A stretch of DNA of 64,000 bases, from the NCBI GenBank assembly GCA_019232625.1, contig JAFANP010000035.1:139512-203511 (forward strand). The letters run 5' to 3'. The stretch comes from Alphaproteobacteria bacterium (GTDB lineage Bacteria; Pseudomonadota; Alphaproteobacteria; Sphingomonadales; Sphingomonadaceae). The translations under genes and the position numbers were made by a program. Positions 1 to 64,000 of this stretch are shown piece by piece (the first letter of the stretch is position 1; the number at the start of each line of letters is the position of its first letter). The notes beneath the pieces are model-generated. The model saw only the letters and a program-made list of their open reading frames with translations, made no database searches and was not told the DNA's origin.

Positions 1-270
1 AAGGTGAAGGTCGACGTGCCGACCCTGCTCGGCAACAGCGTGATCGAGGCGATCAACGCGGACGTGCCGATCAAGCAATCGTCCTGCATCAGCTGCCACG
101 CTTATGCGTCTTTCAATTCCCAAGGCCAGTTCAACGGCCCGGCCTTGGGCAAGAGCCCCATCGGCAAGGTCAACCCCCAGTGGATGTCCGGCTTCCGCGC
201 CAACGACTTCATCTGGGGCATCGTCGCGGCGTCGCCGCCGGCCCCGCCGCCCGCCGCGCCGACTCACTGA
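1..270 (+). CDS. C-terminal fragment of a c-type cytochrome-like protein
   Basis: The reading frame is open from the first base and stops at 268-270, so only the last 89 or so codons of a longer gene are present. A haem c attachment motif CISCH lies near residues 28-32 of the visible part. The tail is rich in Pro and Ala (PPAPPPAAPTH). The fold upstream is not visible, so electron transfer or an enzyme with a haem domain is only an inference from the CXXCH motif. A strong intrinsic terminator follows 22 bases after the stop, so this is the end of its transcript. Confidence 0.7.
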   Translation, partial: KVKVDVPTLLGNSVIEAINADVPIKQSSCISCHAYASFNSQGQFNGPALGKSPIGKVNPQWMSGFRANDFIWGIVAASPPAPPPAAPTH

Positions 271-291
271 GGGCGGCGCCGACGCACTGGA

Positions 292-324
292 GAACCCCGG
301 GGCGCTCCCCGGGGTTCTTTTTTT
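292..324 (+). terminator. Rho-independent terminator after the cytochrome-like gene
   Basis: A perfect 11-bp stem (GAACCCCGGGG at 292-302, CCCCGGGGTTC at 307-317) encloses the loop CGCT and is followed directly by seven T residues (318-324). Confidence 0.95.
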
Positions 325-357
325 GCGCGGCGTGCTTTGCACGGCATGGGGCGCAAG

Positions 358-383
358 AAAAAGGGGCGCCGGAGCGCCCCTTT
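358..383 (-). terminator. Rho-independent terminator of the first beta-helix gene
   Basis: Read on the minus strand this is a GGGGCGC/GCGCCCC stem with a 4-base loop followed by a T-rich run (TTTTTCTT). It lies 21 bases past the stop of the minus-strand gene at 404-1387 and faces the terminator at 292-324. Confidence 0.85.
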
Positions 384-403
384 CCCGGTAGGTCGCCGCC
401 CCC

Positions 404-1387
404 TTACTTCTTGGGGATGGAAGGCGAGGTGAAGGCGCCGTCGACCTGGTTCCCGTCGAGACGGTTGTCGAGATAGGTCTGGATCTTGGCGAGGTTGGTG
501 ATGAGCACCGCCTGCGATCCGAGGAAGCTGTTGCCGGTGATGGTGGTGTTGCCCACCCGCACGGTCGCCCCGGAGCCGTCGGCGCTGATGCCTTGCGCGC
601 TGTTGTTGGCGATCAGCGAGTTCGTCACCTGGCCGCCGATCCCCGCCGAGCCGGCCGGCGCGATGAAGATGAGGCCGCCGCCCTGGGTGCCGCTGACCTC
701 GCTGTTCTCGACGACGATCCCGACCCCGGCGCTCCCCAGGCCGGTCGTGTTGACGGTGATGCCCGAATTGGCGTTGCCGCGAATGAGGCTGTTGTTGATG
801 ATGACCCGGCCCACGCCGGCGCCGGTGGGCTGGACGTTGATGCCGCCACCCGTCGCGCCGTTGCCGTTCTGGCTGATGGTGGTGTTGGAGATGAACAGGC
901 TGGTCGTCGTCGTCGGCTGGAACGACACGCCGAAGCTGTTGGCCGAGTTGAAGCGGCGGATCACGCAATCCTCGATGTGGACCGCGCCCGCGGCGACGAT
1001 CCGCACGCCGTGGGTCGGCGGGCTGACGCCGAAGATGTCGAGGCCGCGGAGGGTGACCACGTCGGTCGAAAGCGCGTTGACGACGATGCCGTTGCCGCCG
1101 GCGAGGGCGCCGCCTTCGGTGTAGTGGCAGTCGATCGTCAGCGACTTGGTGATGGTGACCGCGCCGTAGCCGGCCGGATCGAGGCAGTTGATCTCGCCGC
1201 CCGCGGCGGTCTTCGAGATCGCGCCGGCGAAGGTCTTGCACGGCGCGGTGCGGCTGCACGGATTGACGTCGTCGCCGACGCCGGACACCCAGGTGCGGGT
1301 GGCCTGCGCGGACGCGGGCGCGGCGAAGCTCACCGCCGCGACGAACGCGGTCGCGGCATAAAACGCGGTCAATTTTCTCGATGTCAT
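404..1387 (-). CDS. Secreted right-handed beta-helix repeat protein (paralog 1)
   Basis: 327 residues. A Sec signal peptide ends near ASAQA. The start MTSRK is chosen because GGGGAG lies 6 bases upstream; an ATG two codons earlier abuts this ribosome site directly. After the signal peptide comes ATRTWVSGVGDD, then two Cys-containing motifs (NPCSRTAPCKTF, GGEINCLDP). The rest is made of short Val/Ile/Asn/Gly-rich repeats (such as VITKS, VVTLRGL, VHIEDCVIR, VIINNSLI) typical of right-handed parallel beta-helices, as in pectate-lyase-like folds. No catalytic residues could be assigned, so adhesion, polysaccharide binding or a structural role are all possible. The next gene at 1662-2603 is a paralog with an almost identical N-terminal 60 residues. 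A TATACT -10-like box lies at 1419-1424. Confidence 0.85.
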   Translation of the reverse strand: MTSRKLTAFYAATAFVAAVSFAAPASAQATRTWVSGVGDDVNPCSRTAPCKTFAGAISKTAAGGEINCLDPAGYGAVTITKSLTIDCHYTEGGALAGGNGIVVNALSTDVVTLRGLDIFGVSPPTHGVRIVAAGAVHIEDCVIRRFNSANSFGVSFQPTTTTSLFISNTTISQNGNGATGGGINVQPTGAGVGRVIINNSLIRGNANSGITVNTTGLGSAGVGIVVENSEVSGTQGGGLIFIAPAGSAGIGGQVTNSLIANNSAQGISADGSGATVRVGNTTITGNSFLGSQAVLITNLAKIQTYLDNRLDGNQVDGAFTSPSIPKK

Positions 1388-1418
1388 GATCATCTCCCCC
1401 TGGAGCGTGAGGCGGGAA

Positions 1419-1424
1419 AGTATA
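1419..1424 (-). promoter_or_regulatory. Putative -10 box of beta-helix paralog 1
   Basis: TATACT on the minus strand, in the context CGGCTATACT, about 32 bases before the start codon. The same CGGCTATACT stands at the same distance before paralog 2, with a similar GGTTC(C)TCATC element upstream in both. The conservation between the duplicates supports a promoter; the -35 element is weak. Confidence 0.5.
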
Positions 1425-1606
1425 GCCGAGCCGCCCGGGATGAGAACCTTGATTTGGACTCGGGGGCGCGGAAACTAATCATAACCGCGCAACAATAAGC
1501 GAGCCGCTGCTAAGCTATGGAAATTGTTCGAACATTATTTGTTCCTGCGCCGCGCCGACTCTCGCGGCTTTGCTGAAACGCATTCGCGGCGATGAGCGGG
1601 GGACAT

Positions 1607-1642
1607 GAAAAAGGCCCCGAAAGCCGAAGCTTTCGAGGCCTT
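1607..1642 (-). terminator. Rho-independent terminator of the second beta-helix gene
   Basis: On the minus strand, AAGGCCTCGAAAGC pairs with GCTTTCGGGGCCTT around a TTCG loop, followed by TTTTTC. It lies 20 bases past the stop at 1662. Confidence 0.85.
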
Positions 1643-1661
1643 CTCCCGATCAGGTTGGGAC

Positions 1662-2603
1662 TTACTGGGTGCCGAGCACCGCGCCGGTCGGCGTCTCGTT
1701 GCCGGCATTCCCGCGGATCGCATTGTTTCCATAGGAGAAGATGCTGCCGCTGGTAATATTGAGCCCGTCGGTCGCGCTGCCGGTGATCACCGTCCCGTAG
1801 ATGCGCGTCGTCGGCGAGCCGCCATTGCCGCTGAACACGCCGAACTGGTTGTTGGCGAAGAAGCTGTTGCTGATGTGGGTGGTGACGCTGGTCAGCTCCG
1901 CCGCGACCGCCGCCCCGGGATTGTGGCCGGTGATGGAAGCGTCGTTGATGAAGGCCAAGGTGTTGGCGCGCAGCTGGATCGCCGTCGTGCCGCCGCGGGC
2001 GAAGGTCGAGTGGTCGATGTAGAGGAGGACGTTGCCGGCGCTCGGATTGGAGTGAACGTCGAAATTGGTGATGTTGTAGAAGCTCGAATTCTGGATGTTG
2101 ACCTTGACGTTCGCGGTCGCCGTCTCGATCGAGACACCCTTGCCATTGGTGCCGGTGCCGCCGAAATTCTCGACGATGACATGGTCGATGTTGACTGCGG
2201 CCGCCTGGAGGATTCGGATGGCGTTGCCGGTGGTCGTGCTCGCCCCGTTGACGGCGACGTTGCGCAGCGTGACGACGGCGCCGGCGCCGTTGATGATGAA
2301 ACCGTTCGAGTTGGCGGCGAGGAGGCTGCCGTTGGTGCCCACGCAATCGATCGTGATCGACTTCACGATGGTGACCGCGCCGAAGCCGCCCGGATCGAGG
2401 CAGTTGATCTCGCCGCCCGTCGCCGTCTTGGAGATAGCGCCCGCGAAGGTCTTGCACGGCGCGGTGCGGCTGCACGGATTGGCGTCGTCGCCGACGCCGG
2501 ACACCCAGGTGCGGGTGGCCTGCGCGGACGCGGGCGCGGCGAAGCCCAGCCCCGCGACGAGCGCGGCGGCGGCGAAGAAAGCGGTCGATCGTATCGATGT
2601 CAT
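1662..2603 (-). CDS. Secreted right-handed beta-helix repeat protein (paralog 2)
   Basis: 313 residues. The start MTSIRSTAFF is preceded by AGGGGA and stands at the same place as the start of paralog 1. A longer upstream reading frame exists but is Arg/Pro-rich and looks untranslated. A signal peptide ends at ASAQA. Residues about 26-75 are nearly identical to paralog 1 (ATRTWVSGVGDDANPC, TFAGAISKTA, GGEINCLDP), while the beta-helix repeats that follow have diverged strongly. This pattern fits tandem duplication with a conserved N-terminal cap and variable body. Function unknown; probably exported or surface-located. It has its own promoter-like box and terminator, so the paralogs appear to be separate transcripts. 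Confidence 0.85.
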   Translation of the reverse strand: MTSIRSTAFFAAAALVAGLGFAAPASAQATRTWVSGVGDDANPCSRTAPCKTFAGAISKTATGGEINCLDPGGFGAVTIVKSITIDCVGTNGSLLAANSNGFIINGAGAVVTLRNVAVNGASTTTGNAIRILQAAAVNIDHVIVENFGGTGTNGKGVSIETATANVKVNIQNSSFYNITNFDVHSNPSAGNVLLYIDHSTFARGGTTAIQLRANTLAFINDASITGHNPGAAVAAELTSVTTHISNSFFANNQFGVFSGNGGSPTTRIYGTVITGSATDGLNITSGSIFSYGNNAIRGNAGNETPTGAVLGTQ

Positions 2604-2630
2604 GGTGGTCCCCTGATTCTGTGTAGGTGG

Positions 2631-2636
2631 AGTATA
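2631..2636 (-). promoter_or_regulatory. Putative -10 box of beta-helix paralog 2
   Basis: TATACT (minus strand) in the context CGGCTATACT, about 28 bases upstream of the start codon and matching the element before paralog 1. Confidence 0.5.
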
Positions 2637-2718
2637 GCCGGGCCCGCGGCGATGAGGAACCCGATAAGGCCGGATCGGCGGCATTCGCCCGAACCGCCTG
2701 GCGGCGGCGGACCGCGTC

Positions 2719-2970
2719 CTAGTTCGCGTTCCCGGCCGCGTTGGCGGGCGCGGCTTCCTCGACCGCGTCCATGGCGCCGTCCTCGCCATTGCCCAGCACG
2801 GCGTTGCCCGCCGGGACCAGGCTGTCGGGCGAGGTGTCGAGCATTTCCGCGGCATTGTTGAGCTGGGCGTTGTCCTCCGCGGTCAAGCCCCCCTGGTTGT
2901 CGCCGCCGCGGCCGCAGCCCGCCAGCGCCAGGGTCGCGGCCAAAGCCGCCGCAGCCACCATCTTCCTCAT
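2719..2970 (-). CDS. Small lipoprotein, function unknown
   Basis: 83 residues starting at MRKMVAAA, with GGAGGA 5-6 bases upstream. The first 20 residues are a lipoprotein signal with lipobox LAGC. The mature part is acidic and rich in Ala, Asn and Gly, without a recognised domain (NNAAEMLDTSPDSLVPAGNA in the middle). A longer frame starting at 3063 would place the signal sequence internally and run across the terminator of the neighbour, so it is rejected. Similar short Asn/Ala-rich lipoproteins are common in sphingomonads; their role is not known. Confidence 0.75.
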   Translation of the reverse strand: MRKMVAAAALAATLALAGCGRGGDNQGGLTAEDNAQLNNAAEMLDTSPDSLVPAGNAVLGNGEDGAMDAVEEAAPANAAGNAN

Positions 2971-3021
2971 GCCCGTCCTCCGCGCTGTTCGTGGCGCGCA
3001 GCTTGCCAAAGCCGGCGCCAA

Positions 3022-3060
3022 ATAAAAAGGGCCGCGCAGCCTATGCCGCGCGGCCCTCTT
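3022..3060 (-). terminator. Rho-independent terminator of the Ala/Asn-rich lipoprotein gene
   Basis: On the minus strand, AGGGCCGCGC and GCGCGGCCCT form a 10-bp stem with a 10-base loop, followed by TTTTATT. It separates the two lipoprotein genes. Confidence 0.9.
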
Positions 3061-3081
3061 CAAGCCGTTGCCGGTTAAGGC

Positions 3082-3372
3082 TTAGCGGGTCGCGTTGCTG
3101 ACCGCGTCGCCGGCGGCGTCGGCCGTGTTGGCGACGGCGTTGCCGGCGTCGGTGGCGGCGTTGCCGATCGTGGCGCCGGCGTTGTCGAGCGCGCTGTTGG
3201 TGTTGTCGACCGCGGCGTTGGCGTCGACGGCGGCGGCGTTGACGTCGACCTCGGCGGCGGTGCCGGTGGCGTTGATGTCGGCGGTGTTGTTGGCGTCGGT
3301 GCTGCTGTTGCTGGTGCAGGCGGCGAGGCCGAGGGCCGCGACGGCGGCGGCGGTGATGGCAATCTTCTTCAT
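3082..3372 (-). CDS. Small Ala/Asn/Asp-rich lipoprotein
   Basis: 96 residues. The signal MKKIAITAAAVAALGLAAC has lipobox LAAC at about residue 19. AGGAGG lies 8 bases before the ATG. The mature part is low complexity, with repeating Asn-Ala, Asp-Ala and Val-Asp units and a heptad-like spacing of Ala and Val that could form an amphipathic helix, somewhat like Lpp-type or entericidin-like cell-envelope lipoproteins. No known domain is evident. It has its own terminator and lies divergent to sahR. Confidence 0.8.
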   Translation of the reverse strand: MKKIAITAAAVAALGLAACTSNSSTDANNTADINATGTAAEVDVNAAAVDANAAVDNTNSALDNAGATIGNAATDAGNAVANTADAAGDAVSNATR

Positions 3373-3537
3373 GGGATGTCCCTCCTAGCGTGGAGCCGAG
3401 TGTAAACTTGCTGGGCGAGGTGGCGGAAGCGCTTTCCGCCGTCCAGCGGGAGCAAGGTCTAGTGATGTGGAAGCGGTATGTCTACTAGTCCGGTAAGGAA
3501 TGCGCCGAATCGAAAGCGGCCCAGCGGGTTGACCGTC

Positions 3538-3557
3538 ATATAAAGATATCTTTATAT
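3538..3557. promoter_or_regulatory. Perfect 20-bp palindrome, probable SahR operator
   Basis: ATATAAAGATATCTTTATAT is a perfect inverted repeat that ends 8 bases before the sahR start codon. It is strikingly AT-rich in 70% GC DNA and includes TATA-like elements, so bound protein would block the promoter or ribosome entry. ArsR-family regulators bind such short symmetric sites. The placement predicts autorepression of sahR and control of the metF-metH genes behind it. Confidence 0.8.
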
Positions 3558-3565
3558 CCTTATCC

Positions 3566-4522
3566 ATGACGGCCGCTTCCGACATCTTCCGCGCCCTCGC
3601 CGATCCGACGCGGCTCCGGATCGTCGCCTTGCTGCGGGCGATGGAGCTGTCGGTCGGCGAGCTGGCGCAGGTGCTCGGTCAAAGCCAGCCGCGAGTCTCC
3701 CGCCACGTCAAGATCCTGATCGATGCCGGCCTCGCCGAGCGGCGCAAGGAAGGAAGCTGGGTTTTCCTCAGCCTCGGCGCCGCCCGGCGCGTCGACCCCC
3801 TGTTCGCGCTGCTCGATCGCTGGGCGGAGGCCGACGGGGAGGACGGCTCGGCGGCCGCCGACGCGGCTCGCCTCGCCGCCGTGCGCGCCGACCGCGCGGC
3901 CGCGGCCGAGCGCTATTTCGCCGCGCGCGCCAAGGATTGGGACGAGATACGCTCGCTCCACATCGCCGAGAGCGAGGTTGAGGCGGCGGTCGCCCGAGCC
4001 CTGGCGGGGCGGCCGGTCGGCCGGCTGGTCGACGTCGGTACCGGGACGGGGCGGATGATCGAGCTGTTCGGCGCCGCCGCCGACCATGCGCTGGGCGTCG
4101 ACCGCTCGCCGGAGATGCTTCGTCTCGCGCGCGCCAAGCTCGCCGAGGCCGGGCTGCGCACGGCCGAGCTGCGCCAGGGGGACATGTATGCGCTCCCGCT
4201 GCCGGCCGGGACGGCCGACACGGTGATCATCCACCAGGTCCTCCATTATGCGCAGCAGCCCTCGGCGGCGGTGGCGGAGGCGGCGCGGCTGCTGGTTCCC
4301 GGCGGCCGCCTGCTGATCGTCGACTTCGCCCCGCACGAGCGCGAGGAGCTGCGCACCAGCGATGCCCATGTCCGCCTCGGCTTCGCCGACGAGACGATGC
4401 TCAAATATCTGGAGTCCGCGGGCCTGGAGGGGCGTATCGTCGAGCATCTCCGCGGCGGCGAGCTCACCGTCACCCTCTGGGTCGGCGAGCGCCCGGCCAC
4501 GAAGCTGAAGGTGGTCGCGTGA
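3566..4522 (+). CDS. sahR: SahR-type ArsR-family repressor with SAM/SAH-binding methyltransferase domain
   Basis: 318 residues. Residues 1-90 are an ArsR/SmtB winged helix (FRALADPTRLRIVALL, recognition helix around QSQPRVSRHVKIL). Residues about 140-300 are a class I methyltransferase fold with the SAM-binding motif LVDVGTGTGRM near 150. SahR, known from Proteobacteria, has this architecture: it represses SAM-cycle genes and is released when S-adenosylhomocysteine binds the methylase-like domain. Context agrees fully, since metF and both metH genes follow directly. The start is set by the N-terminus of the helix-turn-helix and by the operator only 8 bases upstream. No clear Shine-Dalgarno is seen, so the message may be leaderless or nearly so. 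Its stop overlaps the metF start (GTGA). Residual methyltransferase activity is possible but not expected. Confidence 0.88.
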   Translation: MTAASDIFRALADPTRLRIVALLRAMELSVGELAQVLGQSQPRVSRHVKILIDAGLAERRKEGSWVFLSLGAARRVDPLFALLDRWAEADGEDGSAAADAARLAAVRADRAAAAERYFAARAKDWDEIRSLHIAESEVEAAVARALAGRPVGRLVDVGTGTGRMIELFGAAADHALGVDRSPEMLRLARAKLAEAGLRTAELRQGDMYALPLPAGTADTVIIHQVLHYAQQPSAAVAEAARLLVPGGRLLIVDFAPHEREELRTSDAHVRLGFADETMLKYLESAGLEGRIVEHLRGGELTVTLWVGERPATKLKVVA

Positions 4523-5445
4523 ACGCGGCCATCGCCCGGTGGCGCGAGCCCCTTTTCGCCGAGGTCGCCGGCGACATCGAGGTCAGCTTCGAATTCTTCC
4601 CGCCCAAGACGGAGAGGATGGAGGAGACGCTGTGGGAGAGCGTCAAGACGCTCGAGCCGCTGGCGCCGCGCTTCGTGTCGGTGACCTACGGGGCGGGCGG
4701 CTCGACCCGGGAGCGGACGCACAACACGGTGGTGCGCATCGCCCACGAGACCTCGCTCGCACCGGCGGCCCACCTCACCTGCGTCGAGGCGAGCCGGGCC
4801 GAGGTGGACGAGATCGCGCTCGCCTACTGGCAGGCGGGGATACGCCACGTCGTCGCCCTGCGCGGGGACCCGCCGGTGGAGGGCCGGAAGTTCGAGCCCC
4901 ATCCGCGCGGCTACAACAACGCCGCCGAGCTGGTCGCGGGGCTGAAGCGGGTGGCGCCCTTCGAAATCTCGGTCGCCGCCTATCCGGAGTGCCATCCCGA
5001 CGCTGTCAATCGCGCCGCGGATCTCGATAACCTCAAGCGCAAGATCGATGCGGGGGCCGACCGGGCGATCACCCAATTCTTCTTCTCGGCCGACTGCTTC
5101 TTCCGGTTCCGGGACGACGCGGCCGCGGCGGGAATAGCGGCGGAGCTGGTGCCCGGCATCCTCCCCGTGTCGAACGTCACCCAGACCCGCAGGTTCGCCG
5201 CCGCCTGCGGCGCCGGAATCCCGGCCTGGATGGACCGGCTGTTCGAAGGGCTCGACGCGCTGCCGGCGGCGCGGCAGCTGGTCGCCGCCACCGTCGCGGC
5301 GGAGCTTTGCGGCCAGCTTTATGCCGGGGGCGTCCGCCAGTTCCACTTCTACACGCTCAACCGCGCCGAGCTGGCTTACGCCATCTGCCACCTGCTCGGG
5401 CTGCGGCCGAAGGATGAGACCCGTGAACATCGCACAGCAGCTTAG
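4519..5445 (+). CDS. metF: 5,10-methylenetetrahydrofolate reductase
   Basis: 308 residues starting at a GTG that overlaps the sahR stop. FAD enzyme reducing methylene-THF to methyl-THF, the methyl donor for methionine synthase. Family signatures are seen in order: VSFEFFPPKT (residues 16-25, with the catalytic Glu), VTYGAGGST near 54-62, HLTCVEASR near 90, LRGDPP near 114-119, and a C-terminal FHFYTLNR. Length is normal for bacterial MetF. It ends inside the start region of the next gene, so translation is coupled. It sits between its presumed regulator and the enzyme that uses its product. Confidence 0.97.
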   Translation: MNAAIARWREPLFAEVAGDIEVSFEFFPPKTERMEETLWESVKTLEPLAPRFVSVTYGAGGSTRERTHNTVVRIAHETSLAPAAHLTCVEASRAEVDEIALAYWQAGIRHVVALRGDPPVEGRKFEPHPRGYNNAAELVAGLKRVAPFEISVAAYPECHPDAVNRAADLDNLKRKIDAGADRAITQFFFSADCFFRFRDDAAAAGIAAELVPGILPVSNVTQTRRFAAACGAGIPAWMDRLFEGLDALPAARQLVAATVAAELCGQLYAGGVRQFHFYTLNRAELAYAICHLLGLRPKDETREHRTAA

Positions 5446-6457
5446 GGACGCCGCCGCGACGCGGATCCTCGTCAAGGACGGCGCCTACGGCACGCAGGTG
5501 CAGGCGCGGCGCCTCGCCGAAGCCGATTATCGCGGCGGCCTCGACCTTGCCCGCGACCAGAAGGGCAATAACGACCTCCTGAACCTCACCCGCCCCGGGC
5601 TCGTCGGCGAGATCGCCCTCGCCTTCGCGGAGGCCGGCGCGGACGTGCTCGCCACCAACAGCTTCAACGCCAACCGGATCAGCCAGGCCGATTACGGCGC
5701 CGAGCACCTCGTGCGCGAGATGAACGCCGCCGCGGCCTGGATCATCCGCGAGGTCGCCGAGCGCGAGGCGCAGAAGGACGGCCGCAAGCGCTTCGTCGCG
5801 GGCGCGGTCGGGCCGACCAACAAGACCCTGTCGCTGTCGCCCAGGGTCAACGACCCGGGCTATCGCGAGATCGACTTCGACACCCTTTCGGACGTCTATG
5901 TCGAGCAAATCGAGGGGCTGGTCGAAGGCGGCGCCGAGATCGTCCTCATCGAGACGGTGTTCGACACGCTCAACGCCAAGGCGGCGATCCACGCCGCGCG
6001 GCGGGTCGACCCCGAATTGCCGATCATGCTGTCGATGACGATCACCGATCTGTCGGGACGCAACCTGTCGGGCCATTCGATCGAGGCCTTCTGGGCGTCG
6101 GTCCGCCATGCGCGGCCGCTGTCGATCGGGCTCAACTGCTCGTTCGGGGCGGCGCAGCTCAGGGCCCATATCGCGGCGCTGTCCGGCCTCGCCGACACGC
6201 TTATCATGGCCTATCCCAATGCCGGCCTGCCCAACGACCTCGGTCAGTATGACGAATGCGCTGAGACCACCGCCGCCCAGGTGCGCGAATGGTGCGAGCA
6301 GGGCATCGTCAACATCGTCGGCGGCTGCTGCGGGACGACCCCGGCGCACATCGCCGCCATCGCCCGAACCGTCGCCGGCTATCCGCCGCGCCGGACCGCC
6401 GAGCCCACCCGCCGCACGCTGCTCGCGGGGATCGAGCCGATGGTGCTCGCGGCCTAG
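5423..6457 (+). CDS. metH: Methionine synthase, homocysteine-binding module (split MetH, part 1)
   Basis: 344 residues. It holds only the Zn-dependent homocysteine S-methyltransferase domain that forms the N-terminal module of the single-chain enzyme. Early motif [11 protein letters not shown] and the three zinc-ligand cysteines are visible: Cys239 (LNCSFG) and Cys302-Cys303 (GGCCGTTP). GTG at 5423 is favoured as start because AAGGA lies 8 bases upstream; an in-frame ATG at 5414 overlaps that ribosome site. The start overlaps the end of metF. The remaining modules are in the next gene, so the two products must assemble or meet to complete the reaction. A 44-bp palindrome follows. Confidence 0.95.
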
Positions 6458-6459
6458 CC

Positions 6460-6503
6460 GGGACACTCTGGTGACAGTCACGTGACTGTCACCAGAGTGT
6501 CCC
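6460..6503. repeat. Palindromic repeat family A, copy 1 (inside the metH operon)
   Basis: A perfect 44-bp palindrome with 22-base arms, starting GGGACACTCTGGTGACAGTC and centred on CACGTG at 6481/6482. The same sequence, extended by one base pair, occurs at 63601-63646, and an internally deleted form at 38701-38723. It lies between the two halves of metH and would form a very stable hairpin in their shared mRNA. Confidence 0.9.
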
Positions 6504-6531
6504 CAATCTTCTCGAACGAATTCAAGGTTCC

Positions 6532-9132
<2,601 letters not shown>

Positions 9133-9377
9133 CCGCAGGCGGCGGGTTGACAGGATTTGGCGCGTCCGGCAGCTTGGGCGACGCGGCCGCCTCGGCCGCA
9201 GGAGCCGTCAAGATGAGCGAAGGACAGACGACCCGCGTCCTCACTCCAGCTTCCTTCGCACGCTCGTTTACGGGCCGGTGCGCCTGAGGGCGTACCGGAA
9301 AGTCTCACCTGTTCTTCCAACTTCGAGACTGAGCGCCGCCGGCACGGCGAAGCCTTTCCGCGGCGCGTGAGGCACCC

Positions 9378-11138
9378 ATGCGAGACCATGACCTTGCTCG
9401 CCTTCGCGGCGAGATCGATTCCCTCGACGACCAGCTTCTCGACCTCGTCGAGCGCCGACTGGCCTTGTCCGCCGCCATCGCCGTCGCGAAGGGCGCGGAC
9501 CGGGCCCACCTCAAGCTTCGGCCGGAGCGGCAGCGCGCCGTGGTGGCGCGGCTCCAGGCCAAGGCGGCTCCGGCCTCCGCCGACGCCGTCGCCCATGTGT
9601 GGCGCGAGCTGATGGCCCACAGCCTCGAGCGGCAGGCGCCGACGCGGCTGATGCTGTGGACCGACGGCGACCGCGAGCAGCTGGTCCGCCTGGTGCGGGA
9701 GCGCTTCGGCTCCGCCGCCGCCTTGCTGTGGACGATCTCGCCCGAGGAGGCGTTGCGCCACGCCGCCGGCGGCGAGGCGGTCGCCATCATCCCCAGCGGC
9801 CGCGCCGCCCCGCTTCCCGCCGGGGTCGTGGCCTTCGAGATTCTCCACGACGCAGGGCGGTCGCTGGCCGTCGCGGCGGGACGGGTGGCGGAGGAGGAGG
9901 AGGAGGAGGAGGACGGGCCAGGCCGGCGCGCCGCGCCCTGGTCGCCGGGCAGCTGGCGGGAGCGGCCGGCGACCCAGCTTCCCGTCTATCGCGACCCGCG
10001 GGCGCTGTCGCGGGCGGAGCGGCGGCTCGCCGGTCGGGCGCCGCTGGTCGACCTCCACGACGTCGACGGGCTGCGGCAGCGTCTCGCCGAGGTGGCCGAG
10101 GGCAAGGCGCTGCTGCTCCAGGGCGGCGACTGCGCCGAGACCTTCCGCGAGCACAGCGCGGCCAGAGTCCGCGCGACGGCGGACCTGCTGCTCGACATGG
10201 GCCGCACGATCGGAGCGGCGGGCCGTCCCGTCGTCCAGGTCGCCCGGATGGCCGGGCAATGGGCCAAGCCGAGATCGAGCCTGACCGAGTGGGTCGGGGG
10301 CGTCGAGCTTCCGGCCTATCAGGGCGACGCGGTCAACGGCGAGGCGGCGACGCCGGCGTCGCGGACGCCGGATCCGGCGCGGATGCTGCGCGCGCACGAC
10401 CAGGCGGCGGCCACCGCGGCCCTGCTCTGGAGCCTCGTCCCGGACGGCGGGGAGCCGGTCTACGCCAGCCACGAGGCGCTGCTCCTTCCCTACGAGCAGG
10501 CGCTGGTCCGCTACGACGAGCTGAGCGACCGCTGGTGGTCGGGCTCGGGCCACATGCTGTGGATCGGCGACCGCACCCGCGACCCGGCCGGCGCCCATGT
10601 CGAGTTCGCGCGCGGCATCGCCAACCCGATCGGAGTCAAATGCGGCCCCGGGCTCGGCGAGGACGACCTGCTCCGCCTGCTCGACCGGCTCGACCCCGAG
10701 CAGGCGCCCGGCCGGGTGACCCTGATCGCGCGGCTGGGCCTGCGCCACGTCGAGGCGCACCTGCCGAGGCTGATCGGCGCGGTGCGCGGCGAGGGCCGGC
10801 GGGTCGGCTGGATCGTCGACCCGATGCACGGCAACACCCGCCGCGCCGCCGGGCGCAAGACTCGCCTGCTCGCCGACATCGCCGCCGAGACGCGGGCCTT
10901 CTTCCAGATCGCGGCGGCCGAGGGCGTGGAGGCGGGCGGAATCCATCTCGAGCTGACCGGGCAGGCCGTCACCGAGTGCCTGGGCGGGGACCGCCGGCCG
11001 CTGGCCGAGCGCGATCTCGGCCGCGCCTACCTCACCGCCTGCGACCCGCGCCTCAACCCCGACCAGGCGCGGGACATTGCGGAGCTCGTCGCGGGCCTCG
11101 CCGCGGAGGGCGCCGGCCGCGAGGCGCGGGCGGCGTGA
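9378..11138 (+). CDS. Chorismate mutase fused to type II DAHP synthase
   Basis: 586 residues. Residues 5-85 are an AroQ-class chorismate mutase helix bundle (LRGEIDSLDDQLLDLVERR, then a Lys and a C-terminal RPERQR). Residues 95-170 resemble the poorly known extension found after chorismate mutase in some alphaproteobacteria. A seven-Glu linker (residues 172-178) follows, then a plant-type (class II) DAHP synthase from about 190: WSPGSWRERPATQLP, QGGDCAE near 247, RMAGQWAKPRS near 292, YQGDAVN, SSHEALLLPYE-like and GHMLWIGDRTR segments, IGVKCGP, DPMHGNT. One enzyme makes the first committed step of the shikimate pathway, the other converts chorismate to prephenate, so the fusion links entry and branch point and could couple feedback control. 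The stop overlaps the start of the dehydratase gene. The combination is unusual. Confidence 0.88.
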   Translation: MRDHDLARLRGEIDSLDDQLLDLVERRLALSAAIAVAKGADRAHLKLRPERQRAVVARLQAKAAPASADAVAHVWRELMAHSLERQAPTRLMLWTDGDREQLVRLVRERFGSAAALLWTISPEEALRHAAGGEAVAIIPSGRAAPLPAGVVAFEILHDAGRSLAVAAGRVAEEEEEEEDGPGRRAAPWSPGSWRERPATQLPVYRDPRALSRAERRLAGRAPLVDLHDVDGLRQRLAEVAEGKALLLQGGDCAETFREHSAARVRATADLLLDMGRTIGAAGRPVVQVARMAGQWAKPRSSLTEWVGGVELPAYQGDAVNGEAATPASRTPDPARMLRAHDQAAATAALLWSLVPDGGEPVYASHEALLLPYEQALVRYDELSDRWWSGSGHMLWIGDRTRDPAGAHVEFARGIANPIGVKCGPGLGEDDLLRLLDRLDPEQAPGRVTLIARLGLRHVEAHLPRLIGAVRGEGRRVGWIVDPMHGNTRRAAGRKTRLLADIAAETRAFFQIAAAEGVEAGGIHLELTGQAVTECLGGDRRPLAERDLGRAYLTACDPRLNPDQARDIAELVAGLAAEGAGREARAA

Positions 11139-11662
11139 CCGTGGCCTATCAGGGCGCCCCCGGCGCCTTCGGCCACGCCGCCTGCCTCGCCTTCCTGCCT
11201 GAGCACGAGGCGCGGCCGCTGTCGCGCTTCGAGGACGTGGTCGGCGCCGTCGCGTCGGGGGAGGCCGAGTTCGGCATGCTGCCGGTCGAGAACAGCCGCG
11301 CCGGGGAGGTGCCGGGCGTCCGGGCGCTGATCGCCGGCGCGGGCCTCCGGACCGTCCGCACCCACGTCCTGCCTCTCCGAATGCACCTGCTGGGCCTGCC
11401 CGGAGCCGACCGGCGGGCGATCGCCGCCGTGGCGAGCCATCCCGTCGCGCTGCGCCAATGCGCCCGGAGCCTGGACCGGCTCGGGCTGAGGCGGGAGGAG
11501 GCGCCGAACACGGCCGTCGCGGCGCGCGGGCTTCGGGACCCGAGGAAGGCCGTGCTCGCCTCCGAGACGGCCGCGTCGCTCTACGGCCTCGAGATACTCG
11601 AGCGCGACATGCAGGACGACCCGGACAACGCGACCCTCTTCGCCCTGGTCGCACGTGCGTGA
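11135..11662 (+). CDS. Minimal prephenate dehydratase without ACT domain
   Basis: 175 residues from a GTG overlapping the previous stop (GTGA). The prephenate dehydratase fold is recognisable: VAYQGAPGAFGHAA at the N-terminus, LPVENSRAGEV near 48-58, and QDDPDNATLFAL at the C-terminus. The enzyme converts prephenate to phenylpyruvate for phenylalanine. Two things are odd. The regulatory ACT domain (usually about 100 further residues) is absent. The conserved Thr-Arg-Phe motif reads Thr167-Leu168-Phe169, losing the Arg. It may work with the upstream chorismate mutase, or be a degenerate or repurposed paralog; a full-length PheA elsewhere in the genome would point to the latter. Confidence 0.8.
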   Translation: MTVAYQGAPGAFGHAACLAFLPEHEARPLSRFEDVVGAVASGEAEFGMLPVENSRAGEVPGVRALIAGAGLRTVRTHVLPLRMHLLGLPGADRRAIAAVASHPVALRQCARSLDRLGLRREEAPNTAVAARGLRDPRKAVLASETAASLYGLEILERDMQDDPDNATLFALVARA

Positions 11663-11758
11663 ACCTTTCGGCCCTTCGCCGTCCCGCGGTGGGGCGGCGC
11701 CCGGTTAACCGCGATTCGCCCTCGACTCGGGCCGGCAGGCGGGCCGAGGATCGCGCGC

Positions 11759-12694
11759 ATGAAGCCATTCCTCGCCCTCGCCGCGGCTGCCTTGCTCTCA
11801 GCCCCCCTCCTCGCCCAGGGCGGCGGCGGCCCCTTCACCGTGCGGGAGACGGGGCAGGGCTTCGGCTCGCTCCAGGACGCCGTCAGCGCCATCGGCAACG
11901 CCCGCGGGACGATCGTCATCGCCCCCGGCCGCTACCGGCAATGCGCGGTGCAGGAGGGCGGCGAGGTCAGCTACACGGCGGCGCAGCCCGGTACCGCGGT
12001 GTTCGACCGCGAGGCCTGCGAGGGCAAGGCCGCGCTCGTCCTTCGCGGCCGGGCGGCGAACGTCTCCGGCCTCATCTTCCAGAACATGCACGTGCCGGAC
12101 GGCAACGGCGCCGGCATCCGCCTCGAGCAGGGCAACCTCGTCGTCCGCGAGAGCCTGTTCCGCGACAGCGAAAGCGGCATCCTCTCGGCCAACGATCCGG
12201 CGGGGCGGATCCTCGTCGAGCAATCGACCTTCTCCGGCCTCGGCGCCTGCCCGGACGGCGGCGACTGCGCCCACAGCATCTATATCGGCGGCTATGGCGG
12301 CCTGACGGTGCGGCGCTCCCGCTTCGAGCGCGGCCGCGGCGGCCATTACGTCAAGAGCCGCGCGGCGCGGATCGAGGTCACCGACAGCTCGTTCGACGAC
12401 ACGAGCGGGCACAAGACCAACTACATGATCGACCTTCCCGCCGGCGCCACCGGGACGATCGCCCGCAACGCCTTCGTCCAGGGCCGCGACAAGGAGAATT
12501 ACAGCGGCCTCATCGTCGTTGCGGCGGAAGGCGCGACGAACAGCTCGAACGGCCTCACCGTCGCCGACAACGAGGCCCGCCTCGCGCCCGGCCAGGTCAA
12601 CGGCACCGCCTTCGTCGCCGACCTCAGCGGCGACTCCCTCCGCATCGGCGCCAACCGGCTCGGGCCGAAGATCGAGCGCTTCCAGCGGCGCTGA
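11759..12694 (+). CDS. Secreted right-handed beta-helix repeat protein
   Basis: 311 residues with a signal peptide (MKPFLALAAAALLSAPLLAQ). The body shows parallel beta-helix rungs: GTIVIAPGRYRQCAV, ALVLRGRAANVSGLIFQN, AGIRLEQGNLVVRESLF, SGILSANDPAGRILVEQSTF, IYIGGYGGLTVRRSRF. Overall this resembles the family of periplasmic or extracellular carbohydrate-binding/lyase-like beta-helices. It is not closely related to the tandem paralogs at 404-2603. Several Cys (Cys in RQCAV, REACEG, GACPDGGDC) may form disulphides, which fits the DsbD gene that follows 25 bases downstream. Substrate unknown. Confidence 0.8.
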   Translation: MKPFLALAAAALLSAPLLAQGGGGPFTVRETGQGFGSLQDAVSAIGNARGTIVIAPGRYRQCAVQEGGEVSYTAAQPGTAVFDREACEGKAALVLRGRAANVSGLIFQNMHVPDGNGAGIRLEQGNLVVRESLFRDSESGILSANDPAGRILVEQSTFSGLGACPDGGDCAHSIYIGGYGGLTVRRSRFERGRGGHYVKSRAARIEVTDSSFDDTSGHKTNYMIDLPAGATGTIARNAFVQGRDKENYSGLIVVAAEGATNSSNGLTVADNEARLAPGQVNGTAFVADLSGDSLRIGANRLGPKIERFQRR

Positions 12695-12719
12695 GCGGAT
12701 TGCGTGCTATAGCGGGCCG

Positions 12720-14699
12720 ATGAATCGGCTCGCCCGCCTCCTCCTCCTCGTCCTTGCCGCCCTCGCCGCGGCGCCGGCCCTTGCGCAGCTTCCGCCCGGC
12801 GGCCGGGCGATGGACGTCTCGCTCGTCCCGGGAGAGCGGCACGGCGACCGCGTCGCGATCGCCTTCGTCATGCGCCCCAAGCCGGGGTGGCACGGCTATT
12901 GGCAGAATCCCGGCGACGCGGGGCAGCCGGCGACGGTGGAATGGCAGCTGCCGCCGGGCGCTTCCGCCGGCCCGCTCCGCTATCCCGTGCCCCAGCGGCT
13001 GATCGTCGCGGGGATGATGAACTACGTCTTCGCCAAGGACCATGCGCTGCTCAGCGAGCTGCGGGTCCCCGCGGGCGCCGGGCCGCTGCCCGTCACGGCG
13101 ACGATCCGCTATCTCGTCTGCACCGAGCAGGTGTGCGTGCCGGAAAGCGCCACCGTCTCGGCGGACGCCGCGAAGGGCGGGTCGCTCGACGCTTGGACGC
13201 AGGCGCTGCCGCGGCCGCTCGGCGGCGAGGCGCGCTACGAGATCGAGGACGGAACGCTCCGCCTCGGCATCCCGATGCCCGCGGCGGTCGGCCTCGACGA
13301 TCCCTATTTCTACCCGCTGACCGAAGGGGCGCTGCGCTACGCGGCGGCGCAGCGAGTCTCGCGGCGCGGCGACTGGCTGATCGTCGAGACGCAGGCCGGT
13401 GACGCCAAGCCGGCGGCGCTGGAGGGGGTGCTGGCGATCGGCGGCGGCCAGGGCTTGTCGCTCGCCGCCCGGCCCGGCCCGGTGCCCGCCGCCGGCGTGC
13501 CTGTCGCCGCGCCGGCCGAGGCGGCGAAGCCGGCGATCGCCGCCGCCGTCTCCGGCGCTCTGCTCGGCGGGCTGCTGCTCAACGTCATGCCCTGCGTCTT
13601 CCCGATTCTCAGCCTCAAGGCGCTGAGCCTCGCCAAGGCCGGCGGCGACGAGGGCGCGGCCCGGCGCGAGGCGCTCGCTTATTCCGCCGGCGTGGTTCTG
13701 GTCTGCGTCGCGCTCGGCGCCCTGCTGCTCGCGGTGAGGGCGGGCGGCGCCGCGGTGGGCTGGGCCTTCCAGCTCCAGGATCCGCGAGTCACCCTGTTCC
13801 TGCTGATGCTCGTCGCCGCCATCGCGCTCAACCTCGCCGGACTGTTCGAGCTGCCCTCGATCGGCGTCGGCGGCGGGCTCGCCGCCCGCTCCGGCCCCGC
13901 GGGCGCCTTCTGGACGGGGGCGCTCGCCGCCTTCGTCGCGACCCCCTGCACCGGCCCCTTCATGGGCGCGGCGCTCGGGGCCGCTCTGGTGCTGCCGGCG
14001 GCCGCGGCGCTCGCCGTCTTCGCCGGCCTCGGCCTCGGCCTGGCCCTGCCGTTCCTGCTCGTCGGCTTCGTTCCGGCGCTGCGCCGCCGGCTGCCGCGGC
14101 CCGGGCCGTGGATGGGGACGCTGCGCCGCATCCTCGCCGTGCCGATGGCGCTCACCGCGCTGTGGCTCGGCTGGCTGCTCGAGCGCCAGGCCGGCGGCGC
14201 GGCGATGCTGGTCGCGCTCGCCGGCACGGCGGCGGTCGGCGCACTCCTCTGGTGGGCGCGGCGCCGGCACGGCTGGCTCGCCCTGGCGCCCGCCACCGCG
14301 GCGGCGGCGGCGGCGGTGCTGATCGTCCCCACCGCGGTGATGCCGACCGCCGCCGTCGCCCGCGGGCTCGCCGGCGCGGAGCCGTTCAGCGAGGCGCGGC
14401 TCGCCGCCTTGCGGGCAGCCGGGCGGCCGGTCTTCGTCTATTTCACGGCCGACTGGTGCCTCACCTGCAAGGTCAACGAGAAGGCGGTGCTCGAGCGCGA
14501 GGCGGTGGCGGCGGCCTTCCGGCGCGGCAACGTCGCCGTTCTGGTCGGCGACTGGACCCGCGGCAATGCCGAGATCGGCCGCTTCCTCGAGAAGCAGGGC
14601 CGCTCCGGCGTGCCCCTCTACCTCTGGTACGCCCCCGGCAAGCCCGCCGAGATATTGCCGCAGATCCTCACCCTCGCCGAGGTGACCCGCCTGCGGTGA
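12720..14699 (+). CDS. dsbD: Thiol:disulfide interchange protein DsbD family (ScsB-like)
   Basis: 659 residues. The ATG at 12720 begins a clear signal peptide (MNRLARLLLLVLAALAAAPA); the longer upstream frame only overlaps the previous gene. Order of domains: periplasmic N-terminal beta domain about 25-260 with a Cys pair (LVCTEQVCVPES near 138-147), a CcdA-like membrane domain about 275-545 with redox cysteines in NVMPCVFPIL and ATPCTGPFMG, and a C-terminal periplasmic thioredoxin domain with WCLTCK (Cys580, Cys583). DsbD moves electrons from cytoplasmic thioredoxin across the membrane to keep periplasmic thiols reduced, including apocytochrome c. That suits a genome with many c-type cytochromes, such as those at 23-29 kb. 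Confidence 0.92.
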   Translation: MNRLARLLLLVLAALAAAPALAQLPPGGRAMDVSLVPGERHGDRVAIAFVMRPKPGWHGYWQNPGDAGQPATVEWQLPPGASAGPLRYPVPQRLIVAGMMNYVFAKDHALLSELRVPAGAGPLPVTATIRYLVCTEQVCVPESATVSADAAKGGSLDAWTQALPRPLGGEARYEIEDGTLRLGIPMPAAVGLDDPYFYPLTEGALRYAAAQRVSRRGDWLIVETQAGDAKPAALEGVLAIGGGQGLSLAARPGPVPAAGVPVAAPAEAAKPAIAAAVSGALLGGLLLNVMPCVFPILSLKALSLAKAGGDEGAARREALAYSAGVVLVCVALGALLLAVRAGGAAVGWAFQLQDPRVTLFLLMLVAAIALNLAGLFELPSIGVGGGLAARSGPAGAFWTGALAAFVATPCTGPFMGAALGAALVLPAAAALAVFAGLGLGLALPFLLVGFVPALRRRLPRPGPWMGTLRRILAVPMALTALWLGWLLERQAGGAAMLVALAGTAAVGALLWWARRRHGWLALAPATAAAAAAVLIVPTAVMPTAAVARGLAGAEPFSEARLAALRAAGRPVFVYFTADWCLTCKVNEKAVLEREAVAAAFRRGNVAVLVGDWTRGNAEIGRFLEKQGRSGVPLYLWYAPGKPAEILPQILTLAEVTRLR

Positions 14700-14716
14700 T
14701 CCTGCGGGGGCGCAGA

Positions 14717-14774
14717 AATGGGGACAGTAACTATTTGTCCGCTAAAGGCCGGACAAATAGTTACTGTCCCCATT
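14717..14774. repeat. Palindromic repeat family B, copy 1
   Basis: A perfect 24-base inverted repeat (left arm 14717-14740 starting AATGGGGACAGTAACTATTT, right arm 14751-14774) around a 10-base spacer. It lies between dsbD and the reductase gene. This is the cleanest member of a four-copy family (others at 32751, 48340 and 57999). Confidence 0.9.
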
Positions 14775-14787
14775 ACGGGAGAGGGAT

Positions 14788-15318
14788 GTGGCGAAGCTCG
14801 TGTTCGGGATGAATCAGTCGCTCGACGGCTATGTCGACCATGACTCCTTCGCGCCGGGCGCCGAGCTCTTCCGCCACTTCGTCGAGCAGACCCGGGGCCT
14901 CGCGGGCAGCGTCTACGGACGCAGGATGTACGAGGTCATGCGTTATTGGGACGAGGACCGGCCGGACTGGGTCGCCGAGGAGCACGCCTTCGCGGCGGCG
15001 TGGCGGAAGGCTCCGAAATGGGTCGTCTCGCGCTCGCTTGAAACGGTCGGCCCCAATGCACGGCTCGTCGGTGACGATCTCGAGGGGGAGATCCGGGCGC
15101 TCAAGGCCGAGCGGGACGGAGAGATCGAGGTCGCCGGCCCGCAGCTGGCGCAAAGCCTCGCCGGGCTGGGCCTGATCGACGAATATCGGATCTACCTGCA
15201 CCCGGTGGTGATCGGGAAGGGCAAGCGCTACTTCGCGGGGCCCAGGCCGCCGCTTCGCCTGCTCGCCAGCGACCGGATGCCCGGCGACGTGATCAGGTTG
15301 GTCTACGCGCCCGCCTGA
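14788..15318 (+). CDS. Dihydrofolate reductase-like / RibD C-terminal domain protein
   Basis: 176 residues from a GTG preceded by GGGAGAGG. Single-domain member of the RibD-C/DHFR superfamily: N-terminal MNQSLDGYVDH near 8-18, GRRMYEVM near 44-51, KWVVSRSLE near 76, and a C-terminal EYRIYLHPVVIGKGKRYF near 132-150. The family binds NADPH and reduces pterin- or pyrimidine-like substrates; stand-alone members are mostly uncharacterised. Not expected to replace FolA. A palindromic repeat sits just upstream, 13 bases before the start, so its promoter may be affected by that element. Confidence 0.85.
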   Translation: MAKLVFGMNQSLDGYVDHDSFAPGAELFRHFVEQTRGLAGSVYGRRMYEVMRYWDEDRPDWVAEEHAFAAAWRKAPKWVVSRSLETVGPNARLVGDDLEGEIRALKAERDGEIEVAGPQLAQSLAGLGLIDEYRIYLHPVVIGKGKRYFAGPRPPLRLLASDRMPGDVIRLVYAPA

Positions 15319-15357
15319 TCCCGCCCCCCGCCGGCGGGAGCCACGGCCGGGCGCGTC

Positions 15358-15390
15358 GGCGCCGCGGGGCCGCTTCGGCCCCGCGGCGCC
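15358..15390. terminator. Probable bidirectional terminator hairpin
   Basis: A perfect 15-bp GC stem (GGCGCCGCGGGGCCG at 15358-15372, complement at 15376-15390) with loop CTT, between the convergent reductase and mucR genes. There is no T-run, so function as a terminator is inferred from stability and position. Confidence 0.55.
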
Positions 15391-15396
15391 CTGGCT

Positions 15397-15951
15397 TCAG
15401 GCGTCCTGGGTCTTGCGGCGGCCGCGGGCGCGCTTGGGGGCGCTGTCCGAGCCGGCGCCGGCCTCGGCGCGCTCGCCGCCGCCGGCGTTGCCGCCGCGGG
15501 CGGCGCGGCCCTTCTGGCCGAGGCCGATCTTCTTGGCCATGTCCCGCCGGGCCGCCGAATAGCTTTCCGACACCATCGGGTAATCCGGCCGCAGATTGTA
15601 GCGGCGCCGGTAATCGTCCGGGGTCAGGCCGTGGCGGGAAAGGTGGCGCTTCAGCGTCTTGTAGGGCTTGCCGTCGATCATCGAGATGATGTGATCCTTC
15701 GACGACAGCGACTTGCGTGGCGACACCGCCGGGGTGTAGTCGTCGCCGGCGGCCGGGGCTTCAGCCCCTTCCGACGCGCCCGAAGCGCCTCCCGAAAGCT
15801 CCGTGACCGTCGCGTGCATCGTGCGCAGGAATTGCGGCACCTCCTCGGCTTGAACGCGATTGTTCTGGTTCCCCAACCAGGCAATCGTCAGTTCGGTTGC
15901 AAGCTCCACGGTATTCAGAGTCTGTTCGTCGGACACTCGGTTAAACTCCAT
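15397..15951 (-). CDS. mucR: MucR/Ros-family transcriptional regulator
   Basis: 184 residues. N-terminal region with helix VELATELTIAWLGNQNN, typical of MucR, then a linker and the DNA-binding core about residues 85-145: DGKPYKTLKRHLSRHGLTPD followed by YRRRYNLRPDYPMVSESYS and KKIGLGQKGR. MucR proteins are alphaproteobacterial H-NS-like regulators of exopolysaccharide, motility and cell-cycle genes. The classical zinc-finger cysteine before DGK is missing (the segment reads HIISMIDGK), as in some relatives, so metal binding is doubtful. The tail is Gly/Ala/Lys/Arg-rich and may add nonspecific DNA contacts. Transcribed alone. Confidence 0.92.
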   Translation of the reverse strand: MEFNRVSDEQTLNTVELATELTIAWLGNQNNRVQAEEVPQFLRTMHATVTELSGGASGASEGAEAPAAGDDYTPAVSPRKSLSSKDHIISMIDGKPYKTLKRHLSRHGLTPDDYRRRYNLRPDYPMVSESYSAARRDMAKKIGLGQKGRAARGGNAGGGERAEAGAGSDSAPKRARGRRKTQDA

Positions 15952-16185
15952 GTTCGTTCAATGGAGCGCCCCCGCTAAAGGCTATTTCAAGTAAATGCTA
16001 CTCTATAATATTACGGTGTGTCCTGTTTGCGAGCGCCGCGGCCGCTCAAGACGCGCTTTTCCCTACGGAACGGCCAATTTCCCGGTGGAACTACGGTATA
16101 GTAACTGCTGCCGCCACCCGCTCGGGTGCTTGGCCCCTTCCTCACCCCCGCCGCGACGCTGCCGGCGGAGCGCTCCGCCACGCCT

Positions 16186-16617
16186 TCACCCCTCCGGATC
16201 GGCGCGCGCCACGGCGTGAAACTCGGCGCCGAGGGCATGGGAGCGAAGGTTCGCGATCACCCGCTCCAATATCTTCCCTGGCACATAGCCAATGACCACC
16301 TCGCCGCTGCCGTCGGGCCGGATGTCCGGACCGGGCCACGTGAACTTGTTCACCTCTTCCGTGATGATCCAGGAACGCGCGTCGTCCAGACGCAAGCGTT
16401 GCTTCGTGGCGGCGGGAAGCTCCACCGCCAGGGCTTCCGGACGAGGCTGCGTGTGCGTCACCGGCGCTACGAAGAAGACGACGTCCGGTGCCAGAGTCGC
16501 ATCCTCCATCACCACTAGGCAAGGGCGGTCCTTCAGCCCCTCTTCAAGACCCTGCTCGTGCTCGGCCAGCCACAGATAGGCATATCGTATCAACTGGCCG
16601 ATCGCGGGCTGCCGCAT
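16186..16617 (-). CDS. PemK/MazF-like toxin protein
   Basis: 143 residues. The segment RYAYLWLAEHEQGLEEGLKD then RPCLVVM, a middle VFFVAPVTHT and a later WPGPDIRP resemble proteins annotated as PemK-like growth inhibitors (mRNA interferases of the MazF fold). The gene begins 9 bases after the stop of a Phd/YefM-like antitoxin gene, the usual antitoxin-first order. Catalytic residues cannot be assigned with certainty, so RNase activity is an inference from family resemblance and pairing. Confidence 0.7.
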   Translation of the reverse strand: MRQPAIGQLIRYAYLWLAEHEQGLEEGLKDRPCLVVMEDATLAPDVVFFVAPVTHTQPRPEALAVELPAATKQRLRLDDARSWIITEEVNKFTWPGPDIRPDGSGEVVIGYVPGKILERVIANLRSHALGAEFHAVARADPEG

Positions 16618-16626
16618 TCCGCCGGA

Positions 16627-16884
16627 TCAGTCTTGGACTTCGTCGTCTAAGGCAGCGGCCTCGGCCGGTATCGACACACTCGCAAGAGCCTCGACCTGCT
16701 CCGCGGAGAGCGCCGCGGCAGGAAGCGCCTCCCGATCCCGCCGCTTAAGGCGCCGATATTCCTCCGCGGAGAGCAGGACGAGGTCCTCGCGCCCGTGGTT
16801 GGTGATCATCACCGGCTCCCTCAGGGCGATGGACCGGAAGCGGCCGAATTCCTTTTGGACCCGTGCCGAGCTTGCGACGCTCAT
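16627..16884 (-). CDS. Phd/YefM-family antitoxin
   Basis: 85 residues starting at MSVASSARVQKEFG, which has GGAGGAG 6 bases upstream. A longer frame from 16902 begins inside that ribosome site. The core FGRFRSIALREPVMITNHGR followed by LVLLSAEEYRRLKRRD is the prevent-host-death (Phd/YefM) fold, which binds its own promoter DNA and neutralises the toxin through its C-terminal tail. The C-terminus is acidic, as expected for toxin binding. It is upstream of and adjacent to the PemK-like gene. Confidence 0.8.
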   Translation of the reverse strand: MSVASSARVQKEFGRFRSIALREPVMITNHGREDLVLLSAEEYRRLKRRDREALPAAALSAEQVEALASVSIPAEAAALDDEVQD

Positions 16885-17133
16885 GCAAATCTCCTCCCGC
16901 ACCTTTTACGGAAAATCCGGAACAACGCAAATGGGCTGCACGCTCGTCCGTAAAGCTCCCTCACCCCACGCTCGCCCGACGAGGGAGAGAATGCTTTCCC
17001 CTTTGAGGCGAGACGACTTGAAGAAGGCGGATCCACTGACGAGTTAGACGCCCCTCGGACGTTCTCAGACCTCCGGCATGACGCGGCTCATCCATCGAGC
17101 CCGGGTGACGATCCCACCTGAAGCCGACCGACC
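16885..17133. other. Intergenic region without recognised gene
   Basis: No convincing coding frame or RNA was seen between the antitoxin start and the end of the TonB receptor gene. The TA promoter should lie at its left end, transcribed leftwards. The piece ACCTTTTACGGAAAATCCGG near 16901-16920 holds a short symmetric element that could be the antitoxin operator. Confidence 0.4.
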
Positions 17134-19704
17134 CTAGAAGCGGGTGCCGAGCCTCAGGCCGATCGTGCGCGGCGTGTAGACCACCGCATAGGGCCGCTGG
17201 AAGCATTGGCCGCATTCCTGGAAGCGGGTGAGTTGCGCGCGCTCGTCGAAGGCGTTCTCGACGTAGAGCTCGGCCGTCCACTTGCGCCAGTCGAAGCCGA
17301 TGGCGAAGTCGGCCATCGTGTAGGCGGGAAGACGGCCGGTGCCGGTCGCCGGGTCCTTGGCGTTGCCGAGCGAGTCGAAGATCAGGGTGCGGATGTCGGA
17401 CGAGGCGGAGCTCTGGTGGGAGACGACCGCCTGGAGGTGAATCTTCGCGTCGGCGGCGATCGGGAACTCGTAGCGGCCGGTCGCGGCGAGCTTGAACTTG
17501 GGCGTGACGGGCAGGCGGGTGCCCTTGGCGGCGGAGACGAAATTGGGCGGCGCGCAGACGAAGGTCGGGTCGTCGGCGCCGCACAGGTTCCGCCGGGTCC
17601 GCGCATCGGTGTAGGCGGCGCTTCCGGTGAAGCTCAGCCCCTGGGCGGGCCGCCACGAGGCGTCCAGCTCCACCCCCTTGATGCGGGCGTCGGGGCCGTT
17701 GTGGATCTCGGTGAAGCTGTTCGCGCCGAGGAAGGAGAATTGGAAGCTCTTCCAGTCCTGCCAGAAGAAGGCGCCGTTCAGCGTGAGCCGGCCCGGCCAG
17801 GCGGTCTTGAACCCCACCTCGTAATTGGTGAGCGTATCCTCGTCATAGGGCGCGATGTCGCCGCGGCGATTGATTCCGCCGGGACGGAAGCCCTTCGACC
17901 AGGTGGCGTAGAGGAGATGGTCCGGCGTCACCTTCCAGGTGACGTTGACCCGGTGGGTGAAGCCGTCGCCGCTGGTCGACTTGGGGCGGACGCCGTTGCT
18001 GGCGAAGACGCCGAGATTGGTGCAGGGCGAGCCCGGGACGATCGGCGGCAGGAGGGTCCCGCCCAGATTGTTGCGCAGCGTCGCGCCGGTGGTCGTGAAG
18101 CATTGGATGACGCCGGTGCGCGAGCTGCCCGCGGCGTTGAACGGGCTGGCGGTGAAGCCGCCCGCCGGATTGCGGCCGAAGCCGAAGAAACCGATCAGCG
18201 AATTGTCGTATTTATAGGCCCTGAGGCCGCCGGTGAGGCTGACCGTGTCGGTGACGTCGAAGCTCACCTCGCCGAACGCGGCATAATCCTTGTCGACGCG
18301 GTCCTGCTGGGTCAGCCACAAGGTGCCCGGACGGCCGTTCACCGAGACCGCGGCGCCGAGGTTGGTGACCTGGTAATCCTGGTGGATGCGGTTGGTCTGG
18401 CGCTGGTAGAAGAGGCCGGCGACGAGCCGCAGGCGCTTGTCGGCGGGCGAGGCGATCCTGAGCTCGTGGCTCATCTTGCGGAAATGGTCGCTGGCGACGA
18501 TGTGCTGGGTGGGGTCGATCGTGTTGCCGGCATTGTCCTGGAAGTAGAAATAGCCCGCCAGGCCGCCATAGCTCGAATAGAGCTCGTCATAGGCCTCGGC
18601 ATAATCGGTATAGTCGCTGGTCGAGTTGCGCCGGCGGTCGAGATAGGCGGCGGCGTAGGTGAGATCCCAGTTGGAGATCTTGCCCTCGATGGTCAGCGCC
18701 GCCTGGCCGAAGCGGTCGTGGTTGCGCTCCGGGAAGAAATGCTGGACGCGAAGGTCGCCGAGGCTCTCGTCCATGCCGAAGGCGCCGTGCGACTTCTGGT
18801 CCTGGCCGAACAGGCTGGCCGTCGCCGTCCAATTGTCGCTGAGGTCGATGCCGAGGGCGGCGCGGGCGCCGATCGTGTCGACGTCGTTATAGTCCTTCTC
18901 GACGAGCGCGTTGTTGTTGATGGTGATTCCGCCGACCGTCGGCAGGAAATGGCGGGTGCCCGGGATGTTGTCGATATAGCCCGCGTCGTGGCGGGCCCAG
19001 CCGACGAGGCGCAGGGCCGCCGAGGCGCCGAGCGAGGCGTTGACGAAGCCCTCGATCTTGCCGCCGACGCCGCCCTTTCTGACCGTGTTCACCTCGGCGT
19101 CGACGCCGCCATAGGTGGAAGCCGGGTCGGGCTTGTTGGTGATGATGCGGATGGTGCCGGCCTCGGACGAGGCGCCGTAGAGCGTGCCCTGCGGCCCGCG
19201 CAGCACCTCGATGCGGGCGATATCGTAGATGTGGACGTCGAGCGTGCCGCCGATCGTCGTCACCGGCTGCTCGTCGAGATAGACGCCGACCGAGGGCAGC
19301 GAGCCCGAATGGTTGCCGTCGCCGCCCGAGGCGACGCCGCGTATGTAGACGTTGGTGGTGCCGGGCGAGCTGGTCTGGAAGGAGACGCTCGGCGTGAGCT
19401 TGGTGTAGTCGTTGAAGTTGGAGACGTTGAGCTCCTCGAGGCGCTGGGTGCCGAGCGCCTGGATCGAGATCGGGACGTCCTGGAGATTCTCCTCGCGCTT
19501 CTGGGCGGTGACCACAATCTCGTCGCTGTCCGCCTCCGCCACATTGGTGACAGGGACGGGCTCGCTCGGCAAGGCGTTGGCGGTGCCCGCCTGCGACAGC
19601 GGGTCTTGCGCATCGCCCTGGGCCAGCGCGGCGCCGGCATGGGTCAGGATCGTCGAGGCGAGCAGCAAGGCGGCGGCGCGAAGGCTTGTCTCGGGCAGGC
19701 GCAT
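17134..19704 (-). CDS. TonB-dependent outer-membrane receptor
   Basis: 856 residues with a signal peptide ending near AALAQ. A TonB box-like stretch (DEIVVTAQKR near 60-70) leads into the plug domain about 75-190 (VPISIQALGTQRLEEL, VYIRGVASGG, RIEVLRGPQGTLYGASSEAG). The 22-strand barrel runs to the C-terminal strand TIGLRLGTRF with a terminal Phe. Such receptors import scarce ligands (metal chelates, vitamins, glycans) using proton motive force through TonB. It starts 64 bases after the TPR-sulfotransferase stop and is the last gene of the run from the PQQ dehydrogenase. The ligand cannot be read from sequence; a lanthanide or PQQ-related ligand is an inference from position only. Confidence 0.93.
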   Translation of the reverse strand: MRLPETSLRAAALLLASTILTHAGAALAQGDAQDPLSQAGTANALPSEPVPVTNVAEADSDEIVVTAQKREENLQDVPISIQALGTQRLEELNVSNFNDYTKLTPSVSFQTSSPGTTNVYIRGVASGGDGNHSGSLPSVGVYLDEQPVTTIGGTLDVHIYDIARIEVLRGPQGTLYGASSEAGTIRIITNKPDPASTYGGVDAEVNTVRKGGVGGKIEGFVNASLGASAALRLVGWARHDAGYIDNIPGTRHFLPTVGGITINNNALVEKDYNDVDTIGARAALGIDLSDNWTATASLFGQDQKSHGAFGMDESLGDLRVQHFFPERNHDRFGQAALTIEGKISNWDLTYAAAYLDRRRNSTSDYTDYAEAYDELYSSYGGLAGYFYFQDNAGNTIDPTQHIVASDHFRKMSHELRIASPADKRLRLVAGLFYQRQTNRIHQDYQVTNLGAAVSVNGRPGTLWLTQQDRVDKDYAAFGEVSFDVTDTVSLTGGLRAYKYDNSLIGFFGFGRNPAGGFTASPFNAAGSSRTGVIQCFTTTGATLRNNLGGTLLPPIVPGSPCTNLGVFASNGVRPKSTSGDGFTHRVNVTWKVTPDHLLYATWSKGFRPGGINRRGDIAPYDEDTLTNYEVGFKTAWPGRLTLNGAFFWQDWKSFQFSFLGANSFTEIHNGPDARIKGVELDASWRPAQGLSFTGSAAYTDARTRRNLCGADDPTFVCAPPNFVSAAKGTRLPVTPKFKLAATGRYEFPIAADAKIHLQAVVSHQSSASSDIRTLIFDSLGNAKDPATGTGRLPAYTMADFAIGFDWRKWTAELYVENAFDERAQLTRFQECGQCFQRPYAVVYTPRTIGLRLGTRF

Positions 19705-19768
19705 TCATCTTCCCCCAGGAGAGTAGCGACTGGAGGGGAGGGTGTTCCGCTTTGCCGGGAGCGTCAAA

Positions 19769-21445
19769 TCATTTTGGCGCCGGAACGGGCTCGGCCGCGC
19801 CCCTGTTGCCGGTTTGCCACTGCGCCGGCGCCTCCGGATAGGCCTCGATCACGGGGCCGAGCGCCGCCTTCAGCGGCTCCAGCCAGCTTTCGTAAGGGCG
19901 CCACTGGCCCTGGCCGTCGCGGTTGAGGGGACGGCGGACCTGCTCGGAGCTGGCCGTGCGCACGGCGCGGGGATTTTCGTGGAAGCGCAGGCATGTCGGG
20001 TCGAAATCGAGGCCGAGATAGGCGAGCAGCGCGCGCACCTCGCCCTCCGGATCGTCGACCAGCCGCTCATGGACGACGCGGTGGATGCGCCCGGGCAGGA
20101 CTCCTTCGAAATGGGCCATCAGCCGCACGTAATCCGCGTAATAACGGCCCATGTCGGCGAGCGAATAGCTGAAGCCCTGGCCGCGGGCGTAATGCTGGCG
20201 GAAGTTGGAGAAGCAGCAGTCGAGCGGATGCCGCCGCGCGTCGACGATCCTGGCGTTGGGCAGGATGAGGTGGATGAGGCCGACATGCACCCAGTTGTTC
20301 GGCATCTTGTCGATGAAGAAGGGGCGTCTCTCGCGGCGCTGAACGCGGGTGCGCTCGAGATATTCCTCGCCGAGCGCGCGCAGCGCCCCGGCATCCAGGC
20401 CGGCGAGGCTTTCGGGATAGAGGTCGCCATTCTCCCGGCCGGCGCCGAGGCGGCGGGCGAGGAGCGGGACGTCGGGCAGCTCCATCGTCCCCTCGACGAG
20501 CGGGTGCGAGGCGAGGATCTGCTCGACCAAGGTGGAGCCCGCGCGCGGCATGCCGAGGATGAAGATGGGGTCGGGCGCGGGGCTGCCCTGCCCCTGCCGC
20601 GCCGCGAAGAAGACCGGGGTGAAGAGGGCGACGGCGCGGTCGACCCCGGCGGTCGCCTCCGCCGCGTCATAGCCGATCATCGCGTGGCGGAGGCGGTTGC
20701 CCTCGGCATAATGGGCGAAGGCGCGCTCCGCCTCGCCCGCATCCTCCAGCGCCCGGGCAAGGGCGAAATGGAGGTGGAGGCGGTCGTGGACGCCGAGCGG
20801 CTCGACCGCGAGAGCCGCCTCGAGGGCGGCGGCGTCCTCGGCGCCGAGCCTCACCGTCTTCAGGTTGGCGAGGCTCCACCAGGCTTCGCCGAGCGTCGGC
20901 GCAAGCGCGATGGCGCGCCGATAGGCGGCGACGCCCTCGTCGGTCCGCCCCACCGTCTTCAGGACATGGCCGTAGCTCATCCAGACCTTGGGCTGGTCGG
21001 GGAGGCGGGCGAGCACCTCGGCGTAGAGGGCGAGCGCCTCTTCGTAGCCGCCGAGGCGGCTCAGCGCCGCGGCCTTGAGGTTCTGGTGCCCTGCATGGCC
21101 GGGCTCCGCCTCGAGGATCGCGTCGAGCGCCGCGATCGCCTCGGCCGGCCGGTTCTGGCGGTAGAGGGCGGTGGCGAGGTTGGCGCGGGCGGCGGTGAAG
21201 CCCGGGGCGAGCTCCAGCGCCCGGCGCAGCAGCGCCTCGGCGTCGGCGTAGCGGCCGAGGCGACCGGCAAGCTCGGCCAGCATGCGGATCGCGGCGACGT
21301 CGGTCGGGCGCCGATGGAGGTGGGGGCGAAGGATCGCCTCGGCGACGGCGAGATCGTTGTCGAGCAATGCGCCGGCCGCGCGCAGCAGGGCCGGATCGCG
21401 CTTGGCGGCCCCGAGCGCCTCGTCCAGCGCCGCGTCGGTCGTCAC
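19769..21445 (-). CDS. TPR-repeat sulfotransferase family protein
   Basis: 558 residues from a GTG that overlaps the stop of the upstream gene (GTGA). Residues about 10-230 are tetratricopeptide repeats (for example RYADAEALLRRALELAPGFT and AEAIAALDAILEAEPGHA). Residues about 290-530 form a sulfotransferase domain with the PAPS-binding loop FILGMPRAGSTLVEQ and the later RHPLDCCFSNF segment. Members transfer sulfate from PAPS or are related to protein sulfotransferases. In sphingomonads this gene often lies beside a TonB-dependent receptor, as here, suggesting a shared role in receptor function or ligand modification. The real substrate is unknown. Confidence 0.88.
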   Translation of the reverse strand: MTTDAALDEALGAAKRDPALLRAAGALLDNDLAVAEAILRPHLHRRPTDVAAIRMLAELAGRLGRYADAEALLRRALELAPGFTAARANLATALYRQNRPAEAIAALDAILEAEPGHAGHQNLKAAALSRLGGYEEALALYAEVLARLPDQPKVWMSYGHVLKTVGRTDEGVAAYRRAIALAPTLGEAWWSLANLKTVRLGAEDAAALEAALAVEPLGVHDRLHLHFALARALEDAGEAERAFAHYAEGNRLRHAMIGYDAAEATAGVDRAVALFTPVFFAARQGQGSPAPDPIFILGMPRAGSTLVEQILASHPLVEGTMELPDVPLLARRLGAGRENGDLYPESLAGLDAGALRALGEEYLERTRVQRRERRPFFIDKMPNNWVHVGLIHLILPNARIVDARRHPLDCCFSNFRQHYARGQGFSYSLADMGRYYADYVRLMAHFEGVLPGRIHRVVHERLVDDPEGEVRALLAYLGLDFDPTCLRFHENPRAVRTASSEQVRRPLNRDGQGQWRPYESWLEPLKAALGPVIEAYPEAPAQWQTGNRGAAEPVPAPK

Positions 21446-22239
21446 GGCGCCGCCGGCTCCGCGACGAGAGGCACGCGATAGGACGCGAGGATGGCCTTCA
21501 CCTCGGCGGCGCGGCGCGCGAGGATTCCTTCCACCTCCTCGCGCAGCGCATGGTCGGCCCTGCGGGTGCCCATCGAGACGTCGAACACCATCGGCAGCTG
21601 CGGCCCGTCGAACGGCCGCGCGAGCGGCGTCAGCTTGAGGGGCGCCTTCTCCCGTTCGCTGAAATAGCCGGCGGTCGGCCCCCAGACGAAGGCCACGTCC
21701 ACCTCCCCGGCCGCGACCGCCTTCATGATCGGCTCCTGCGGCGCCGGGTCGTCATAGTCGCCGTAGACGGTGTAGCCGCGCACGTTGGCGGTGATCCCGC
21801 GCCGCATCAGCGCATGGGCGGGCGGCGTGTTGGCGCCGTCGTCGCCGATCAGCTGCACGCCGATCCTCAGCGTCGCCAGGCGCGGGTCGTCGAACCCGTC
21901 TATGTCGAGGTGCCGGTCGGCGCGGGTCACCGCGACGTAGGTGGAGCGGTAATAGGGACGGGTGGTGGCGAGCATGTCGACGCTGCTGCCGATGCCCGGG
22001 ATGAGATCGCAGGTGCCGGCGTTCAAAGTCTCGCGGACGTTGCCCCGCCGTTGCGCGTGCCAGGTGTAGGCGACGGCGGCGCCGAGGTCTTTCGCGATCA
22101 GGTCGACGAGCTTGTTCTCGAAGCCTTCGCGCCTGTCGTTCGAGAAAGGGAGGTTGTTGGGATCGGCGCAGACGCGCAGGATGCGCGGCGGCGGGGCCCC
22201 GCCGGCGGACGCTGGGGCGAGAAGGAGCGCGATCAACAC
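21442..22239 (-). CDS. PQQ-dehydrogenase-associated periplasmic binding protein
   Basis: About 265 residues if started at GTG 22239, just before the hydrophobic signal VLIALLLAPASAGG. The frame is open further, to a GTG at 22407 that overlaps the preceding stop, but those 55 codons run through a palindromic repeat (22252-22383), so the true start is uncertain. The mature protein is a type II periplasmic binding fold: ILRVCADPNNLPFSN, LGAAVAYTWHAQRRGNVR, LNAGTCDLIPGI, YYRSTYVAV. It belongs to the quinoprotein dehydrogenase-associated ABC substrate-binding family (MoxJ/XoxJ-like), thought to help activate or mature periplasmic PQQ alcohol dehydrogenases. No transporter subunits are nearby, which supports such a non-transport role. 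Confidence 0.82.
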   Translation of the reverse strand: MLIALLLAPASAGGAPPPRILRVCADPNNLPFSNDRREGFENKLVDLIAKDLGAAVAYTWHAQRRGNVRETLNAGTCDLIPGIGSSVDMLATTRPYYRSTYVAVTRADRHLDIDGFDDPRLATLRIGVQLIGDDGANTPPAHALMRRGITANVRGYTVYGDYDDPAPQEPIMKAVAAGEVDVAFVWGPTAGYFSEREKAPLKLTPLARPFDGPQLPMVFDVSMGTRRADHALREEVEGILARRAAEVKAILASYRVPLVAEPAAP

Positions 22240-22251
22240 TGCGCCGATCCC

Positions 22252-22383
22252 CGATCCTCCCCGTCCCCGAAGGCGATGGGGAGGGGGACCGCGTGAATCG
22301 CGGTTGAGGGGCCCGGTGCCGACAGCCCCTCCACCGCCTTCGGCGGTCCCCCTCTCCATGCGCTCCGCGCACGGGGAGGATGG
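22252..22383. repeat. Palindromic repeat family C, copy 1
   Basis: Two GC-rich hairpin units in inverted orientation, each made of CCCCTCC/GGAGGGG-type arms (GATGGGGAGGGGGACCGCG near 22275; GCGGTCCCCCTCTCCATGCG near 22343). It lies between the beta-propeller gene and the binding-protein gene inside a tightly packed operon and overlaps the possible N-terminus of the latter. Related copies are at 29034, 40348 and 62328. Confidence 0.75.
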
Positions 22384-22403
22384 TAAGGCCGGGGCAGCCC
22401 ATT

Positions 22404-23372
22404 TCACGGCGCCACCGCCAGGCCCCAGGGCTTGCCGCCGGTGCGGATCGTGCCGAGCGGCCTGCCGGAGGCGATGTCGATGGCGGTGACGTCCCCGGAA
22501 AGGCCGTTCGCCGTGTAGAGGCGCTTCTCGTCGGGCGAGAGGGCGAGGTTCCAGGCGCGCCAGCCGACCGGGAAGGTGCGAAGGATGGCGAGCGAGGCGG
22601 GATCCACCTCGGCGACCAGCTTGGCGCGGCCCAGCGCGACGAAGGCGCGCCGGCCGTCGCGGGTGAAGGCGATGCCGACGGGCTGGACGAAGACGTCGGA
22701 GGTCGGAGCGACCAGCCGGGCGGCGGCGAAGTCGATCTTGCCGGCAAGCCGGCGCGTGGCCGCGTCGAAGACCGAGACGGTGCCCCTCGCCTCGGACGAG
22801 ACCCAGAAGCGCCTTCCGTCCGGAGCGAAGGCGATGAAGCGGGGACGAGCGTCGACCAGGAGATTGTCGAGCACCGTCCCGGTCGCGGCGTCGATGACGT
22901 GCGCGCTGGAGCCGCTTTCCGAAGCCTGGACGACCAGCCGGCCGTCCGGGCTGGCCGCGGTCCCTTCCGGCTCGCCGCCGACCGGCACCTCGGCCACGAC
23001 CTTGCGCGCGGCGATGTCGACGATGGAGAGGAGGTTGTCGTCCTCGTTGGCGACGTAGAGGCGGCGCCCGTCCGGCGAGAGGGCGAAGGTCTCCGGATCG
23101 GGCCCGGACGGGAGCCGGCCGGACACGCCGCCCGTCTTCAGGTCGACGACGGCGATGTCGTTGCTGTCGCTGGCGGCGACGTAGAGGCTCCTGCCGTCGC
23201 GCGAGAGCTGAATGCCGCGCGGCCTCTTGCCGACGTCGAGCCGGCCCGTCTCCCTGAGGGTCGCGCCGTCGATGACGTGGACGACGTTCGCTTCCTCGTC
23301 GGAGACGTAGAGCGTGTCGGCACAGGCGCCGCCGGAGAAGAGCAGGAAGGCGAGGGCGGCGGCGCGGATCAT
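22404..23372 (-). CDS. PQQ-dependent catabolism-associated YVTN beta-propeller protein
   Basis: 322 residues with a signal peptide (MIRAAALAFLLFSGGACA). At least six blades of about 42 residues are visible, each with the YVTN-type signature: LYVSDEEANVVHVID, LYVAASDSNDIAVVD, LYVANEDDNLLSIVD, and later LYTANGLSGDVTAID. It matches the beta-propeller family found beside PQQ alcohol dehydrogenases. Periplasmic; possibly a chaperone or scaffold for the dehydrogenase or its electron acceptor. The start overlaps the stop of the upstream cytochrome gene (ATGA). Confidence 0.9.
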   Translation of the reverse strand: MIRAAALAFLLFSGGACADTLYVSDEEANVVHVIDGATLRETGRLDVGKRPRGIQLSRDGRSLYVAASDSNDIAVVDLKTGGVSGRLPSGPDPETFALSPDGRRLYVANEDDNLLSIVDIAARKVVAEVPVGGEPEGTAASPDGRLVVQASESGSSAHVIDAATGTVLDNLLVDARPRFIAFAPDGRRFWVSSEARGTVSVFDAATRRLAGKIDFAAARLVAPTSDVFVQPVGIAFTRDGRRAFVALGRAKLVAEVDPASLAILRTFPVGWRAWNLALSPDEKRLYTANGLSGDVTAIDIASGRPLGTIRTGGKPWGLAVAP

Positions 23373-23785
23373 GTCCTCGTATAGAGGAAGGCGGCGATGT
23401 CCCGCGAGTCCTGCCGAGTCACGCCGAGGTCCGGCATCGCCGTTCCCGGCGAGATGGACTGCGGCCGCTCGATCCAGGCGCGAAGATTGTCGGGGTTGTT
23501 CGCCAGGCGGCCGCCGATGATGCCGCGGGCGGCGACGCCGTCGAGCGGCGGGCCCACCGTGCCGTTGGCGCCGGAGACGCCCATGATCGCGTGGCAGCCG
23601 CCGCAGCTATATCTGCCGAAGGCGGCGCGGCCGCGGGCGACGTTGCCGAGCGTCATCGCTTCCGCCTTCCGCTCGAGCTCCTGCGCCTCGTAGCGCGCCT
23701 CCATCCAGAAGCCGGCGACCGTCAGCAGGACGGCGCCGGCGGCCGACCCGGCGATCCAGAGCGGCCTAGTGCGCGGCGACGGCAT
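23369..23785 (-). CDS. Membrane-anchored cytochrome c
   Basis: 138 residues from MPSPRTRPLWIAG, preceded by GAGG 6 bases upstream; an earlier ATG at 23842 lies deeper in the ctaG gene and lacks such support. One N-terminal membrane helix (IAGSAAGAVLLTVAGFW) acts as uncleaved anchor, then a single class I cytochrome c domain with haem motif CGGCH near residue 62 and axial Met in GTAMPDLG. The gene overlaps the end of ctaG by 20 bases and the start of the beta-propeller by 4. It is probably an electron carrier between the PQQ dehydrogenase and the oxidase of the same operon. Confidence 0.9.
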   Translation of the reverse strand: MPSPRTRPLWIAGSAAGAVLLTVAGFWMEARYEAQELERKAEAMTLGNVARGRAAFGRYSCGGCHAIMGVSGANGTVGPPLDGVAARGIIGGRLANNPDNLRAWIERPQSISPGTAMPDLGVTRQDSRDIAAFLYTRT

Positions 23786-24644
23786 GGGGGACCTCGCTGG
23801 CCTTGAGCCATTGATAGAGGAACCAGAGGGCGGCGGCGGCATGGAAGACGCCGCCCGGTATCCACATGACGAGCCCGGCGAGCTGCTGGTCCTCGGCGGG
23901 GCTGAGCCCCATCGGCGTCATGCCCAGGGCGGCATAGCCGGAATACCAGGGGCTGGTGGAGAAGGCCATGAGCGCGCCGAGCGCGCCGCCGACCAGGCTG
24001 GTGACGAACAGGCAAAAGGCGGCGAGGCCATAGCCCTGCCGCCCCGCCCGGCCGTGCGCCATCGCCCACCAGAAGAGCAGGGCGGTGAGGAGGAAGCTGA
24101 GATGCTGGGCGACGTGCCAGCCCTCGCCGCGCAGGGCGCGGTCGAAGAGCGGCGGCATGTGCCATATCCACATCGCCGCCGACTGGAGGAGGGTGGCGGC
24201 GACGGGAAGGGAGAGCAGGTCCCACAGCGGTCCCGCCCCTCGCGCCGCTCCGGCCAGCGCCTGCCGGCCTCCCGCGGGGAAGGCCCAGAGGAGCACCGGG
24301 CCCGGCCGGGCGAGGACGAGGAGGAGGGCGGCGGGCAGCATGATCAGCTCGTGCTCGATCATGTGCAGGGTGAAGCTGTGCTCGCCCGCCTGGTGGAGCG
24401 GCGAGGCGACGGAGCCGGCGAGGACCGACCAGCCGGCGGCGAAGAGGAGGGCGCCGCGCCGCAGTGCCCCCCGCCCCTGCTCGGCGCGCCGCCAAAGCCG
24501 GGCGAAGCCGAGCGCGTAGAGGCCGGCGAGGAGCAGCAGCGGCACGGCCGCCCACGGCTCGGGCCGCCAGGCGTCGTGCGCCGCGCCGCCATGCGCCAGC
24601 GCCGCGCTCGGCAGGAGGAGGAAGAGGAGGGCGAGGGCCCTCAT
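23766..24644 (-). CDS. ctaG: CtaG-type (caa3) cytochrome c oxidase assembly factor
   Basis: 292 residues starting at MRALALLFLLLPSAALAHGG; the ATG overlaps the upstream stop (ATGA). After a signal sequence there are about seven membrane helices. Conserved His residues lie in SFTLHMIEHELIM, MWIWHMPPLF and WHVAQHLSFL, typical of the caa3_CtaG family, which delivers copper or otherwise assembles caa3-type oxidases. It belongs with the four oxidase subunit genes just upstream. It differs from the soluble Cox11-type protein that is also called CtaG. Confidence 0.88.
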   Translation of the reverse strand: MRALALLFLLLPSAALAHGGAAHDAWRPEPWAAVPLLLLAGLYALGFARLWRRAEQGRGALRRGALLFAAGWSVLAGSVASPLHQAGEHSFTLHMIEHELIMLPAALLLVLARPGPVLLWAFPAGGRQALAGAARGAGPLWDLLSLPVAATLLQSAAMWIWHMPPLFDRALRGEGWHVAQHLSFLLTALLFWWAMAHGRAGRQGYGLAAFCLFVTSLVGGALGALMAFSTSPWYSGYAALGMTPMGLSPAEDQQLAGLVMWIPGGVFHAAAALWFLYQWLKASEVPHAVAAH

Positions 24645-24976
24645 CCGAAGCAGGCCGGGATGAGGAGGGCGGCGACGATCTGGAGGACGATCGCGACCGC
24701 TAGCAGGCCGGCGACGAGCAGGCTGACGAAGCCGATGAACGGGTGGGAGAGCTCGCTGTCGCCCGGCGCGCGGATACGCCACGAGAAGAAGGCGCCGGCG
24801 GCGGTCAGCGCCAGAGCGAGAAGGCCGACGACGACGTTCATCAGATTGTCGCCCGGGCTGCAGCCGGCGAAGACGAGGTTCGATCCGAACTGCTGGGAGC
24901 CGAACCAGGCGAAGGCGCCGGCCATGATGCCGGACCAGGCGAGGAGCGTGTCGCGGGTCTCCCGGCGCAGCTTCAT
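24641..24976 (-). CDS. coxP: Small oxidase-associated membrane protein (CoxP-like)
   Basis: 111 residues, ATG overlapping the upstream stop (ATGA). Three predicted membrane helices: LLAWSGIMAGAFAWFGSQQF, VVVGLLALALTAAGAFFSW and FVSLLVAGLLAVAIVLQIVA. Position and size match CoxP of the alternative oxidase CoxMNOP described in Bradyrhizobium. The biochemical role of CoxP is unknown; a small subunit or assembly helper is likely. The symbol is given from gene order, not from strong sequence signatures. Confidence 0.72.
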   Translation of the reverse strand: MKLRRETRDTLLAWSGIMAGAFAWFGSQQFGSNLVFAGCSPGDNLMNVVVGLLALALTAAGAFFSWRIRAPGDSELSHPFIGFVSLLVAGLLAVAIVLQIVAALLIPACFG

Positions 24977-25590
24977 GCCACCCACCTCGGCACCCAGTAG
25001 ATGAGGGCGTAGATCGGCAGCCAGGTCAGCCACACGAAGCGCCAGTACATGGCGTTCTCGGCGACGTCGACGATCCGCCGGTTCTCCCCGCCGTGGCGGG
25101 TGAAGATGAGCGCCGTCAGCACGAGGGAATCGGCGATGTCGGTGAGGATGTGGGTGAGGTGGAGGAACAGCAGCGCCCAGATGATCGAGCCGTAGGCGTT
25201 GTCGGTCCACAGCACGTTGAGCGTCGTGAACTCGAGCGCCCGGAACAGCAGCAGCAGGGCGAAGAACGGCAGCAGGACCAGCATGTAGCGCCGCACGGTG
25301 GCGAGGTCGTGCCTCTCGGCGGCGCGCTTGACGATCGTGTTGGGGATCTCGCTCACGAGGATGACGAGGGTGAAGAGCGTCCCCCACAGGAGGCCGGGCG
25401 GCTGCCAGGGATCGGGGGGCCAATTCTCCTCCAGCCCCTCGAGGAAGAAATAGCTGCCGATGGCGAGGGCGAAGGCGGTGCCCTCGATCAGGAAGAAGGC
25501 GACGACGCCCCACCAGGTCAGGCTGCGGTGGCCGAAGGCGTGGGTCGGCAGAGCCCGCACGTCCTCGGTGAATCTGGGCGGGAGCGTCAT
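24973..25590 (-). CDS. coxO: Cytochrome c oxidase subunit III-like protein (CoxO)
   Basis: 205 residues with ATG overlapping the subunit I stop. Five or so membrane helices, with FFLIEGTAFALAIGSYFFL and HLTHILTDIADSLVLTALIF; the Glu and His residues typical of subunit III are present. It is shorter than the seven-helix canonical subunit III, and the missing two helices appear to be fused to the C-terminus of subunit I in the neighbouring gene, exactly as in CoxN/CoxO of Bradyrhizobium. Subunit III stabilises the oxygen-reducing core. Confidence 0.88.
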   Translation of the reverse strand: MTLPPRFTEDVRALPTHAFGHRSLTWWGVVAFFLIEGTAFALAIGSYFFLEGLEENWPPDPWQPPGLLWGTLFTLVILVSEIPNTIVKRAAERHDLATVRRYMLVLLPFFALLLLFRALEFTTLNVLWTDNAYGSIIWALLFLHLTHILTDIADSLVLTALIFTRHGGENRRIVDVAENAMYWRFVWLTWLPIYALIYWVPRWVA

Positions 25591-27512
25591 TCGATCACCG
25601 GCTCGGGAGAGGGGGGCGACTTGGGCCAGAACCAGGCGGTGAGCGCGGCGGCGACGGGGAAGGCGCCGACGAGGACCGCCCAGGGCGTGAAGATGGAGGA
25701 GATGAAGAGGCAGGTGGTCGATATGGCCGCCCAGAGCGGCCAGATGGACGGCAGCGGCGAGGCCTCGCGCAGGTCCGGCCGCGCCTCCATCACCGTCGTC
25801 AGAAGCAATTCGCGGTCGTCGACGCGAAGGCCGGTGACGACCGGGAGGTGGTGGCGATTGTCCCACAGCGGCGTGCGGCTGGCGACGACCGGAATGTGCG
25901 CGAAATTATATTGCGGCGGCGGCGAGGGCGTCGCCCATTCGAGGGTCGGCGCGTCCCACGGATTGGGGCCGGCGACGGCGCCGCGCAGCAAAGAGTGCAC
26001 CGCGTTGACGACGAACAGGAGCACGGCGAGCGCGACGACGAAGGAGCCGAGCGTTGCGAGCATGTTCATCTCGTCCCAGCCCATGCCGGTCGGATAGGTG
26101 TAGACTCGCCGCGGCATGCCCCACATGCCGAGCAGGTGCATCGGGAAGAAGGCGACCTGGAAGCCGAGGAAGATCATCCAGAAGCTGGTCTTGCCGAGGC
26201 CCTCGCCCATCATCCTGCCGGTGATCTTGGGGAACCAGTAGGTGATCGCGCCGAGCAGCGGGAAGACGGCGCCGCCGATCAGCACGTAGTGGAAGTGGGC
26301 GACGATGAAATAGGTGTCGTGGACCTGGAGGTCGATCGGCACGCTCGCCTGCATGACGCCCGAGAGCCCGCCGATGACGAAGGTGACGATGAAGGCGACG
26401 ACGTAGAGCAAAGGCACCTGGAAGCGCGGCCGCCCGTCCCAGATCGTCGCGATCCAGCAGAAGATCTGGATGCCGGACGGGATCGCCACCGCCATCGTCG
26501 CCGCGGTGTAGAAGGAATAGCCCATGCGCGGCAGGCCGGTGGCGAACATGTGGTGGACCCAGACGCCGAAGGCGAGAAGGCCGATGGTGACGAGGGCGAG
26601 GACCATGGCCGGGTAGGCGAAGACCGGCCGGCGGCAGAAGGTCTCGGTGATCTGGCTGACGAAGCCCGCGCCGGGCACGAAGATGATGTAGACCTCCGGA
26701 TGGCCGAAGAACCAGAAGAGGTGCTGCCAGAGCAAAGGGTCGCCATGCTCGTACTGGTTGTAGAATTGGGTTCCGACCAGCCGGTCGGCGATCAGCATGC
26801 CCGAGGCGAGCGCGACGGAGGGCATGGAGAAGATCACCATGAACGCGGTGACCAGCACGCCCCAGACGAAGAGCGGCATCCGCGCCAGCGTCATGCCCGG
26901 GGCGCGCTGCTTGAGGATGGTGGCGACCAGCTCCACCGCGACGGCGAGCGCCGCCACCTCGGTGAAGGTGATCATCTGCGCCCAGATGTCGGTGCGCTTG
27001 CCGGGCGAGAATTCGGGCCCCGAGAGAGGGACGTAGGCGAACCAGCCGGCATCGGGGCCGATGTTCAGCACGAAGGCGACCCACAGCAGGGTGCCGCCGG
27101 CGAGGTACATGTAATAGGAAAAGGCGTTCAGCCGCGGGAAGGAGATGTTGCGGGTGCCGATCATCAGCGGCACCAGGTAGATGGCCATCGCCTCCATCAC
27201 CGGCACGGCGAACAGGAACATCATCGTCGTGCCGTGCATGGTGAAGAGCTGGTTGTAGCGGTCGGGCGAGATGAGGCCGCTTTCCGGCCTGGCGAGCTGG
27301 AGCCGCATGGCGAGGGCAAGCAGGCCGCCGAGCATCAGGAAGACGAGCGCGGTGACGATGTAGCGCTTGCCGATGCGCTTGTGGTCGGTGGTGGTGAGCC
27401 AGCCCCAGAGGCCCGGCGCGTCGCCCCAGGTCCGCTCGAGCCGCCCGTGAAGCGCGGCCCCCTGGAGGTCCTCGCCGTCGCGCGGCAGATCCCGGCCGGA
27501 GAGCACGGTCAT
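25587..27512 (-). CDS. coxN: Haem-copper oxidase subunit I with C-terminal subunit III segment (CoxN)
   Basis: 641 residues, longer than ordinary subunit I (about 530-560). The ATG overlaps the subunit II stop. Core motifs: LFTMHGTTMMFLFAVPV with a low-spin haem His, WFFGHPEVYIIFVPGAG with the CuB His cross-linked to Tyr, WVHHMFATGLP with the two other CuB His, and VAHFHYVLIGG with haem ligands. After helix 12 there are an extra soluble stretch and two more helices (PLWAAISTTCLFISS, WAVLVGAFPVAAALTAWF), which correspond to the first part of subunit III. This is the catalytic oxygen-reducing, proton-pumping subunit. Confidence 0.95.
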   Translation of the reverse strand: MTVLSGRDLPRDGEDLQGAALHGRLERTWGDAPGLWGWLTTTDHKRIGKRYIVTALVFLMLGGLLALAMRLQLARPESGLISPDRYNQLFTMHGTTMMFLFAVPVMEAMAIYLVPLMIGTRNISFPRLNAFSYYMYLAGGTLLWVAFVLNIGPDAGWFAYVPLSGPEFSPGKRTDIWAQMITFTEVAALAVAVELVATILKQRAPGMTLARMPLFVWGVLVTAFMVIFSMPSVALASGMLIADRLVGTQFYNQYEHGDPLLWQHLFWFFGHPEVYIIFVPGAGFVSQITETFCRRPVFAYPAMVLALVTIGLLAFGVWVHHMFATGLPRMGYSFYTAATMAVAIPSGIQIFCWIATIWDGRPRFQVPLLYVVAFIVTFVIGGLSGVMQASVPIDLQVHDTYFIVAHFHYVLIGGAVFPLLGAITYWFPKITGRMMGEGLGKTSFWMIFLGFQVAFFPMHLLGMWGMPRRVYTYPTGMGWDEMNMLATLGSFVVALAVLLFVVNAVHSLLRGAVAGPNPWDAPTLEWATPSPPPQYNFAHIPVVASRTPLWDNRHHLPVVTGLRVDDRELLLTTVMEARPDLREASPLPSIWPLWAAISTTCLFISSIFTPWAVLVGAFPVAAALTAWFWPKSPPSPEPVIE

Positions 27513-28534
27513 TTCAGCGTCTCCAGATAGGCGACGACGTTGTGGAGCTCGTCCGCGTCGAGGCCGATATAGGGCATGTTGGCGCCCGGCTTCACGCCCT
27601 GCGGATCGGCGATCCAGGCGTGGAGCGGGCCGGTGCCGTTGGGCAGGGTCCCGGCCGCGATGGTGCGCCGGCTCATCAGGTGGGTGAGGTCCGGCCCCAC
27701 GCCCGCCCCCGCCGGGGTGCCGGCGACGGCGTGGCAGGCGCTGCACTGGCGGGTCATGAAGAAGCGGTAGCCGGCGATCGCCTGCGGAGTCGTCGGCGCC
27801 GCCGCCGGGCGGGTCTGGGCGGCGAGCCAGCGGGCATAGTCGGCGGGCGTGTCGACCGTAACGTCGAGCGCCATGTGAGCGTGCTGCAGCCCACAATATT
27901 CGGCGCACTGGGCCCTGTACCGGCCCACCTTCGTGGGGGTGAGCACGATATCGGTGACTCGGCCGGGGATGAGGTCCTGCTTGCCGGCGAGGTTCGGCAC
28001 CCAGAAGCTGTGGATGACGTCGTTCGCCTTGAGCGTGATCATCGCCGCGCTTCCGGTAGGCAGGTGGATCTCGTTGGCGGTGCGGAAATTCTGCGACGGG
28101 TCGGGGAAGTGGTAGCGCGCCTCCCACCACCATTGGTTGCCGATCAGCTCGATGCTGACCACGGGGCGGCCGGCCGCGGTGGAATAAGCGAGGCTGCGGT
28201 CGGTGAGGAAGCTGGCGACGGCGAGGCCCATCAGCCCGCCGATCACCGCCGCAGTCCAGGCGAAGAGCGCGATGCGAAGGCCCCGGTCGCGCGGCGCCGT
28301 CGCGCCCTCGTCGGGCATGCGGTCGGCGCGGTGGCCGCCGCGGCGCCAGTAAGCGGCGAAGAGGAAGGCCATGACGGCGGCGAAGAACAGGCCGGTGACG
28401 ATGCAGAAGAGCGTGAAGAGGTCGTCGATCAGCGCCGCCTCCCGCCCCTCGCGGCCGCCGATCGTCTGAATCCCGCCGCAGCCGGCGAGGGCCAGCAGCG
28501 GCAGCAGCATCAGGGAGGCGCCGCGCCGCCTCAA
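27509..28534 (-). CDS. coxM: caa3-type oxidase subunit II with fused cytochrome c (CoxM)
   Basis: 341 residues. Start TTG at 28534 has GGAGGAG close upstream and overlaps the previous stop (TTGA). An ATG at codon 9 is the alternative. Lipobox LAGC at about residue 19, two membrane helices (about 36-60 and 87-110), a cupredoxin domain with CuA ligands in CAEYCGLQHAHM near 215, and a C-terminal class I cytochrome c with CSACH near 268 and Met in ANMPYIGL. Fusion to cytochrome c defines caa3-type oxidases and lets it accept electrons directly from small carriers such as those encoded beside it. Confidence 0.95.
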   Translation of the reverse strand: MRRRGASLMLLPLLALAGCGGIQTIGGREGREAALIDDLFTLFCIVTGLFFAAVMAFLFAAYWRRGGHRADRMPDEGATAPRDRGLRIALFAWTAAVIGGLMGLAVASFLTDRSLAYSTAAGRPVVSIELIGNQWWWEARYHFPDPSQNFRTANEIHLPTGSAAMITLKANDVIHSFWVPNLAGKQDLIPGRVTDIVLTPTKVGRYRAQCAEYCGLQHAHMALDVTVDTPADYARWLAAQTRPAAAPTTPQAIAGYRFFMTRQCSACHAVAGTPAGAGVGPDLTHLMSRRTIAAGTLPNGTGPLHAWIADPQGVKPGANMPYIGLDADELHNVVAYLETLK

Positions 28535-29181
28535 TTCTCCTCCCCCGACGGCTGCGCCTTCGTCTCAGGCACGACTTTCTGGCGCTCCTGCAGGGTCTGC
28601 GGCTCGGTGTTGCTCATCTCGTCGGCGCGGGCCGAGAGGGCGTCCTGGCGGGGGTGGGCGGAGAGGGACTTGACGTAGGCGGCAAGCTCCCAGGCCTGCT
28701 GCTCGGTGATCTTGTTGCGCCAGTCGGGCATGCCGTTCGGGCGCCCGTAGAGGATCGAGGCGACGATATCCTCCATCCGCCCGCCGTAGCGCCACTGGTC
28801 GTCCATCAGCGGCGGCCCCATGCCGCCGCCGCCGTGGAAGTGGCAGCCCGAGCAGTTGAACCAGCCGAACCACTTCTGCCCCTGGGCGATGTGGAAGGCG
28901 TTGTTCTCATATTCGGCCGAGCGCGGATCGCCCCTGGGGACGAAGGCGGCGGTCTCCGCCTTGGGCTGGCCGTTCATGTCGCGCTGCTCGCGGTCGCAGC
29001 CGGCGAGGGCGAGGAGGAAGGCGAGGGCGATGAAGCCCCCTCCCTGCAAGGGAGGGGCGAGGGGTGGGTGCGCAAGCGAAGCGAAGCGCCTCTTCGAAAG
29101 GCGTACCCACCCCCGGCCCCTCCCTGCGTGCAGGGAAGGGAGGGCGCGAGGAAGGAAGCTATTTCGGAAGGGCGAAGACAT
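28531..29181 (-). CDS. Lipoprotein cytochrome c beside the PQQ dehydrogenase
   Basis: 216 codons as drawn. A class I cytochrome c domain has haem motif NCSGCH and axial Met in GMPDW. The hydrophobic signal FIALAFLLALAGC with a lipobox appears only at about residues 46-58. The first 45 residues read through a palindromic repeat (29034-29145), so the start is doubtful. ATG 29181 has GGGAGG about 9 bases upstream but lies inside the dehydrogenase gene; TTG at 29049 would give a normal-length signal without a ribosome site. This is the best candidate for the direct electron acceptor of the dehydrogenase (the XoxG role), feeding the oxidase encoded next. Confidence 0.82.
   Translation of the reverse strand: MSSPFRNSFLPRALPSLHAGRGRGWVRLSKRRFASLAHPPLAPPLQGGGFIALAFLLALAGCDREQRDMNGQPKAETAAFVPRGDPRSAEYENNAFHIAQGQKWFGWFNCSGCHFHGGGGMGPPLMDDQWRYGGRMEDIVASILYGRPNGMPDWRNKITEQQAWELAAYVKSLSAHPRQDALSARADEMSNTEPQTLQERQKVVPETKAQPSGEEN
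29034..29145. repeat. Palindromic repeat family C-like, copy 4
   Basis: Inverted GC-rich arms: CCCCTCCCTGCAAGGGAGGG near 29036 and CCCCTCCCTGCGTGCAGGGA near 29117, with an inner GGGTGGGT/ACCCACCC pair and AGGCG/CGCCT in the centre. It is placed between the dehydrogenase stop and the lipoprotein signal of the cytochrome gene, in an operon otherwise joined by 4-base overlaps. Confidence 0.7.
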
Positions 29182-30988
29182 AGAGCGTCCCTCCCGGCTT
29201 GGTGCGGCCCGGCAGGTCCCTCATCGCATTGACCATTCCGAGCGCGGCCGTCGGATCGCGGGGGTCGAGCTGGGCGGAGACGATCGCGCCGGCCCAGCCG
29301 CCGACCCCGGTCACCACCGCGACATATTGCCGCCCGTCCGGCCCCCTATAGCTGACCGGCTGGCTGATGATGCCGCTGTCGAGCCGCACCTGCCAGAGCA
29401 GCCGTCCGCCGCCCGCCGCGGACGCGTCGATCGCCTTGAACCAGCCGTCCATCGTCCCGTAGAAGACGACGTCCCCGCCGGTGGCGAGCGCGCCCGACCA
29501 GAGGGGCAGGCTCTCCTTGATCTCCCACACCGGCTTCGCCCGCACCGGATCCCAGGCGGTGAAGACGCCGCGATGGCCGCCCGGGCCCGCATACATCTTG
29601 ACGTCGGCGCCGACATAGGGCGTCCCGGCGATGTAGTTCGCCTCGAACACCCCCTCGTCCATGCACATATTCTCGTGGGGGACGTAGAGCAGGCCGGTGC
29701 GCGGGCTGAAGGCGGACGGGTTCCAGTCCTTGACGCCCGAGGCGGTGGGGCAGATGTTGCGGATCACCCGCCCTTCCTTGGGCGCCTTTTCCTTCACCAT
29801 CCGCACCCGGCCCGTGGCGAGGTCGACTCCGTCCATCGAGTTGATGAAGCCGTAGGCCTCGGCCGAATAGACCTGCCCGGTGCGGCGATCGATGACGTAC
29901 ATGTAGCCGTTGCGCCCGGGGCGGACGAGGACGGGCGTCATCCTGCCGTGGATCGGCATGTCGAGCAGCACCTGCTCGTTGATGTCGTCATGGTCAAACA
30001 GATCGTGCGGGCTCGACTGGTAGAACCAGCGCGCCTGGCCGGTGGCGATGTCGCGGGCGAAGACTCCGGTCGTCCACTTGTTGTCGCCGGGGCGCTGCTG
30101 CGCGTTCCACGGCCCCGGATTGCCGGTGCCGTAATAGATCATCTTGAGCTGGGGATCGTAGCTGATCCAGCCCCACACCGTGCCGCCGCCGATCTTCCAG
30201 GCCTCGGCGGGCCAGGTGTGGACGCCGAGGTCGGCGCCGCGGTCGGAGGCGTAATAGGGCTTGAACGAGGGGCCGATCAGCACGTCCTTGTCCGGCCCCG
30301 TGCTGTAGGCCTTCCAGGCGAGCCGACCGGTGCCGGCGTCGAGCGCGGCGAGCCAGCCTCGGACTCCCATCTCGCCGCCGGAATTGCCGACCAGCACCTT
30401 TCCCTCGGCGACGAGCGGCGACATGGTGATCGTCTCGCCCTTCGAGATGTCGCCTATCTTGTTGCGCCAGACCTGGTGGCCGCTCTTCGCGTCGATGGCG
30501 AACACCTCGCCGTCGAGCGTCGTGAAGAAGAGGCGGCCGTTCGCATACATGGCGCCGCGATTGACGACGTCGCAGCAGGCGATGCCCTGGCTCGCCGGCG
30601 CGGGGTGCGGGCGGAACACCCACACCGCCCGGCCTCCCTTGGACAGGTCGAGCGCCCAGACGTGGTTCGGATAGGGCGTCGTCAGGTACATCATGTTGCC
30701 GACGACGATAGGGGCTGCCTCGTGCCCCTTGCGGTTCAGGGTGTCGAAGGTGAAGGCGAGCTTCAGGTTGCGCACGTTGGAGCGGGTGATCTGGTTGAGG
30801 CCGCTGTAGCGCGTGCTTGCATAGTCGCGCGACGGCATGGTCCACTGGCCGTCCTCGGGCGGGGAGGCCGCCGCGGCGGGGCGGGCGCCGTTATGCTGCG
30901 CAGCAAGCGGTGCAGCAAAGGCGCTGCAAAGGAGCATGAAGGCGGCGATCGACGGCTTGCGCAATATTCGCAGGCACGCGTGTCGCAT
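29159..30988 (-). CDS. PQQ-dependent alcohol dehydrogenase, lanthanide (XoxF-like) type
   Basis: 609 residues from MRHACLRILRK, which begins a signal peptide ending near PLAAQ; the frame to 31093 adds untranslated-looking residues. Eight-bladed quinoprotein propeller. The vicinal disulphide is Cys138-Cys139 (ACCDVVNRGAMY). GNSGGEMGVRG supplies cofactor contacts. The catalytic base is in PHDLFDHDDINEQ: Asp332 and, two residues on, Asp334, the extra Asp that marks lanthanide-dependent enzymes (calcium enzymes have Ala there). It oxidises a primary alcohol in the periplasm and passes electrons to cytochrome c. No pqq synthesis genes are in the window. It is the first gene of the oxidase operon. 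Substrate cannot be told from sequence. Confidence 0.92.
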   Translation of the reverse strand: MRHACLRILRKPSIAAFMLLCSAFAAPLAAQHNGARPAAAASPPEDGQWTMPSRDYASTRYSGLNQITRSNVRNLKLAFTFDTLNRKGHEAAPIVVGNMMYLTTPYPNHVWALDLSKGGRAVWVFRPHPAPASQGIACCDVVNRGAMYANGRLFFTTLDGEVFAIDAKSGHQVWRNKIGDISKGETITMSPLVAEGKVLVGNSGGEMGVRGWLAALDAGTGRLAWKAYSTGPDKDVLIGPSFKPYYASDRGADLGVHTWPAEAWKIGGGTVWGWISYDPQLKMIYYGTGNPGPWNAQQRPGDNKWTTGVFARDIATGQARWFYQSSPHDLFDHDDINEQVLLDMPIHGRMTPVLVRPGRNGYMYVIDRRTGQVYSAEAYGFINSMDGVDLATGRVRMVKEKAPKEGRVIRNICPTASGVKDWNPSAFSPRTGLLYVPHENMCMDEGVFEANYIAGTPYVGADVKMYAGPGGHRGVFTAWDPVRAKPVWEIKESLPLWSGALATGGDVVFYGTMDGWFKAIDASAAGGGRLLWQVRLDSGIISQPVSYRGPDGRQYVAVVTGVGGWAGAIVSAQLDPRDPTAALGMVNAMRDLPGRTKPGGTLYVFALPK

Positions 30989-31171
30989 CCAGGTCCATCC
31001 CTCTGTTTCGCGGCCGTTTGTTACGCCAGCTTTACGGATTGCCGCAAGCGGCCGGGCGGGGGCCAAAACGGGAAACAGACTGATCTGGATCATGTGCCGT
31101 CGCGGGACAGGCGGAAGGCGGCGGCCGGGGGCGGATTGATCGGATGGTGAAGCCGGCGTTAACCGGGCGGC

Positions 31172-31342
31172 ATGAACAGGATGGCCTCACTCGTCGCCCG
31201 CGCCCCGAGCCGCTCAGGCCCCGCCCGCAGCTGGGCCATCGGCCGGATCGAGGAGGCGGGCGAGACGATCTCGTCCGATTTCCAGCTGTTCGTCACCGCC
31301 TTCCTGGGCGGGATCGTGTTCTTCGGCACCCTGTTCGGCTGA
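31172..31342 (+). CDS. Small single-span membrane protein
   Basis: 56 residues, divergent from the PQQ dehydrogenase gene. The N-terminal half is basic (MNRMASLVARAPSRSG), then an amphipathic acidic stretch (IGRIEEAGETISSD), then a C-terminal membrane helix (FQLFVTAFLGGIVFFGTLFG). Codon positions follow the high-GC pattern of real genes. The ribosome site is weak (GGGCGG). No family recognised; a tail-anchored small membrane protein is the structural inference. Confidence 0.6.
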   Translation: MNRMASLVARAPSRSGPARSWAIGRIEEAGETISSDFQLFVTAFLGGIVFFGTLFG

Positions 31343-31366
31343 TCCGGGAGCGGCCCGATATAAGGG

Positions 31367-32665
31367 CTAGTCGCAGGCCTTGTGGAGGCGCCAGCCGAGC
31401 CACGCCGCACCGACGCTGGCCGCCGACACGATGAGGAGCGTCTCGGCGACCGAGACGCCGAGCTGGACCAGCCCCGTGAGGAGGATCGCGGCGACCACCA
31501 TGGCGCCGGAATTGACGATGTTGTTGGCGGCGACCGTCCGCGCCGTCTGCGCCTTGGGCACCGTCGTCGTCAGGAAGGCGTAGAGCGGCACGACGAACAT
31601 GCCTCCCGACAAAGCGACGCCGAACAGGTCGAACATCACCCACTCGGCGCGCGGGATGAGGACGAAGGTGCGCAGGTTCATCAGCTCCGGCCCCGGCACC
31701 GGCCAGGCGCGCACGTTCCAGTAGAGATGGACGACGAACAGCCCCATGGCGATGGCCGCGGCCGGCGAATAGACGGCGAGGACCCGGCCCTTGAGGAGCC
31801 GGTTGATCAGCACCGAGCCGACCGCCACGCCGACCGAGAAGATGGCGAGGAACAGGGTGGCGACGCCCTGGTTGGCGCCGAGCACGTTCTTGACGAGCGG
31901 CGGGAATTGGGCGGCGAGCACCGCGCCCATCGCCCAGAAGAAGCTGATCGCGACGATCGCCAGGAACAGCCGCCGGATGTGCATCGTGCCGTTGACCAGC
32001 GTGACCGACGAGCGGACGATGTGCCAGTCCATGGCCGCCACCGGCGCGTCCGGGGCGGGCAGGGCCGCCGGCACGAACTGTCCGGCGATCCGGCCCACCA
32101 CGGCGACGACGAGCACGCCGAGCGCCGCCCAGCCGGCATGGTAGCCGCCGCCCGCGTCCTTGAGCACGAGGAGGCCGCCCAGGATCGTTCCGCCGAGGAT
32201 GCCGATATAGGTGCCGGCCTCGACGAGGCCCGTCCCGCCGAGCACCTCGTCATCCTCCAGATGCTGCGGAAGGATCGCGTATTTGATCGGGCCGAGGAAG
32301 GTCGAGTGGACCCCCATGGCGGTGAGCGCGAGGAGCATGAGCGGCACGTTGTGGAGCAGCAGGCCGACGGCGCCGAAAGCCATGATCACGATCTCGGCGG
32401 TCTTCACCCATCGCACGATGCGGGCCTTGTCCATCGCGTCGGCGAGCTGCCCGGCGAGCGCCGACAGGAGGAAGAAGGGCGCGATGAACAATGCCCCGGC
32501 GACGGCGCTGAACGTCGCCTCCTGCGCCTCGTCGCGGTAGATCCCGTAGATGACGAGCAGCACCATCGCGGTGCGGAAGAGGTTGTCGTTGAAGGCGCCG
32601 AGGAACTGGGTGACGAACAGCGGCAGGAAGCGCCGCTTCTTCATCAGGTGGAGGGAATCCTGCAC
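31367..32665 (-). CDS. MFS transporter, LplT-like
   Basis: 432 residues, 12 predicted helices. The N-terminal FLPLFVTQFLGAFNDNLFRT and the later MGVHSTFLGPIKYAILPQHL are characteristic of the LplT (lysophospholipid flippase) branch of the major facilitator superfamily, often fused to or placed with acyltransferases that reacylate lysophospholipid. Here no acyltransferase is adjacent, although pgsA (phospholipid synthesis) lies divergently next to it. Probable role: returning lysophospholipids to the inner leaflet of the cytoplasmic membrane. Confidence 0.8.
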   Translation of the reverse strand: MQDSLHLMKKRRFLPLFVTQFLGAFNDNLFRTAMVLLVIYGIYRDEAQEATFSAVAGALFIAPFFLLSALAGQLADAMDKARIVRWVKTAEIVIMAFGAVGLLLHNVPLMLLALTAMGVHSTFLGPIKYAILPQHLEDDEVLGGTGLVEAGTYIGILGGTILGGLLVLKDAGGGYHAGWAALGVLVVAVVGRIAGQFVPAALPAPDAPVAAMDWHIVRSSVTLVNGTMHIRRLFLAIVAISFFWAMGAVLAAQFPPLVKNVLGANQGVATLFLAIFSVGVAVGSVLINRLLKGRVLAVYSPAAAIAMGLFVVHLYWNVRAWPVPGPELMNLRTFVLIPRAEWVMFDLFGVALSGGMFVVPLYAFLTTTVPKAQTARTVAANNIVNSGAMVVAAILLTGLVQLGVSVAETLLIVSAASVGAAWLGWRLHKACD

Positions 32666-32750
32666 GGCTCAGCGGCGGGTGGGGGTCACGGGCGCAAACA
32701 TGCGGGCCGGCTCATAGCCACTATTCGCCGCGGGTCAAACGCGAACCCGA

Positions 32751-32830
32751 AAATGGGGACAGTAACTATTTTCCCGAGCGCTAGCGCCCCGCACCGAGGC
32801 CTCAGCGGAAAATAGCTGCCGTCCCCATTT
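32751..32830. repeat. Palindromic repeat family B, copy 2
   Basis: Left arm 32751-32774 (AAATGGGGACAGTAACTATT then TTCC), right arm 32807-32830. The right arm differs by three transitions from perfect complementarity, all in its middle. It lies between the divergent MFS and pgsA genes and so may contain or disturb their promoters. Confidence 0.85.
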
Positions 32831-32876
32831 GTGTTCTCCACAGGCGGCGGCGGACGGGCTAAGCGGGGCAACCGGG

Positions 32877-33443
32877 ATGCTTACCTTGCCCAACATTCTG
32901 ACGCTGTCGCGGATCGTCGCGGTGCCCCTCCTGGTGGCGCTGCTGTGGCGTCCGGGGTGGGCGGACTATGCCGCCACTTTCGCTCTCTACTGCCTGGTCG
33001 GCATCACCGACTATTTCGACGGCTACGTCGCCCGGGCGCGCGGTGCCGTCTCGCGCCTCGGCATCTTCCTCGATCCGATCGCCGACAAGATCATGGTGGC
33101 GGCGGTGATCGTCATGCTGGTCTCGACCCGCGCCCATAGCGGCGTCCCCGTCATCCACGGCTTCCACATCGTCCCCGCCTTGATCATCCTCATCCGCGAG
33201 ATCGCCGTGTCGGGCCTGCGCGAGTTCCTCGCCGGGCTCCAGGTCTCCGTGCCGGTGAGCCGCCTCGCCAAGTGGAAGACGGCGCTCCAGTTCATCGCGC
33301 TCGGCGCGCTGATCCTCGGCGGGGCGCTGCCGCAATGGACCTGGATCCACCTCACCGGGCTCGCCTGCCTGTGGGCGGCGGCGGCGCTGACCGCGGTCAC
33401 CGGCTGGGATTATCTGAGGACCGGCCTCAGGCACATGGACTGA
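32877..33443 (+). CDS. pgsA: CDP-diacylglycerol-glycerol-3-phosphate 3-phosphatidyltransferase
   Basis: 188 residues starting at MLTLPNILTLSR, the conserved N-terminus of the family; an upstream GTG at 32829 lies in a repeat and is rejected. The CDP-alcohol phosphotransferase signature is complete (DYFDGYVARARG then LGIFLDPIADK): Asp-Gly, Ala-Arg, Gly, and two further Asp that bind metal. About five membrane helices. It makes phosphatidylglycerol phosphate, precursor of phosphatidylglycerol and cardiolipin, at the inner membrane. Confidence 0.95.
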   Translation: MLTLPNILTLSRIVAVPLLVALLWRPGWADYAATFALYCLVGITDYFDGYVARARGAVSRLGIFLDPIADKIMVAAVIVMLVSTRAHSGVPVIHGFHIVPALIILIREIAVSGLREFLAGLQVSVPVSRLAKWKTALQFIALGALILGGALPQWTWIHLTGLACLWAAAALTAVTGWDYLRTGLRHMD

Positions 33444-33558
33444 CCGTCGGCGACGTGAACGAAGTTTAATCCTGCCGCCACGCTGCCGCCAAGGGCAGGG
33501 GCCTAGACGGCTCCTCGAGACGCGCCGGTGCGCGCTCTTTTCGAAGGAGACGAACCCG

Positions 33559-33750
33559 ATGAAAGCCCTGTACCTCGCCCCGCTCGCCGCCCTTGCCGTC
33601 GTCGCCGCCCCGGCCCTCGCCAAGACCACGCCCGCGTCGGCCGGCGCCTCGCCGCAGGCGACCGCCGCCCAGGCCAAGCACAAGAAGGTGAAGCCGGCCA
33701 AGCCGGCGAAGCCGGCCAAGCCGCGCCACGCCGCCGCGCGTTCGCACTGA
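33559..33750 (+). CDS. Small secreted Lys/Pro/Ala-rich protein
   Basis: 63 residues: signal peptide MKALYLAPLAALAVVAAPALA, then a basic low-complexity tail with KVKPAKPAKPAKP repeats and a His/Arg-rich end. AAGGAG lies 10 bases upstream of the ATG, and a good terminator follows. Repeated Lys-Pro units resemble histone-like or TonB-linker segments; it may bind polyanions in the periplasm, but no function is known. Confidence 0.75.
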   Translation: MKALYLAPLAALAVVAAPALAKTTPASAGASPQATAAQAKHKKVKPAKPAKPAKPRHAAARSH

Positions 33751-33785
33751 GGGGCCTCGCCTCCCGGAACTCCCCCTCAGGCGCT

Positions 33786-33822
33786 GCCGCCCGGCGTTCC
33801 CTCTCGCCGGGCGGCCTTTCCT
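33786..33822 (+). terminator. Terminator after the small Lys/Pro-rich protein gene
   Basis: A perfect 11-bp stem GCCGCCCGGCG/CGCCGGGCGGC with an 8-base loop, followed by CTTTCCTTCC. Confidence 0.7.
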
Positions 33823-33875
33823 TCCGCCCTTGCCGTCGCCGCCCGCAAGGTCCAGTTTCCCGCCGGGAGCCGATG

Positions 33876-34565
33876 ATGGGCCGCAAGATCCTCCTTGTCG
33901 AAGACGATCGAGAGACCGCCGCCTACCTGGTCCGCGGGCTTAGCGAGGAAGGGCACAGCGTCGAGCATGCCGACGAGGGGCGCGACGGCCTGTTCCGCGC
34001 CAGCGACGGCAGCTTCGACCTCCTCATCCTCGACCGCATGGTGCCGGGCCTCGACGGGCTTGGCCTCCTCAAGGCGCTTCGCGCCGCCGGCGTGACGACT
34101 CCCGTCCTCATCCTCTCCGCGCTCGCCTCGGTGAGCGACCGGATCGAGGGGCTGGAGGGCGGCTCGGACGATTATCTGGTCAAGCCCTTCTCGTTCGGCG
34201 AGCTGCTGGCGCGGGTCAACGCGCTGCTCCGCCGCAGCGAGGGGCGTCCGGCGGCCCCGGACCTCAGGATCAGCGTCGGCGACATCGAGATCGATCCGCT
34301 CGCCCGCAGCGTCCGCCGCGCCGGGCGCAGGATCGACCTCAAGCCGCGCGAATACCGGCTGCTCGAATATCTCGCCCGCAACGAGGGGCGCGTCGTCACG
34401 CGCACGATGCTTCTCGAGCAGGTCTGGGATTATCATTTCGATCCGGGCACCAACGTGATCGACGTCCATGTCAGCCGGCTGCGGCGCAAGCTCGAGGAGG
34501 GGTTCGACCACCCCGTGCTCCACACCGTGCGCGGCGCCGGCTACCGGCTCGGCGCCGCCGCCTAG
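33876..34565 (+). CDS. OmpR/PhoB-family response regulator
   Basis: 229 residues. The start at the second of two adjacent ATGs is preferred because GGGAG lies 6 bases upstream of it. Receiver domain about 1-115 (KILLVEDDRET, phosphoacceptor in LLILDRMVPG, Lys in LVKPFSFGEL) and C-terminal winged helix about 130-225 (LKPREYRLLEYLARNEGRVV, IDVHVSRLRRKLEE). It acts as a DNA-binding transcription regulator phosphorylated by the histidine kinase that follows 7 bases after its stop. Target genes are unknown. Confidence 0.93.
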   Translation: MGRKILLVEDDRETAAYLVRGLSEEGHSVEHADEGRDGLFRASDGSFDLLILDRMVPGLDGLGLLKALRAAGVTTPVLILSALASVSDRIEGLEGGSDDYLVKPFSFGELLARVNALLRRSEGRPAAPDLRISVGDIEIDPLARSVRRAGRRIDLKPREYRLLEYLARNEGRVVTRTMLLEQVWDYHFDPGTNVIDVHVSRLRRKLEEGFDHPVLHTVRGAGYRLGAAA

Positions 34566-34572
34566 GGCCGGG

Positions 34573-35964
34573 GTGCGGGGCTCGATCACCCTCAGGGTGG
34601 CGCTGCTCGCCGCCGCCCTCGCCTTTGCAGCGAACTTCATGGTCATGGGCTTCATCTACTGGCGCACCCACAGCGACGCCGGCGAGGCGCTTCGCCGTGA
34701 GGTGACGGAGCAGGCGGCCGCGCTCGCCGACGTCTACGCCTCCGGCGGCGCCGCGGCGCTGGAAGGGGAAGTGGAGGACAGCGCGGCGGCGGGCGACACG
34801 CTCTATTTCGCCGGCACGCTCGGCGCCGACGGCCGGGGGCGCGGCGGCAACGTGGCGGCGCTGGCCGACGGCCCCCGCGGGGTTCGTCCCGGCTATCGCA
34901 CGGGCGGCGTCCGCCTGCGCGGCCGCAACCGCGAGATCGAGGCCGGGTTCGTCCTGCGCCCGGTGCGCGGCGGGTTGTGGCTGGTCAGCGGCCACGGCTT
35001 CGGCGAGCGGCTGGCGCTCCAGAGCACGCTGGAGCGCTCCCTCCTGATCGCGGTGGCGCTCTCGGTCCTGCTCGGCCTGCTCTGCGGCCTGCTCGTCGCC
35101 CGCTATGTCGGCCGCCGGGTTGCGGCGATCGCCGGAGCCGCGGACCGCATCACCGGCGGCGACCTCGCCCACCGCGTCCCGGTGACCGGCAGCGGCGACG
35201 CCTTCGACGGCCTCGGCCGCCAGATCAACCAGATGCTGGACCGGATCGCCGCCCTGATGGGCGAGCTGCGCATGCTGACCGACTGCCTCGCACACGATCT
35301 GCGCTCGCCCGTCGGGCGGCTGCGCGCACGCGTCGAGGCGGCGGCGCGGGCCCCCGACGAGGAACGCGACGCCCTGCTCGCCGGCGTCGTGCAGGAGGCC
35401 GATGCGCTGATGCGGATCCTCGCCACCGTGCTTGAGATCGGCCGCTCCGAGGCGATGACCAGCCGCAACCAGTTCGAGTGGCTCGACCCGCGCGAGCTGA
35501 TCGGCGAGCTCGGCGAGATGTACGAGCCGACCGCCGAGGAAGCGGGCGTCGCGCTCAGCGCCGAAGCGGGTCCGACGCCGCCGCTGCCGCTCTTCGGTCA
35601 TCGCCAGCTGCTCGCCCAGGCCCTGTCGAACCTGCTCGACAACGCCCTTACCTACGGCGCGTCCGGTGGAGAGATCGTCCTGTTCGCGGAAGGGGGCGAC
35701 GGCCTGTTGCGGCTCGGGGTGGCCGATCGCGGTCCCGGCATAGCGCCCGAGGCGCAGGCCGAGGCGCGCCGCCGCTTCGGCCGCCTCGACAGCTCGCGGA
35801 GCGTCGCCGGCGCCGGCCTGGGCCTCGCCCTCGCCGAGGCGGTGGCGCACCTTCACCAGGGGCGGCTCGACCTGGAGGACAACGGGCCCGGGCTGAAGGC
35901 GGTGCTGTGCCTGCCGGCATCCCCGCCGACGGCCCGAAGCGAGGCCGCGCCCGCCCCGTCCTGA
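34573..35964 (+). CDS. Two-component sensor histidine kinase
   Basis: 463 residues from GTG 34573. Membrane helix about 8-30, periplasmic sensor about 31-150, second helix about 155-178 (SLLIAVALSVLLGLLCGLLV), HAMP, HisKA with the phosphorylated His in CLAHDLRSPVGRLRAR near 243, and an ATPase domain with N box SNLLDNALTYG, G1 box VADRGPGI and G2 box GAGLGLALAEAV. Partner of the adjacent OmpR-type regulator. The longer frame from 34468 overlaps the regulator and is not used. Confidence 0.9.
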   Translation: MRGSITLRVALLAAALAFAANFMVMGFIYWRTHSDAGEALRREVTEQAAALADVYASGGAAALEGEVEDSAAAGDTLYFAGTLGADGRGRGGNVAALADGPRGVRPGYRTGGVRLRGRNREIEAGFVLRPVRGGLWLVSGHGFGERLALQSTLERSLLIAVALSVLLGLLCGLLVARYVGRRVAAIAGAADRITGGDLAHRVPVTGSGDAFDGLGRQINQMLDRIAALMGELRMLTDCLAHDLRSPVGRLRARVEAAARAPDEERDALLAGVVQEADALMRILATVLEIGRSEAMTSRNQFEWLDPRELIGELGEMYEPTAEEAGVALSAEAGPTPPLPLFGHRQLLAQALSNLLDNALTYGASGGEIVLFAEGGDGLLRLGVADRGPGIAPEAQAEARRRFGRLDSSRSVAGAGLGLALAEAVAHLHQGRLDLEDNGPGLKAVLCLPASPPTARSEAAPAPS

Positions 35965-35986
35965 TCGATTTTCCCCCTGACCGTGA

Positions 35987-38311
<2,325 letters not shown>

Positions 38312-38317
38312 GCCGCG

Positions 38318-38349
38318 CCGCGGCGGGCTTCACAAGGGGCCCGCCGCGG
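38318..38349 (+). terminator. Probable terminator after katG
   Basis: An 11-bp stem CCGCGGCGGGC/GCCCGCCGCGG with a 10-base loop, followed by TTCATCCTT. The T-run is poor, so confidence is moderate. Confidence 0.5.
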
Positions 38350-38380
38350 TTCATCCTTGCCGCGGCAGAGGAGGGCCCCG

Positions 38381-38668
38381 ATGCGCCGCTCGGACGTGGA
38401 GCAGCTCGATCCCACCCGGACCTGGTGGGTGCCCGCCGTCGTCTCCCCGGAGCGGGACTGGGCGGCGGCGCCGGGCTGCCGGCGCGGCGCCCGGTTCATG
38501 GTCGACGGGCGCACCTTCCGGCCCAGCCGCGGAGAGTTCGAGGCGTTCGACAGCCAGCTCGCCTGCCTGCGCTGGATCATGCGCCACCGGGCCCGGCTCA
38601 ACCGCGGCCTCGGCGGAGTGGCGATCAGGGCGGTCCCGCTCGACCGCTGGCTTCTCGGCCTGGACTGA
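38381..38668 (+). CDS. Hypothetical protein, 95 residues
   Basis: Starts at MRRSDVEQLD with GAGGAGGG a few bases upstream. It contains RGARFMVDGRTFRPSRGEFE followed by FDSQLACLRWIMRHRARLNR, a soluble, Arg-rich protein without signal peptide or membrane helix. No family recognised. It lies between katG and oxyR but nothing in its sequence links it to oxidative stress. Confidence 0.65.
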   Translation: MRRSDVEQLDPTRTWWVPAVVSPERDWAAAPGCRRGARFMVDGRTFRPSRGEFEAFDSQLACLRWIMRHRARLNRGLGGVAIRAVPLDRWLLGLD

Positions 38669-38700
38669 GGCCCTCCGTCGCCGGCGTTCTCGAGCAGTCG

Positions 38701-38723
38701 GGGGACACTCACCAGAGTGTCCC
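38701..38723. repeat. Palindromic repeat family A, copy 3 (internally deleted)
   Basis: GGGGACACTC is joined directly to ACCAGAGTGTCCC, which equals the full 46-bp element at 63601 with about 22 central bases removed. The outer arms can still pair. It lies between the 95-residue protein gene and oxyR, 52 bases from the oxyR stop. Confidence 0.75.
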
Positions 38724-38774
38724 TCTCCCGGACCGCTAGCTGCTCGGGCCGGATCAGGGCTCCGACGCGCGCGC

Positions 38775-39671
38775 CTACCCCTGCTTCAAAGCGTTCGCGA
38801 AGAGCCTGAATTCCTCCTCGCGGGGGCTGTCCTTGCGCCAGATGAGCGCGATCCGGCGAAACGCCTGGTCGGCCTGCAGCCGGCGGGATTCGACCCCGGT
38901 GCCGGCGAGGAGGCCCGCCTCGATCGCGATTTCCGGCACCAGCGTCTGGCCGAGGCCGTTGGCGACCATCTGGACCAGGGTGTGCAGCGAGGTGCCGAGC
39001 ATCGCCGCCTCGGCCCGGAGCTCGGGCCGATTGCAGGCGGCGAGCGCGTGGTCCTTGAGACAATGGCCGTCCTCGAGCAGCAGAAGCCGGTCCTCGTCGA
39101 TGGCCGCCGCCGCCACCGCCCCTTCGCCGGGCGGCGCCTCCCCGGGCGGGTAGGCGACGAACAGCCGGTCGTCGAACAGGGGGGCCGATTCGACGTGGCC
39201 GCAGCCGTAGGGAAGGGCGAGGAGGACGCAATCGAGCTGGCCCCGGTGGAGGCTGTCGCAGGCGGCCTGGCTGGTCTCCTCGCGCAGGTAGAGCTTCAGG
39301 TCCGGCCAGTCGCGCCTGAGGCTGGGCAGCAGCCGGGGCAGCAGGAACGGCGCGATCGTCGGGATCACCCCCATCCGAAGCTCGCCCGCCAGCGGCTGCC
39401 CCGCCGCGCGCGCCATGTCGGCCAGCTCCTCCGCCTCGCGGAGCACGCGCCGCGCCTTCTCGACGATACGAATCCCGAGCGGCGTGAAGCGGACCACCCG
39501 GCGGGTGCGCTCGACCAGGGTCACCCCGATCAGCGATTCCAGCTCACGCAGGCTCGCCGACAGCGTGGACTGTGTGACGAAGCAGCTTTCCGCCGCCTTC
39601 CCGAAATGGCCATGGTCATGGAGGGTGACCAGATACTGCAGCTGCTTGAGGGTGGGCAGATAGACGGTCAT
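38775..39671 (-). CDS. oxyR: Hydrogen peroxide-sensing LysR regulator OxyR
   Basis: 298 residues. N-terminal LysR helix-turn-helix (LKQLQYLVTLHDHGHFGKAA, QSTLSASLRELE) and a substrate-like sensor domain. The redox pair Cys204 and Cys213 is present in LEDGHCLKDHALAACN, with the same 9-residue spacing as Cys199/Cys208 of E. coli OxyR. Oxidation to a disulphide turns it into an activator. It is divergent from ahpC, with an inverted repeat in the shared 104-base gap. The stop lies close to a palindromic repeat. Confidence 0.93.
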   Translation of the reverse strand: MTVYLPTLKQLQYLVTLHDHGHFGKAAESCFVTQSTLSASLRELESLIGVTLVERTRRVVRFTPLGIRIVEKARRVLREAEELADMARAAGQPLAGELRMGVIPTIAPFLLPRLLPSLRRDWPDLKLYLREETSQAACDSLHRGQLDCVLLALPYGCGHVESAPLFDDRLFVAYPPGEAPPGEGAVAAAAIDEDRLLLLEDGHCLKDHALAACNRPELRAEAAMLGTSLHTLVQMVANGLGQTLVPEIAIEAGLLAGTGVESRRLQADQAFRRIALIWRKDSPREEEFRLFANALKQG

Positions 39672-39689
39672 CGGTTTTCTCGATCAATC

Positions 39690-39717
39690 TGATCGTTCTA
39701 AGCAACTTGAACGATCA
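39690..39717. promoter_or_regulatory. Probable OxyR operator between oxyR and ahpC
   Basis: A perfect inverted repeat, TGATCGTTC - 10 bases - GAACGATCA, 19 bases from the oxyR start and 58 from the ahpC start. Symmetry and spacing suit a LysR-type dimer site serving both divergent genes. Confidence 0.65.
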
Positions 39718-39775
39718 ATGCCAGCCGCCTAGATGCTGCACCGCACAACGATATCCAACCGGAGACCTGACACCC

Positions 39776-40315
39776 ATGCTTACCGTCGGCGACAAGCTTC
39801 CCGCCCTCACCGTTCCCGTCCAGCAGGGCAGCGCCCTTCCCGCCGGCGAGACCCTCGACCTCGGCGAGACGGGCGGCAAGTGGAAGGTGCTCTTCTACTG
39901 GCCCAAGGACTTCACCTTCGTCTGCCCGACCGAGATCATCGGTTATGGCGAGCTGGCCCGGGACTTCGCCGATCGCGACGCCCAGCTGATCGGCGCCTCG
40001 ACCGACACCGACTTCGTCCACCACGCCTGGCGCAAGGCCGACGAGCGGCTCGCCGCCTGCGACTTTCCGTGGCTGGCCGACAACAAGAAGGAGCTGGCGA
40101 CGGCGCTCGGCATCGTCGCGCCCGACGCGGGCGTGGCCTACCGCGCCACGTTCATCGTCGATCCCGACAACGTCATCCAGCACGTCACGGTGAACGGCCT
40201 CAACGTCGGCCGCAACCCGCAGGAGACGCTGCGCATCCTCGACGCGCTTCAGACCGACGAGCTGTGCCCGTGCAACTGGCAGGAAGGCCAGGAGCCGCTC
40301 CGGCCGGCCGCGTAA
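39776..40315 (+). CDS. ahpC: Alkyl hydroperoxide reductase AhpC, peroxiredoxin
   Basis: 179 residues from MLTVGDKLP, with GGAGA 10 bases upstream. Thioredoxin-fold peroxiredoxin: peroxidatic Cys50 in FTFVCPTE, and resolving Cys164 and Cys166 in ELCPCNW near the C-terminus. Together with AhpD encoded next, this is the mycobacterial-type AhpC/AhpD pair rather than the AhpC/AhpF pair. It reduces organic peroxides and H2O2. Probably activated by the divergent OxyR. Confidence 0.95.
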   Translation: MLTVGDKLPALTVPVQQGSALPAGETLDLGETGGKWKVLFYWPKDFTFVCPTEIIGYGELARDFADRDAQLIGASTDTDFVHHAWRKADERLAACDFPWLADNKKELATALGIVAPDAGVAYRATFIVDPDNVIQHVTVNGLNVGRNPQETLRILDALQTDELCPCNWQEGQEPLRPAA

Positions 40316-40347
40316 GGGATTCGGGTCAGTGGTACTTTGACCCGATT

Positions 40348-40473
40348 GCCCCTCCACAATGCTGCCCATGGTCCCCCTCCCCATGCGGCGAAGCCGCACG
40401 GGGAGGATTGGCTCCTCGTCCTCCCCTTGCCAAGCGATGGGGAGGGGGACCGAGTGAAACGCGGTGGAGGGGC
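40348..40473. repeat. Palindromic repeat family C, copy 2
   Basis: Two hairpin units head to head: GTCCCCCTCCCCATGCGGCG near 40371 with its complementary ACGGGGAGGA, and GATGGGGAGGGGGACCGAG near 40436, bounded by GCCCCTCCAC and GTGGAGGGGC. It lies between ahpC and ahpD and should appear in their shared mRNA. Confidence 0.8.
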
Positions 40474-40505
40474 TCTCCAGCCTCTCCGACCGGGAGATGA
40501 ACGAA

Positions 40506-41024
40506 ATGTCCCTGAAGCAATTCGCCGACAGCCTTCCCGACTACGCCAAGGACCTGCGCCTCAATCTGGGGTCGCTGCTCGGCGACCAGATGCTTGGCGA
40601 CCAGCGTAAATACGGGCTGCTGCTCGCCTGCGCCCACGGCTCGGGCTACCGGCCGATCGTCGTCGCCGCCGAGGCGGAGGTGGAAGGCAAGCTCAGCGCC
40701 GAGGCGGCCAACGCGGCCCGCGCCGCCGCCGCGGTGATGGCGATGAACAACGTCTATTACCGCTTCGTCCACCTCGCCTCGAACCCGGAATATGGCACGC
40801 TGCCGGCGCGCCTCAGGATGAACGTCATCGGCAATCCCGGGATCGACAAGGACGATTTCGAGCTGTTCAGCCTCGCCGTCAGCGCCATGAACGGCTGCGG
40901 CATGTGCATCGACAGCCACGAACGCGTGCTCCAGCAGCACGGGGTCAAGGCCGAGACGATCCAGGCGGCCGCGCGAATCGCCGCCGTCGTGAAAGCGGTG
41001 GCGACGGTGCACGCGACGCTCTGA
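40506..41024 (+). CDS. ahpD: Alkyl hydroperoxide reductase AhpD
   Basis: 172 residues; ATG 40506 chosen because GGGAG lies 9 bases upstream. All-helical carboxymuconolactone-decarboxylase-like protein with the redox motif CGMC (Cys131, Cys134) followed by IDSHE (His138). AhpD regenerates AhpC by thiol-disulphide exchange, itself reduced through lipoyl proteins in mycobacteria. It follows ahpC, separated by a family C repeat. Confidence 0.93.
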   Translation: MSLKQFADSLPDYAKDLRLNLGSLLGDQMLGDQRKYGLLLACAHGSGYRPIVVAAEAEVEGKLSAEAANAARAAAAVMAMNNVYYRFVHLASNPEYGTLPARLRMNVIGNPGIDKDDFELFSLAVSAMNGCGMCIDSHERVLQQHGVKAETIQAAARIAAVVKAVATVHATL

Positions 41025-41061
41025 CTCGGCTCCTTCGCGCCGCGCCCGCGTTGACCGGGCG

Positions 41062-41622
41062 ATGCGCGTCTTCCTGGATTTCGAAGCCTCCTCCCTCCGC
41101 AAGAACGGCTTTCCGGTCGAGGTCGGCTGGGTGTTCGAGGACGGCGAGGCCGAAGGCCACCTCATTCGCCCCGCGCCGGGCTGGACCGACTGGGACGAGG
41201 CGGCGGAGGCGATACACGGCCTCTCCCGCACCCGCCTGGCGCAGGAGGGCGAGCCGTACGACGCGGTCGCCCGCCGGATGGTGGAGCGGCTCGGCGGCCA
41301 CCGCCTTTATGCCAGCGCCCCCTCCTGGGACGGGAAGTGGCTGAGCCTGCTGCTCCGCTCGGCGGGCCTGCCCCGGCACGCGCTTCGCCTGCGCGATACC
41401 GACGCCGCCCAGCAGGAAAGCGCCGCGGAGATCCTCCGTCCGGTCGTGGGGGAGGCGCGGTGCGCCGCCCTCGTCCGGGAGATCATGGCGGCGGTCCGCT
41501 CGGAGGGCGAGGGGCGGCCCCCGGCCCATCGCGCGGTGGAGGACGCCGAGGAGGAGCGGCGGCGATGGCTCGCCGTCCGCCGCTCGGCCGAGGAGGCGCT
41601 GCGCGGCTCCGGGCCGCGCTGA
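41062..41622 (+). CDS. DEDD-type 3'-5' exonuclease-like protein
   Basis: 186 residues. An RNase H-like exonuclease pattern is seen: VFLDFEASSL (Asp5, Glu7) at the start, a central SAPSWDGKWL with Asp near 95, and HRAVEDAEEE near 156-165 with His and the last Asp four residues on, as in the DEDDh group (RNase T, DnaQ epsilon). The C-terminus is Glu/Arg-rich. Nuclease activity is likely from these residues, but substrate (DNA or RNA) is not evident. It follows ahpD by 37 bases and may share its transcript. Confidence 0.7.
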   Translation: MRVFLDFEASSLRKNGFPVEVGWVFEDGEAEGHLIRPAPGWTDWDEAAEAIHGLSRTRLAQEGEPYDAVARRMVERLGGHRLYASAPSWDGKWLSLLLRSAGLPRHALRLRDTDAAQQESAAEILRPVVGEARCAALVREIMAAVRSEGEGRPPAHRAVEDAEEERRRWLAVRRSAEEALRGSGPR

Positions 41623-41630
41623 AGCCGCGT

Positions 41631-41978
41631 TCAGCCTATCAGGCGCGCCAGCGCCGCTTCGATCTGCTCGGCGCGATAGGGCTTCTGGAGGGTCTCTCCG
41701 CCACCGTCCCAGCCGGCTTCGCCATAGCCGGTCAGGAACAGGAACGGGACGTTGCGGGCGGCCAGCGCCTCGGCCACGGGGTAGCTGCGCTCTCCGCCGA
41801 GGTTGACGTCGAGCAGCCCGGCGTCGAGCCTGTCGACCGCCGTCAAGGCGAGCGCCTCGGCGACCGTCGCCACGGGTCCGACCACCTCGACCTCGAGCTC
41901 AAGGAGCATGTCCTCGAGCAGCATCGCCACCACCGGCTCGTCCTCCACCACCAGGACCCGAATACCCTTCAGACCCAT
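41631..41978 (-). CDS. Single-domain response regulator
   Basis: 115 residues, only a receiver domain: acidic pocket in VLVVEDEPVVA, phosphoacceptor Asp in AGLLDVNLGGE, Thr in FLFLTGYGE and Lys in LQKPYRAEQI. Without an output domain it must act by protein contact or phosphate relay. Its first 80 bases overlap the end of the HWE kinase gene in another frame, so the two are translationally linked and are probably partners. Confidence 0.9.
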   Translation of the reverse strand: MGLKGIRVLVVEDEPVVAMLLEDMLLELEVEVVGPVATVAEALALTAVDRLDAGLLDVNLGGERSYPVAEALAARNVPFLFLTGYGEAGWDGGGETLQKPYRAEQIEAALARLIG

Positions 41979-43764
41979 CCGCCTCTTGCTCCTCTCCCAC
42001 GATCCCCGGCAGCGCCGCCGAGATCCGGCACCTGACGCCCTCGCGCCGGAATTCGAGCGTGGCGCCGCCCCCCGCTTCGCCGTCGAGCGCGCGCTCGATC
42101 ATCCGCGTTCCGAAGCCGCGTTTCGAAGGGGGCGCGACCGGCGGCCCGCCCCTCTCGTCCCAATCCAGAAGCAGCCGATCCTCGCCGGCGACACGCCAGC
42201 GTATCGCCACGCTTCCCGAGGGGGCGGAGAGGGCGCCGTACTTGACCGCGTTGGTCGCCAGCTCGTGAAGCGCCATGGCGAGGCTCACCGCCGTCTTCGG
42301 CGGCAGGCGGACCGGCGGCCCCTCGACGGCGAACCGGTCGCGGCCGTGGGCGAAGAGGATCTCGCGCACTATCGCACCGAGCTCCGCCGCCTCCCAGCTC
42401 GACTGGGTGAGCAGGTTGTGGGCCGTCGCCAGCGCGGACAGCCGGCCCTCGAAGCTGCGGCGCGATTCCGCCGGAACCTCCGCGCCGCGGAAGCTCTGCT
42501 GGGCGAGGCCCTGGACGATGGCGAGGGTGTTCTTGACCCGGTGGTTGAGCTCGTCGACCATCAGCCGGAGATGCAGCTCGGCGGTCTTGCGCGCGGTCAC
42601 GTCCTCGACGACGGCAAGCACCTGCTCCCCGACCATCGACAGGGTCATCCTCACCCAGATGTCGGGGCCGTCGCGGTGGACGTAGCGTTTCTCGAAGGCG
42701 GCGGGGCCGCTCTCCGCGGTGAGCGACGCGAGGAGGGCGCGCTGGACCGGCAGGTCGTCGGGATGGGTGATGCCCAGGCAGTCGGAGCCGAGCAGCTCCG
42801 CCTCGCTGCGACCGGTGATCTCCGAGAAAGCGGCGTTGGAGCGGGCGATGGTGCACGCCTTGTCCATCAGCACCATGCCGACGCCGGCATGGTCGAACAT
42901 CGCCTGGAGCAGGGCCTCGCGCCGGCGCAGCGCCTCCTCGGCGCGGTGGCTCTCGGTAACGTCGACGGCCATGCCGACATAGCCCGCCACCGCCCCGGCG
43001 GCGTCGAAGCGCGGCGCGCAGCTCGCCCTGATCCACCGCCACTCGCCCGAGGCGCGGCGGAAGCGCGCCTCCCAGGAATAAGGCGCGCCGGACGCCCAGG
43101 CAGCGTCCCGCGCCGCCGCGATCTCCACCATGTCTTCCTTGTGGAAATGGGACATCCAGGCATGACCGAGCAGCGCCGCCTCGGGCAGCCCCGCCATCTC
43201 GACATAGGCGCGGTTGACGAACTCGACTCCGTCCCGGCCGGTGACCCAGACGGGCGAGGGTGCGCAGTCGGCGATGGTGCGGAACCGCGCCTCGCTCTCG
43301 GCGACCGCCAGCTCCGCCCGGTGCCGGGCGCTGTCGTCGCGCAGCGTCAGGAGGGCGCCGCGCTGCCGCCCCTCCGAGTCCAGGAAGGGGCGCGCCGACC
43401 CGATCGCCACCAACTCGCCTCCGTCGCCGCGGCGGATGCACCAGCGCGCGTCGACCACCGTCTCCCCCCGGACGGCGCGGGCGAGCGGCAGGTCGGCGGC
43501 GGGGAAGGGCCGGCCGTCGAGGGTGAAGAGGCGATAGGCCTCGCCATAGGCTTCCGGACCGACGCCCAGCCGCTTGCCGCCGTGAAGCTGGGCGGCCGCA
43601 TCGTTGACGAAGACGATGCGCCCCTCCGCGTCGGCGAGGATCACGCCGTCGGGCAGCTGGTTGAGAAGGTCGGCGCCGATCCAGTCCGGCGCCGCCTCCG
43701 CTTCGCGACGCGGCGGTGCAGGAAGGCCGCTCGGCCTTGCGCGCTGGTCGGAGCTTGAGGCCAT
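41899..43764 (-). CDS. PAS-domain HWE-family histidine kinase
   Basis: 621 residues from MASSSDQRAR, with GAAGG about 7 bases upstream; an open frame continues further upstream but is antisense to the divergent kinase gene. Three PAS domains (about 30-145, 150-270, 280-395; for example LNQLPDGVILADAEGRIVFV and MFDHAGVGMVLMDK) are followed by an HWE kinase core with His408 in DELNHRVKNTLAIVQGLA, N box HELATNAVKYGALS and the diagnostic Trp-x-Glu in LLLDWDERGG. There are no membrane helices, so it is a cytoplasmic sensor, possibly for redox or light through PAS cofactors, although no flavin-binding Cys motif (NCRFLQ) is seen. Confidence 0.9.
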   Translation of the reverse strand: MASSSDQRARPSGLPAPPRREAEAAPDWIGADLLNQLPDGVILADAEGRIVFVNDAAAQLHGGKRLGVGPEAYGEAYRLFTLDGRPFPAADLPLARAVRGETVVDARWCIRRGDGGELVAIGSARPFLDSEGRQRGALLTLRDDSARHRAELAVAESEARFRTIADCAPSPVWVTGRDGVEFVNRAYVEMAGLPEAALLGHAWMSHFHKEDMVEIAAARDAAWASGAPYSWEARFRRASGEWRWIRASCAPRFDAAGAVAGYVGMAVDVTESHRAEEALRRREALLQAMFDHAGVGMVLMDKACTIARSNAAFSEITGRSEAELLGSDCLGITHPDDLPVQRALLASLTAESGPAAFEKRYVHRDGPDIWVRMTLSMVGEQVLAVVEDVTARKTAELHLRLMVDELNHRVKNTLAIVQGLAQQSFRGAEVPAESRRSFEGRLSALATAHNLLTQSSWEAAELGAIVREILFAHGRDRFAVEGPPVRLPPKTAVSLAMALHELATNAVKYGALSAPSGSVAIRWRVAGEDRLLLDWDERGGPPVAPPSKRGFGTRMIERALDGEAGGGATLEFRREGVRCRISAALPGIVGEEQEADGSEGYSGPGGGGRAGGGDAARGHAP

Positions 43765-43911
43765 CACGCACCCTTCGGGCAGGAGTCTCGGCGGCGATAA
43801 CCCAAGCCGCGGCGCGAGACCAGCGGCGGGACGGCGCCCGCCGAAGCGCAACCGATTGAAATTCGGCGGCGCTGTGGTAGCGCCGCCGCTCCCCAAGTCG
43901 CCGAGACGCCG

Positions 43912-46341
43912 TTGCCCGAACCCGCCGCTCCACTGCCGAACGCGACAGACGAGGGAGCGCTGGGCGCCGCGCTGGCGGCGCTGAGGGCGAGCGAGGAGCG
44001 GCTGCGCATCGCCCAGGCCGCCGGCGGCGTCGGCACCTTCGAGTTCGTTCCTGAAACGGCGACGATGCTGGTTTCGCCGGAATTCTGCCGCATCTGGGGC
44101 GTGCCGGTGGTCGAGGCGGCGCCGATCGAAGCCTTCATGGCCCTCATCCATCCGGAGGACCGGCGGCGCGTCGAGGCGGCGCACGAGATATCCGACGAGG
44201 ATGGGCTGGAGCCGCTGGAATATCGCATCAGGCGCCCCGACACCCAGGAGGTGCGCTGGCTGGCCCGGCGCGGCGAGGCGGTGCGCGATCCGGCGACCGG
44301 CCGCGTCAGCTGGTACGGCGCGGTGTGGGACGTCACCGGGCGCAAGGCGGCCGAAGAGGCGCTGCGCGAGCGCGAGGGGCTGCTCTCGGCTTTCATCGAC
44401 CAGGCGACGGCCGGGTTCGCCCAGGTCGACCTCAGCGGCGTGTTCACCCTCGTCAACGACCGCTTCTGCGAGATTGCCGGCCGCTCGCGCGAGGAGCTGC
44501 TCGGGCTGCGCATGCAGGACATCACCCACGAGGAGGACCTGCCGCGCAACGTGCCGATGTTCGAGCGGGCGGTCCGCGACGGCACCCCTTACGTGCACGA
44601 GAAGCGCTACATCCGCGGCGACGGCTCGCTGGTCTGGGTGAACAATTCGGTCTCGGTCATCCGCCGGCCGACCGGGGAGCCCTACGGCATCCTCGCCATC
44701 ACCATCGACGTCACCGAGCGGCGCAAGGCGGAGGCGGCGGTGCGCGAGAACGAGGCGCGGCTGCGGGCGCTCACCGACAACCTTCCGGCGGGGATGGTCT
44801 ACCAGATCGGCACCGGCCGAGACGGCGAGGAGCGCCGCTTCCTGTTCGTCTCGCAAAGCTGCCGCAAGCTCACCGGCTATCCCGCCGAGGCGCTCGTCGC
44901 CGACTCGGCCATCGCCTACGAGATGATCCTCGAGGAGGACCGGCCGGGGCTCGCCGCCGCCGAGGCGAAGGCGTTACGCGAGCGCGGCGCCTTCGACGCG
45001 CAGGCGCGCTTCCGCCGCGCCGACGGGGAGATACGCTGGGCCCGAATCATCTCCGCGCCGCGCGAGGCGCCGGACGGCGGCCTCATCTGGGACGGCATCA
45101 AGATCGACATCACCGACCAGAAGCGGGCGGAGGAGGTGCTGCTCGACCTCGCCGAGGCGCTGGAGCGCCGCGTCGCCGAGCGGGCCGAGGAGCTTGCGCG
45201 GGCGCAGGAGGCGCTGCGGCAGAGCCAGAAGATGGAAGCGATGGGCCAGCTCACCGGCGGAGTCGCCCACGACTTCAACAACCTGCTGACGCCGATCATC
45301 GGAAGCCTCGACCTGCTCGCCCGCAAGGGCTCGGGCGGCGCGCGCGAGCAGCGGCTGGTGGAAGGCGCGCTGCAGTCCGCCGAGCGGGCCAAGACGCTGG
45401 TCCAGCGTCTTCTCGCCTTCGCCCGGCGGCAGCCGCTGCAGGCGGGGCCGGTCGACGTCGCCGAGCTCGTCGCGGAGATGGTCGACCTCGTCGCCAGCAC
45501 CATAGGCCCCGACATCCGAATCGAGACGGCGGTGCCGGCCGGCCTGCCCTTCGCGCGGGCCGACGCCAACCAGCTCGAGATGGCGATCCTCAACCTCGCC
45601 GTGAACGCGCGCGACGCGATGCCGTCGGGCGGGACGATCGCCGTCTCGGCGGCGGTCGAGGATCTCGGAGCGGCCCATCCCTCCGGCGCCTCGCCGGGGC
45701 GCTACATGCGCTTGTCGGTCGGGGACACCGGCGTCGGCATGGACGCGCAGACGCTGGCGCGGGCCGTCGAGCCCTTCTTCTCCACCAAGGGCGTCGGCCG
45801 CGGCACCGGCCTCGGCCTTTCCATGGTCCACGGCCTCGCCGCCCAGCTCGGCGGCGGCCTCGCGATCGAGAGCGAGCCGGGCATCGGAACCACCGTCTCT
45901 CTGTGGCTGCCCCTGTCGGACGAGCGTCCGGGCGCCGCGCGGGCCGAGGCCGGGGCCGCCAACGCGATCGCCGGCGCCGGGCGGGTGCTGCTGGTCGACG
46001 ACGAGCCGCTGGTGCGGGCGAGCGCCGCCGACATGCTGACCGAGCTCGGCTACGAGGTGGAGGAGGCGGAGTCCGCCGAGGCGGCGCTGGAGCGGATCGA
46101 GGCGGCCGCTCCCGACATCGTCATCACCGACCACCTGATGCCCGGCCTGTCGGGGACGGACCTCGCCGCATTGCTCCGCCGGACCCGGCCCGGCCTCCCG
46201 GTGCTCATCGTCTCGGGCTATGCCGACCTGGAGGGGCTGCCGGCGGCGCTGCCGCGGCTCACCAAGCCGTTCCGCCAGTCCGACCTCGCCGCCTGCGTCG
46301 GGCGATTGCTTCGGGTCGGCGATACAATTTGCGACAATTGA
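43912..46341 (+). CDS. Multi-PAS hybrid histidine kinase with receiver domain
   Basis: 809 residues from a TTG; divergent from the HWE kinase. Three PAS/PAC domains (about 25-150, 155-275, 280-400), a coiled segment (RRVAERAEELARAQEALRQS), HisKA with His in TGGVAHDFNNLLTPI near 450, ATPase motifs LNLAVNARDAMPSGG, GDTGVGMD and GRGTGLGLSMVHGL, then a C-terminal receiver about 690-805 (VLLVDDEPLVR, DIVITDHLMPG, LTKPF). Cytoplasmic. The receiver is of the type that passes phosphate onward or feeds back. The start codon is not certain because no strong ribosome site is visible. Confidence 0.88.
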   Translation: MPEPAAPLPNATDEGALGAALAALRASEERLRIAQAAGGVGTFEFVPETATMLVSPEFCRIWGVPVVEAAPIEAFMALIHPEDRRRVEAAHEISDEDGLEPLEYRIRRPDTQEVRWLARRGEAVRDPATGRVSWYGAVWDVTGRKAAEEALREREGLLSAFIDQATAGFAQVDLSGVFTLVNDRFCEIAGRSREELLGLRMQDITHEEDLPRNVPMFERAVRDGTPYVHEKRYIRGDGSLVWVNNSVSVIRRPTGEPYGILAITIDVTERRKAEAAVRENEARLRALTDNLPAGMVYQIGTGRDGEERRFLFVSQSCRKLTGYPAEALVADSAIAYEMILEEDRPGLAAAEAKALRERGAFDAQARFRRADGEIRWARIISAPREAPDGGLIWDGIKIDITDQKRAEEVLLDLAEALERRVAERAEELARAQEALRQSQKMEAMGQLTGGVAHDFNNLLTPIIGSLDLLARKGSGGAREQRLVEGALQSAERAKTLVQRLLAFARRQPLQAGPVDVAELVAEMVDLVASTIGPDIRIETAVPAGLPFARADANQLEMAILNLAVNARDAMPSGGTIAVSAAVEDLGAAHPSGASPGRYMRLSVGDTGVGMDAQTLARAVEPFFSTKGVGRGTGLGLSMVHGLAAQLGGGLAIESEPGIGTTVSLWLPLSDERPGAARAEAGAANAIAGAGRVLLVDDEPLVRASAADMLTELGYEVEEAESAEAALERIEAAAPDIVITDHLMPGLSGTDLAALLRRTRPGLPVLIVSGYADLEGLPAALPRLTKPFRQSDLAACVGRLLRVGDTICDN

Positions 46342-46423
46342 AGCCCCTTCGCCGCACAGATGTGCGACACGGGACGTCCAGACGGGGTGCCGGCGCCTGC
46401 CACGGGCGCATGGAGAGACGCAT

Positions 46424-46912
46424 ATGATGAAGACCAGGATGCTGATCGGGGCCGGGCTGCTCGCCCTCGCGGGGGCGGCCGGCGCGCAGCCGCCGGCGGG
46501 CGGCCACGATCCGATGGCGATGCTCGATGCCGACGGCAACGGCGCGGTGAGCCTCGCCGAGATACGCCAGCACGCCGCGCAGGCGTTCGCGCGGATCGAC
46601 GCCGACGGCGACGGCAACGCCACCATGGAGGAGCTGCGCGTCCACCACGAGAAGATGGGCGCGCGTCACGAGGGGCCGCCAGGCCCCGGGGGCCATCGCG
46701 GTCCGCCTCCGGGCGGACCCGGGCACGGCGGCCCCGGCGGCCCCGGCGGTCCGCACGCGCGCATGGACGCCAATGGCGACGGGGCGGTCACGCTGGCGGA
46801 GTTCACCGCCGGCATGGAGGCGCATTTCGCCCGAGCCGACCTCAATCATGACGGCAGCGTCACCCGCGAGGAGATGCAGGCCGCCCATCGCGGGATGCGC
46901 GGCCGGCGCTGA
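46424..46912 (+). CDS. Secreted EF-hand calcium-binding protein
   Basis: 162 residues; GGAGAG stands about 6 bases before the first of two ATGs. Signal peptide ends near AGAQP. Four EF-hand loops are seen: DADGNGAVSLAE, DADGDGNATMEE, DANGDGAVTLAE and DLNHDGSVTREE, arranged as two pairs separated by a Gly/Pro/His-rich linker. The loops have Ala or Leu, not Pro, at position 2, so this is not a lanmodulin. Periplasmic calcium sensing or buffering is the likely role; the kinase gene follows 59 bases downstream. Confidence 0.88.
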   Translation: MMKTRMLIGAGLLALAGAAGAQPPAGGHDPMAMLDADGNGAVSLAEIRQHAAQAFARIDADGDGNATMEELRVHHEKMGARHEGPPGPGGHRGPPPGGPGHGGPGGPGGPHARMDANGDGAVTLAEFTAGMEAHFARADLNHDGSVTREEMQAAHRGMRGRR

Positions 46913-46971
46913 GCCGGTCCGGGCGGCCGGCGCGGGCTTGCGCTCCGCTCCGGCCGCTCCTCCCGTCCCCG

Positions 46972-48354
46972 ATGACGCGCTTCCTCCCCAAGAGCCTGCT
47001 CGGGCAGATGCTCCTCCTGATGGGCGCGGCGCTGCTCGTCGCCCAGCTCGTCAACCTCACCTTCATCCTCAACGAGCAGCAGAAGCTCGCTCTGGCCCAG
47101 AACGAAGGGCCCGCGATCGTCCGATTCGCGCAGACCGCGGCGCCGGTCGCCGGGGCGCCGCCGGCGGAGCGGGCCCGACTGCTCGACGCGCGCCGCGGCG
47201 GCCGAGGCGCCGCTTATCGGCTCGACCCGGCAAGCTATGTCGGCCATGCCGGCGCACGGCGCAGCCGCGAGATCGAGGCGCACCTCGCCGCGGCCCTCGC
47301 CGAGCTGAGGGTACCCCATCGCGCCGTCGAGGGCGCCGCTCAGACCGAATTCGGACCCGTCCCGCCGCCGCCGGGCCGCCGCCGGCCGCTCCATACCGTC
47401 CACGATTATCGCAAGGTGCTCCTGCTCTCGGTGCAGCTCGACGACGGGCGCTGGCTGAACGGGCGGCTGCTCGCGCCGCGCGCCGACCCGTGGCTGATCC
47501 ACCAGATATTGCTCGCCACGTCGATCCTGTTCCTGATCGTTTTCGGCGCGGTGATCTGGATCGGGCGGCGCATCGCCCGGCCGCTGCGCGACCTCGCGGC
47601 GGCGGCCGAGGCGTTCGGCGGCCGCACCCGGCCGGAGCCGGTCGAGCCGCGCGGCCCCGCCGACGTGCGCCGGGCGATCGACGCGTTCAACGCCATGAAC
47701 CGCCGCACGGTCGCCCTCCTCGACGAGAAGGACCGCATGCTCGGTGCCCTCGGCCACGACCTCAGGACGCCGCTCGCCTCGATCCGGATCCGGGCCGAGA
47801 GCCTCGAGCCGGAGGAGGAGCGCGAGCGGATGATCGCGACGGTGGAAGAGATGCACGCGATGCTGGAGGACATACTCGTCCTCGCCCGAACCGGCCGCGC
47901 CCGGGAGCCGGTCCGCGCCGTCGACCTCGGCGCGCTCGCCGACACCGTCGCCGAGGAGTATCGCGAGGTCGGTCGGCCGGTGCTGTTCCGGCCGTCGCCG
48001 CGCGCCGTCCTCGAGGTGCAGCCCAACCTTCTGCGCCGCGCGCTGCGCAACCTCGTCGACAACGCGCTCGCTTATGCGGGGAACGCGTCGCTGCGTGTCG
48101 AGCAGGACGAAGCCGAGGTGCGGCTGATCGTCGAGGACGAAGGGCCGGGCATCCCCGAGGAGAGGATGGACGAGGTGCTGGAGCCGTTCCGCCGCCTCGA
48201 GGAATCGCGCAGCCGGGAAAGCGGCGGCGCCGGCCTCGGCCTCGCCATCGTCCAGGCGGCGGCGCTTTCGCACGGCGGCACCCTGCGCCTGTCGAACCGG
48301 CCCGGCGGCGGGCTGCAGGCGGCGGTCGTGCTCCCGCGGAAATGGGGACAGTAA
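46972..48354 (+). CDS. Sensor histidine kinase (no adjacent response regulator)
   Basis: 460 residues. Two membrane helices (about 10-32 and 180-200) enclose a periplasmic domain, followed by HAMP, HisKA with His in LGALGHDLRTPLASIRIR near 262, and ATPase motifs RNLVDNALAYAG, VEDEGPGIPEER and GGAGLGLAIVQAA. The last codons (RKWGQ and the TAA stop) lie inside a family B palindromic repeat, so the native C-terminus may have been replaced. Neighbour genes are an EF-hand protein and a hydrolase; no regulator gene adjoins. Confidence 0.9.
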   Translation: MTRFLPKSLLGQMLLLMGAALLVAQLVNLTFILNEQQKLALAQNEGPAIVRFAQTAAPVAGAPPAERARLLDARRGGRGAAYRLDPASYVGHAGARRSREIEAHLAAALAELRVPHRAVEGAAQTEFGPVPPPPGRRRPLHTVHDYRKVLLLSVQLDDGRWLNGRLLAPRADPWLIHQILLATSILFLIVFGAVIWIGRRIARPLRDLAAAAEAFGGRTRPEPVEPRGPADVRRAIDAFNAMNRRTVALLDEKDRMLGALGHDLRTPLASIRIRAESLEPEEERERMIATVEEMHAMLEDILVLARTGRAREPVRAVDLGALADTVAEEYREVGRPVLFRPSPRAVLEVQPNLLRRALRNLVDNALAYAGNASLRVEQDEAEVRLIVEDEGPGIPEERMDEVLEPFRRLEESRSRESGGAGLGLAIVQAAALSHGGTLRLSNRPGGGLQAAVVLPRKWGQ

Positions 48355-48466
48355 CTAATTTCCCGCCCGCGGAGGGCGAGCTCCTCGGCGGTGGCCCGGA
48401 AAATAGTTACTGTCCCCATTTAACCGCCGGGAAAATAGTTACTGTCCCCATTTAGCCGTCCCCATT
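48340..48466. repeat. Palindromic repeat family B, copy 3 (compound)
   Basis: Left arm 48340-48364, right arm 48398-48421, a second right arm 48429-48453, and a partial third (GTCCCCATT at 48458-48466). The left arm reads AAATGGGGACAGTAACTAAT, with one change from the consensus. It sits between convergent genes and supplies the stop codons of both: TAA at 48352-48354 for the kinase and the stop at 48452-48454 for the hydrolase. Confidence 0.85.
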
Positions 48467-49171
48467 CCCGATCGTCTCGGCGAAGAGCTGCCGCATCGCC
48501 GCCCAGCTGCGCGCGTCGGCGCCGGGGTGGTAGCGGAAGCCGTCGAAGCCCCAGGCGTCGATCTCCGGGTTGGTGAAGCTGTGGCCGACTCCGCCATAAA
48601 GATGGATTTGCCAGTCGACCCCCGCCTCGCTCATCTCCGCCGCGAAGGCGGCGCGCTGGTCGGCGGTGACCACCGGATCGTCCGCGCCGAGGCAGAGGAG
48701 GAGGCGCCCGACGATGGCGCGATTGTCCTGCGGCGCGCCGGTGACGAGGCCGGCATGGAAGCCGACGACGGCGGCGAGCGGCGCCCCCGTCCGCGCCAGC
48801 TCGATGACCGCCGTCCCGCCGAAGCAGAAGCCGATCGCCGCAAGCCGCTTCGGATCGACCTGCGGCATCGAGCGCAGCACGTCGAGCGCCGCCCCCGTGC
48901 GCGCGCGCAGCTCGGCCGTGTCGGCGCGCAGCGCGCGGACCAGCGCCATCTTCGCTTCGAGGCCGAGGTCGGGATCGCCGAACAGGTCGAGGGCGAAGGC
49001 GACGTAGCCGAGGCTCGCGAGCCGCTCGGCCCGCTCCCTGGCGTGGCCGGTGAGCCCGCCGCCTTCATGGGCGACGAGCACGCCCGGCGCCGGCCTGCCC
49101 GCGGAACCGTCGGCGAGGAAACCGGTGAACCGCCCCGCGCCTGCCTGGTATTCGACCGCCTCCAGCGCCAT
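48452..49171 (-). CDS. Dienelactone hydrolase family protein
   Basis: 239 residues, alpha/beta hydrolase. The nucleophile is Cys116 in AIGFCFGGTA, with Asp in LGADDPVV and His in GGVGHSFTN completing the Cys-Asp-His triad of dienelactone hydrolases. These open lactone rings in chloroaromatic breakdown, but many stand-alone homologs have unknown substrates. The last residues (GNGDG and stop) are encoded by a palindromic repeat. Cytoplasmic; no signal peptide. No aromatic ring-cleavage genes are adjacent. Confidence 0.85.
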   Translation of the reverse strand: MALEAVEYQAGAGRFTGFLADGSAGRPAPGVLVAHEGGGLTGHARERAERLASLGYVAFALDLFGDPDLGLEAKMALVRALRADTAELRARTGAALDVLRSMPQVDPKRLAAIGFCFGGTAVIELARTGAPLAAVVGFHAGLVTGAPQDNRAIVGRLLLCLGADDPVVTADQRAAFAAEMSEAGVDWQIHLYGGVGHSFTNPEIDAWGFDGFRYHPGADARSWAAMRQLFAETIGNGDG

Positions 49172-49316
49172 GCCGCCATCCTAGCCGGGCCGCGGCAGAG
49201 CGCCAAGCGGCGGTCTTTTCTCGATTTTTACGGGTGGCGCGCCCCGCCGGCCGCGGATAGCAAGGCGGTCGGGAGAGGGGCTCCCTTCGTACAGGCTCAA
49301 TCGAAGGCAGGACGAC

Positions 49317-50276
49317 ATGCATCGGCGAACTTTCATCCGCGGAGCCGCGGCTTCGTTCGTAGCCGCCGCCGCCGGGAGCGCGGCCCACGCGCAGCTCGGC
49401 GGCCTCGGCGGCCTGGGCGACAAGCTCAAGAAGAAGGTGCCCAACCTGCTCGGCGACAAGCAGCCGATCACCACCAGCCTGCCGGACGCCAAATGGGGCG
49501 ATTCGTCGAAGGACGGCTTCACGCCGCGCGAGGCCGAGCGGTCGCTGATGACGCTGCAGCGCACTCCGAACGGCGGCTTCGTCCTTCAGCCCGGCTATTA
49601 CATGCTGGTCGACCAGAGCTATTGCCTGAAGGCGGGCACGCACGGCCCGGGCGGCGGCGACGGCTATCTCTATGCGCCGCCGAAGGGGCCCGCCGAGGAC
49701 GCGGTGATGACCATCGTGCGCAATTCGGTGAACCATCCCGAGATCCACCAGCACGACATCCAGGTGCTGCTCTGGGCGATCATCGCCCGCGCCAAGTTCG
49801 AGGACATGCAGCCGGAGATGAAGGCCACCGCCGCCCGGCTGCTGACCCCGCGCCAGCTCGCCGGCCTCAATCGCAGCGCCCTCGACGTGCTGCACGGCAA
49901 TGCGCTGACCGACATGCTCGGCGGCGTTCCCGAGCCGCTCCGCCAGATCGCCGAAACGGAGGCGCGGCTGCGGCAGCTCGTGACCTCGCCCGGCGGAAGC
50001 TTCGCGGAGATGGAGCGGATCGCAGTGCTCTCGGGCAACGCGCCGGTCGGCCCGGGGAGCCAGGACATTCCGTCGGGCCGCTGGTCGGTCCACCCGGACG
50101 GCTATCATGTCCGCTACATCCCGAGCGGCTATTCGACGACCCGGGTCGAGATCTGGGTACCGCAGGGCAGCCCTGCCGTTGGCAGGGAATATGATCCGGC
50201 GACCCATATCGCCGTGCCCGGCAACACGGCCCGCCAGCGGCTCATCCAGTCCGGAAGGCCGCAGCAGGGGCAATGA
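49317..50276 (+). CDS. Tat-exported protein of unknown function
   Basis: 319 residues. The N-terminus MHRRTFIRGAAASFVAAAAG is a twin-arginine signal, cleaved near AHAQ. The mature protein has a Gly/Leu/Lys start (LGGLGDKLKKKVPNLLGDKQ), a middle part HPEIHQHDIQVLLWAIIARA, and ends with a beta-rich region (VEIWVPQGSPAVGREYD). A Tat signal suggests folding or cofactor loading in the cytoplasm. No family recognised with confidence. The gene is separate from the L,D-transpeptidase by 65 bases. Confidence 0.75.
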   Translation: MHRRTFIRGAAASFVAAAAGSAAHAQLGGLGGLGDKLKKKVPNLLGDKQPITTSLPDAKWGDSSKDGFTPREAERSLMTLQRTPNGGFVLQPGYYMLVDQSYCLKAGTHGPGGGDGYLYAPPKGPAEDAVMTIVRNSVNHPEIHQHDIQVLLWAIIARAKFEDMQPEMKATAARLLTPRQLAGLNRSALDVLHGNALTDMLGGVPEPLRQIAETEARLRQLVTSPGGSFAEMERIAVLSGNAPVGPGSQDIPSGRWSVHPDGYHVRYIPSGYSTTRVEIWVPQGSPAVGREYDPATHIAVPGNTARQRLIQSGRPQQGQ

Positions 50277-50341
50277 TCCCGAACCGGGACAGGCGGCGCG
50301 GCCGTCTTGATCCCGGAAGGCAAAGGGGCTGAGGTGGCGGT

Positions 50342-51673
50342 GTGAAGGGCCGGTGCCTCAGTCTCGCCGCGCTTGCGGCGCTCGCCGCGTGCGAGCGCGC
50401 GCCCGCGCCGCCGCCGCGTGGCGAGCCGCACCCGGCCGCCGCCTCCTACGGCCGGGTCGACGTCGGCCCCGACCTCGCCTCTTTCTATGCGGCGCGCGGC
50501 AACCGTCCGCTCTGGGTGGCGCGGCGCGGCGTGCGGCCGGGCGCCGAGCGCGCGGTGCGGCGCATCGCCGACGCCGGCGACGACGGCCTCGACCCGGCGA
50601 GATACGGCGCCGCCGACCTCCAGGCGGCCCTGGCCGCCGCCAGGCAGGGCGACCCGGGGGCGCTCGCCCATTTCGAGCTGCTCCTGTCGCGCGCCTTCAC
50701 CGCCTATGTGCGCGACCTGCGGGTGCCGAGGACCGCCTCGCTGGCGCTCGCCGAGCCGGACGTCGGCCCTTCCGCGCCGCCGCCGCGGGCGGTGCTCGAG
50801 GCGCTTGCGGCCGCCCCCTCTCTGTCCGGGGGGATCGACGACGCGACGCGGATGAACCCGCTCTACGAAGCCCTGCGCCGCGGCAATGGCCGCTGGCGCG
50901 CCGGCCGGCGGAGCGGCGACGAGGCCTTGGTCCGCGCCAATCTCGACCGCGCCCGCGCCATACCGGCGGGCGGCCGAGCGATCGTCGTCGACACCGCCTC
51001 GGCGCGCCTCTGGATGATCGACGGGCAGCGGGTGGAGGGGCCGATGCGGGTGATCGTCGGCAAGCCGAACATGCAGACGCCGATGCTTGCGAGCCGGCTG
51101 CGCTGGGTGGTGCTCAACCCCTATTGGAACATCCCGCCCGACCTCGCCCGCGAGCGGGCGAGGAAGGTGCTCCGCCAGGGGCCCGGGCTGATCGCCCGGG
51201 AGAATATCGAGATACTCTCGGACTGGAGCGACTCGGCGCGGCCCATCCCCGCCGCCGCGGTGAGCTGGGGCGCGGTCGCGTCCGGGCGCCGGTCGCTGCG
51301 ACTCCGCCAGCGGCCGGGCGGCGCCAACGTCATGGGCAAGATCAAGTTCATGATGGAGAACCGGCTCGGCATCTACCTGCACGATTTCCCGGACAAGAGC
51401 CTGTTCGCGCGCGACGACCGGCGGCTCAGCTCAGGCTGCGTCCGCCTCTCCGACGCGCCGCGGCTCGCCCGCTGGCTGTTCCGCGGAACGCCGCCGCAAC
51501 CGCGCGGGCGCGCGCCGGAGCAGCGGGTCGACCTTCCGGAACCGGTCCCCGTCTACCTCACCTACCTGACGGTGCTGCCGGGTGGGCCCGAGGGGCTCAC
51601 CTTCCAGCCCGACAGCTACGCGCGCGAGCGCGGACGGACGCCGATCCGGCAGGCGGGGGTGAAGGAGGACTGA
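50342..51673 (+). CDS. L,D-transpeptidase (YkuD domain), lipoprotein
   Basis: 443 residues from a GTG. Lipobox LAAC at residue 17. Residues about 40-200 resemble the scaffold/peptidoglycan-binding part of YcbB-like enzymes. The YkuD catalytic domain about 205-400 has His347 in YLHDFPDKSLF and Cys366 in SSGCVRLSD. It forms 3-3 cross-links in peptidoglycan or attaches proteins to it, and resists most beta-lactams except carbapenems. Anchored in the envelope, acting in the periplasm. Confidence 0.9.
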   Translation: MKGRCLSLAALAALAACERAPAPPPRGEPHPAAASYGRVDVGPDLASFYAARGNRPLWVARRGVRPGAERAVRRIADAGDDGLDPARYGAADLQAALAAARQGDPGALAHFELLLSRAFTAYVRDLRVPRTASLALAEPDVGPSAPPPRAVLEALAAAPSLSGGIDDATRMNPLYEALRRGNGRWRAGRRSGDEALVRANLDRARAIPAGGRAIVVDTASARLWMIDGQRVEGPMRVIVGKPNMQTPMLASRLRWVVLNPYWNIPPDLARERARKVLRQGPGLIARENIEILSDWSDSARPIPAAAVSWGAVASGRRSLRLRQRPGGANVMGKIKFMMENRLGIYLHDFPDKSLFARDDRRLSSGCVRLSDAPRLARWLFRGTPPQPRGRAPEQRVDLPEPVPVYLTYLTVLPGGPEGLTFQPDSYARERGRTPIRQAGVKED

Positions 51674-51682
51674 GGCGGGCGC

Positions 51683-51931
51683 TCAGCCGTCTTCTTCCTC
51701 CTCGAACAGCACCGCCACGTCGGCGTTGGCGGAAAGCCGGACCGTGTCGCCCTCCACGCCGGCGACGAGGCCGACCGACACGTAATGATGGTGCCCCTCG
51801 TGCGAGCCCTGGCCGCTATCGGCCTTGGTGAGCTTGATCCGGTCGCCGTCGAGATGGTCGACGGTGCCGACATGGACGCCGTCGGCGCCGATCACTTCCA
51901 TATGCTCCCTGATGTCGTCGCGTGCGCTCAT
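51683..51931 (-). CDS. DUF2171 protein
   Basis: 82 residues. Pattern MEVIGADGVHVGTVDHLDGD, IKLTK, HHHYVSVGLV and a final VRLSANADVAVLF, a PRC-barrel-like small domain named DUF2171. An acidic tail EEEEDG follows. Function unknown; such proteins are often stress-linked. The ATG overlaps the stop of the FMN reductase gene by 4 bases, so it is the last gene of the redox operon 54200-51683. Confidence 0.85.
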   Translation of the reverse strand: MSARDDIREHMEVIGADGVHVGTVDHLDGDRIKLTKADSGQGSHEGHHHYVSVGLVAGVEGDTVRLSANADVAVLFEEEEDG

Positions 51932-52509
51932 AATGTCTCTCCTCGAGATGGATCGGGCAGGAAACGCCGCACCCAGGCGGCGAGGGCGATCAGGTAACGC
52001 TGGAGGAACTGCGCCGTTGCGGCGTCGGTGAGCTTTCCCTCCCCGTCGAACTTCTCGTGCGCCTTGAACACCAGCAGCTCGGGCTGGGTCATGCAGTAGG
52101 AGTTGGTGAACTCGAACGCCTGGCGCAGCTGGCTCTGGCCGCGGGCGGTGCCGGTGAGGCCGGGAGAGGCGCCGATGATGCCGACCGGCTTGCCGCCCAG
52201 CGGTGCGCCGCGCGGAGGCCGGGAGCCCCAGTCGACGGCGTTCTTCATCACGCCGGGGACGCCGTGATTATATTCGGGGGTGACCATGAGAAGGCCGTCG
52301 GCGGCGCGTATCGCGGCCTTGAAGCGGACGACTCCGTCGGGATCGCCGGCCGCCTCGACATCGCCGTTGTAGAGCGGCACCTCGGCGAGGTCGAAGGTCT
52401 CGATCGCCATGTCGTCCGGCGCCAGCTCCGCGGCGGCGCGGAGCAGCGCGCGGTTGAGCGAGCCGGCGCGCAGGCTGCCGGCAAAGCCGAGGATGCGCAG
52501 CCCGGCCAT
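51928..52509 (-). CDS. NADPH-dependent FMN reductase family protein
   Basis: 193 residues starting at MAGLRILGFAGSLRAGSLN, with its ATG overlapping the upstream stop (TGATG). Flavodoxin-like fold: FMN phosphate loop GSLRAGSLN, LMVTPEYNHGVPGVMKNAVD typical of the ArsH/SsuE/chromate reductase group, and GIIGASPG later. It uses NAD(P)H to reduce flavin, quinones or metals. The upstream flavoprotein gene suggests a joint redox task. Confidence 0.9.
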   Translation of the reverse strand: MAGLRILGFAGSLRAGSLNRALLRAAAELAPDDMAIETFDLAEVPLYNGDVEAAGDPDGVVRFKAAIRAADGLLMVTPEYNHGVPGVMKNAVDWGSRPPRGAPLGGKPVGIIGASPGLTGTARGQSQLRQAFEFTNSYCMTQPELLVFKAHEKFDGEGKLTDAATAQFLQRYLIALAAWVRRFLPDPSRGETL

Positions 52510-54200
52510 CAGGCGCTCGCCCTGACCGCCATCGGCGAGGATGCGAGGTCGCCCGCCTCTGCGAGGAAGCCATGGATCGACGACACCGCCTGGGCGCCGT
52601 CGCCCGCCGCGGCCGCGACGCGCTTGACGGAGCCGCACCTTACGTCGCCCGCCGCGAAGATGCCGCGGCGGCTGGTCTCGAGCGGGCGGCGGCCGGCGCC
52701 CGCGTCGCTGCCGGTGCGGATGAACCCGCCCGAGTCGAGGGCGATCCCGGCGCCCGCGAGCCAGTCGGTGTTGGGATCGGCGCCGATGAAGAGGAAGAGC
52801 TGGCAGGCTGCGCGCCGAGTCTCCTCGCCCGTCTTCCGGTCGCGCCAGCGTATCGCCTCCATCCTTCCTCCCTCGCCCTCGGCCGCGACGATTTCGGCGC
52901 CGCTGCGCACCTCGACATTGGCGAGGCCGGCAATCCTCTCGACGAGGTAGCGCGACATGGTCGCCTCCAGCGGGCGGCGCGCCAGCAGGGTCAGGCGGGC
53001 GGCGTGGCCGGCGAGGAACACCGCCGCCTGTCCGGCCGAATTGCCCCCGCCGACCAGCGTCACCTCCTGCCCGGCGCAGAGCCTCGCTTCGAGCGGCGAC
53101 GCCCAATAATGGACGGAGGAGTCTTCGAACGCCTCTATGCCGGGCACGTCCAGGCGCCGGTAGCGCGCGCCCGTGGCGATGAGCAGGGCACGCGCGCGCA
53201 CGCGCTCGCCATTGGCGAGCGAGACGCGGTGGGGCGCCGCGCCCTCGCCGGGCTCGACCGAGACGGCTTCGTCCGGGATCGCCATCTCGACGCCGAACTT
53301 CTGCGCCTGCGTATAGGCCCGCCCCATCAGGGCCCCGCCCGATATTCCCGTCGGGAAGCCGAGGAAATTCTCGATCCGCGCGGAGGCGCCGGCCTGGCCG
53401 CCGAACGCCCGGCAGTCGAGCGCCAGCACCGAGAGCCCTTCCGAGGCGGCGTAGACGGATGCGGCCAGGCCGGCCGGACCGGCGCCGACCACGACGAGAT
53501 CGTAGAGACGGTCCGGATCGAGCGCGGAGACGAGTCCGATGCAACGGGCCAGCACCGCCTCGGCGGGGTTGCGGAGCAGCTCGCCGCCGGGACAGAGCAC
53601 GATCGGCAGCTCGTCGGGCCGCACCTCGAAGCGCTCGACGAGCGTCCGAGCGCAGGGATCGCTCTCCGGATCGAGCCGGATGTGCGGGTGGCCGTTTCGG
53701 GACAGGAAGTTGTCGAGCCGAAGGACGTTGCCGTCGTCCGCACGGCCGACGATGATCGGCCCGCCGCCGCCGGTCTCCAGCAGGCCGACGCGGCGCAGGA
53801 TGAGCGCCCGCATGATCCGCTCGCCGAGCTCCGCCTCGCCGACCAGCAGGGCGCGCAGCCGCTCGGGCGGGACGACCAGCGCCTCGACCGGCTCCAGCGC
53901 CCGCGCCTCGACGAGGGAGGGGCGGCCGGAAAGCTGGGCGAGCTCGCCCATGAACCCGCCGCGACGATGGGTGACGATATGGTCGTGGCGGCCGCGCTCG
54001 CTTCCCTGGATCACCTCGACCGCGCCGGCGAGGATCAGCGAGAGGCCGAGCCCCGGCTCGCCCACCCGGGCGAGCGCCTCCCCCGCGGCATGGAAGCGGA
54101 CCTCCCCGAACCGGCGCAGCCGGCCGATCTCGGCGTCGGTGAGGGTCGGGAACATCTGCTCCCGGCGGGTGTCGAGCACGCTCGCGGCAGTCGCGGCCAT
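52509..54200 (-). CDS. Cyclic-nucleotide-binding-domain thioredoxin-reductase-like flavoprotein
   Basis: 563 residues; ATG 54200 has GGAGG 4 bases upstream. Residues about 15-135 form a cNMP-binding beta-roll (GLGLSLILAGAVEVI, GGFMGELAQLSGRP). About 145-225 is thioredoxin/glutaredoxin-like (DNFLSRNGHPHIRLD). About 235-555 is a thioredoxin reductase-like part with FAD loop VVGAGPAGLAASVYA and NADPH loop VGGGNSAGQAAVF. The redox CxxC of thioredoxin reductase is absent: the equivalent place reads VHYWASPLEA. So it is probably not a disulphide reductase but an NADPH oxidoreductase with a nucleotide- or ligand-gated N-terminus. First gene of a three-gene operon. Confidence 0.88.
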   Translation of the reverse strand: MAATAASVLDTRREQMFPTLTDAEIGRLRRFGEVRFHAAGEALARVGEPGLGLSLILAGAVEVIQGSERGRHDHIVTHRRGGFMGELAQLSGRPSLVEARALEPVEALVVPPERLRALLVGEAELGERIMRALILRRVGLLETGGGGPIIVGRADDGNVLRLDNFLSRNGHPHIRLDPESDPCARTLVERFEVRPDELPIVLCPGGELLRNPAEAVLARCIGLVSALDPDRLYDLVVVGAGPAGLAASVYAASEGLSVLALDCRAFGGQAGASARIENFLGFPTGISGGALMGRAYTQAQKFGVEMAIPDEAVSVEPGEGAAPHRVSLANGERVRARALLIATGARYRRLDVPGIEAFEDSSVHYWASPLEARLCAGQEVTLVGGGNSAGQAAVFLAGHAARLTLLARRPLEATMSRYLVERIAGLANVEVRSGAEIVAAEGEGGRMEAIRWRDRKTGEETRRAACQLFLFIGADPNTDWLAGAGIALDSGGFIRTGSDAGAGRRPLETSRRGIFAAGDVRCGSVKRVAAAAGDGAQAVSSIHGFLAEAGDLASSPMAVRASA

Positions 54201-54369
54201 CAAGCCTCCATTGCCGCCTCTCTAGAGCGCTCGCCGGACGAAGGCGAGGGGGCGGCGGCGCGTCGTTCGAAGAGCCGGAGCGCCGGCCGCGCAAATCTTG
54301 CGCCGGTTGCTGGAATTTTTACGAAGGCCCGCTTATCTTCCCGGCAAGAGTGGGGAGTGAAGACTGCCG

Positions 54370-55053
54370 ATGCTGCACGGGCTGCTGGCCTATCTGGACT
54401 CGATCAAGGCGCGCGACCCGGCTCCTCGGTCCCGTTGGGAGATCCTCCTTTATCCCGGCGTCTGGGCGCTGGCCTTTCACCGCGTCGCCAATTGGCTGTA
54501 CCGCGGCGAGCTCTTCTTCCTCGCCCGCTTCGTCAATCATCTGGCGCGGCTGATGACCGCGATCGACATCCACCCCGGCGCGGCGATCGGGCGCAATTTC
54601 TTCATCGACCACGGCTTCGTGGTGATCGGCGAGACGGCCGACATCGGCGACGACGTCACCATCTACCAGCATGTCACGCTGGGCGGCACCAACCCGACCG
54701 ACGGGGTGGCCGGCAAGCGCCATCCGACGATCTGCAACGGCGCGATCCTCGGCTCCGGAGCGGCGGTGCTCGGCCCGATCCGAGTCGGCGAGCGGGCGCG
54801 GGTCGGCGCCAATTCGGTGGTGACGAAGGACGTGCCCGACGGCGCGACCATGGTCGGCATACCCGCCCGTTCCACCCTGGTCTCGGCCGAGCAGAGCTCC
54901 GGCCATTTCCTGCCCTACGGCACGCCCTGCTCCGAGCAGTTCGATCCGGCGACCCAGAAGCTTGAGATCCTCCAGTGCGAGGTCGAGCGGCTGCGGGCGC
55001 GGCTCGCGGAGCTGTTGCGCGAACGAGACGGAAAGGAGCGCGACCGCGCCTGA
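54370..55053 (+). CDS. cysE: Serine O-acetyltransferase (EpsC/CysE type)
   Basis: 227 residues. Left-handed beta-helix acetyltransferase: DIHPGAAIGRNFFIDHGFVV, IGETADIGDDVTIYQHVTLG and GANSVVTKDVPDGATMVGIP hexapeptide repeats, with catalytic Asp/His near 78-79. It makes O-acetylserine for cysteine synthesis. The C-terminus is extended by a Leu/Arg/Glu helix (LEILQCEVERLRARLAELLR). The short N-terminal domain is of the EpsC type. The stop overlaps the following start (TGATG). Confidence 0.9.
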   Translation: MLHGLLAYLDSIKARDPAPRSRWEILLYPGVWALAFHRVANWLYRGELFFLARFVNHLARLMTAIDIHPGAAIGRNFFIDHGFVVIGETADIGDDVTIYQHVTLGGTNPTDGVAGKRHPTICNGAILGSGAAVLGPIRVGERARVGANSVVTKDVPDGATMVGIPARSTLVSAEQSSGHFLPYGTPCSEQFDPATQKLEILQCEVERLRARLAELLRERDGKERDRA

Positions 55054-55391
55054 TGGGTGACGTCTACCCTTTTCCGGGCGCGTCCAGCCCCCAGATCGGC
55101 TTCACCCGGGCCGAGCTGGGACGGATCATCGACCTTTACGGCCGGATGGTCGCGGCCGGCCTGTGGAAGGACTATGCCGTCGAGTTCGGCCGCGATCATG
55201 CCGCCTTCTGGGCCTTCCGCCGTACCGCCGAGCGCCCGGAATATAAGATCGAGAAGCGCCCGTCGCTGCGCCACAAGCAGGGTATGTGGGCGTTGGTCGG
55301 CGAAAGCGGGGCCGTGCTCAAGCGCGGCCACGAGCTTGGGCCGCTTCTCGCCCCGCTCGAGCGGCGGCTCCTCAAGATCGTCAACGAATAG
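55053..55391 (+). CDS. DUF2794 protein
   Basis: 112 residues starting at MGDVYPFPGASSPQIGFTRA, translationally coupled to cysE. The pattern ELGRIIDLYGRMVAAGLWKD followed by AERPEYKIEKRP and KRGHELGPLLAPLERRLLKI is the alphaproteobacterial DUF2794 family. Function unknown; no signal or membrane helix. Confidence 0.9.
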   Translation: MGDVYPFPGASSPQIGFTRAELGRIIDLYGRMVAAGLWKDYAVEFGRDHAAFWAFRRTAERPEYKIEKRPSLRHKQGMWALVGESGAVLKRGHELGPLLAPLERRLLKIVNE

Positions 55392-55400
55392 CCGGCGCGG

Positions 55401-56318
55401 TCAGGCCGCCCAGGGATAGGGCCGCTCCGGCGCGGTCTCGCGCGCCATCCGCGTCAGCCGCTCCGCAAGGAAGTCCATCACCACCCTCACCCGCGGCACC
55501 TGGCGCAGCCGCTCGTGGGTGAGCAGCCACAAGGCCGTCAGGTCGCCGGCCATCGGCTCGACGCAGCGCACCAGCTCCGGGTCGCGCTCGGCGAAGAAGG
55601 AGGGGAGCACCGCGATCCCGAAGCCGGCGCGGACCGAGGCGAGCATGCCCGTCGCGGTGTCGTGCTGCATGGCGACCGCTTCCTCGAGCCCGAGCCGCCG
55701 CAGCCAGGCGCGGTAGCGGCGCCACAGCCCCTCGCCGCCGCCGCCGATGAAGGGATGGGTGCGCAGGTCTTCGCGCGTATGGGGTTGCGGGTGGCGCGCC
55801 GCGTAGCCGCGGCTGCAATAGAGCGTCCAGGTATCGGGCGCGATTCGCCGCCCGACGAGGCCGCCGCCGGTGGGCGAGACGCTGTTCCTGAGGGCGATGT
55901 CGGCGGCGCCCGCACCGAGGTCGCGCGGCTCCTCGACGGTGTCGAGCTCGATGAGGATCTGTGGATGCGCCTCGTGCAGCTCGCGCAGGATCGGCGGCAG
56001 GATCGTCGCCGAATAGATTTCGAGCGTCGTCAGGCGGACCGTGCCGTGGGCCTCGCGGGAGAGGGACGCCGCCGCGTCCGCGAAGGCGGCGGCGGCGGAG
56101 TCCACGCCGCGGGCGGCGGCGACGAGCGCCTCGCCGTCGGGGGTGAGCGAATAGCCCGCCTGGCGCCGCTCGAACAGGGTCAGCCCGAGCGCCGCCTCCA
56201 GCGCCGCGACCCGGCGCGCGGCGGTGGTCTGGCTGACCCGCAGCGCCCGCCCCGCAGCGAGCGTGCTGCCGCTGTCGGCGACGGCGAGGAAGGCGCGCAG
56301 GTCGTCCCAGTCGAACAT
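55401..56318 (-). CDS. LysR-family transcriptional regulator
   Basis: 305 residues. N-terminal winged helix with WDDLRAFLAVADSGSTLAAG and VSQTTAARRVAALEAALGLT; C-terminal effector-binding domain about 90-300. It is divergent from the urcA-like gene, which begins 122 bases away. The target and inducer are unknown. It lacks the OxyR cysteine pair. Confidence 0.9.
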   Translation of the reverse strand: MFDWDDLRAFLAVADSGSTLAAGRALRVSQTTAARRVAALEAALGLTLFERRQAGYSLTPDGEALVAAARGVDSAAAAFADAAASLSREAHGTVRLTTLEIYSATILPPILRELHEAHPQILIELDTVEEPRDLGAGAADIALRNSVSPTGGGLVGRRIAPDTWTLYCSRGYAARHPQPHTREDLRTHPFIGGGGEGLWRRYRAWLRRLGLEEAVAMQHDTATGMLASVRAGFGIAVLPSFFAERDPELVRCVEPMAGDLTALWLLTHERLRQVPRVRVVMDFLAERLTRMARETAPERPYPWAA

Positions 56319-56440
56319 GGTCCCTGTTCTGCACTTTTGCAGAATGGTCGCGCAACATCGTTGTTAGGCGGGAACGATGCGAAGGCCTAGAACGGGGTCA
56401 CGCCAGCGCTGGCCCTCATGACAACATCACGGAGACCCCC

Positions 56441-56770
56441 ATGAAGACCATCCTCGCGATCGCCGCGGCCGCCGCGGCGCTCGGGGCCGCGCCGGCCCTT
56501 GCCCGCGATCCCGCTCCCGCTCCCGCCTCGGCGGTCGTGCGCTACGCCGACCTCGATCTCGGCAGCCCCTCCGGACGGCGGGCGCTCGACCTCAGGATCG
56601 GAGCCGCCGTGCGGACGGTGTGCGGCGCGGCCTCCGACGCCGACGTCCACGGCAAGAATCTGGTGCTGCGCTGCCGCAGGGACACCGCCCAGGCGGTCTC
56701 CTCCAAGCGCGGCGCGCTCCTCGCCTCCGCCCCGCTCGGGGGACGGGAACGCCTCGCCTCCGGTCGTTGA
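56441..56770 (+). CDS. UrcA family protein
   Basis: 109 residues: signal peptide MKTILAIAAAAAALGAAPALA, then VVRYADLDLGSPSGRRALDL followed by RIGAAVRTVCG and a second Cys in LRCRRD. This is the UrcA family of exported proteins common in sphingomonads and Caulobacterales, with one conserved disulphide. Function unknown. A terminator follows. Confidence 0.88.
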   Translation: MKTILAIAAAAAALGAAPALARDPAPAPASAVVRYADLDLGSPSGRRALDLRIGAAVRTVCGAASDADVHGKNLVLRCRRDTAQAVSSKRGALLASAPLGGRERLASGR

Positions 56771-56787
56771 CGCCGCGGTCGAAAGGA

Positions 56788-56817
56788 AAGGGCGGCGCTC
56801 CCGCGAGCGCCGCCCTT
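56788..56817. terminator. Bidirectional terminator between urcA-like and membrane protein genes
   Basis: A 12-bp stem AAGGGCGGCGCT/AGCGCCGCCCTT with a 6-base loop. The minus strand continues as TTCCTTTC, the plus strand as CCTGTGTTC. It separates two convergent genes. Confidence 0.75.
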
Positions 56818-56834
56818 CCTGTGTTCCGCGCGGG

Positions 56835-57926
56835 TCAGGCGGCGGCGGCGACGGGCGCCGACCGGTCGAGCACCGGCAGCCTCGCCTGGAGCGCCGGCGG
56901 CAGCGGCGTCACCACCCCGCGCCGGACGCTGTGCCAGAAGGCCGAGAGGAGAAGCAGCCCGGAACCGATCACGAAGGCGGCGAGCGCGATGTTGAGCTCG
57001 ACCGCTCCGAACTGGCGGAACAGGCTGATCAGCGCGAACAGCACGTAGGCCAGCGCCGAGACGAGCAGCGCTCGCCGGTCGATGGCCAGCGCGGTGAGGC
57101 CGAGCAGCACGTAGACGCCGAGGACGATCACCGCCTCGCCGATGGTGGCGTTGCCGTCGGTGAGGCCGAGCAGCGCGAAGATCGGATGGACGATCATCGG
57201 CGCCGCCAGCAGGTGCAGCCAGAAGGCGACGTCGGAGCGGCGGGTCTCGCGGCGCGGGTCCGAGGCGTCCCAGCGCATGGCGAAGAGGAACACGCCGAGG
57301 CCGAGCACGAGGCCGCTGGCGAGCAGCGTGTTCTCCAGCGCCGGCGTGTCGCCGACCGCGGAGGCGATCAGCGCGATGGCGATGCCGACCACCGCGGCGG
57401 CGCCGACCGCGACCGTGATCGGAACCCGGAAGCGGCGCCAGTGGAGCCAGGTCGCTCCCGCGGCGATCGCGGCCGCGGCGGCCGCGGCGAGCGCGATCGC
57501 CTGCTCGTTATTCTCGAACGCCGATTCGCCGACGGCGAGGACGATGGTGACGAAGGCGGTCATCAGCACGCCGCCGGTGAAGGCGAGTAGCAGCAGGATG
57601 CTGGGCAGGGCCATGCGGCGCTTGCGGGTGAAGAACTCGCCGAGGCCCCAGGCGGTGGCGGCGACCAGAAGGCCGGCGAAGGGCGAAGGGCCCTCGCCGG
57701 CGATCTTGGGGCCGACCGCGTCGCCGATCCAGGCGACGGCGAAGAGCAGGATCGCCGCGGCGATCGAGACGAAGATGTCGTTGAAGCCGGTGATGAGGCG
57801 GAAATGCTCCTCGTCGACCGGGGTGGTGGCGGCGCGAGTCGCCACATAGTTCCTGAGCGCCGCGGCGGCGTCCGGGCTTACCGCCCCCGCCGCGACCGCC
57901 GCTTCGAGATCGCTTTCGCTGTACAT
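56835..57926 (-). CDS. Polytopic integral membrane protein
   Basis: 363 residues; the second ATG (MYSESDLEAAV) is preferred because GGAGG lies 7 bases upstream, while the first abuts it. A soluble N-terminal helix region (about 1-50) is followed by roughly ten membrane helices (for example VSIAAAILLFAVAWIGDAV, VLGVYVLLGLTALAID, LNIALAAFVIGSGLLLLSAF). It resembles DUF2157/DUF4401-type membrane proteins, with no transporter signature. Function unknown. Transcribed leftwards and ended by the hairpin at 56788. Confidence 0.8.
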   Translation of the reverse strand: MYSESDLEAAVAAGAVSPDAAAALRNYVATRAATTPVDEEHFRLITGFNDIFVSIAAAILLFAVAWIGDAVGPKIAGEGPSPFAGLLVAATAWGLGEFFTRKRRMALPSILLLLAFTGGVLMTAFVTIVLAVGESAFENNEQAIALAAAAAAAIAAGATWLHWRRFRVPITVAVGAAAVVGIAIALIASAVGDTPALENTLLASGLVLGLGVFLFAMRWDASDPRRETRRSDVAFWLHLLAAPMIVHPIFALLGLTDGNATIGEAVIVLGVYVLLGLTALAIDRRALLVSALAYVLFALISLFRQFGAVELNIALAAFVIGSGLLLLSAFWHSVRRGVVTPLPPALQARLPVLDRSAPVAAAA

Positions 57927-57998
57927 GGTCATTCCTCCCTGAACGGAAGGCTCGTAGCACAGGTGTATTAGTGCTGCAATACGGTATGTCGGTGCGAT

Positions 57999-58090
57999 AA
58001 ATGGGGACAGTAACTATTTTCCGGCTCGAACTGCCGCGCCGCGCGGCGGCTGGGAAAATAGTTACTGTCCCCATTCAACCCGTCCCCATT
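57999..58090. repeat. Palindromic repeat family B, copy 4
   Basis: Left arm 57999-58022, right arm 58053-58075, with a GC-rich inner hairpin (GCCGCGCCGCGCGGCGGC region), then a partial extra arm GTCCCCATT at 58082-58090. It lies between the membrane protein promoter region and the SDR stop codon, which begins at its outer edge. Confidence 0.85.
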
Positions 58091-58986
58091 CAACCCTGCA
58101 GCGTCTTGAGGATAAACATCGCCTGCTCGGCGCCGGACTGGGGCACGATCTCCCCGTCGCGGCTCGCTATCTCGTCCCAATGGGCGGCGACCTCCTCGAC
58201 CGTCCGGCGGCCCTCGGGGAGGGCGTAGCCGGGAGTCAGCGTCACGTAGGCCGCCTGGACCACGCCGGCGCCGGCGCCGACGATCATGTTGGAAGGCGCG
58301 TCCTCGGAGACGAGGTAGACGGCGGCGGGAGCGACGTTCTCGGGGTTGAACAGGCCGAGCATCTCCGGCGGGAAGATGTCCTGAGTCATCCGCGTCGCGG
58401 CGGTGGGGGCGATGGTGTTGACGCGGATGCCGTATTTGGCGCCCTCGAGGTGGAGCGTCCGCGCGAAGCCGGCGAGGCCGAGCTTGGCGGCGCCGTAATT
58501 GGCCTGCCCGAAATTGCCGTAGAGGCCGGTGGAGCTCGACGTCATGAGGATCCGGCCATAACCCTGGCCGCGCATCGTCTCCCAGACGGCGTGGGTGCAA
58601 TTGGCCGAGCCGACGAGGTGGACGTCAACCACCGCCCGGAAGTCGTCCATGCCCATCTTGGCGAAGCTCTTGTCGCGCAGGATGCCGGCATTGTTGATCA
58701 GGATGTGGACCGAGCCCCATTTCTCCCTGGCGGCCGCGACCATGGCCTCGACCTGGTCCAGGTCGGTGACCGAGGCGCCATTGGCCATCGCGATGCCGCC
58801 GGCCGCCTCGATCTCCTCGACGACGTTCGCCGCGGCATCCGAATGGCCGGTGCCGTCGCGCGCTCCGCCGAGGTCGTTGACCACCACCTTGGCGCCGCGC
58901 CGGGCGAGCTCGAGCGCGTAGGCGCGGCCCAGGCCGCCGCCGGCGCCGGTGACGATTGCCACCCGGCCTTCGAAACTGATCGTCAT
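58090..58986 (-). CDS. Short-chain dehydrogenase/reductase, MFE-2-like
   Basis: 298 residues from MTISFEGRVAIVTGAGGGLG (Rossmann Gly-rich loop), with the active Ser in LMTSSSTGLYG, catalytic Tyr-x3-Lys in QANYGAAKLG, and NNAG. The stretch VVVNDLGGARDGTGHSD is characteristic of the (3R)-hydroxyacyl-CoA dehydrogenase module of multifunctional enzyme type 2 and close bacterial SDRs. An acyl-CoA or steroid substrate is therefore likely. The C-terminus ends at the border of a palindromic repeat. Confidence 0.88.
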   Translation of the reverse strand: MTISFEGRVAIVTGAGGGLGRAYALELARRGAKVVVNDLGGARDGTGHSDAAANVVEEIEAAGGIAMANGASVTDLDQVEAMVAAAREKWGSVHILINNAGILRDKSFAKMGMDDFRAVVDVHLVGSANCTHAVWETMRGQGYGRILMTSSSTGLYGNFGQANYGAAKLGLAGFARTLHLEGAKYGIRVNTIAPTAATRMTQDIFPPEMLGLFNPENVAPAAVYLVSEDAPSNMIVGAGAGVVQAAYVTLTPGYALPEGRRTVEEVAAHWDEIASRDGEIVPQSGAEQAMFILKTLQG

Positions 58987-59067
58987 TCCGTCTTCCGCCT
59001 CCGCCGTTTCTGGACGCTGGGACGTCCGGATCGGGCCGCCCCCTTGTGGAGAACGCGGCAAAGCGCT

Positions 59068-59095
59068 CCTCCCGGCGCATCGAAGCGCCGGGAGG
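59068..59095 (-). terminator. Probable terminator hairpin
   Basis: A perfect 11-bp stem CCTCCCGGCGC/GCGCCGGGAGG with a 6-base loop, downstream of the minus-strand gene 59138-59497 and upstream of the SDR gene. Only a short T-run follows. Confidence 0.5.
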
Positions 59096-59137
59096 GCTCA
59101 TGGCAGAATCATCGGGCCCGGAACAGCCCGCCTCGGA

Positions 59138-59497
59138 TCATCCGCGGGGCGCGCGGCCGCGTTCGTAGGTCTGCACGCAATGGTCGGTCACCTTGCGCGT
59201 GCAGGGCGGCAGGTCGGTGGCCGCCGGCATCGTCGTGGTCGCGGCCGGAGCCGTGGCGGTGCCGACGCGGGCGCCTTCGTTCCAGCCCGGCGGGGGGGCG
59301 GCGGAATCGGACACGACGGGGATGCCGCGCGCGTCCCGCTCGGGCGCCATGTTGCCCGGCGCCTGCGGCCCCGTCGACGACGGCGTGACCGTGGTGCTGG
59401 TCGTCATCGTCGTGTCGGTGCCGGTGGTGCCGGTCGTATCCTGCGCCATCGCGGCCCCGCCGAGCATCAGCGCGGCGGCAAAAATCAGGCTCTTCAT
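59138..59497 (-). CDS. Small secreted Thr-rich protein
   Basis: 119 residues. Signal peptide MKSLIFAAALMLGGAAMAQ; AAGGAGG upstream of the ATG. A Thr/Gly/Asp run (DTTGTTGTDTTMTTSTTVTP), a Pro/Ala middle, then a small C-terminal part with two Cys (PPCTRKVTDHCVQTYERG). Similar proteins occur in sphingomonads with unknown role. The two Cys may pair. Confidence 0.75.
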   Translation of the reverse strand: MKSLIFAAALMLGGAAMAQDTTGTTGTDTTMTTSTTVTPSSTGPQAPGNMAPERDARGIPVVSDSAAPPPGWNEGARVGTATAPAATTTMPAATDLPPCTRKVTDHCVQTYERGRAPRG

Positions 59498-59711
59498 CGA
59501 AGCATCCTCCTTGGGAGTGGAGCCGCCCGTACATCGGCGGCACGGCTCCTAAACGAGGGCGAAACGAATTTTCTCCACGCGTCGCTCGGACTGGCGCGCG
59601 CAGAGGGCTTCCTGCGGGACTTTCCGCCGGTCGCGAAGGCCGTCTCAGGGCGGGACGGCGCGAGCGGGCGCGCCCTCTCGAAACCCCGGCCCTTTACGCT
59701 TATGAAACAGC

Positions 59712-60143
59712 ATGGGCATAGTGCGCGACGAGATGGACGGTTCGAACGAGCAGAGGCAAGGCGGCGAAAGCCCCGCCGTTCCCACCCGGCGGACGGTGCT
59801 GGCGCTCGGCGCCGTCGCCGCGTCGACGGTGGTCACCGTCCGGCCCGCCCTCGCCCAGACGGCGGGGTCGGTGCTCAACTGCGAGATACCGGTCCCAGGT
59901 CCCGACAAGGTGGGCAATTACATCGCCGCCGACGGGTCCCTGGTCGCGCCGGGCACGCCGGGAGCCTTCCCGCCGGCGCCGCGGCCGTTGACCGGCGAGG
60001 AGGTCAAGGTGATGCTGAACCACGGCCCGGCGCCGCGCGGCATCGATGCCGAGGCGGCGCAGGCCTATGTCAACTACATACGCCGTCTGCAGGCGGGGAT
60101 GAGCGGCTTCACCTGCTTCGCCTCGCTGCAGATGCCGCGCTGA
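59712..60143 (+). CDS. Tat-type exported protein of the HprK-related cassette
   Basis: 143 residues. The signal has a twin Arg (PTRRTVLALGAVAASTVVTV) ending near ALAQT, after an extended hydrophilic N-terminus. The mature part is about 95 residues with two Cys (VLNCEIPV and GFTCFASL) and LTGEEVKVMLNHGPAPRGID. It is the first of four close-packed genes (PqqD-like, HprK-related kinase, nucleotidyltransferase). It may be the exported product or target of that system, but no family is recognised and this role is an inference from position. Confidence 0.7.
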   Translation: MGIVRDEMDGSNEQRQGGESPAVPTRRTVLALGAVAASTVVTVRPALAQTAGSVLNCEIPVPGPDKVGNYIAADGSLVAPGTPGAFPPAPRPLTGEEVKVMLNHGPAPRGIDAEAAQAYVNYIRRLQAGMSGFTCFASLQMPR

Positions 60144-60160
60144 GCGCAGCCGGGGCCGGC

Positions 60161-60439
60161 ATGGCCGGTCCGCTCTACATCGCCGACCCTGCCGACTGCG
60201 TCCGAGCCGTGCCGCTGGAAGGCTTGACCGCGCTCTACCACCGGCCTTCGGGCACCACCCACATCCTCGCTCCCCCGGCGCCGCAGATATTGGAAGTGCT
60301 CGCCGGAAGCCCCGCCGACGCCGACGAGGTCGCCGAGCGCCTCGCCCGCCGCTTCGATCTGGCGTCCGAGGATGCCGGCGCGGCGATCGCTGCGCGCCTC
60401 TCGGAGCTGGAGGCGGCCGGCCTGGTGCGGCGGGGATGA
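60161..60439 (+). CDS. PqqD-like protein of the HPr-related kinase system
   Basis: 92 residues from MAGPLYIADPADCV. It has the small winged-helix PqqD/RRE-like fold: LEGLTALYHRPSGTTHILAP, LEVLAGSPADADEVAERLAR and LSELEAAGLVRRG. PqqD-like domains usually grip a leader peptide and present it to a modifying enzyme. Here it precedes an HprK-like kinase gene by a 4-base overlap, matching the 'HPr-rel-A system' of database annotation, whose biochemistry is unknown. It is not a true PqqD: no pqq genes are nearby. Confidence 0.8.
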   Translation: MAGPLYIADPADCVRAVPLEGLTALYHRPSGTTHILAPPAPQILEVLAGSPADADEVAERLARRFDLASEDAGAAIAARLSELEAAGLVRRG

Positions 60440-61293
60440 GGCACCGGTTCGAGCTCCAGGTCGGCCCCGTCGCTTTCCGGGTCGGATCCGCCTGGGCCGG
60501 GCCCGTTGCCGCGCTCCGGCGCCTCTATGCCGGCTATCCGGCGCCGGCCGGGGCGTGCGACTTCACCGTGCGGCTCGAGCCCGAAAGGCCGTGGCGGCGG
60601 TGGCTCCGTCCGTCGGTCGCGATACGGGGCGACTACATGCTCCCCGACGCGGCGCCGCTGGCGCTCGCCCATGGCCTGCTCGCCGCCGAGATGGGAATGA
60701 ACCTGCAAATGGCGCTCGGGCAGCGGCGCTTCCTCCTGCTGCACGGCGCGACTGTCGAGCGCGGCGGCCGGGCGCTGCTCCTCACCGGCCATTCCGGTTC
60801 GGGCAAGTCGACGCTGGCAGCCCTGCTCGGCGAGCGCGGATGGCGGCTGATGGGCGACGAATTCGCCTTGGTCGACCTCGCCGACGGGTGTTTCCATCCT
60901 TTCCCGCGGGTCGTCAGCCTCAAGAACCAGGCGTTGGCGCTGTTCGACGACGTCGCGGGGGAGCGGCTCGGGCCGGTGCTGCGCGGGACGCCGAAGGGCA
61001 CGATCCGCCACCTTCGCCCCCGAAGCGAGGCGATCGCGCGGATGGACGAGCCGGCCGCGCCGCGGCTGATCCTGTTCCCCCGCTTCGGCCGCGACCTTGC
61101 CGCCGAAGCGCGGCCGGTGGGCGCCGCGGAAGTGTTCGTCCGGCTGACCCAGGCGTCGACCAACTACGTCACGCTGGGCGAGGTGGGTTTCGCCGCTCTG
61201 GCCGCGCTCGTCGCCGGCACGCCCGCTTCCGCGATCGACTATGCAAGCACCGAGGAGGCGGTCGGCCTGGTCGAGGCGTTGTGGGCGGCGTGA
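60436..61293 (+). CDS. HprK-related kinase A
   Basis: 285 residues, ATG overlapping the previous stop. The C-terminal half resembles HPr kinase/phosphorylase: P-loop GHSGSGKST at about 118-126, then WRLMGDEFALVDLADG with the acidic residues following the P-loop, and FPRVVSLKNQ. The N-terminal part (1-110) differs from HprK. HprK phosphorylates a Ser of HPr using ATP; the target of these relatives is unknown. The adjacent PqqD-like gene suggests that a peptide or small protein is modified. Confidence 0.85.
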   Translation: MRHRFELQVGPVAFRVGSAWAGPVAALRRLYAGYPAPAGACDFTVRLEPERPWRRWLRPSVAIRGDYMLPDAAPLALAHGLLAAEMGMNLQMALGQRRFLLLHGATVERGGRALLLTGHSGSGKSTLAALLGERGWRLMGDEFALVDLADGCFHPFPRVVSLKNQALALFDDVAGERLGPVLRGTPKGTIRHLRPRSEAIARMDEPAAPRLILFPRFGRDLAAEARPVGAAEVFVRLTQASTNYVTLGEVGFAALAALVAGTPASAIDYASTEEAVGLVEALWAA

Positions 61294-62291
61294 GCGACTC
61301 TCGCGCGCTCGTCCGCCTGCTCCGCGACCCGGCGGCGGCGCGCGAGGTGGAGGATTGGACCTCCCTGCTCGCGATCGCGCGGGCGGAATCGCTCGCCGGC
61401 ACCCTCGCCATCCGGCTTCGCGGCGTGGCCGTCGCACCGCCCGTCGAGCGCCTGCTCGACGAGGCGCGGCAGGCGGCGGAGCGGCAGCGGACCGAGGCCT
61501 TGTGGGAGGCGGAGATGGCGCGGCGGGCGCTGGCACCGCTCGGCGTGCCCGTGATCCTCCTCAAGGGCACGGCCTATGCCGCAGCCGGCCTGCCGCCGGC
61601 GGAGGGGCGGTCGATCGGCGACCTGGACATCCTCGTGCCGCGAGATTCGCTGCCCCGCGTCGAGGCGGCGCTGTTGGCGGCGGGGTGGGAGTGGGTGAAG
61701 GAGGATCCCTATGACGACCTCTATTATCGCCGCTGGATGCACGAGCTGCCGCCGCTGATCCACCGCGAGCGCGACCGGATGATCGACGTCCACCACACCG
61801 TCCTGCCGCTCACCGCGAGGCCGAGGCCGGACGCGGGCGCGCTGGTGGCGGACAGCGTCGCGCTGGAGAGCGGCCTTCGAATCCTCGCCCCGGCCGACAT
61901 GATCGTCCATGCGGCCGCCCATCTGTTCGCCGACGGAGACCTTGCCGGAGGGCTGCGCAACCTGTGGGACATCGACCGGCTCCTCCGCCGCTTCGGCGAG
62001 GCGCCGGATTTCTGGCCGGCGCTGCGCGAGCGCGCCAGGCACCACGGCCTCGAGGCCGCCGTGAGCCGCGCCGTGCGCCTCGCTTGTCGTCTCTACGCCA
62101 CCCCGGCGCCGGGCGGCTGGCGCGGGCGGAAAGGCGCGGACGCCGCCTTTGAGGCGCGCCTCCTCGCCCGCGACGGCTGGGGCCGCGAGCGCCGCCCCCT
62201 TCTGCGGCTCGCTTTCTACGTCCGCTCCCACTGGCTGCGCATGCCGCCGCCGATGCTCGCGCGCCACCTCTGGACGAAGGCGAGGCGGTAG
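61290..62291 (+). CDS. Nucleotidyltransferase family protein
   Basis: 333 residues from a GTG overlapping the kinase stop (GTGA). An N-terminal helical region is followed by the nucleotidyltransferase core: VILLKGTAYA near 85, GRSIGDLDILVPRDSL near 106-121 with the Asp-x-Asp metal pair, and a third acidic residue in MIDVHHTVLP near 162. A His-rich helical C-terminus contains MIVHAAAHLFADGD. It belongs to the family often found with HprK-related kinases and asparagine-synthase/lasso-peptide-like clusters. Likely transfers NMP to a protein or small molecule. Confidence 0.82.
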   Translation: MSDSRALVRLLRDPAAAREVEDWTSLLAIARAESLAGTLAIRLRGVAVAPPVERLLDEARQAAERQRTEALWEAEMARRALAPLGVPVILLKGTAYAAAGLPPAEGRSIGDLDILVPRDSLPRVEAALLAAGWEWVKEDPYDDLYYRRWMHELPPLIHRERDRMIDVHHTVLPLTARPRPDAGALVADSVALESGLRILAPADMIVHAAAHLFADGDLAGGLRNLWDIDRLLRRFGEAPDFWPALRERARHHGLEAAVSRAVRLACRLYATPAPGGWRGRKGADAAFEARLLARDGWGRERRPLLRLAFYVRSHWLRMPPPMLARHLWTKARR

Positions 62292-62327
62292 CCCCTATCG
62301 ACATCAATCCGCAGGCCGACCCCTCCA

Positions 62328-62453
62328 ATCCTCCCCTGGATTCCCGGGGGGGGGGAACCGCGCGAAGCGCGGTGGAGGGGTTCGTCGGCTCGGTAAACCC
62401 CTCCACCATGCTTCGCATGGTCCCCCTCCCCTGCAAACGCAGGGGAGGAGTTT
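62328..62453. repeat. Palindromic repeat family C, copy 3
   Basis: Two hairpin units: CCCCTCCAATCCTCCCC near 62330 with GCGAAGCGCGGTGGAGGGG near 62362, and CCCCTCCACCATGCTTCGCA near 62398 with TGCAAACGCAGGGGAGG near 62432. One arm holds a run of ten G (62346-62355) where other copies have AGGGGGA, so a sequencing or replication slip is possible. Confidence 0.8.
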
Positions 62454-62532
62454 GAAGAGGCCGGGCGGGCCGATGGTCGATACGGCCTGCCGCCCGGCTT
62501 CCGTCGGCGGGCGGCTGTGCTACGGACGGGCG

Positions 62533-63591
62533 ATGGCAGGGGCGGCGGTTTCGGCGAGGGCGCGCGCCCCGGAGCATCTCGACACGCTCGACAGCCTGCG
62601 GGGCTTCGCCGCGATGGCGGTCTGCCTCTTCCACCTCACCGGGGACGGAATGCCCGGTTTCGTCCTGCCGCCGGCCCGCGCGCTGTTCTCCTGGGGCTGG
62701 GCGGGGGTGGACGTGTTCTTCGTCATCTCCGGCTTCGTCATCCCCTACGTGATGATGCGCGACGGCTACCGGCTGCGCGACTATGGCGGCTTCATCGGCC
62801 GGCGGCTTCTGCGCGTCGGGCCGCCGTCATGGGGCGTCGTCGCGGTCACCGCCGCCGCCTTCGTCGCGATCGACGCTCTGCGCGGCGGCGGAGCCTATTG
62901 GTCGGCGGATCTCAGCTGGCCGCGCCTCCTCCACAATCTCGCCTACACCATTCCCTTCACCGGCTACCTCTGGATCGACCCGGTCTTCTGGACGCTCGCC
63001 GTCGAGCTCCAATTCTATCTCCTCGTCGGCCAGGCCTTCCCGTTCGTCTTCGCGGGACGGTGGCGCTTCGTGGCGACCGCGTTCCTCCTCTGCGCGGCGC
63101 GCTACCTGCCGCTGCCGGCCGGATTGCTGTTCCTGTTGCACGCGCCGCTCTTCCTGATCGGCGGCGCCGCCCTCCTCCATCGCGAGGGGGCGATGAGCCG
63201 GCCCTTCTATCTCGGCCTCCTCCTCCTCCTCGTGGCGGCCGCCGCCTTCCAGGTCGGGCCGCTCCAGGCGGCCTTCGGCGGCGCCACCGCCCTCGCCATC
63301 TCGTTCGTTCCGATCCGCAGCCGCACCGGCGCCTTCTTCGGCCGCATCTCCTATTCCCTCTACCTCGTCCATTCCTTCGTCGGCGCGGCCGCCGCCCTGG
63401 TACTGGTGCGGCTCGTCCCGCCGACCGGGGCGCCGGCGAAGCTGGCGATCATCCTCGCCGCGGTCGCCGCAGCGATCCTCGCCGCCTGGCTCTACCATCG
63501 CTGGGTCGAGACCTTCTTCGTCGGCCTCGCCCGACGCACCTTCGGCCGGCGGCGCCCGTTCGAGGACCGCGACGTCCAGCCGCCCCTCTAG
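62533..63591 (+). CDS. Acyltransferase 3 family membrane protein
   Basis: 352 residues from MAGAAVSARARA; an in-frame ATG at 62473 is an alternative with a GAAGAGG upstream. About ten membrane helices. N-terminal motif LDTLDSLRGFAAMAVCLFHL, with the conserved Arg and His of OafA/NodX-type acyltransferases, WAGVDVFFVISGFVIPYVM, and later FWTLAVELQFYLLVG and RISYSLYLVHSF. These enzymes acylate sugars of polysaccharides, O-antigen or peptidoglycan at the inner membrane. Target unknown. Confidence 0.9.
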   Translation: MAGAAVSARARAPEHLDTLDSLRGFAAMAVCLFHLTGDGMPGFVLPPARALFSWGWAGVDVFFVISGFVIPYVMMRDGYRLRDYGGFIGRRLLRVGPPSWGVVAVTAAAFVAIDALRGGGAYWSADLSWPRLLHNLAYTIPFTGYLWIDPVFWTLAVELQFYLLVGQAFPFVFAGRWRFVATAFLLCAARYLPLPAGLLFLLHAPLFLIGGAALLHREGAMSRPFYLGLLLLLVAAAAFQVGPLQAAFGGATALAISFVPIRSRTGAFFGRISYSLYLVHSFVGAAAALVLVRLVPPTGAPAKLAIILAAVAAAILAAWLYHRWVETFFVGLARRTFGRRRPFEDRDVQPPL

Positions 63592-63600
63592 CCGCAACGC

Positions 63601-63646
63601 GGGGACACTCTGGTGACAGTCACGTGACTGTCACCAGAGTGTCCCC
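63601..63646. repeat. Palindromic repeat family A, copy 2
   Basis: A perfect 46-bp palindrome (23-base arms; left arm begins GGGGACACTCTGGTGACAGT, centred on CACGTG). Its inner 44 bases are identical to 6460-6503. It supplies the last codons (GTLW) and the stop of the minus-strand gene at 63631. Confidence 0.92.
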
Positions 63647-64000
63647 GCTGCGTCGAGGGAGGCGAGCCAGGCGAGCCGGCTTCGCTCGAGCGCGGCGAGC
63701 CGGCGCGAGGCCCAGCCGACGCGATAGGCCTCCGTCACCGGCTCGGCGCGCGTGTCGCAGTCGAGGAAATGGGCGGGGTGCGGCGGACGGCGCTCCGGCC
63801 TCAGCCGCCGCCGCACCGTCCGGGCGATGCGGAAGAGCAGCGTCGCCCCCGTGCCGCGCGGATCGAGCCCCAGCGCCCGGGCGACGAGCAGGGCGGCGCC
63901 CGCCCAGTCCCCGGCCAGAGCGCGGCTCTCGGCATAGCGGAAGGTCCGCGCCGCGCCGGCCCAGCGCACCGCCTCCGCCGGCACCTCGAAGCCTTCCTCC
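63631..64000 (-). CDS. C-terminal part of an unidentified protein, possibly a glycosyltransferase
   Basis: The frame is open to the right edge of the window (reads EEGFEVPAEAVRWAG inward), so the gene starts outside. About 122 residues are visible, helical and Arg/Ala-rich: FRYAESRALAGDWAGAALLV then ARALGLDPRG and RIARTVRRRLRPERRPPH. This resembles the C-terminal tail of family 2-like glycosyltransferases, but no catalytic motif is in view, so the identity is weakly supported. The stop codon (63631-63633) is inside a palindromic repeat, so the original C-terminus may be altered. Confidence 0.55.
   Translation of the reverse strand, partial: EEGFEVPAEAVRWAGAARTFRYAESRALAGDWAGAALLVARALGLDPRGTGATLLFRIARTVRRRLRPERRPPHPAHFLDCDTRAEPVTEAYRVGWASRRLAALERSRLAWLASLDAAGTLW

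Follow-up and report, generated by a model that had tools for sequence, protein, structure and literature searches.

The locus described here raises the question of whether twelve neighboring genes, reaching from a PQQ-dependent dehydrogenase to a TonB-dependent receptor, form one respiratory system, and how such a system would pass its electrons to oxygen. In the window (the whole stretch of sphingomonad DNA analyzed, 64,000 nucleotides), all twelve genes named by open reading frame and family searches lie close together between 30988 and 17134 and are read from the minus strand. A first-pass annotation had read them as one polycistron holding a private respiratory branch from alcohol to oxygen together with an outer-membrane importer. 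We favor a narrower reading, with a probability of roughly 0.7: the first ten genes (30988-21442) would form a cassette that pairs a XoxF3 methanol dehydrogenase system with a dedicated CoxMNOP-type oxidase, this oxidase serving as a weakly pumping outlet, and that depends on imported PQQ. This reading draws on the content and order of the genes, their relatives, individual residues, a cassette-free site in the same genus and the absence of pqqC.

Gene content and extent of the cassette

Family matches agree with the first reading of all twelve genes (Table 1). Eight of the eleven junctions are 4-base overlaps, as had been claimed for most of them; at two of the junctions, these overlaps follow from ATG starts at 25590 and 24644. 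The other junctions are a 23-base overlap, a 64-base gap between the sulfotransferase and receptor genes, and an overlap of ctaG with the second cytochrome gene that measures 77 bases on the longest frame and about 20 from an internal Met near 23785, which is probably the real start. Such packing suggests that the genes may share one transcript.

Table 1 Features of the cassette, the adjoining gene pair and the upstream boundary
Gene	Feature	Coordinates	Strand	Evidence and remarks
1	XoxF-type PQQ-dependent dehydrogenase	29159..30988	-	TIGR03075, 599.8 bits (cut-off 480.05); catalytic Asp332, lanthanide Asp334
2	XoxG-like lipoprotein cytochrome c (cytc1)	28531..29181	-	Cytochrome_CBB3; weak MoxG match below cut-off
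3	CoxM-like oxidase subunit II	27509..28534	-	TTG start; CuA motif; C-terminal cytochrome c
4	CoxN-like oxidase subunit I	25587..27512	-	CtaD_CoxA, 704.6 bits (cut-off 670.75)
5	CoxO-like oxidase subunit III, short form	24973..25590	-	COX3, 24.7 bits (cut-off 23.8)
6	CoxP-like 111-aa membrane protein	24641..24976	-	Between subunit III and CtaG
7	caa3-type CtaG, copper assembly factor	23766..24644	-	Caa3_CtaG, 173 bits
8	Second cytochrome c (cytc2)	23369..23842	-	N-terminal anchor; Cytochrom_C, 33 bits
9	PQQ-associated YVTN beta-propeller (YncE-like)	22404..23372	-	TIGR03866, 368.9 bits (cut-off 287.3)
10	XoxJ-like periplasmic binding protein	21442..22407	-	TIGR03871, 283 bits (cut-off 212.15)
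11	TPR-sulfotransferase	19769..21445	-	TPR and Sulfotransfer_3, 159.4 bits; assigned to separate pair
12	TonB-dependent receptor	17134..19704	-	Plug and barrel; 64 bases past sulfotransferase
	Upstream cassette boundary	30989..31366		Spacer between dehydrogenase start and MFS gene (31367-32665, minus strand)

The CoxM-like subunit matches COX2 and Cytochrom_C and reaches 134.2 bits against CoxB (cut-off 147.7), CtaG reaches 47.7 bits against TIGR02737 (cut-off 279.35), and the family profile search placed the receptor in no specific receptor family above cut-off. An in-frame palindromic repeat precedes the lipobox of cytc1, and a second palindromic element lies in the N-terminus of the XoxJ-like protein. 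No riboswitch or other RNA was found at Rfam gathering scores between 15000 and 33500, no tRNA that could mark an insertion lies in the 64-kb window, and the GC content of the cassette is not anomalous (69.9%, against 70.7% for the window). Scans for sigma-70-like promoters (0 found, 0.7 expected by chance) and terminator-like sites (nine found, 4.7 expected) are uninformative at such GC; none of the listed terminator-like sites falls in the 64-base gap or just past the receptor.

A CoxN search of 397 genomes of the window's family identified 16 further genomes with 58-75% matches, which were fetched with their flanks. A PQQ dehydrogenase lies on the stretch in all eight family loci whose CoxN is at least 70% identical. 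Genes 1-10 keep the exact window order in four of these (L120, L121, L122, L125), and L123 keeps it up to the contig end; L124 lacks genes 9 and 10, and L119 and L126 are rearranged. Eight family loci at 58-64% CoxN identity have the oxidase and cytochromes and no dehydrogenase. The closest named relatives by CoxN are two Sphingomonas MAGs (72-73%), and of 21 named loci in the CoxN oxidase clade, several of them on stretches that end at contig ends, 11 include a PQQ dehydrogenase.

Across the CoxN clade, 20 of 38 members, the window's included, are linked to a PQQ dehydrogenase on the available stretch; in two of these 20 (L012 and L020) the dehydrogenase lacks the catalytic motif. The same linkage is seen among both alpha- and betaproteobacteria, and at one locus each in Acidobacteriota (Terriglobia), Gemmatimonadota and Rokubacteria. 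The other 18 oxidases have no PQQ dehydrogenase on stretches some of which stop at contig ends, and the cytochrome genes stay beside the oxidase in many of these loci. The recurrent linkage supports a gene set that joins dehydrogenase to oxidase, and given the 18 oxidases without it, the word "private" of the first-pass annotation holds only in part; we consider a private branch a fair reading for ten genes, not for twelve.

The conserved gene order that had been proposed as a check was found for genes 1-10, in the four relatives above, and not for genes 11 and 12, which follow the cassette in none of the six loci with a visible downstream side (L119, L120, L121, L122, L124, L125). Relatives of the sulfotransferase occur at E 1e-75 in 228 of the 397 family genomes. 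Among the best 29 other loci from these 228 genomes, surveyed with flanks of up to about 1.5 kb, in 28 the sulfotransferase is followed on its own strand by a TonB receptor, the arrangement found in the window (L194 shows none), and none has genes 1-10 in its flanks. Four relatives that own both units (G081, G149, G241, G200) keep the pair apart, on 20-kb stretches without cluster genes (L220-L223). In another member of the window's genus (G328, locus L217), an MFS gene is separated by only a short spacer from the sulfotransferase gene, the receptor gene comes next, and no cassette intervenes. The window's MFS-side genes are kept there, giving the same upstream flank; no window gene was matched beyond the receptor, leaving one flank only in common. 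At E 1e-100, no TIGR03075 enzyme was identified in G328; such a dehydrogenase occurs in 3 of 11 sampled genus members.

Because the pair is found elsewhere without the cluster and the site in G328 is free of the cassette, we judge the sulfotransferase and receptor to be a separate pair adjoining the cassette and not, as first annotated, parts of the same system. The cassette may have arrived here or may have been lost from G328. The window's sulfotransferase starts some 55-65 residues later than those of two same-genus relatives, and other relatives are short too; that the cassette truncated it is a guess. A literature search returned nothing relevant on a sphingomonad sulfotransferase/TonB pair.

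Could all twelve genes nevertheless form a single system, in which the receptor brings in a substrate or cofactor while the sulfotransferase makes a modification that serves the same pathway? The binding protein and sulfotransferase genes overlap by 4 bases on the same strand, TonB genes occur in some of the XoxF3 clusters described in PMC10875860, and an importer would be useful to a genome without pqqC. Sulfotransferase and PQQ dehydrogenase also co-occur slightly above expectation in the 397 genomes (168 with both, 102 and 60 with one alone, 67 with neither; Fisher p 0.006, uncorrected for kinship). Such a system is hard to square, however, with the 28 pairs that have no cluster genes in their flanks, with the four relatives that keep the units apart and with the cluster-free site in G328. 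The receptor was also rejected as PqqU, scoring 21.5 bits against a cut-off of 1200 (NF041535). We regard a twelve-gene system as quite improbable.

The dehydrogenase and its cofactor

Against the window's dehydrogenase, XoxF and MxaF methanol dehydrogenases of known structure reach 455-636 bits, whereas quinoprotein ethanol and alcohol dehydrogenases reach at most 318. The best solved relative is 4mae (636 bits), which we take to be XoxF2. The lanthanide Asp in the motif HDLFDHDDINE and the adjacent Cys pair in ACCD mark the enzyme as a XoxF-type lanthanide methanol dehydrogenase, and it is the one TIGR03075 enzyme of its genome at E 1e-50. A tree of 38 dehydrogenases was built after setting aside ten rows that were duplicates or remote, along with eight distant dehydrogenases from two genomes. 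In it, 21 oxidase-linked enzymes fall in one clade with L138 and L164 (100/100). This clade stands apart from 7o6z (presumably XoxF1), 4mae, the MxaF-like rows, the Sinorhizobium meliloti XoxF and other XoxF rows, some of the reference labels being read from the Ala in the motif. The Terriglobia, Gemmatimonadales and Rokubacteria enzymes lie inside it, as does the window's. Eighteen of the 21 oxidase-linked rows have the DxD motif; L126 reads DHS, and L012 and L020 are without the motif. We provisionally call the clade XoxF3 because its Terriglobia, Gemmatimonadales and Rokubacteria members and the gene list agree with published XoxF3 systems, with cox, ctaG, xoxG and xoxJ linked to xoxF as in the window (PMC10875860); the tree itself contains no annotated XoxF3 sequence.

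The enzyme could instead act on a longer alcohol or an aldehyde, like the PQQ alcohol dehydrogenases of group 9. A sequence cannot reveal its enzyme's substrate, and in M. silvestris the account in PMC9291206 has XoxF3 at very low levels only. On the other side, the scores lie far nearer to methanol than to ethanol dehydrogenases, and XoxF3 of M. trichosporium OB3b goes up with Ce or ore (PMC12482762), a proteomic lanthanide response reported after a 2024 description of XoxF3-based systems as not yet studied experimentally (PMC10875860). We find a non-methanol substrate unlikely. The methanol sink concerned would be XoxF3, the commonest XoxF in one survey of soil and weathered-granite metagenomes (340 of 411 sequences, as given in PMC10875860).

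Neither pqqC (at E 1e-30) nor a pqqE above cut-off occurs in the genome, and the regions around two pqqE-like matches below cut-off (L224, L225) show no match to window genes. Since pqqC is absent, a simple reading is that PQQ would be imported from outside the cell. The same pattern is widespread in the family: a TIGR03075 enzyme of any type (E 1e-100) occurs in 270 of 397 genomes and pqqC in 7, leaving 264 with the enzyme and without pqqC. Among the nine genomes with a CoxN cluster at 70% or above, the window's included, only G182 has pqqC. PQQ synthesis is given as possible in 16 of 38 XoxF genomes in PMC10875860, which offers the same import reading; our literature search returned nothing relevant on sphingomonad PQQ auxotrophy.

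Proton channels of the oxidase and a second oxidase type

We compared CoxN with the D- and K-channel residue list given in PMC3084760, using Paracoccus denitrificans numbering. Asp124 of the D-channel is replaced by Asn (N122 in CoxN) and Lys354 of the K-channel by Gln (Q349), with further replacements of Asn113 by Ile, Ser193 by Ala, Asn199 by Glu and Thr351 by Ser. Tyr35, Asn131, Ser134, Glu278, Tyr280, Ser291 and the metal-binding His residues checked are kept. Glu278, Tyr280 and the His residues mark CoxN as an A1-type heme-copper oxidase, one without the full D- and K-channel set; the genome's other oxidase, a canonical aa3 enzyme on contig C51, carries the full list.

In a subunit I tree of 116 rows (two partial rows excluded; a quick method, no bootstrap), Asp or Glu at position 124 is missing from all 38 rows of the CoxN clade and present in all 78 others. 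The rows lacking it form a single clade, consistent with one change (SH-aLRT 99). Lys354 is absent from all 80 rows of the group around the CoxN clade, and its loss predates that of Asp124; sister rows L021 and L022 keep Asp124, L021 being linked to XoxF3. We rejected a universal loss of Asp124 in CoxN, since a class-wide sample of 347 genomes gave three matches besides the window's, and these read Asn, Glu (L227) and Asp (L228). The loss is typical of CoxN and not absolute. It is also seen in eight family oxidases without a dehydrogenase and, because clade members of this kind share it, is not tied to XoxF3.

Because CoxN is missing both the Asp at the D-channel entrance and the Lys of the K-channel, we predict that its proton pumping by the usual route is most likely slight or absent. 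Laboratory mutants with D124N/D132N or with changes at K354/K362 show severe impairment; some oxidases without these residues do pump, such as an archaeal aa3-type quinol oxidase. It is conceivable that CoxN likewise pumps normally via other residues and that the cluster conserves energy like any ordinary methylotrophic branch. Glu278, Tyr280, Ser291 and the checked metal ligands are in place, the Glu at position 199 could act as another proton donor, and the replacement of K354 across the 80-row group makes such oxidases common and presumably useful. Yet the window's CoxN has other residues in place of D124, N113, S193, N199, T351 and K354, and the behavior of the mutants also argues against normal pumping, which we consider possible rather than probable. 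A limited literature search found no description of D-channel loss in CoxN or XoxF-linked oxidase clades; for family A oxidases overall, repeated K-channel losses are described in PMC8239418.

The family also has a second oxidase type, 46-50% identical to CoxN, in which Glu278 is replaced by Trp and Lys354 by Ala, Ser or Thr; both types lack a channel carboxylate. Of 12 second-type loci (L138, L229-L239), 9 include a XoxF-type dehydrogenase within the stretch; eight of these enzymes share 64-66% identity with the window's, and one shares 50%. In nine further A-type loci (L240-L248), taken from the list that gave these loci, no dehydrogenase exceeds 27%; the seven whose residues were read have E and Q. 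A tree of 40 dehydrogenases makes the eight closer second-type-linked enzymes a sister clade (98/97) to ten CoxN-linked enzymes from the family and Sphingomonas, both nested within the broader CoxN-linked set. The most economical explanation would be a swap of the oxidase partner of XoxF3; G182 carries both oxidase types. Only tentatively do we extend this to a general picture, in which XoxF3 would repeatedly have been wired, by partner swaps, to pumping-disabled oxidases, giving a deliberately uncoupled outlet that runs on PQQ scavenged from neighbors.

CoxP gave no family match, and its matches against Pfam were at chance level only. In an alignment of 16 sequences (the window's and 15 from a set of 34 relatives), Cys39 and Cys109 are the only two invariant residues. 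An AlphaFold2 model (mean pLDDT 80.0, pTM 0.65) has three helices, which would place both Cys residues on one side. A role in copper or disulfide chemistry is our guess.

Electron path and comparison with known systems

In the pathway we propose, a periplasmic XoxF3 carrying PQQ and a lanthanide would oxidize methanol or another small alcohol and pass electrons to the XoxG-like lipoprotein cytochrome c. From there they would reach CuA, by way of either the second cytochrome or subunit II's cytochrome domain, and then the heme-copper center and oxygen. The XoxJ-like protein and the propeller would aid maturation, CtaG and perhaps CoxP would load copper, and PQQ would come from outside the cell. 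The branch would act as an electron outlet more than as a strong proton pump. The oxidase partner, the missing proton-channel residues and the lack of pqqC in most relatives with a PQQ enzyme make energy yield and cofactor economy testable. The channel pattern is the less expected part and is worth an experiment; the gene architecture is known.

Sphingomonad operons for polyethylene glycol (PEG) and polyvinyl alcohol (PVA) include a PQQ dehydrogenase, PEG also having a TonB receptor gene nearby; to our knowledge, neither has a CoxMNOP oxidase. A closer likeness is found at two loci (L008, L009) that we take to be the Bradyrhizobium CoxMNOP alternative oxidase. Their subunit I is 63-64% identical to CoxN, the oxidase genes are in the same order, the same Asn and Gln occupy the channel positions, and a PQQ dehydrogenase lies on the stretch; the difference is that the dehydrogenase and binding protein genes are downstream of the oxidase genes.

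The first-pass annotation had held that xox clusters normally come without an oxidase or receptor, a view contradicted by the cluster descriptions in PMC10875860 and PMC4013037. The former lists XoxF3 with genes for CoxI-III, CtaG, CytC, XoxG, XoxJ, YncE, a protein of about 110 aa and TonB, and cites a review reporting cox and ctaG alongside xoxF3; a figure legend in PMC11845868 names TonB, CytC, cox and CtaG among the genes of such clusters. The XoxF3 systems of Acidobacteria and Gemmatimonadetes, as described in PMC10875860, share xoxF, CoxI-III, CtaG, CytC, XoxG, XoxJ, YncE and sometimes TonB with the window, and place the protein of about 110 aa between CoxIII and CtaG, as here. They differ in that no NRAMP gene is among the window's twelve, that the window's receptor belongs to the sulfotransferase pair and that the host here is probably a sphingomonad. 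COX operon type a-II, known from alpha- and betaproteobacteria and defined in PMC4013037 by a COX1-COX4 fusion, resembles the window by its description there in often including PQQ dehydrogenases and in its short COX3. The same description gives Sphingomonadales type b operons only, whereas the window's family has CoxN-type operons. Because the published XoxF3 gene list matches (PMC10875860) and PQQ dehydrogenases are reported in type a-II operons (PMC4013037), the architecture of XoxF3 with a CoxI-III/CtaG oxidase is already known, and what is new here is the loss of channel residues in CoxN.

PQQ supply in the family

Among 397 genomes of the family to which the window belongs, 270 encode PQQ dehydrogenases, whereas only 7 carry the PQQ synthesis gene pqqC. 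Because of this disparity in gene content, much of the family seems to depend on imported PQQ as its source of cofactor. A pqqE-like protein is encoded in genome G000 (contig C60:63958-64986; loci L140 and L224), yet its score of 118.8 bits falls far below the pqqE cut-off of 381.35, and pqqC was not found in this genome. Of the nine genomes with a cluster whose CoxN is at least 70% identical, G182 is the only one with pqqC. This single genome also holds two XoxF3 clusters (L121 and L239), which differ from each other in oxidase type.

Palindromic elements and genes beyond the receptor

The element in the XoxG-like cytochrome c gene has 64 matches genome-wide, a count in which many sites appear on both strands.

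Additional features of the window
Feature	Position	Strand	Basis
Palindromic element 1, in frame, signal-peptide region of XoxG-like cytochrome c	29037-29150	minus	sequence
Palindromic element 2, in frame, signal-peptide region of XoxJ-like binding protein	about 22220-22410	minus	sequence
Ros/MucR-type regulator and PemK/MazF-like protein (borderline), beyond the TonB-dependent receptor gene	15397-16617	minus	

Altered active-site motifs in oxidase-linked relatives

In Acetobacteraceae/Rhodospirillales, the catalytic Asp motif has been lost from two oxidase-linked PQQ dehydrogenase relatives (loci L012 and L020); in L012 the Cys pair is gone as well. At a third locus, L126, the oxidase-linked dehydrogenase has Ser in place of the lanthanide Asp, and its gene is inverted in orientation.
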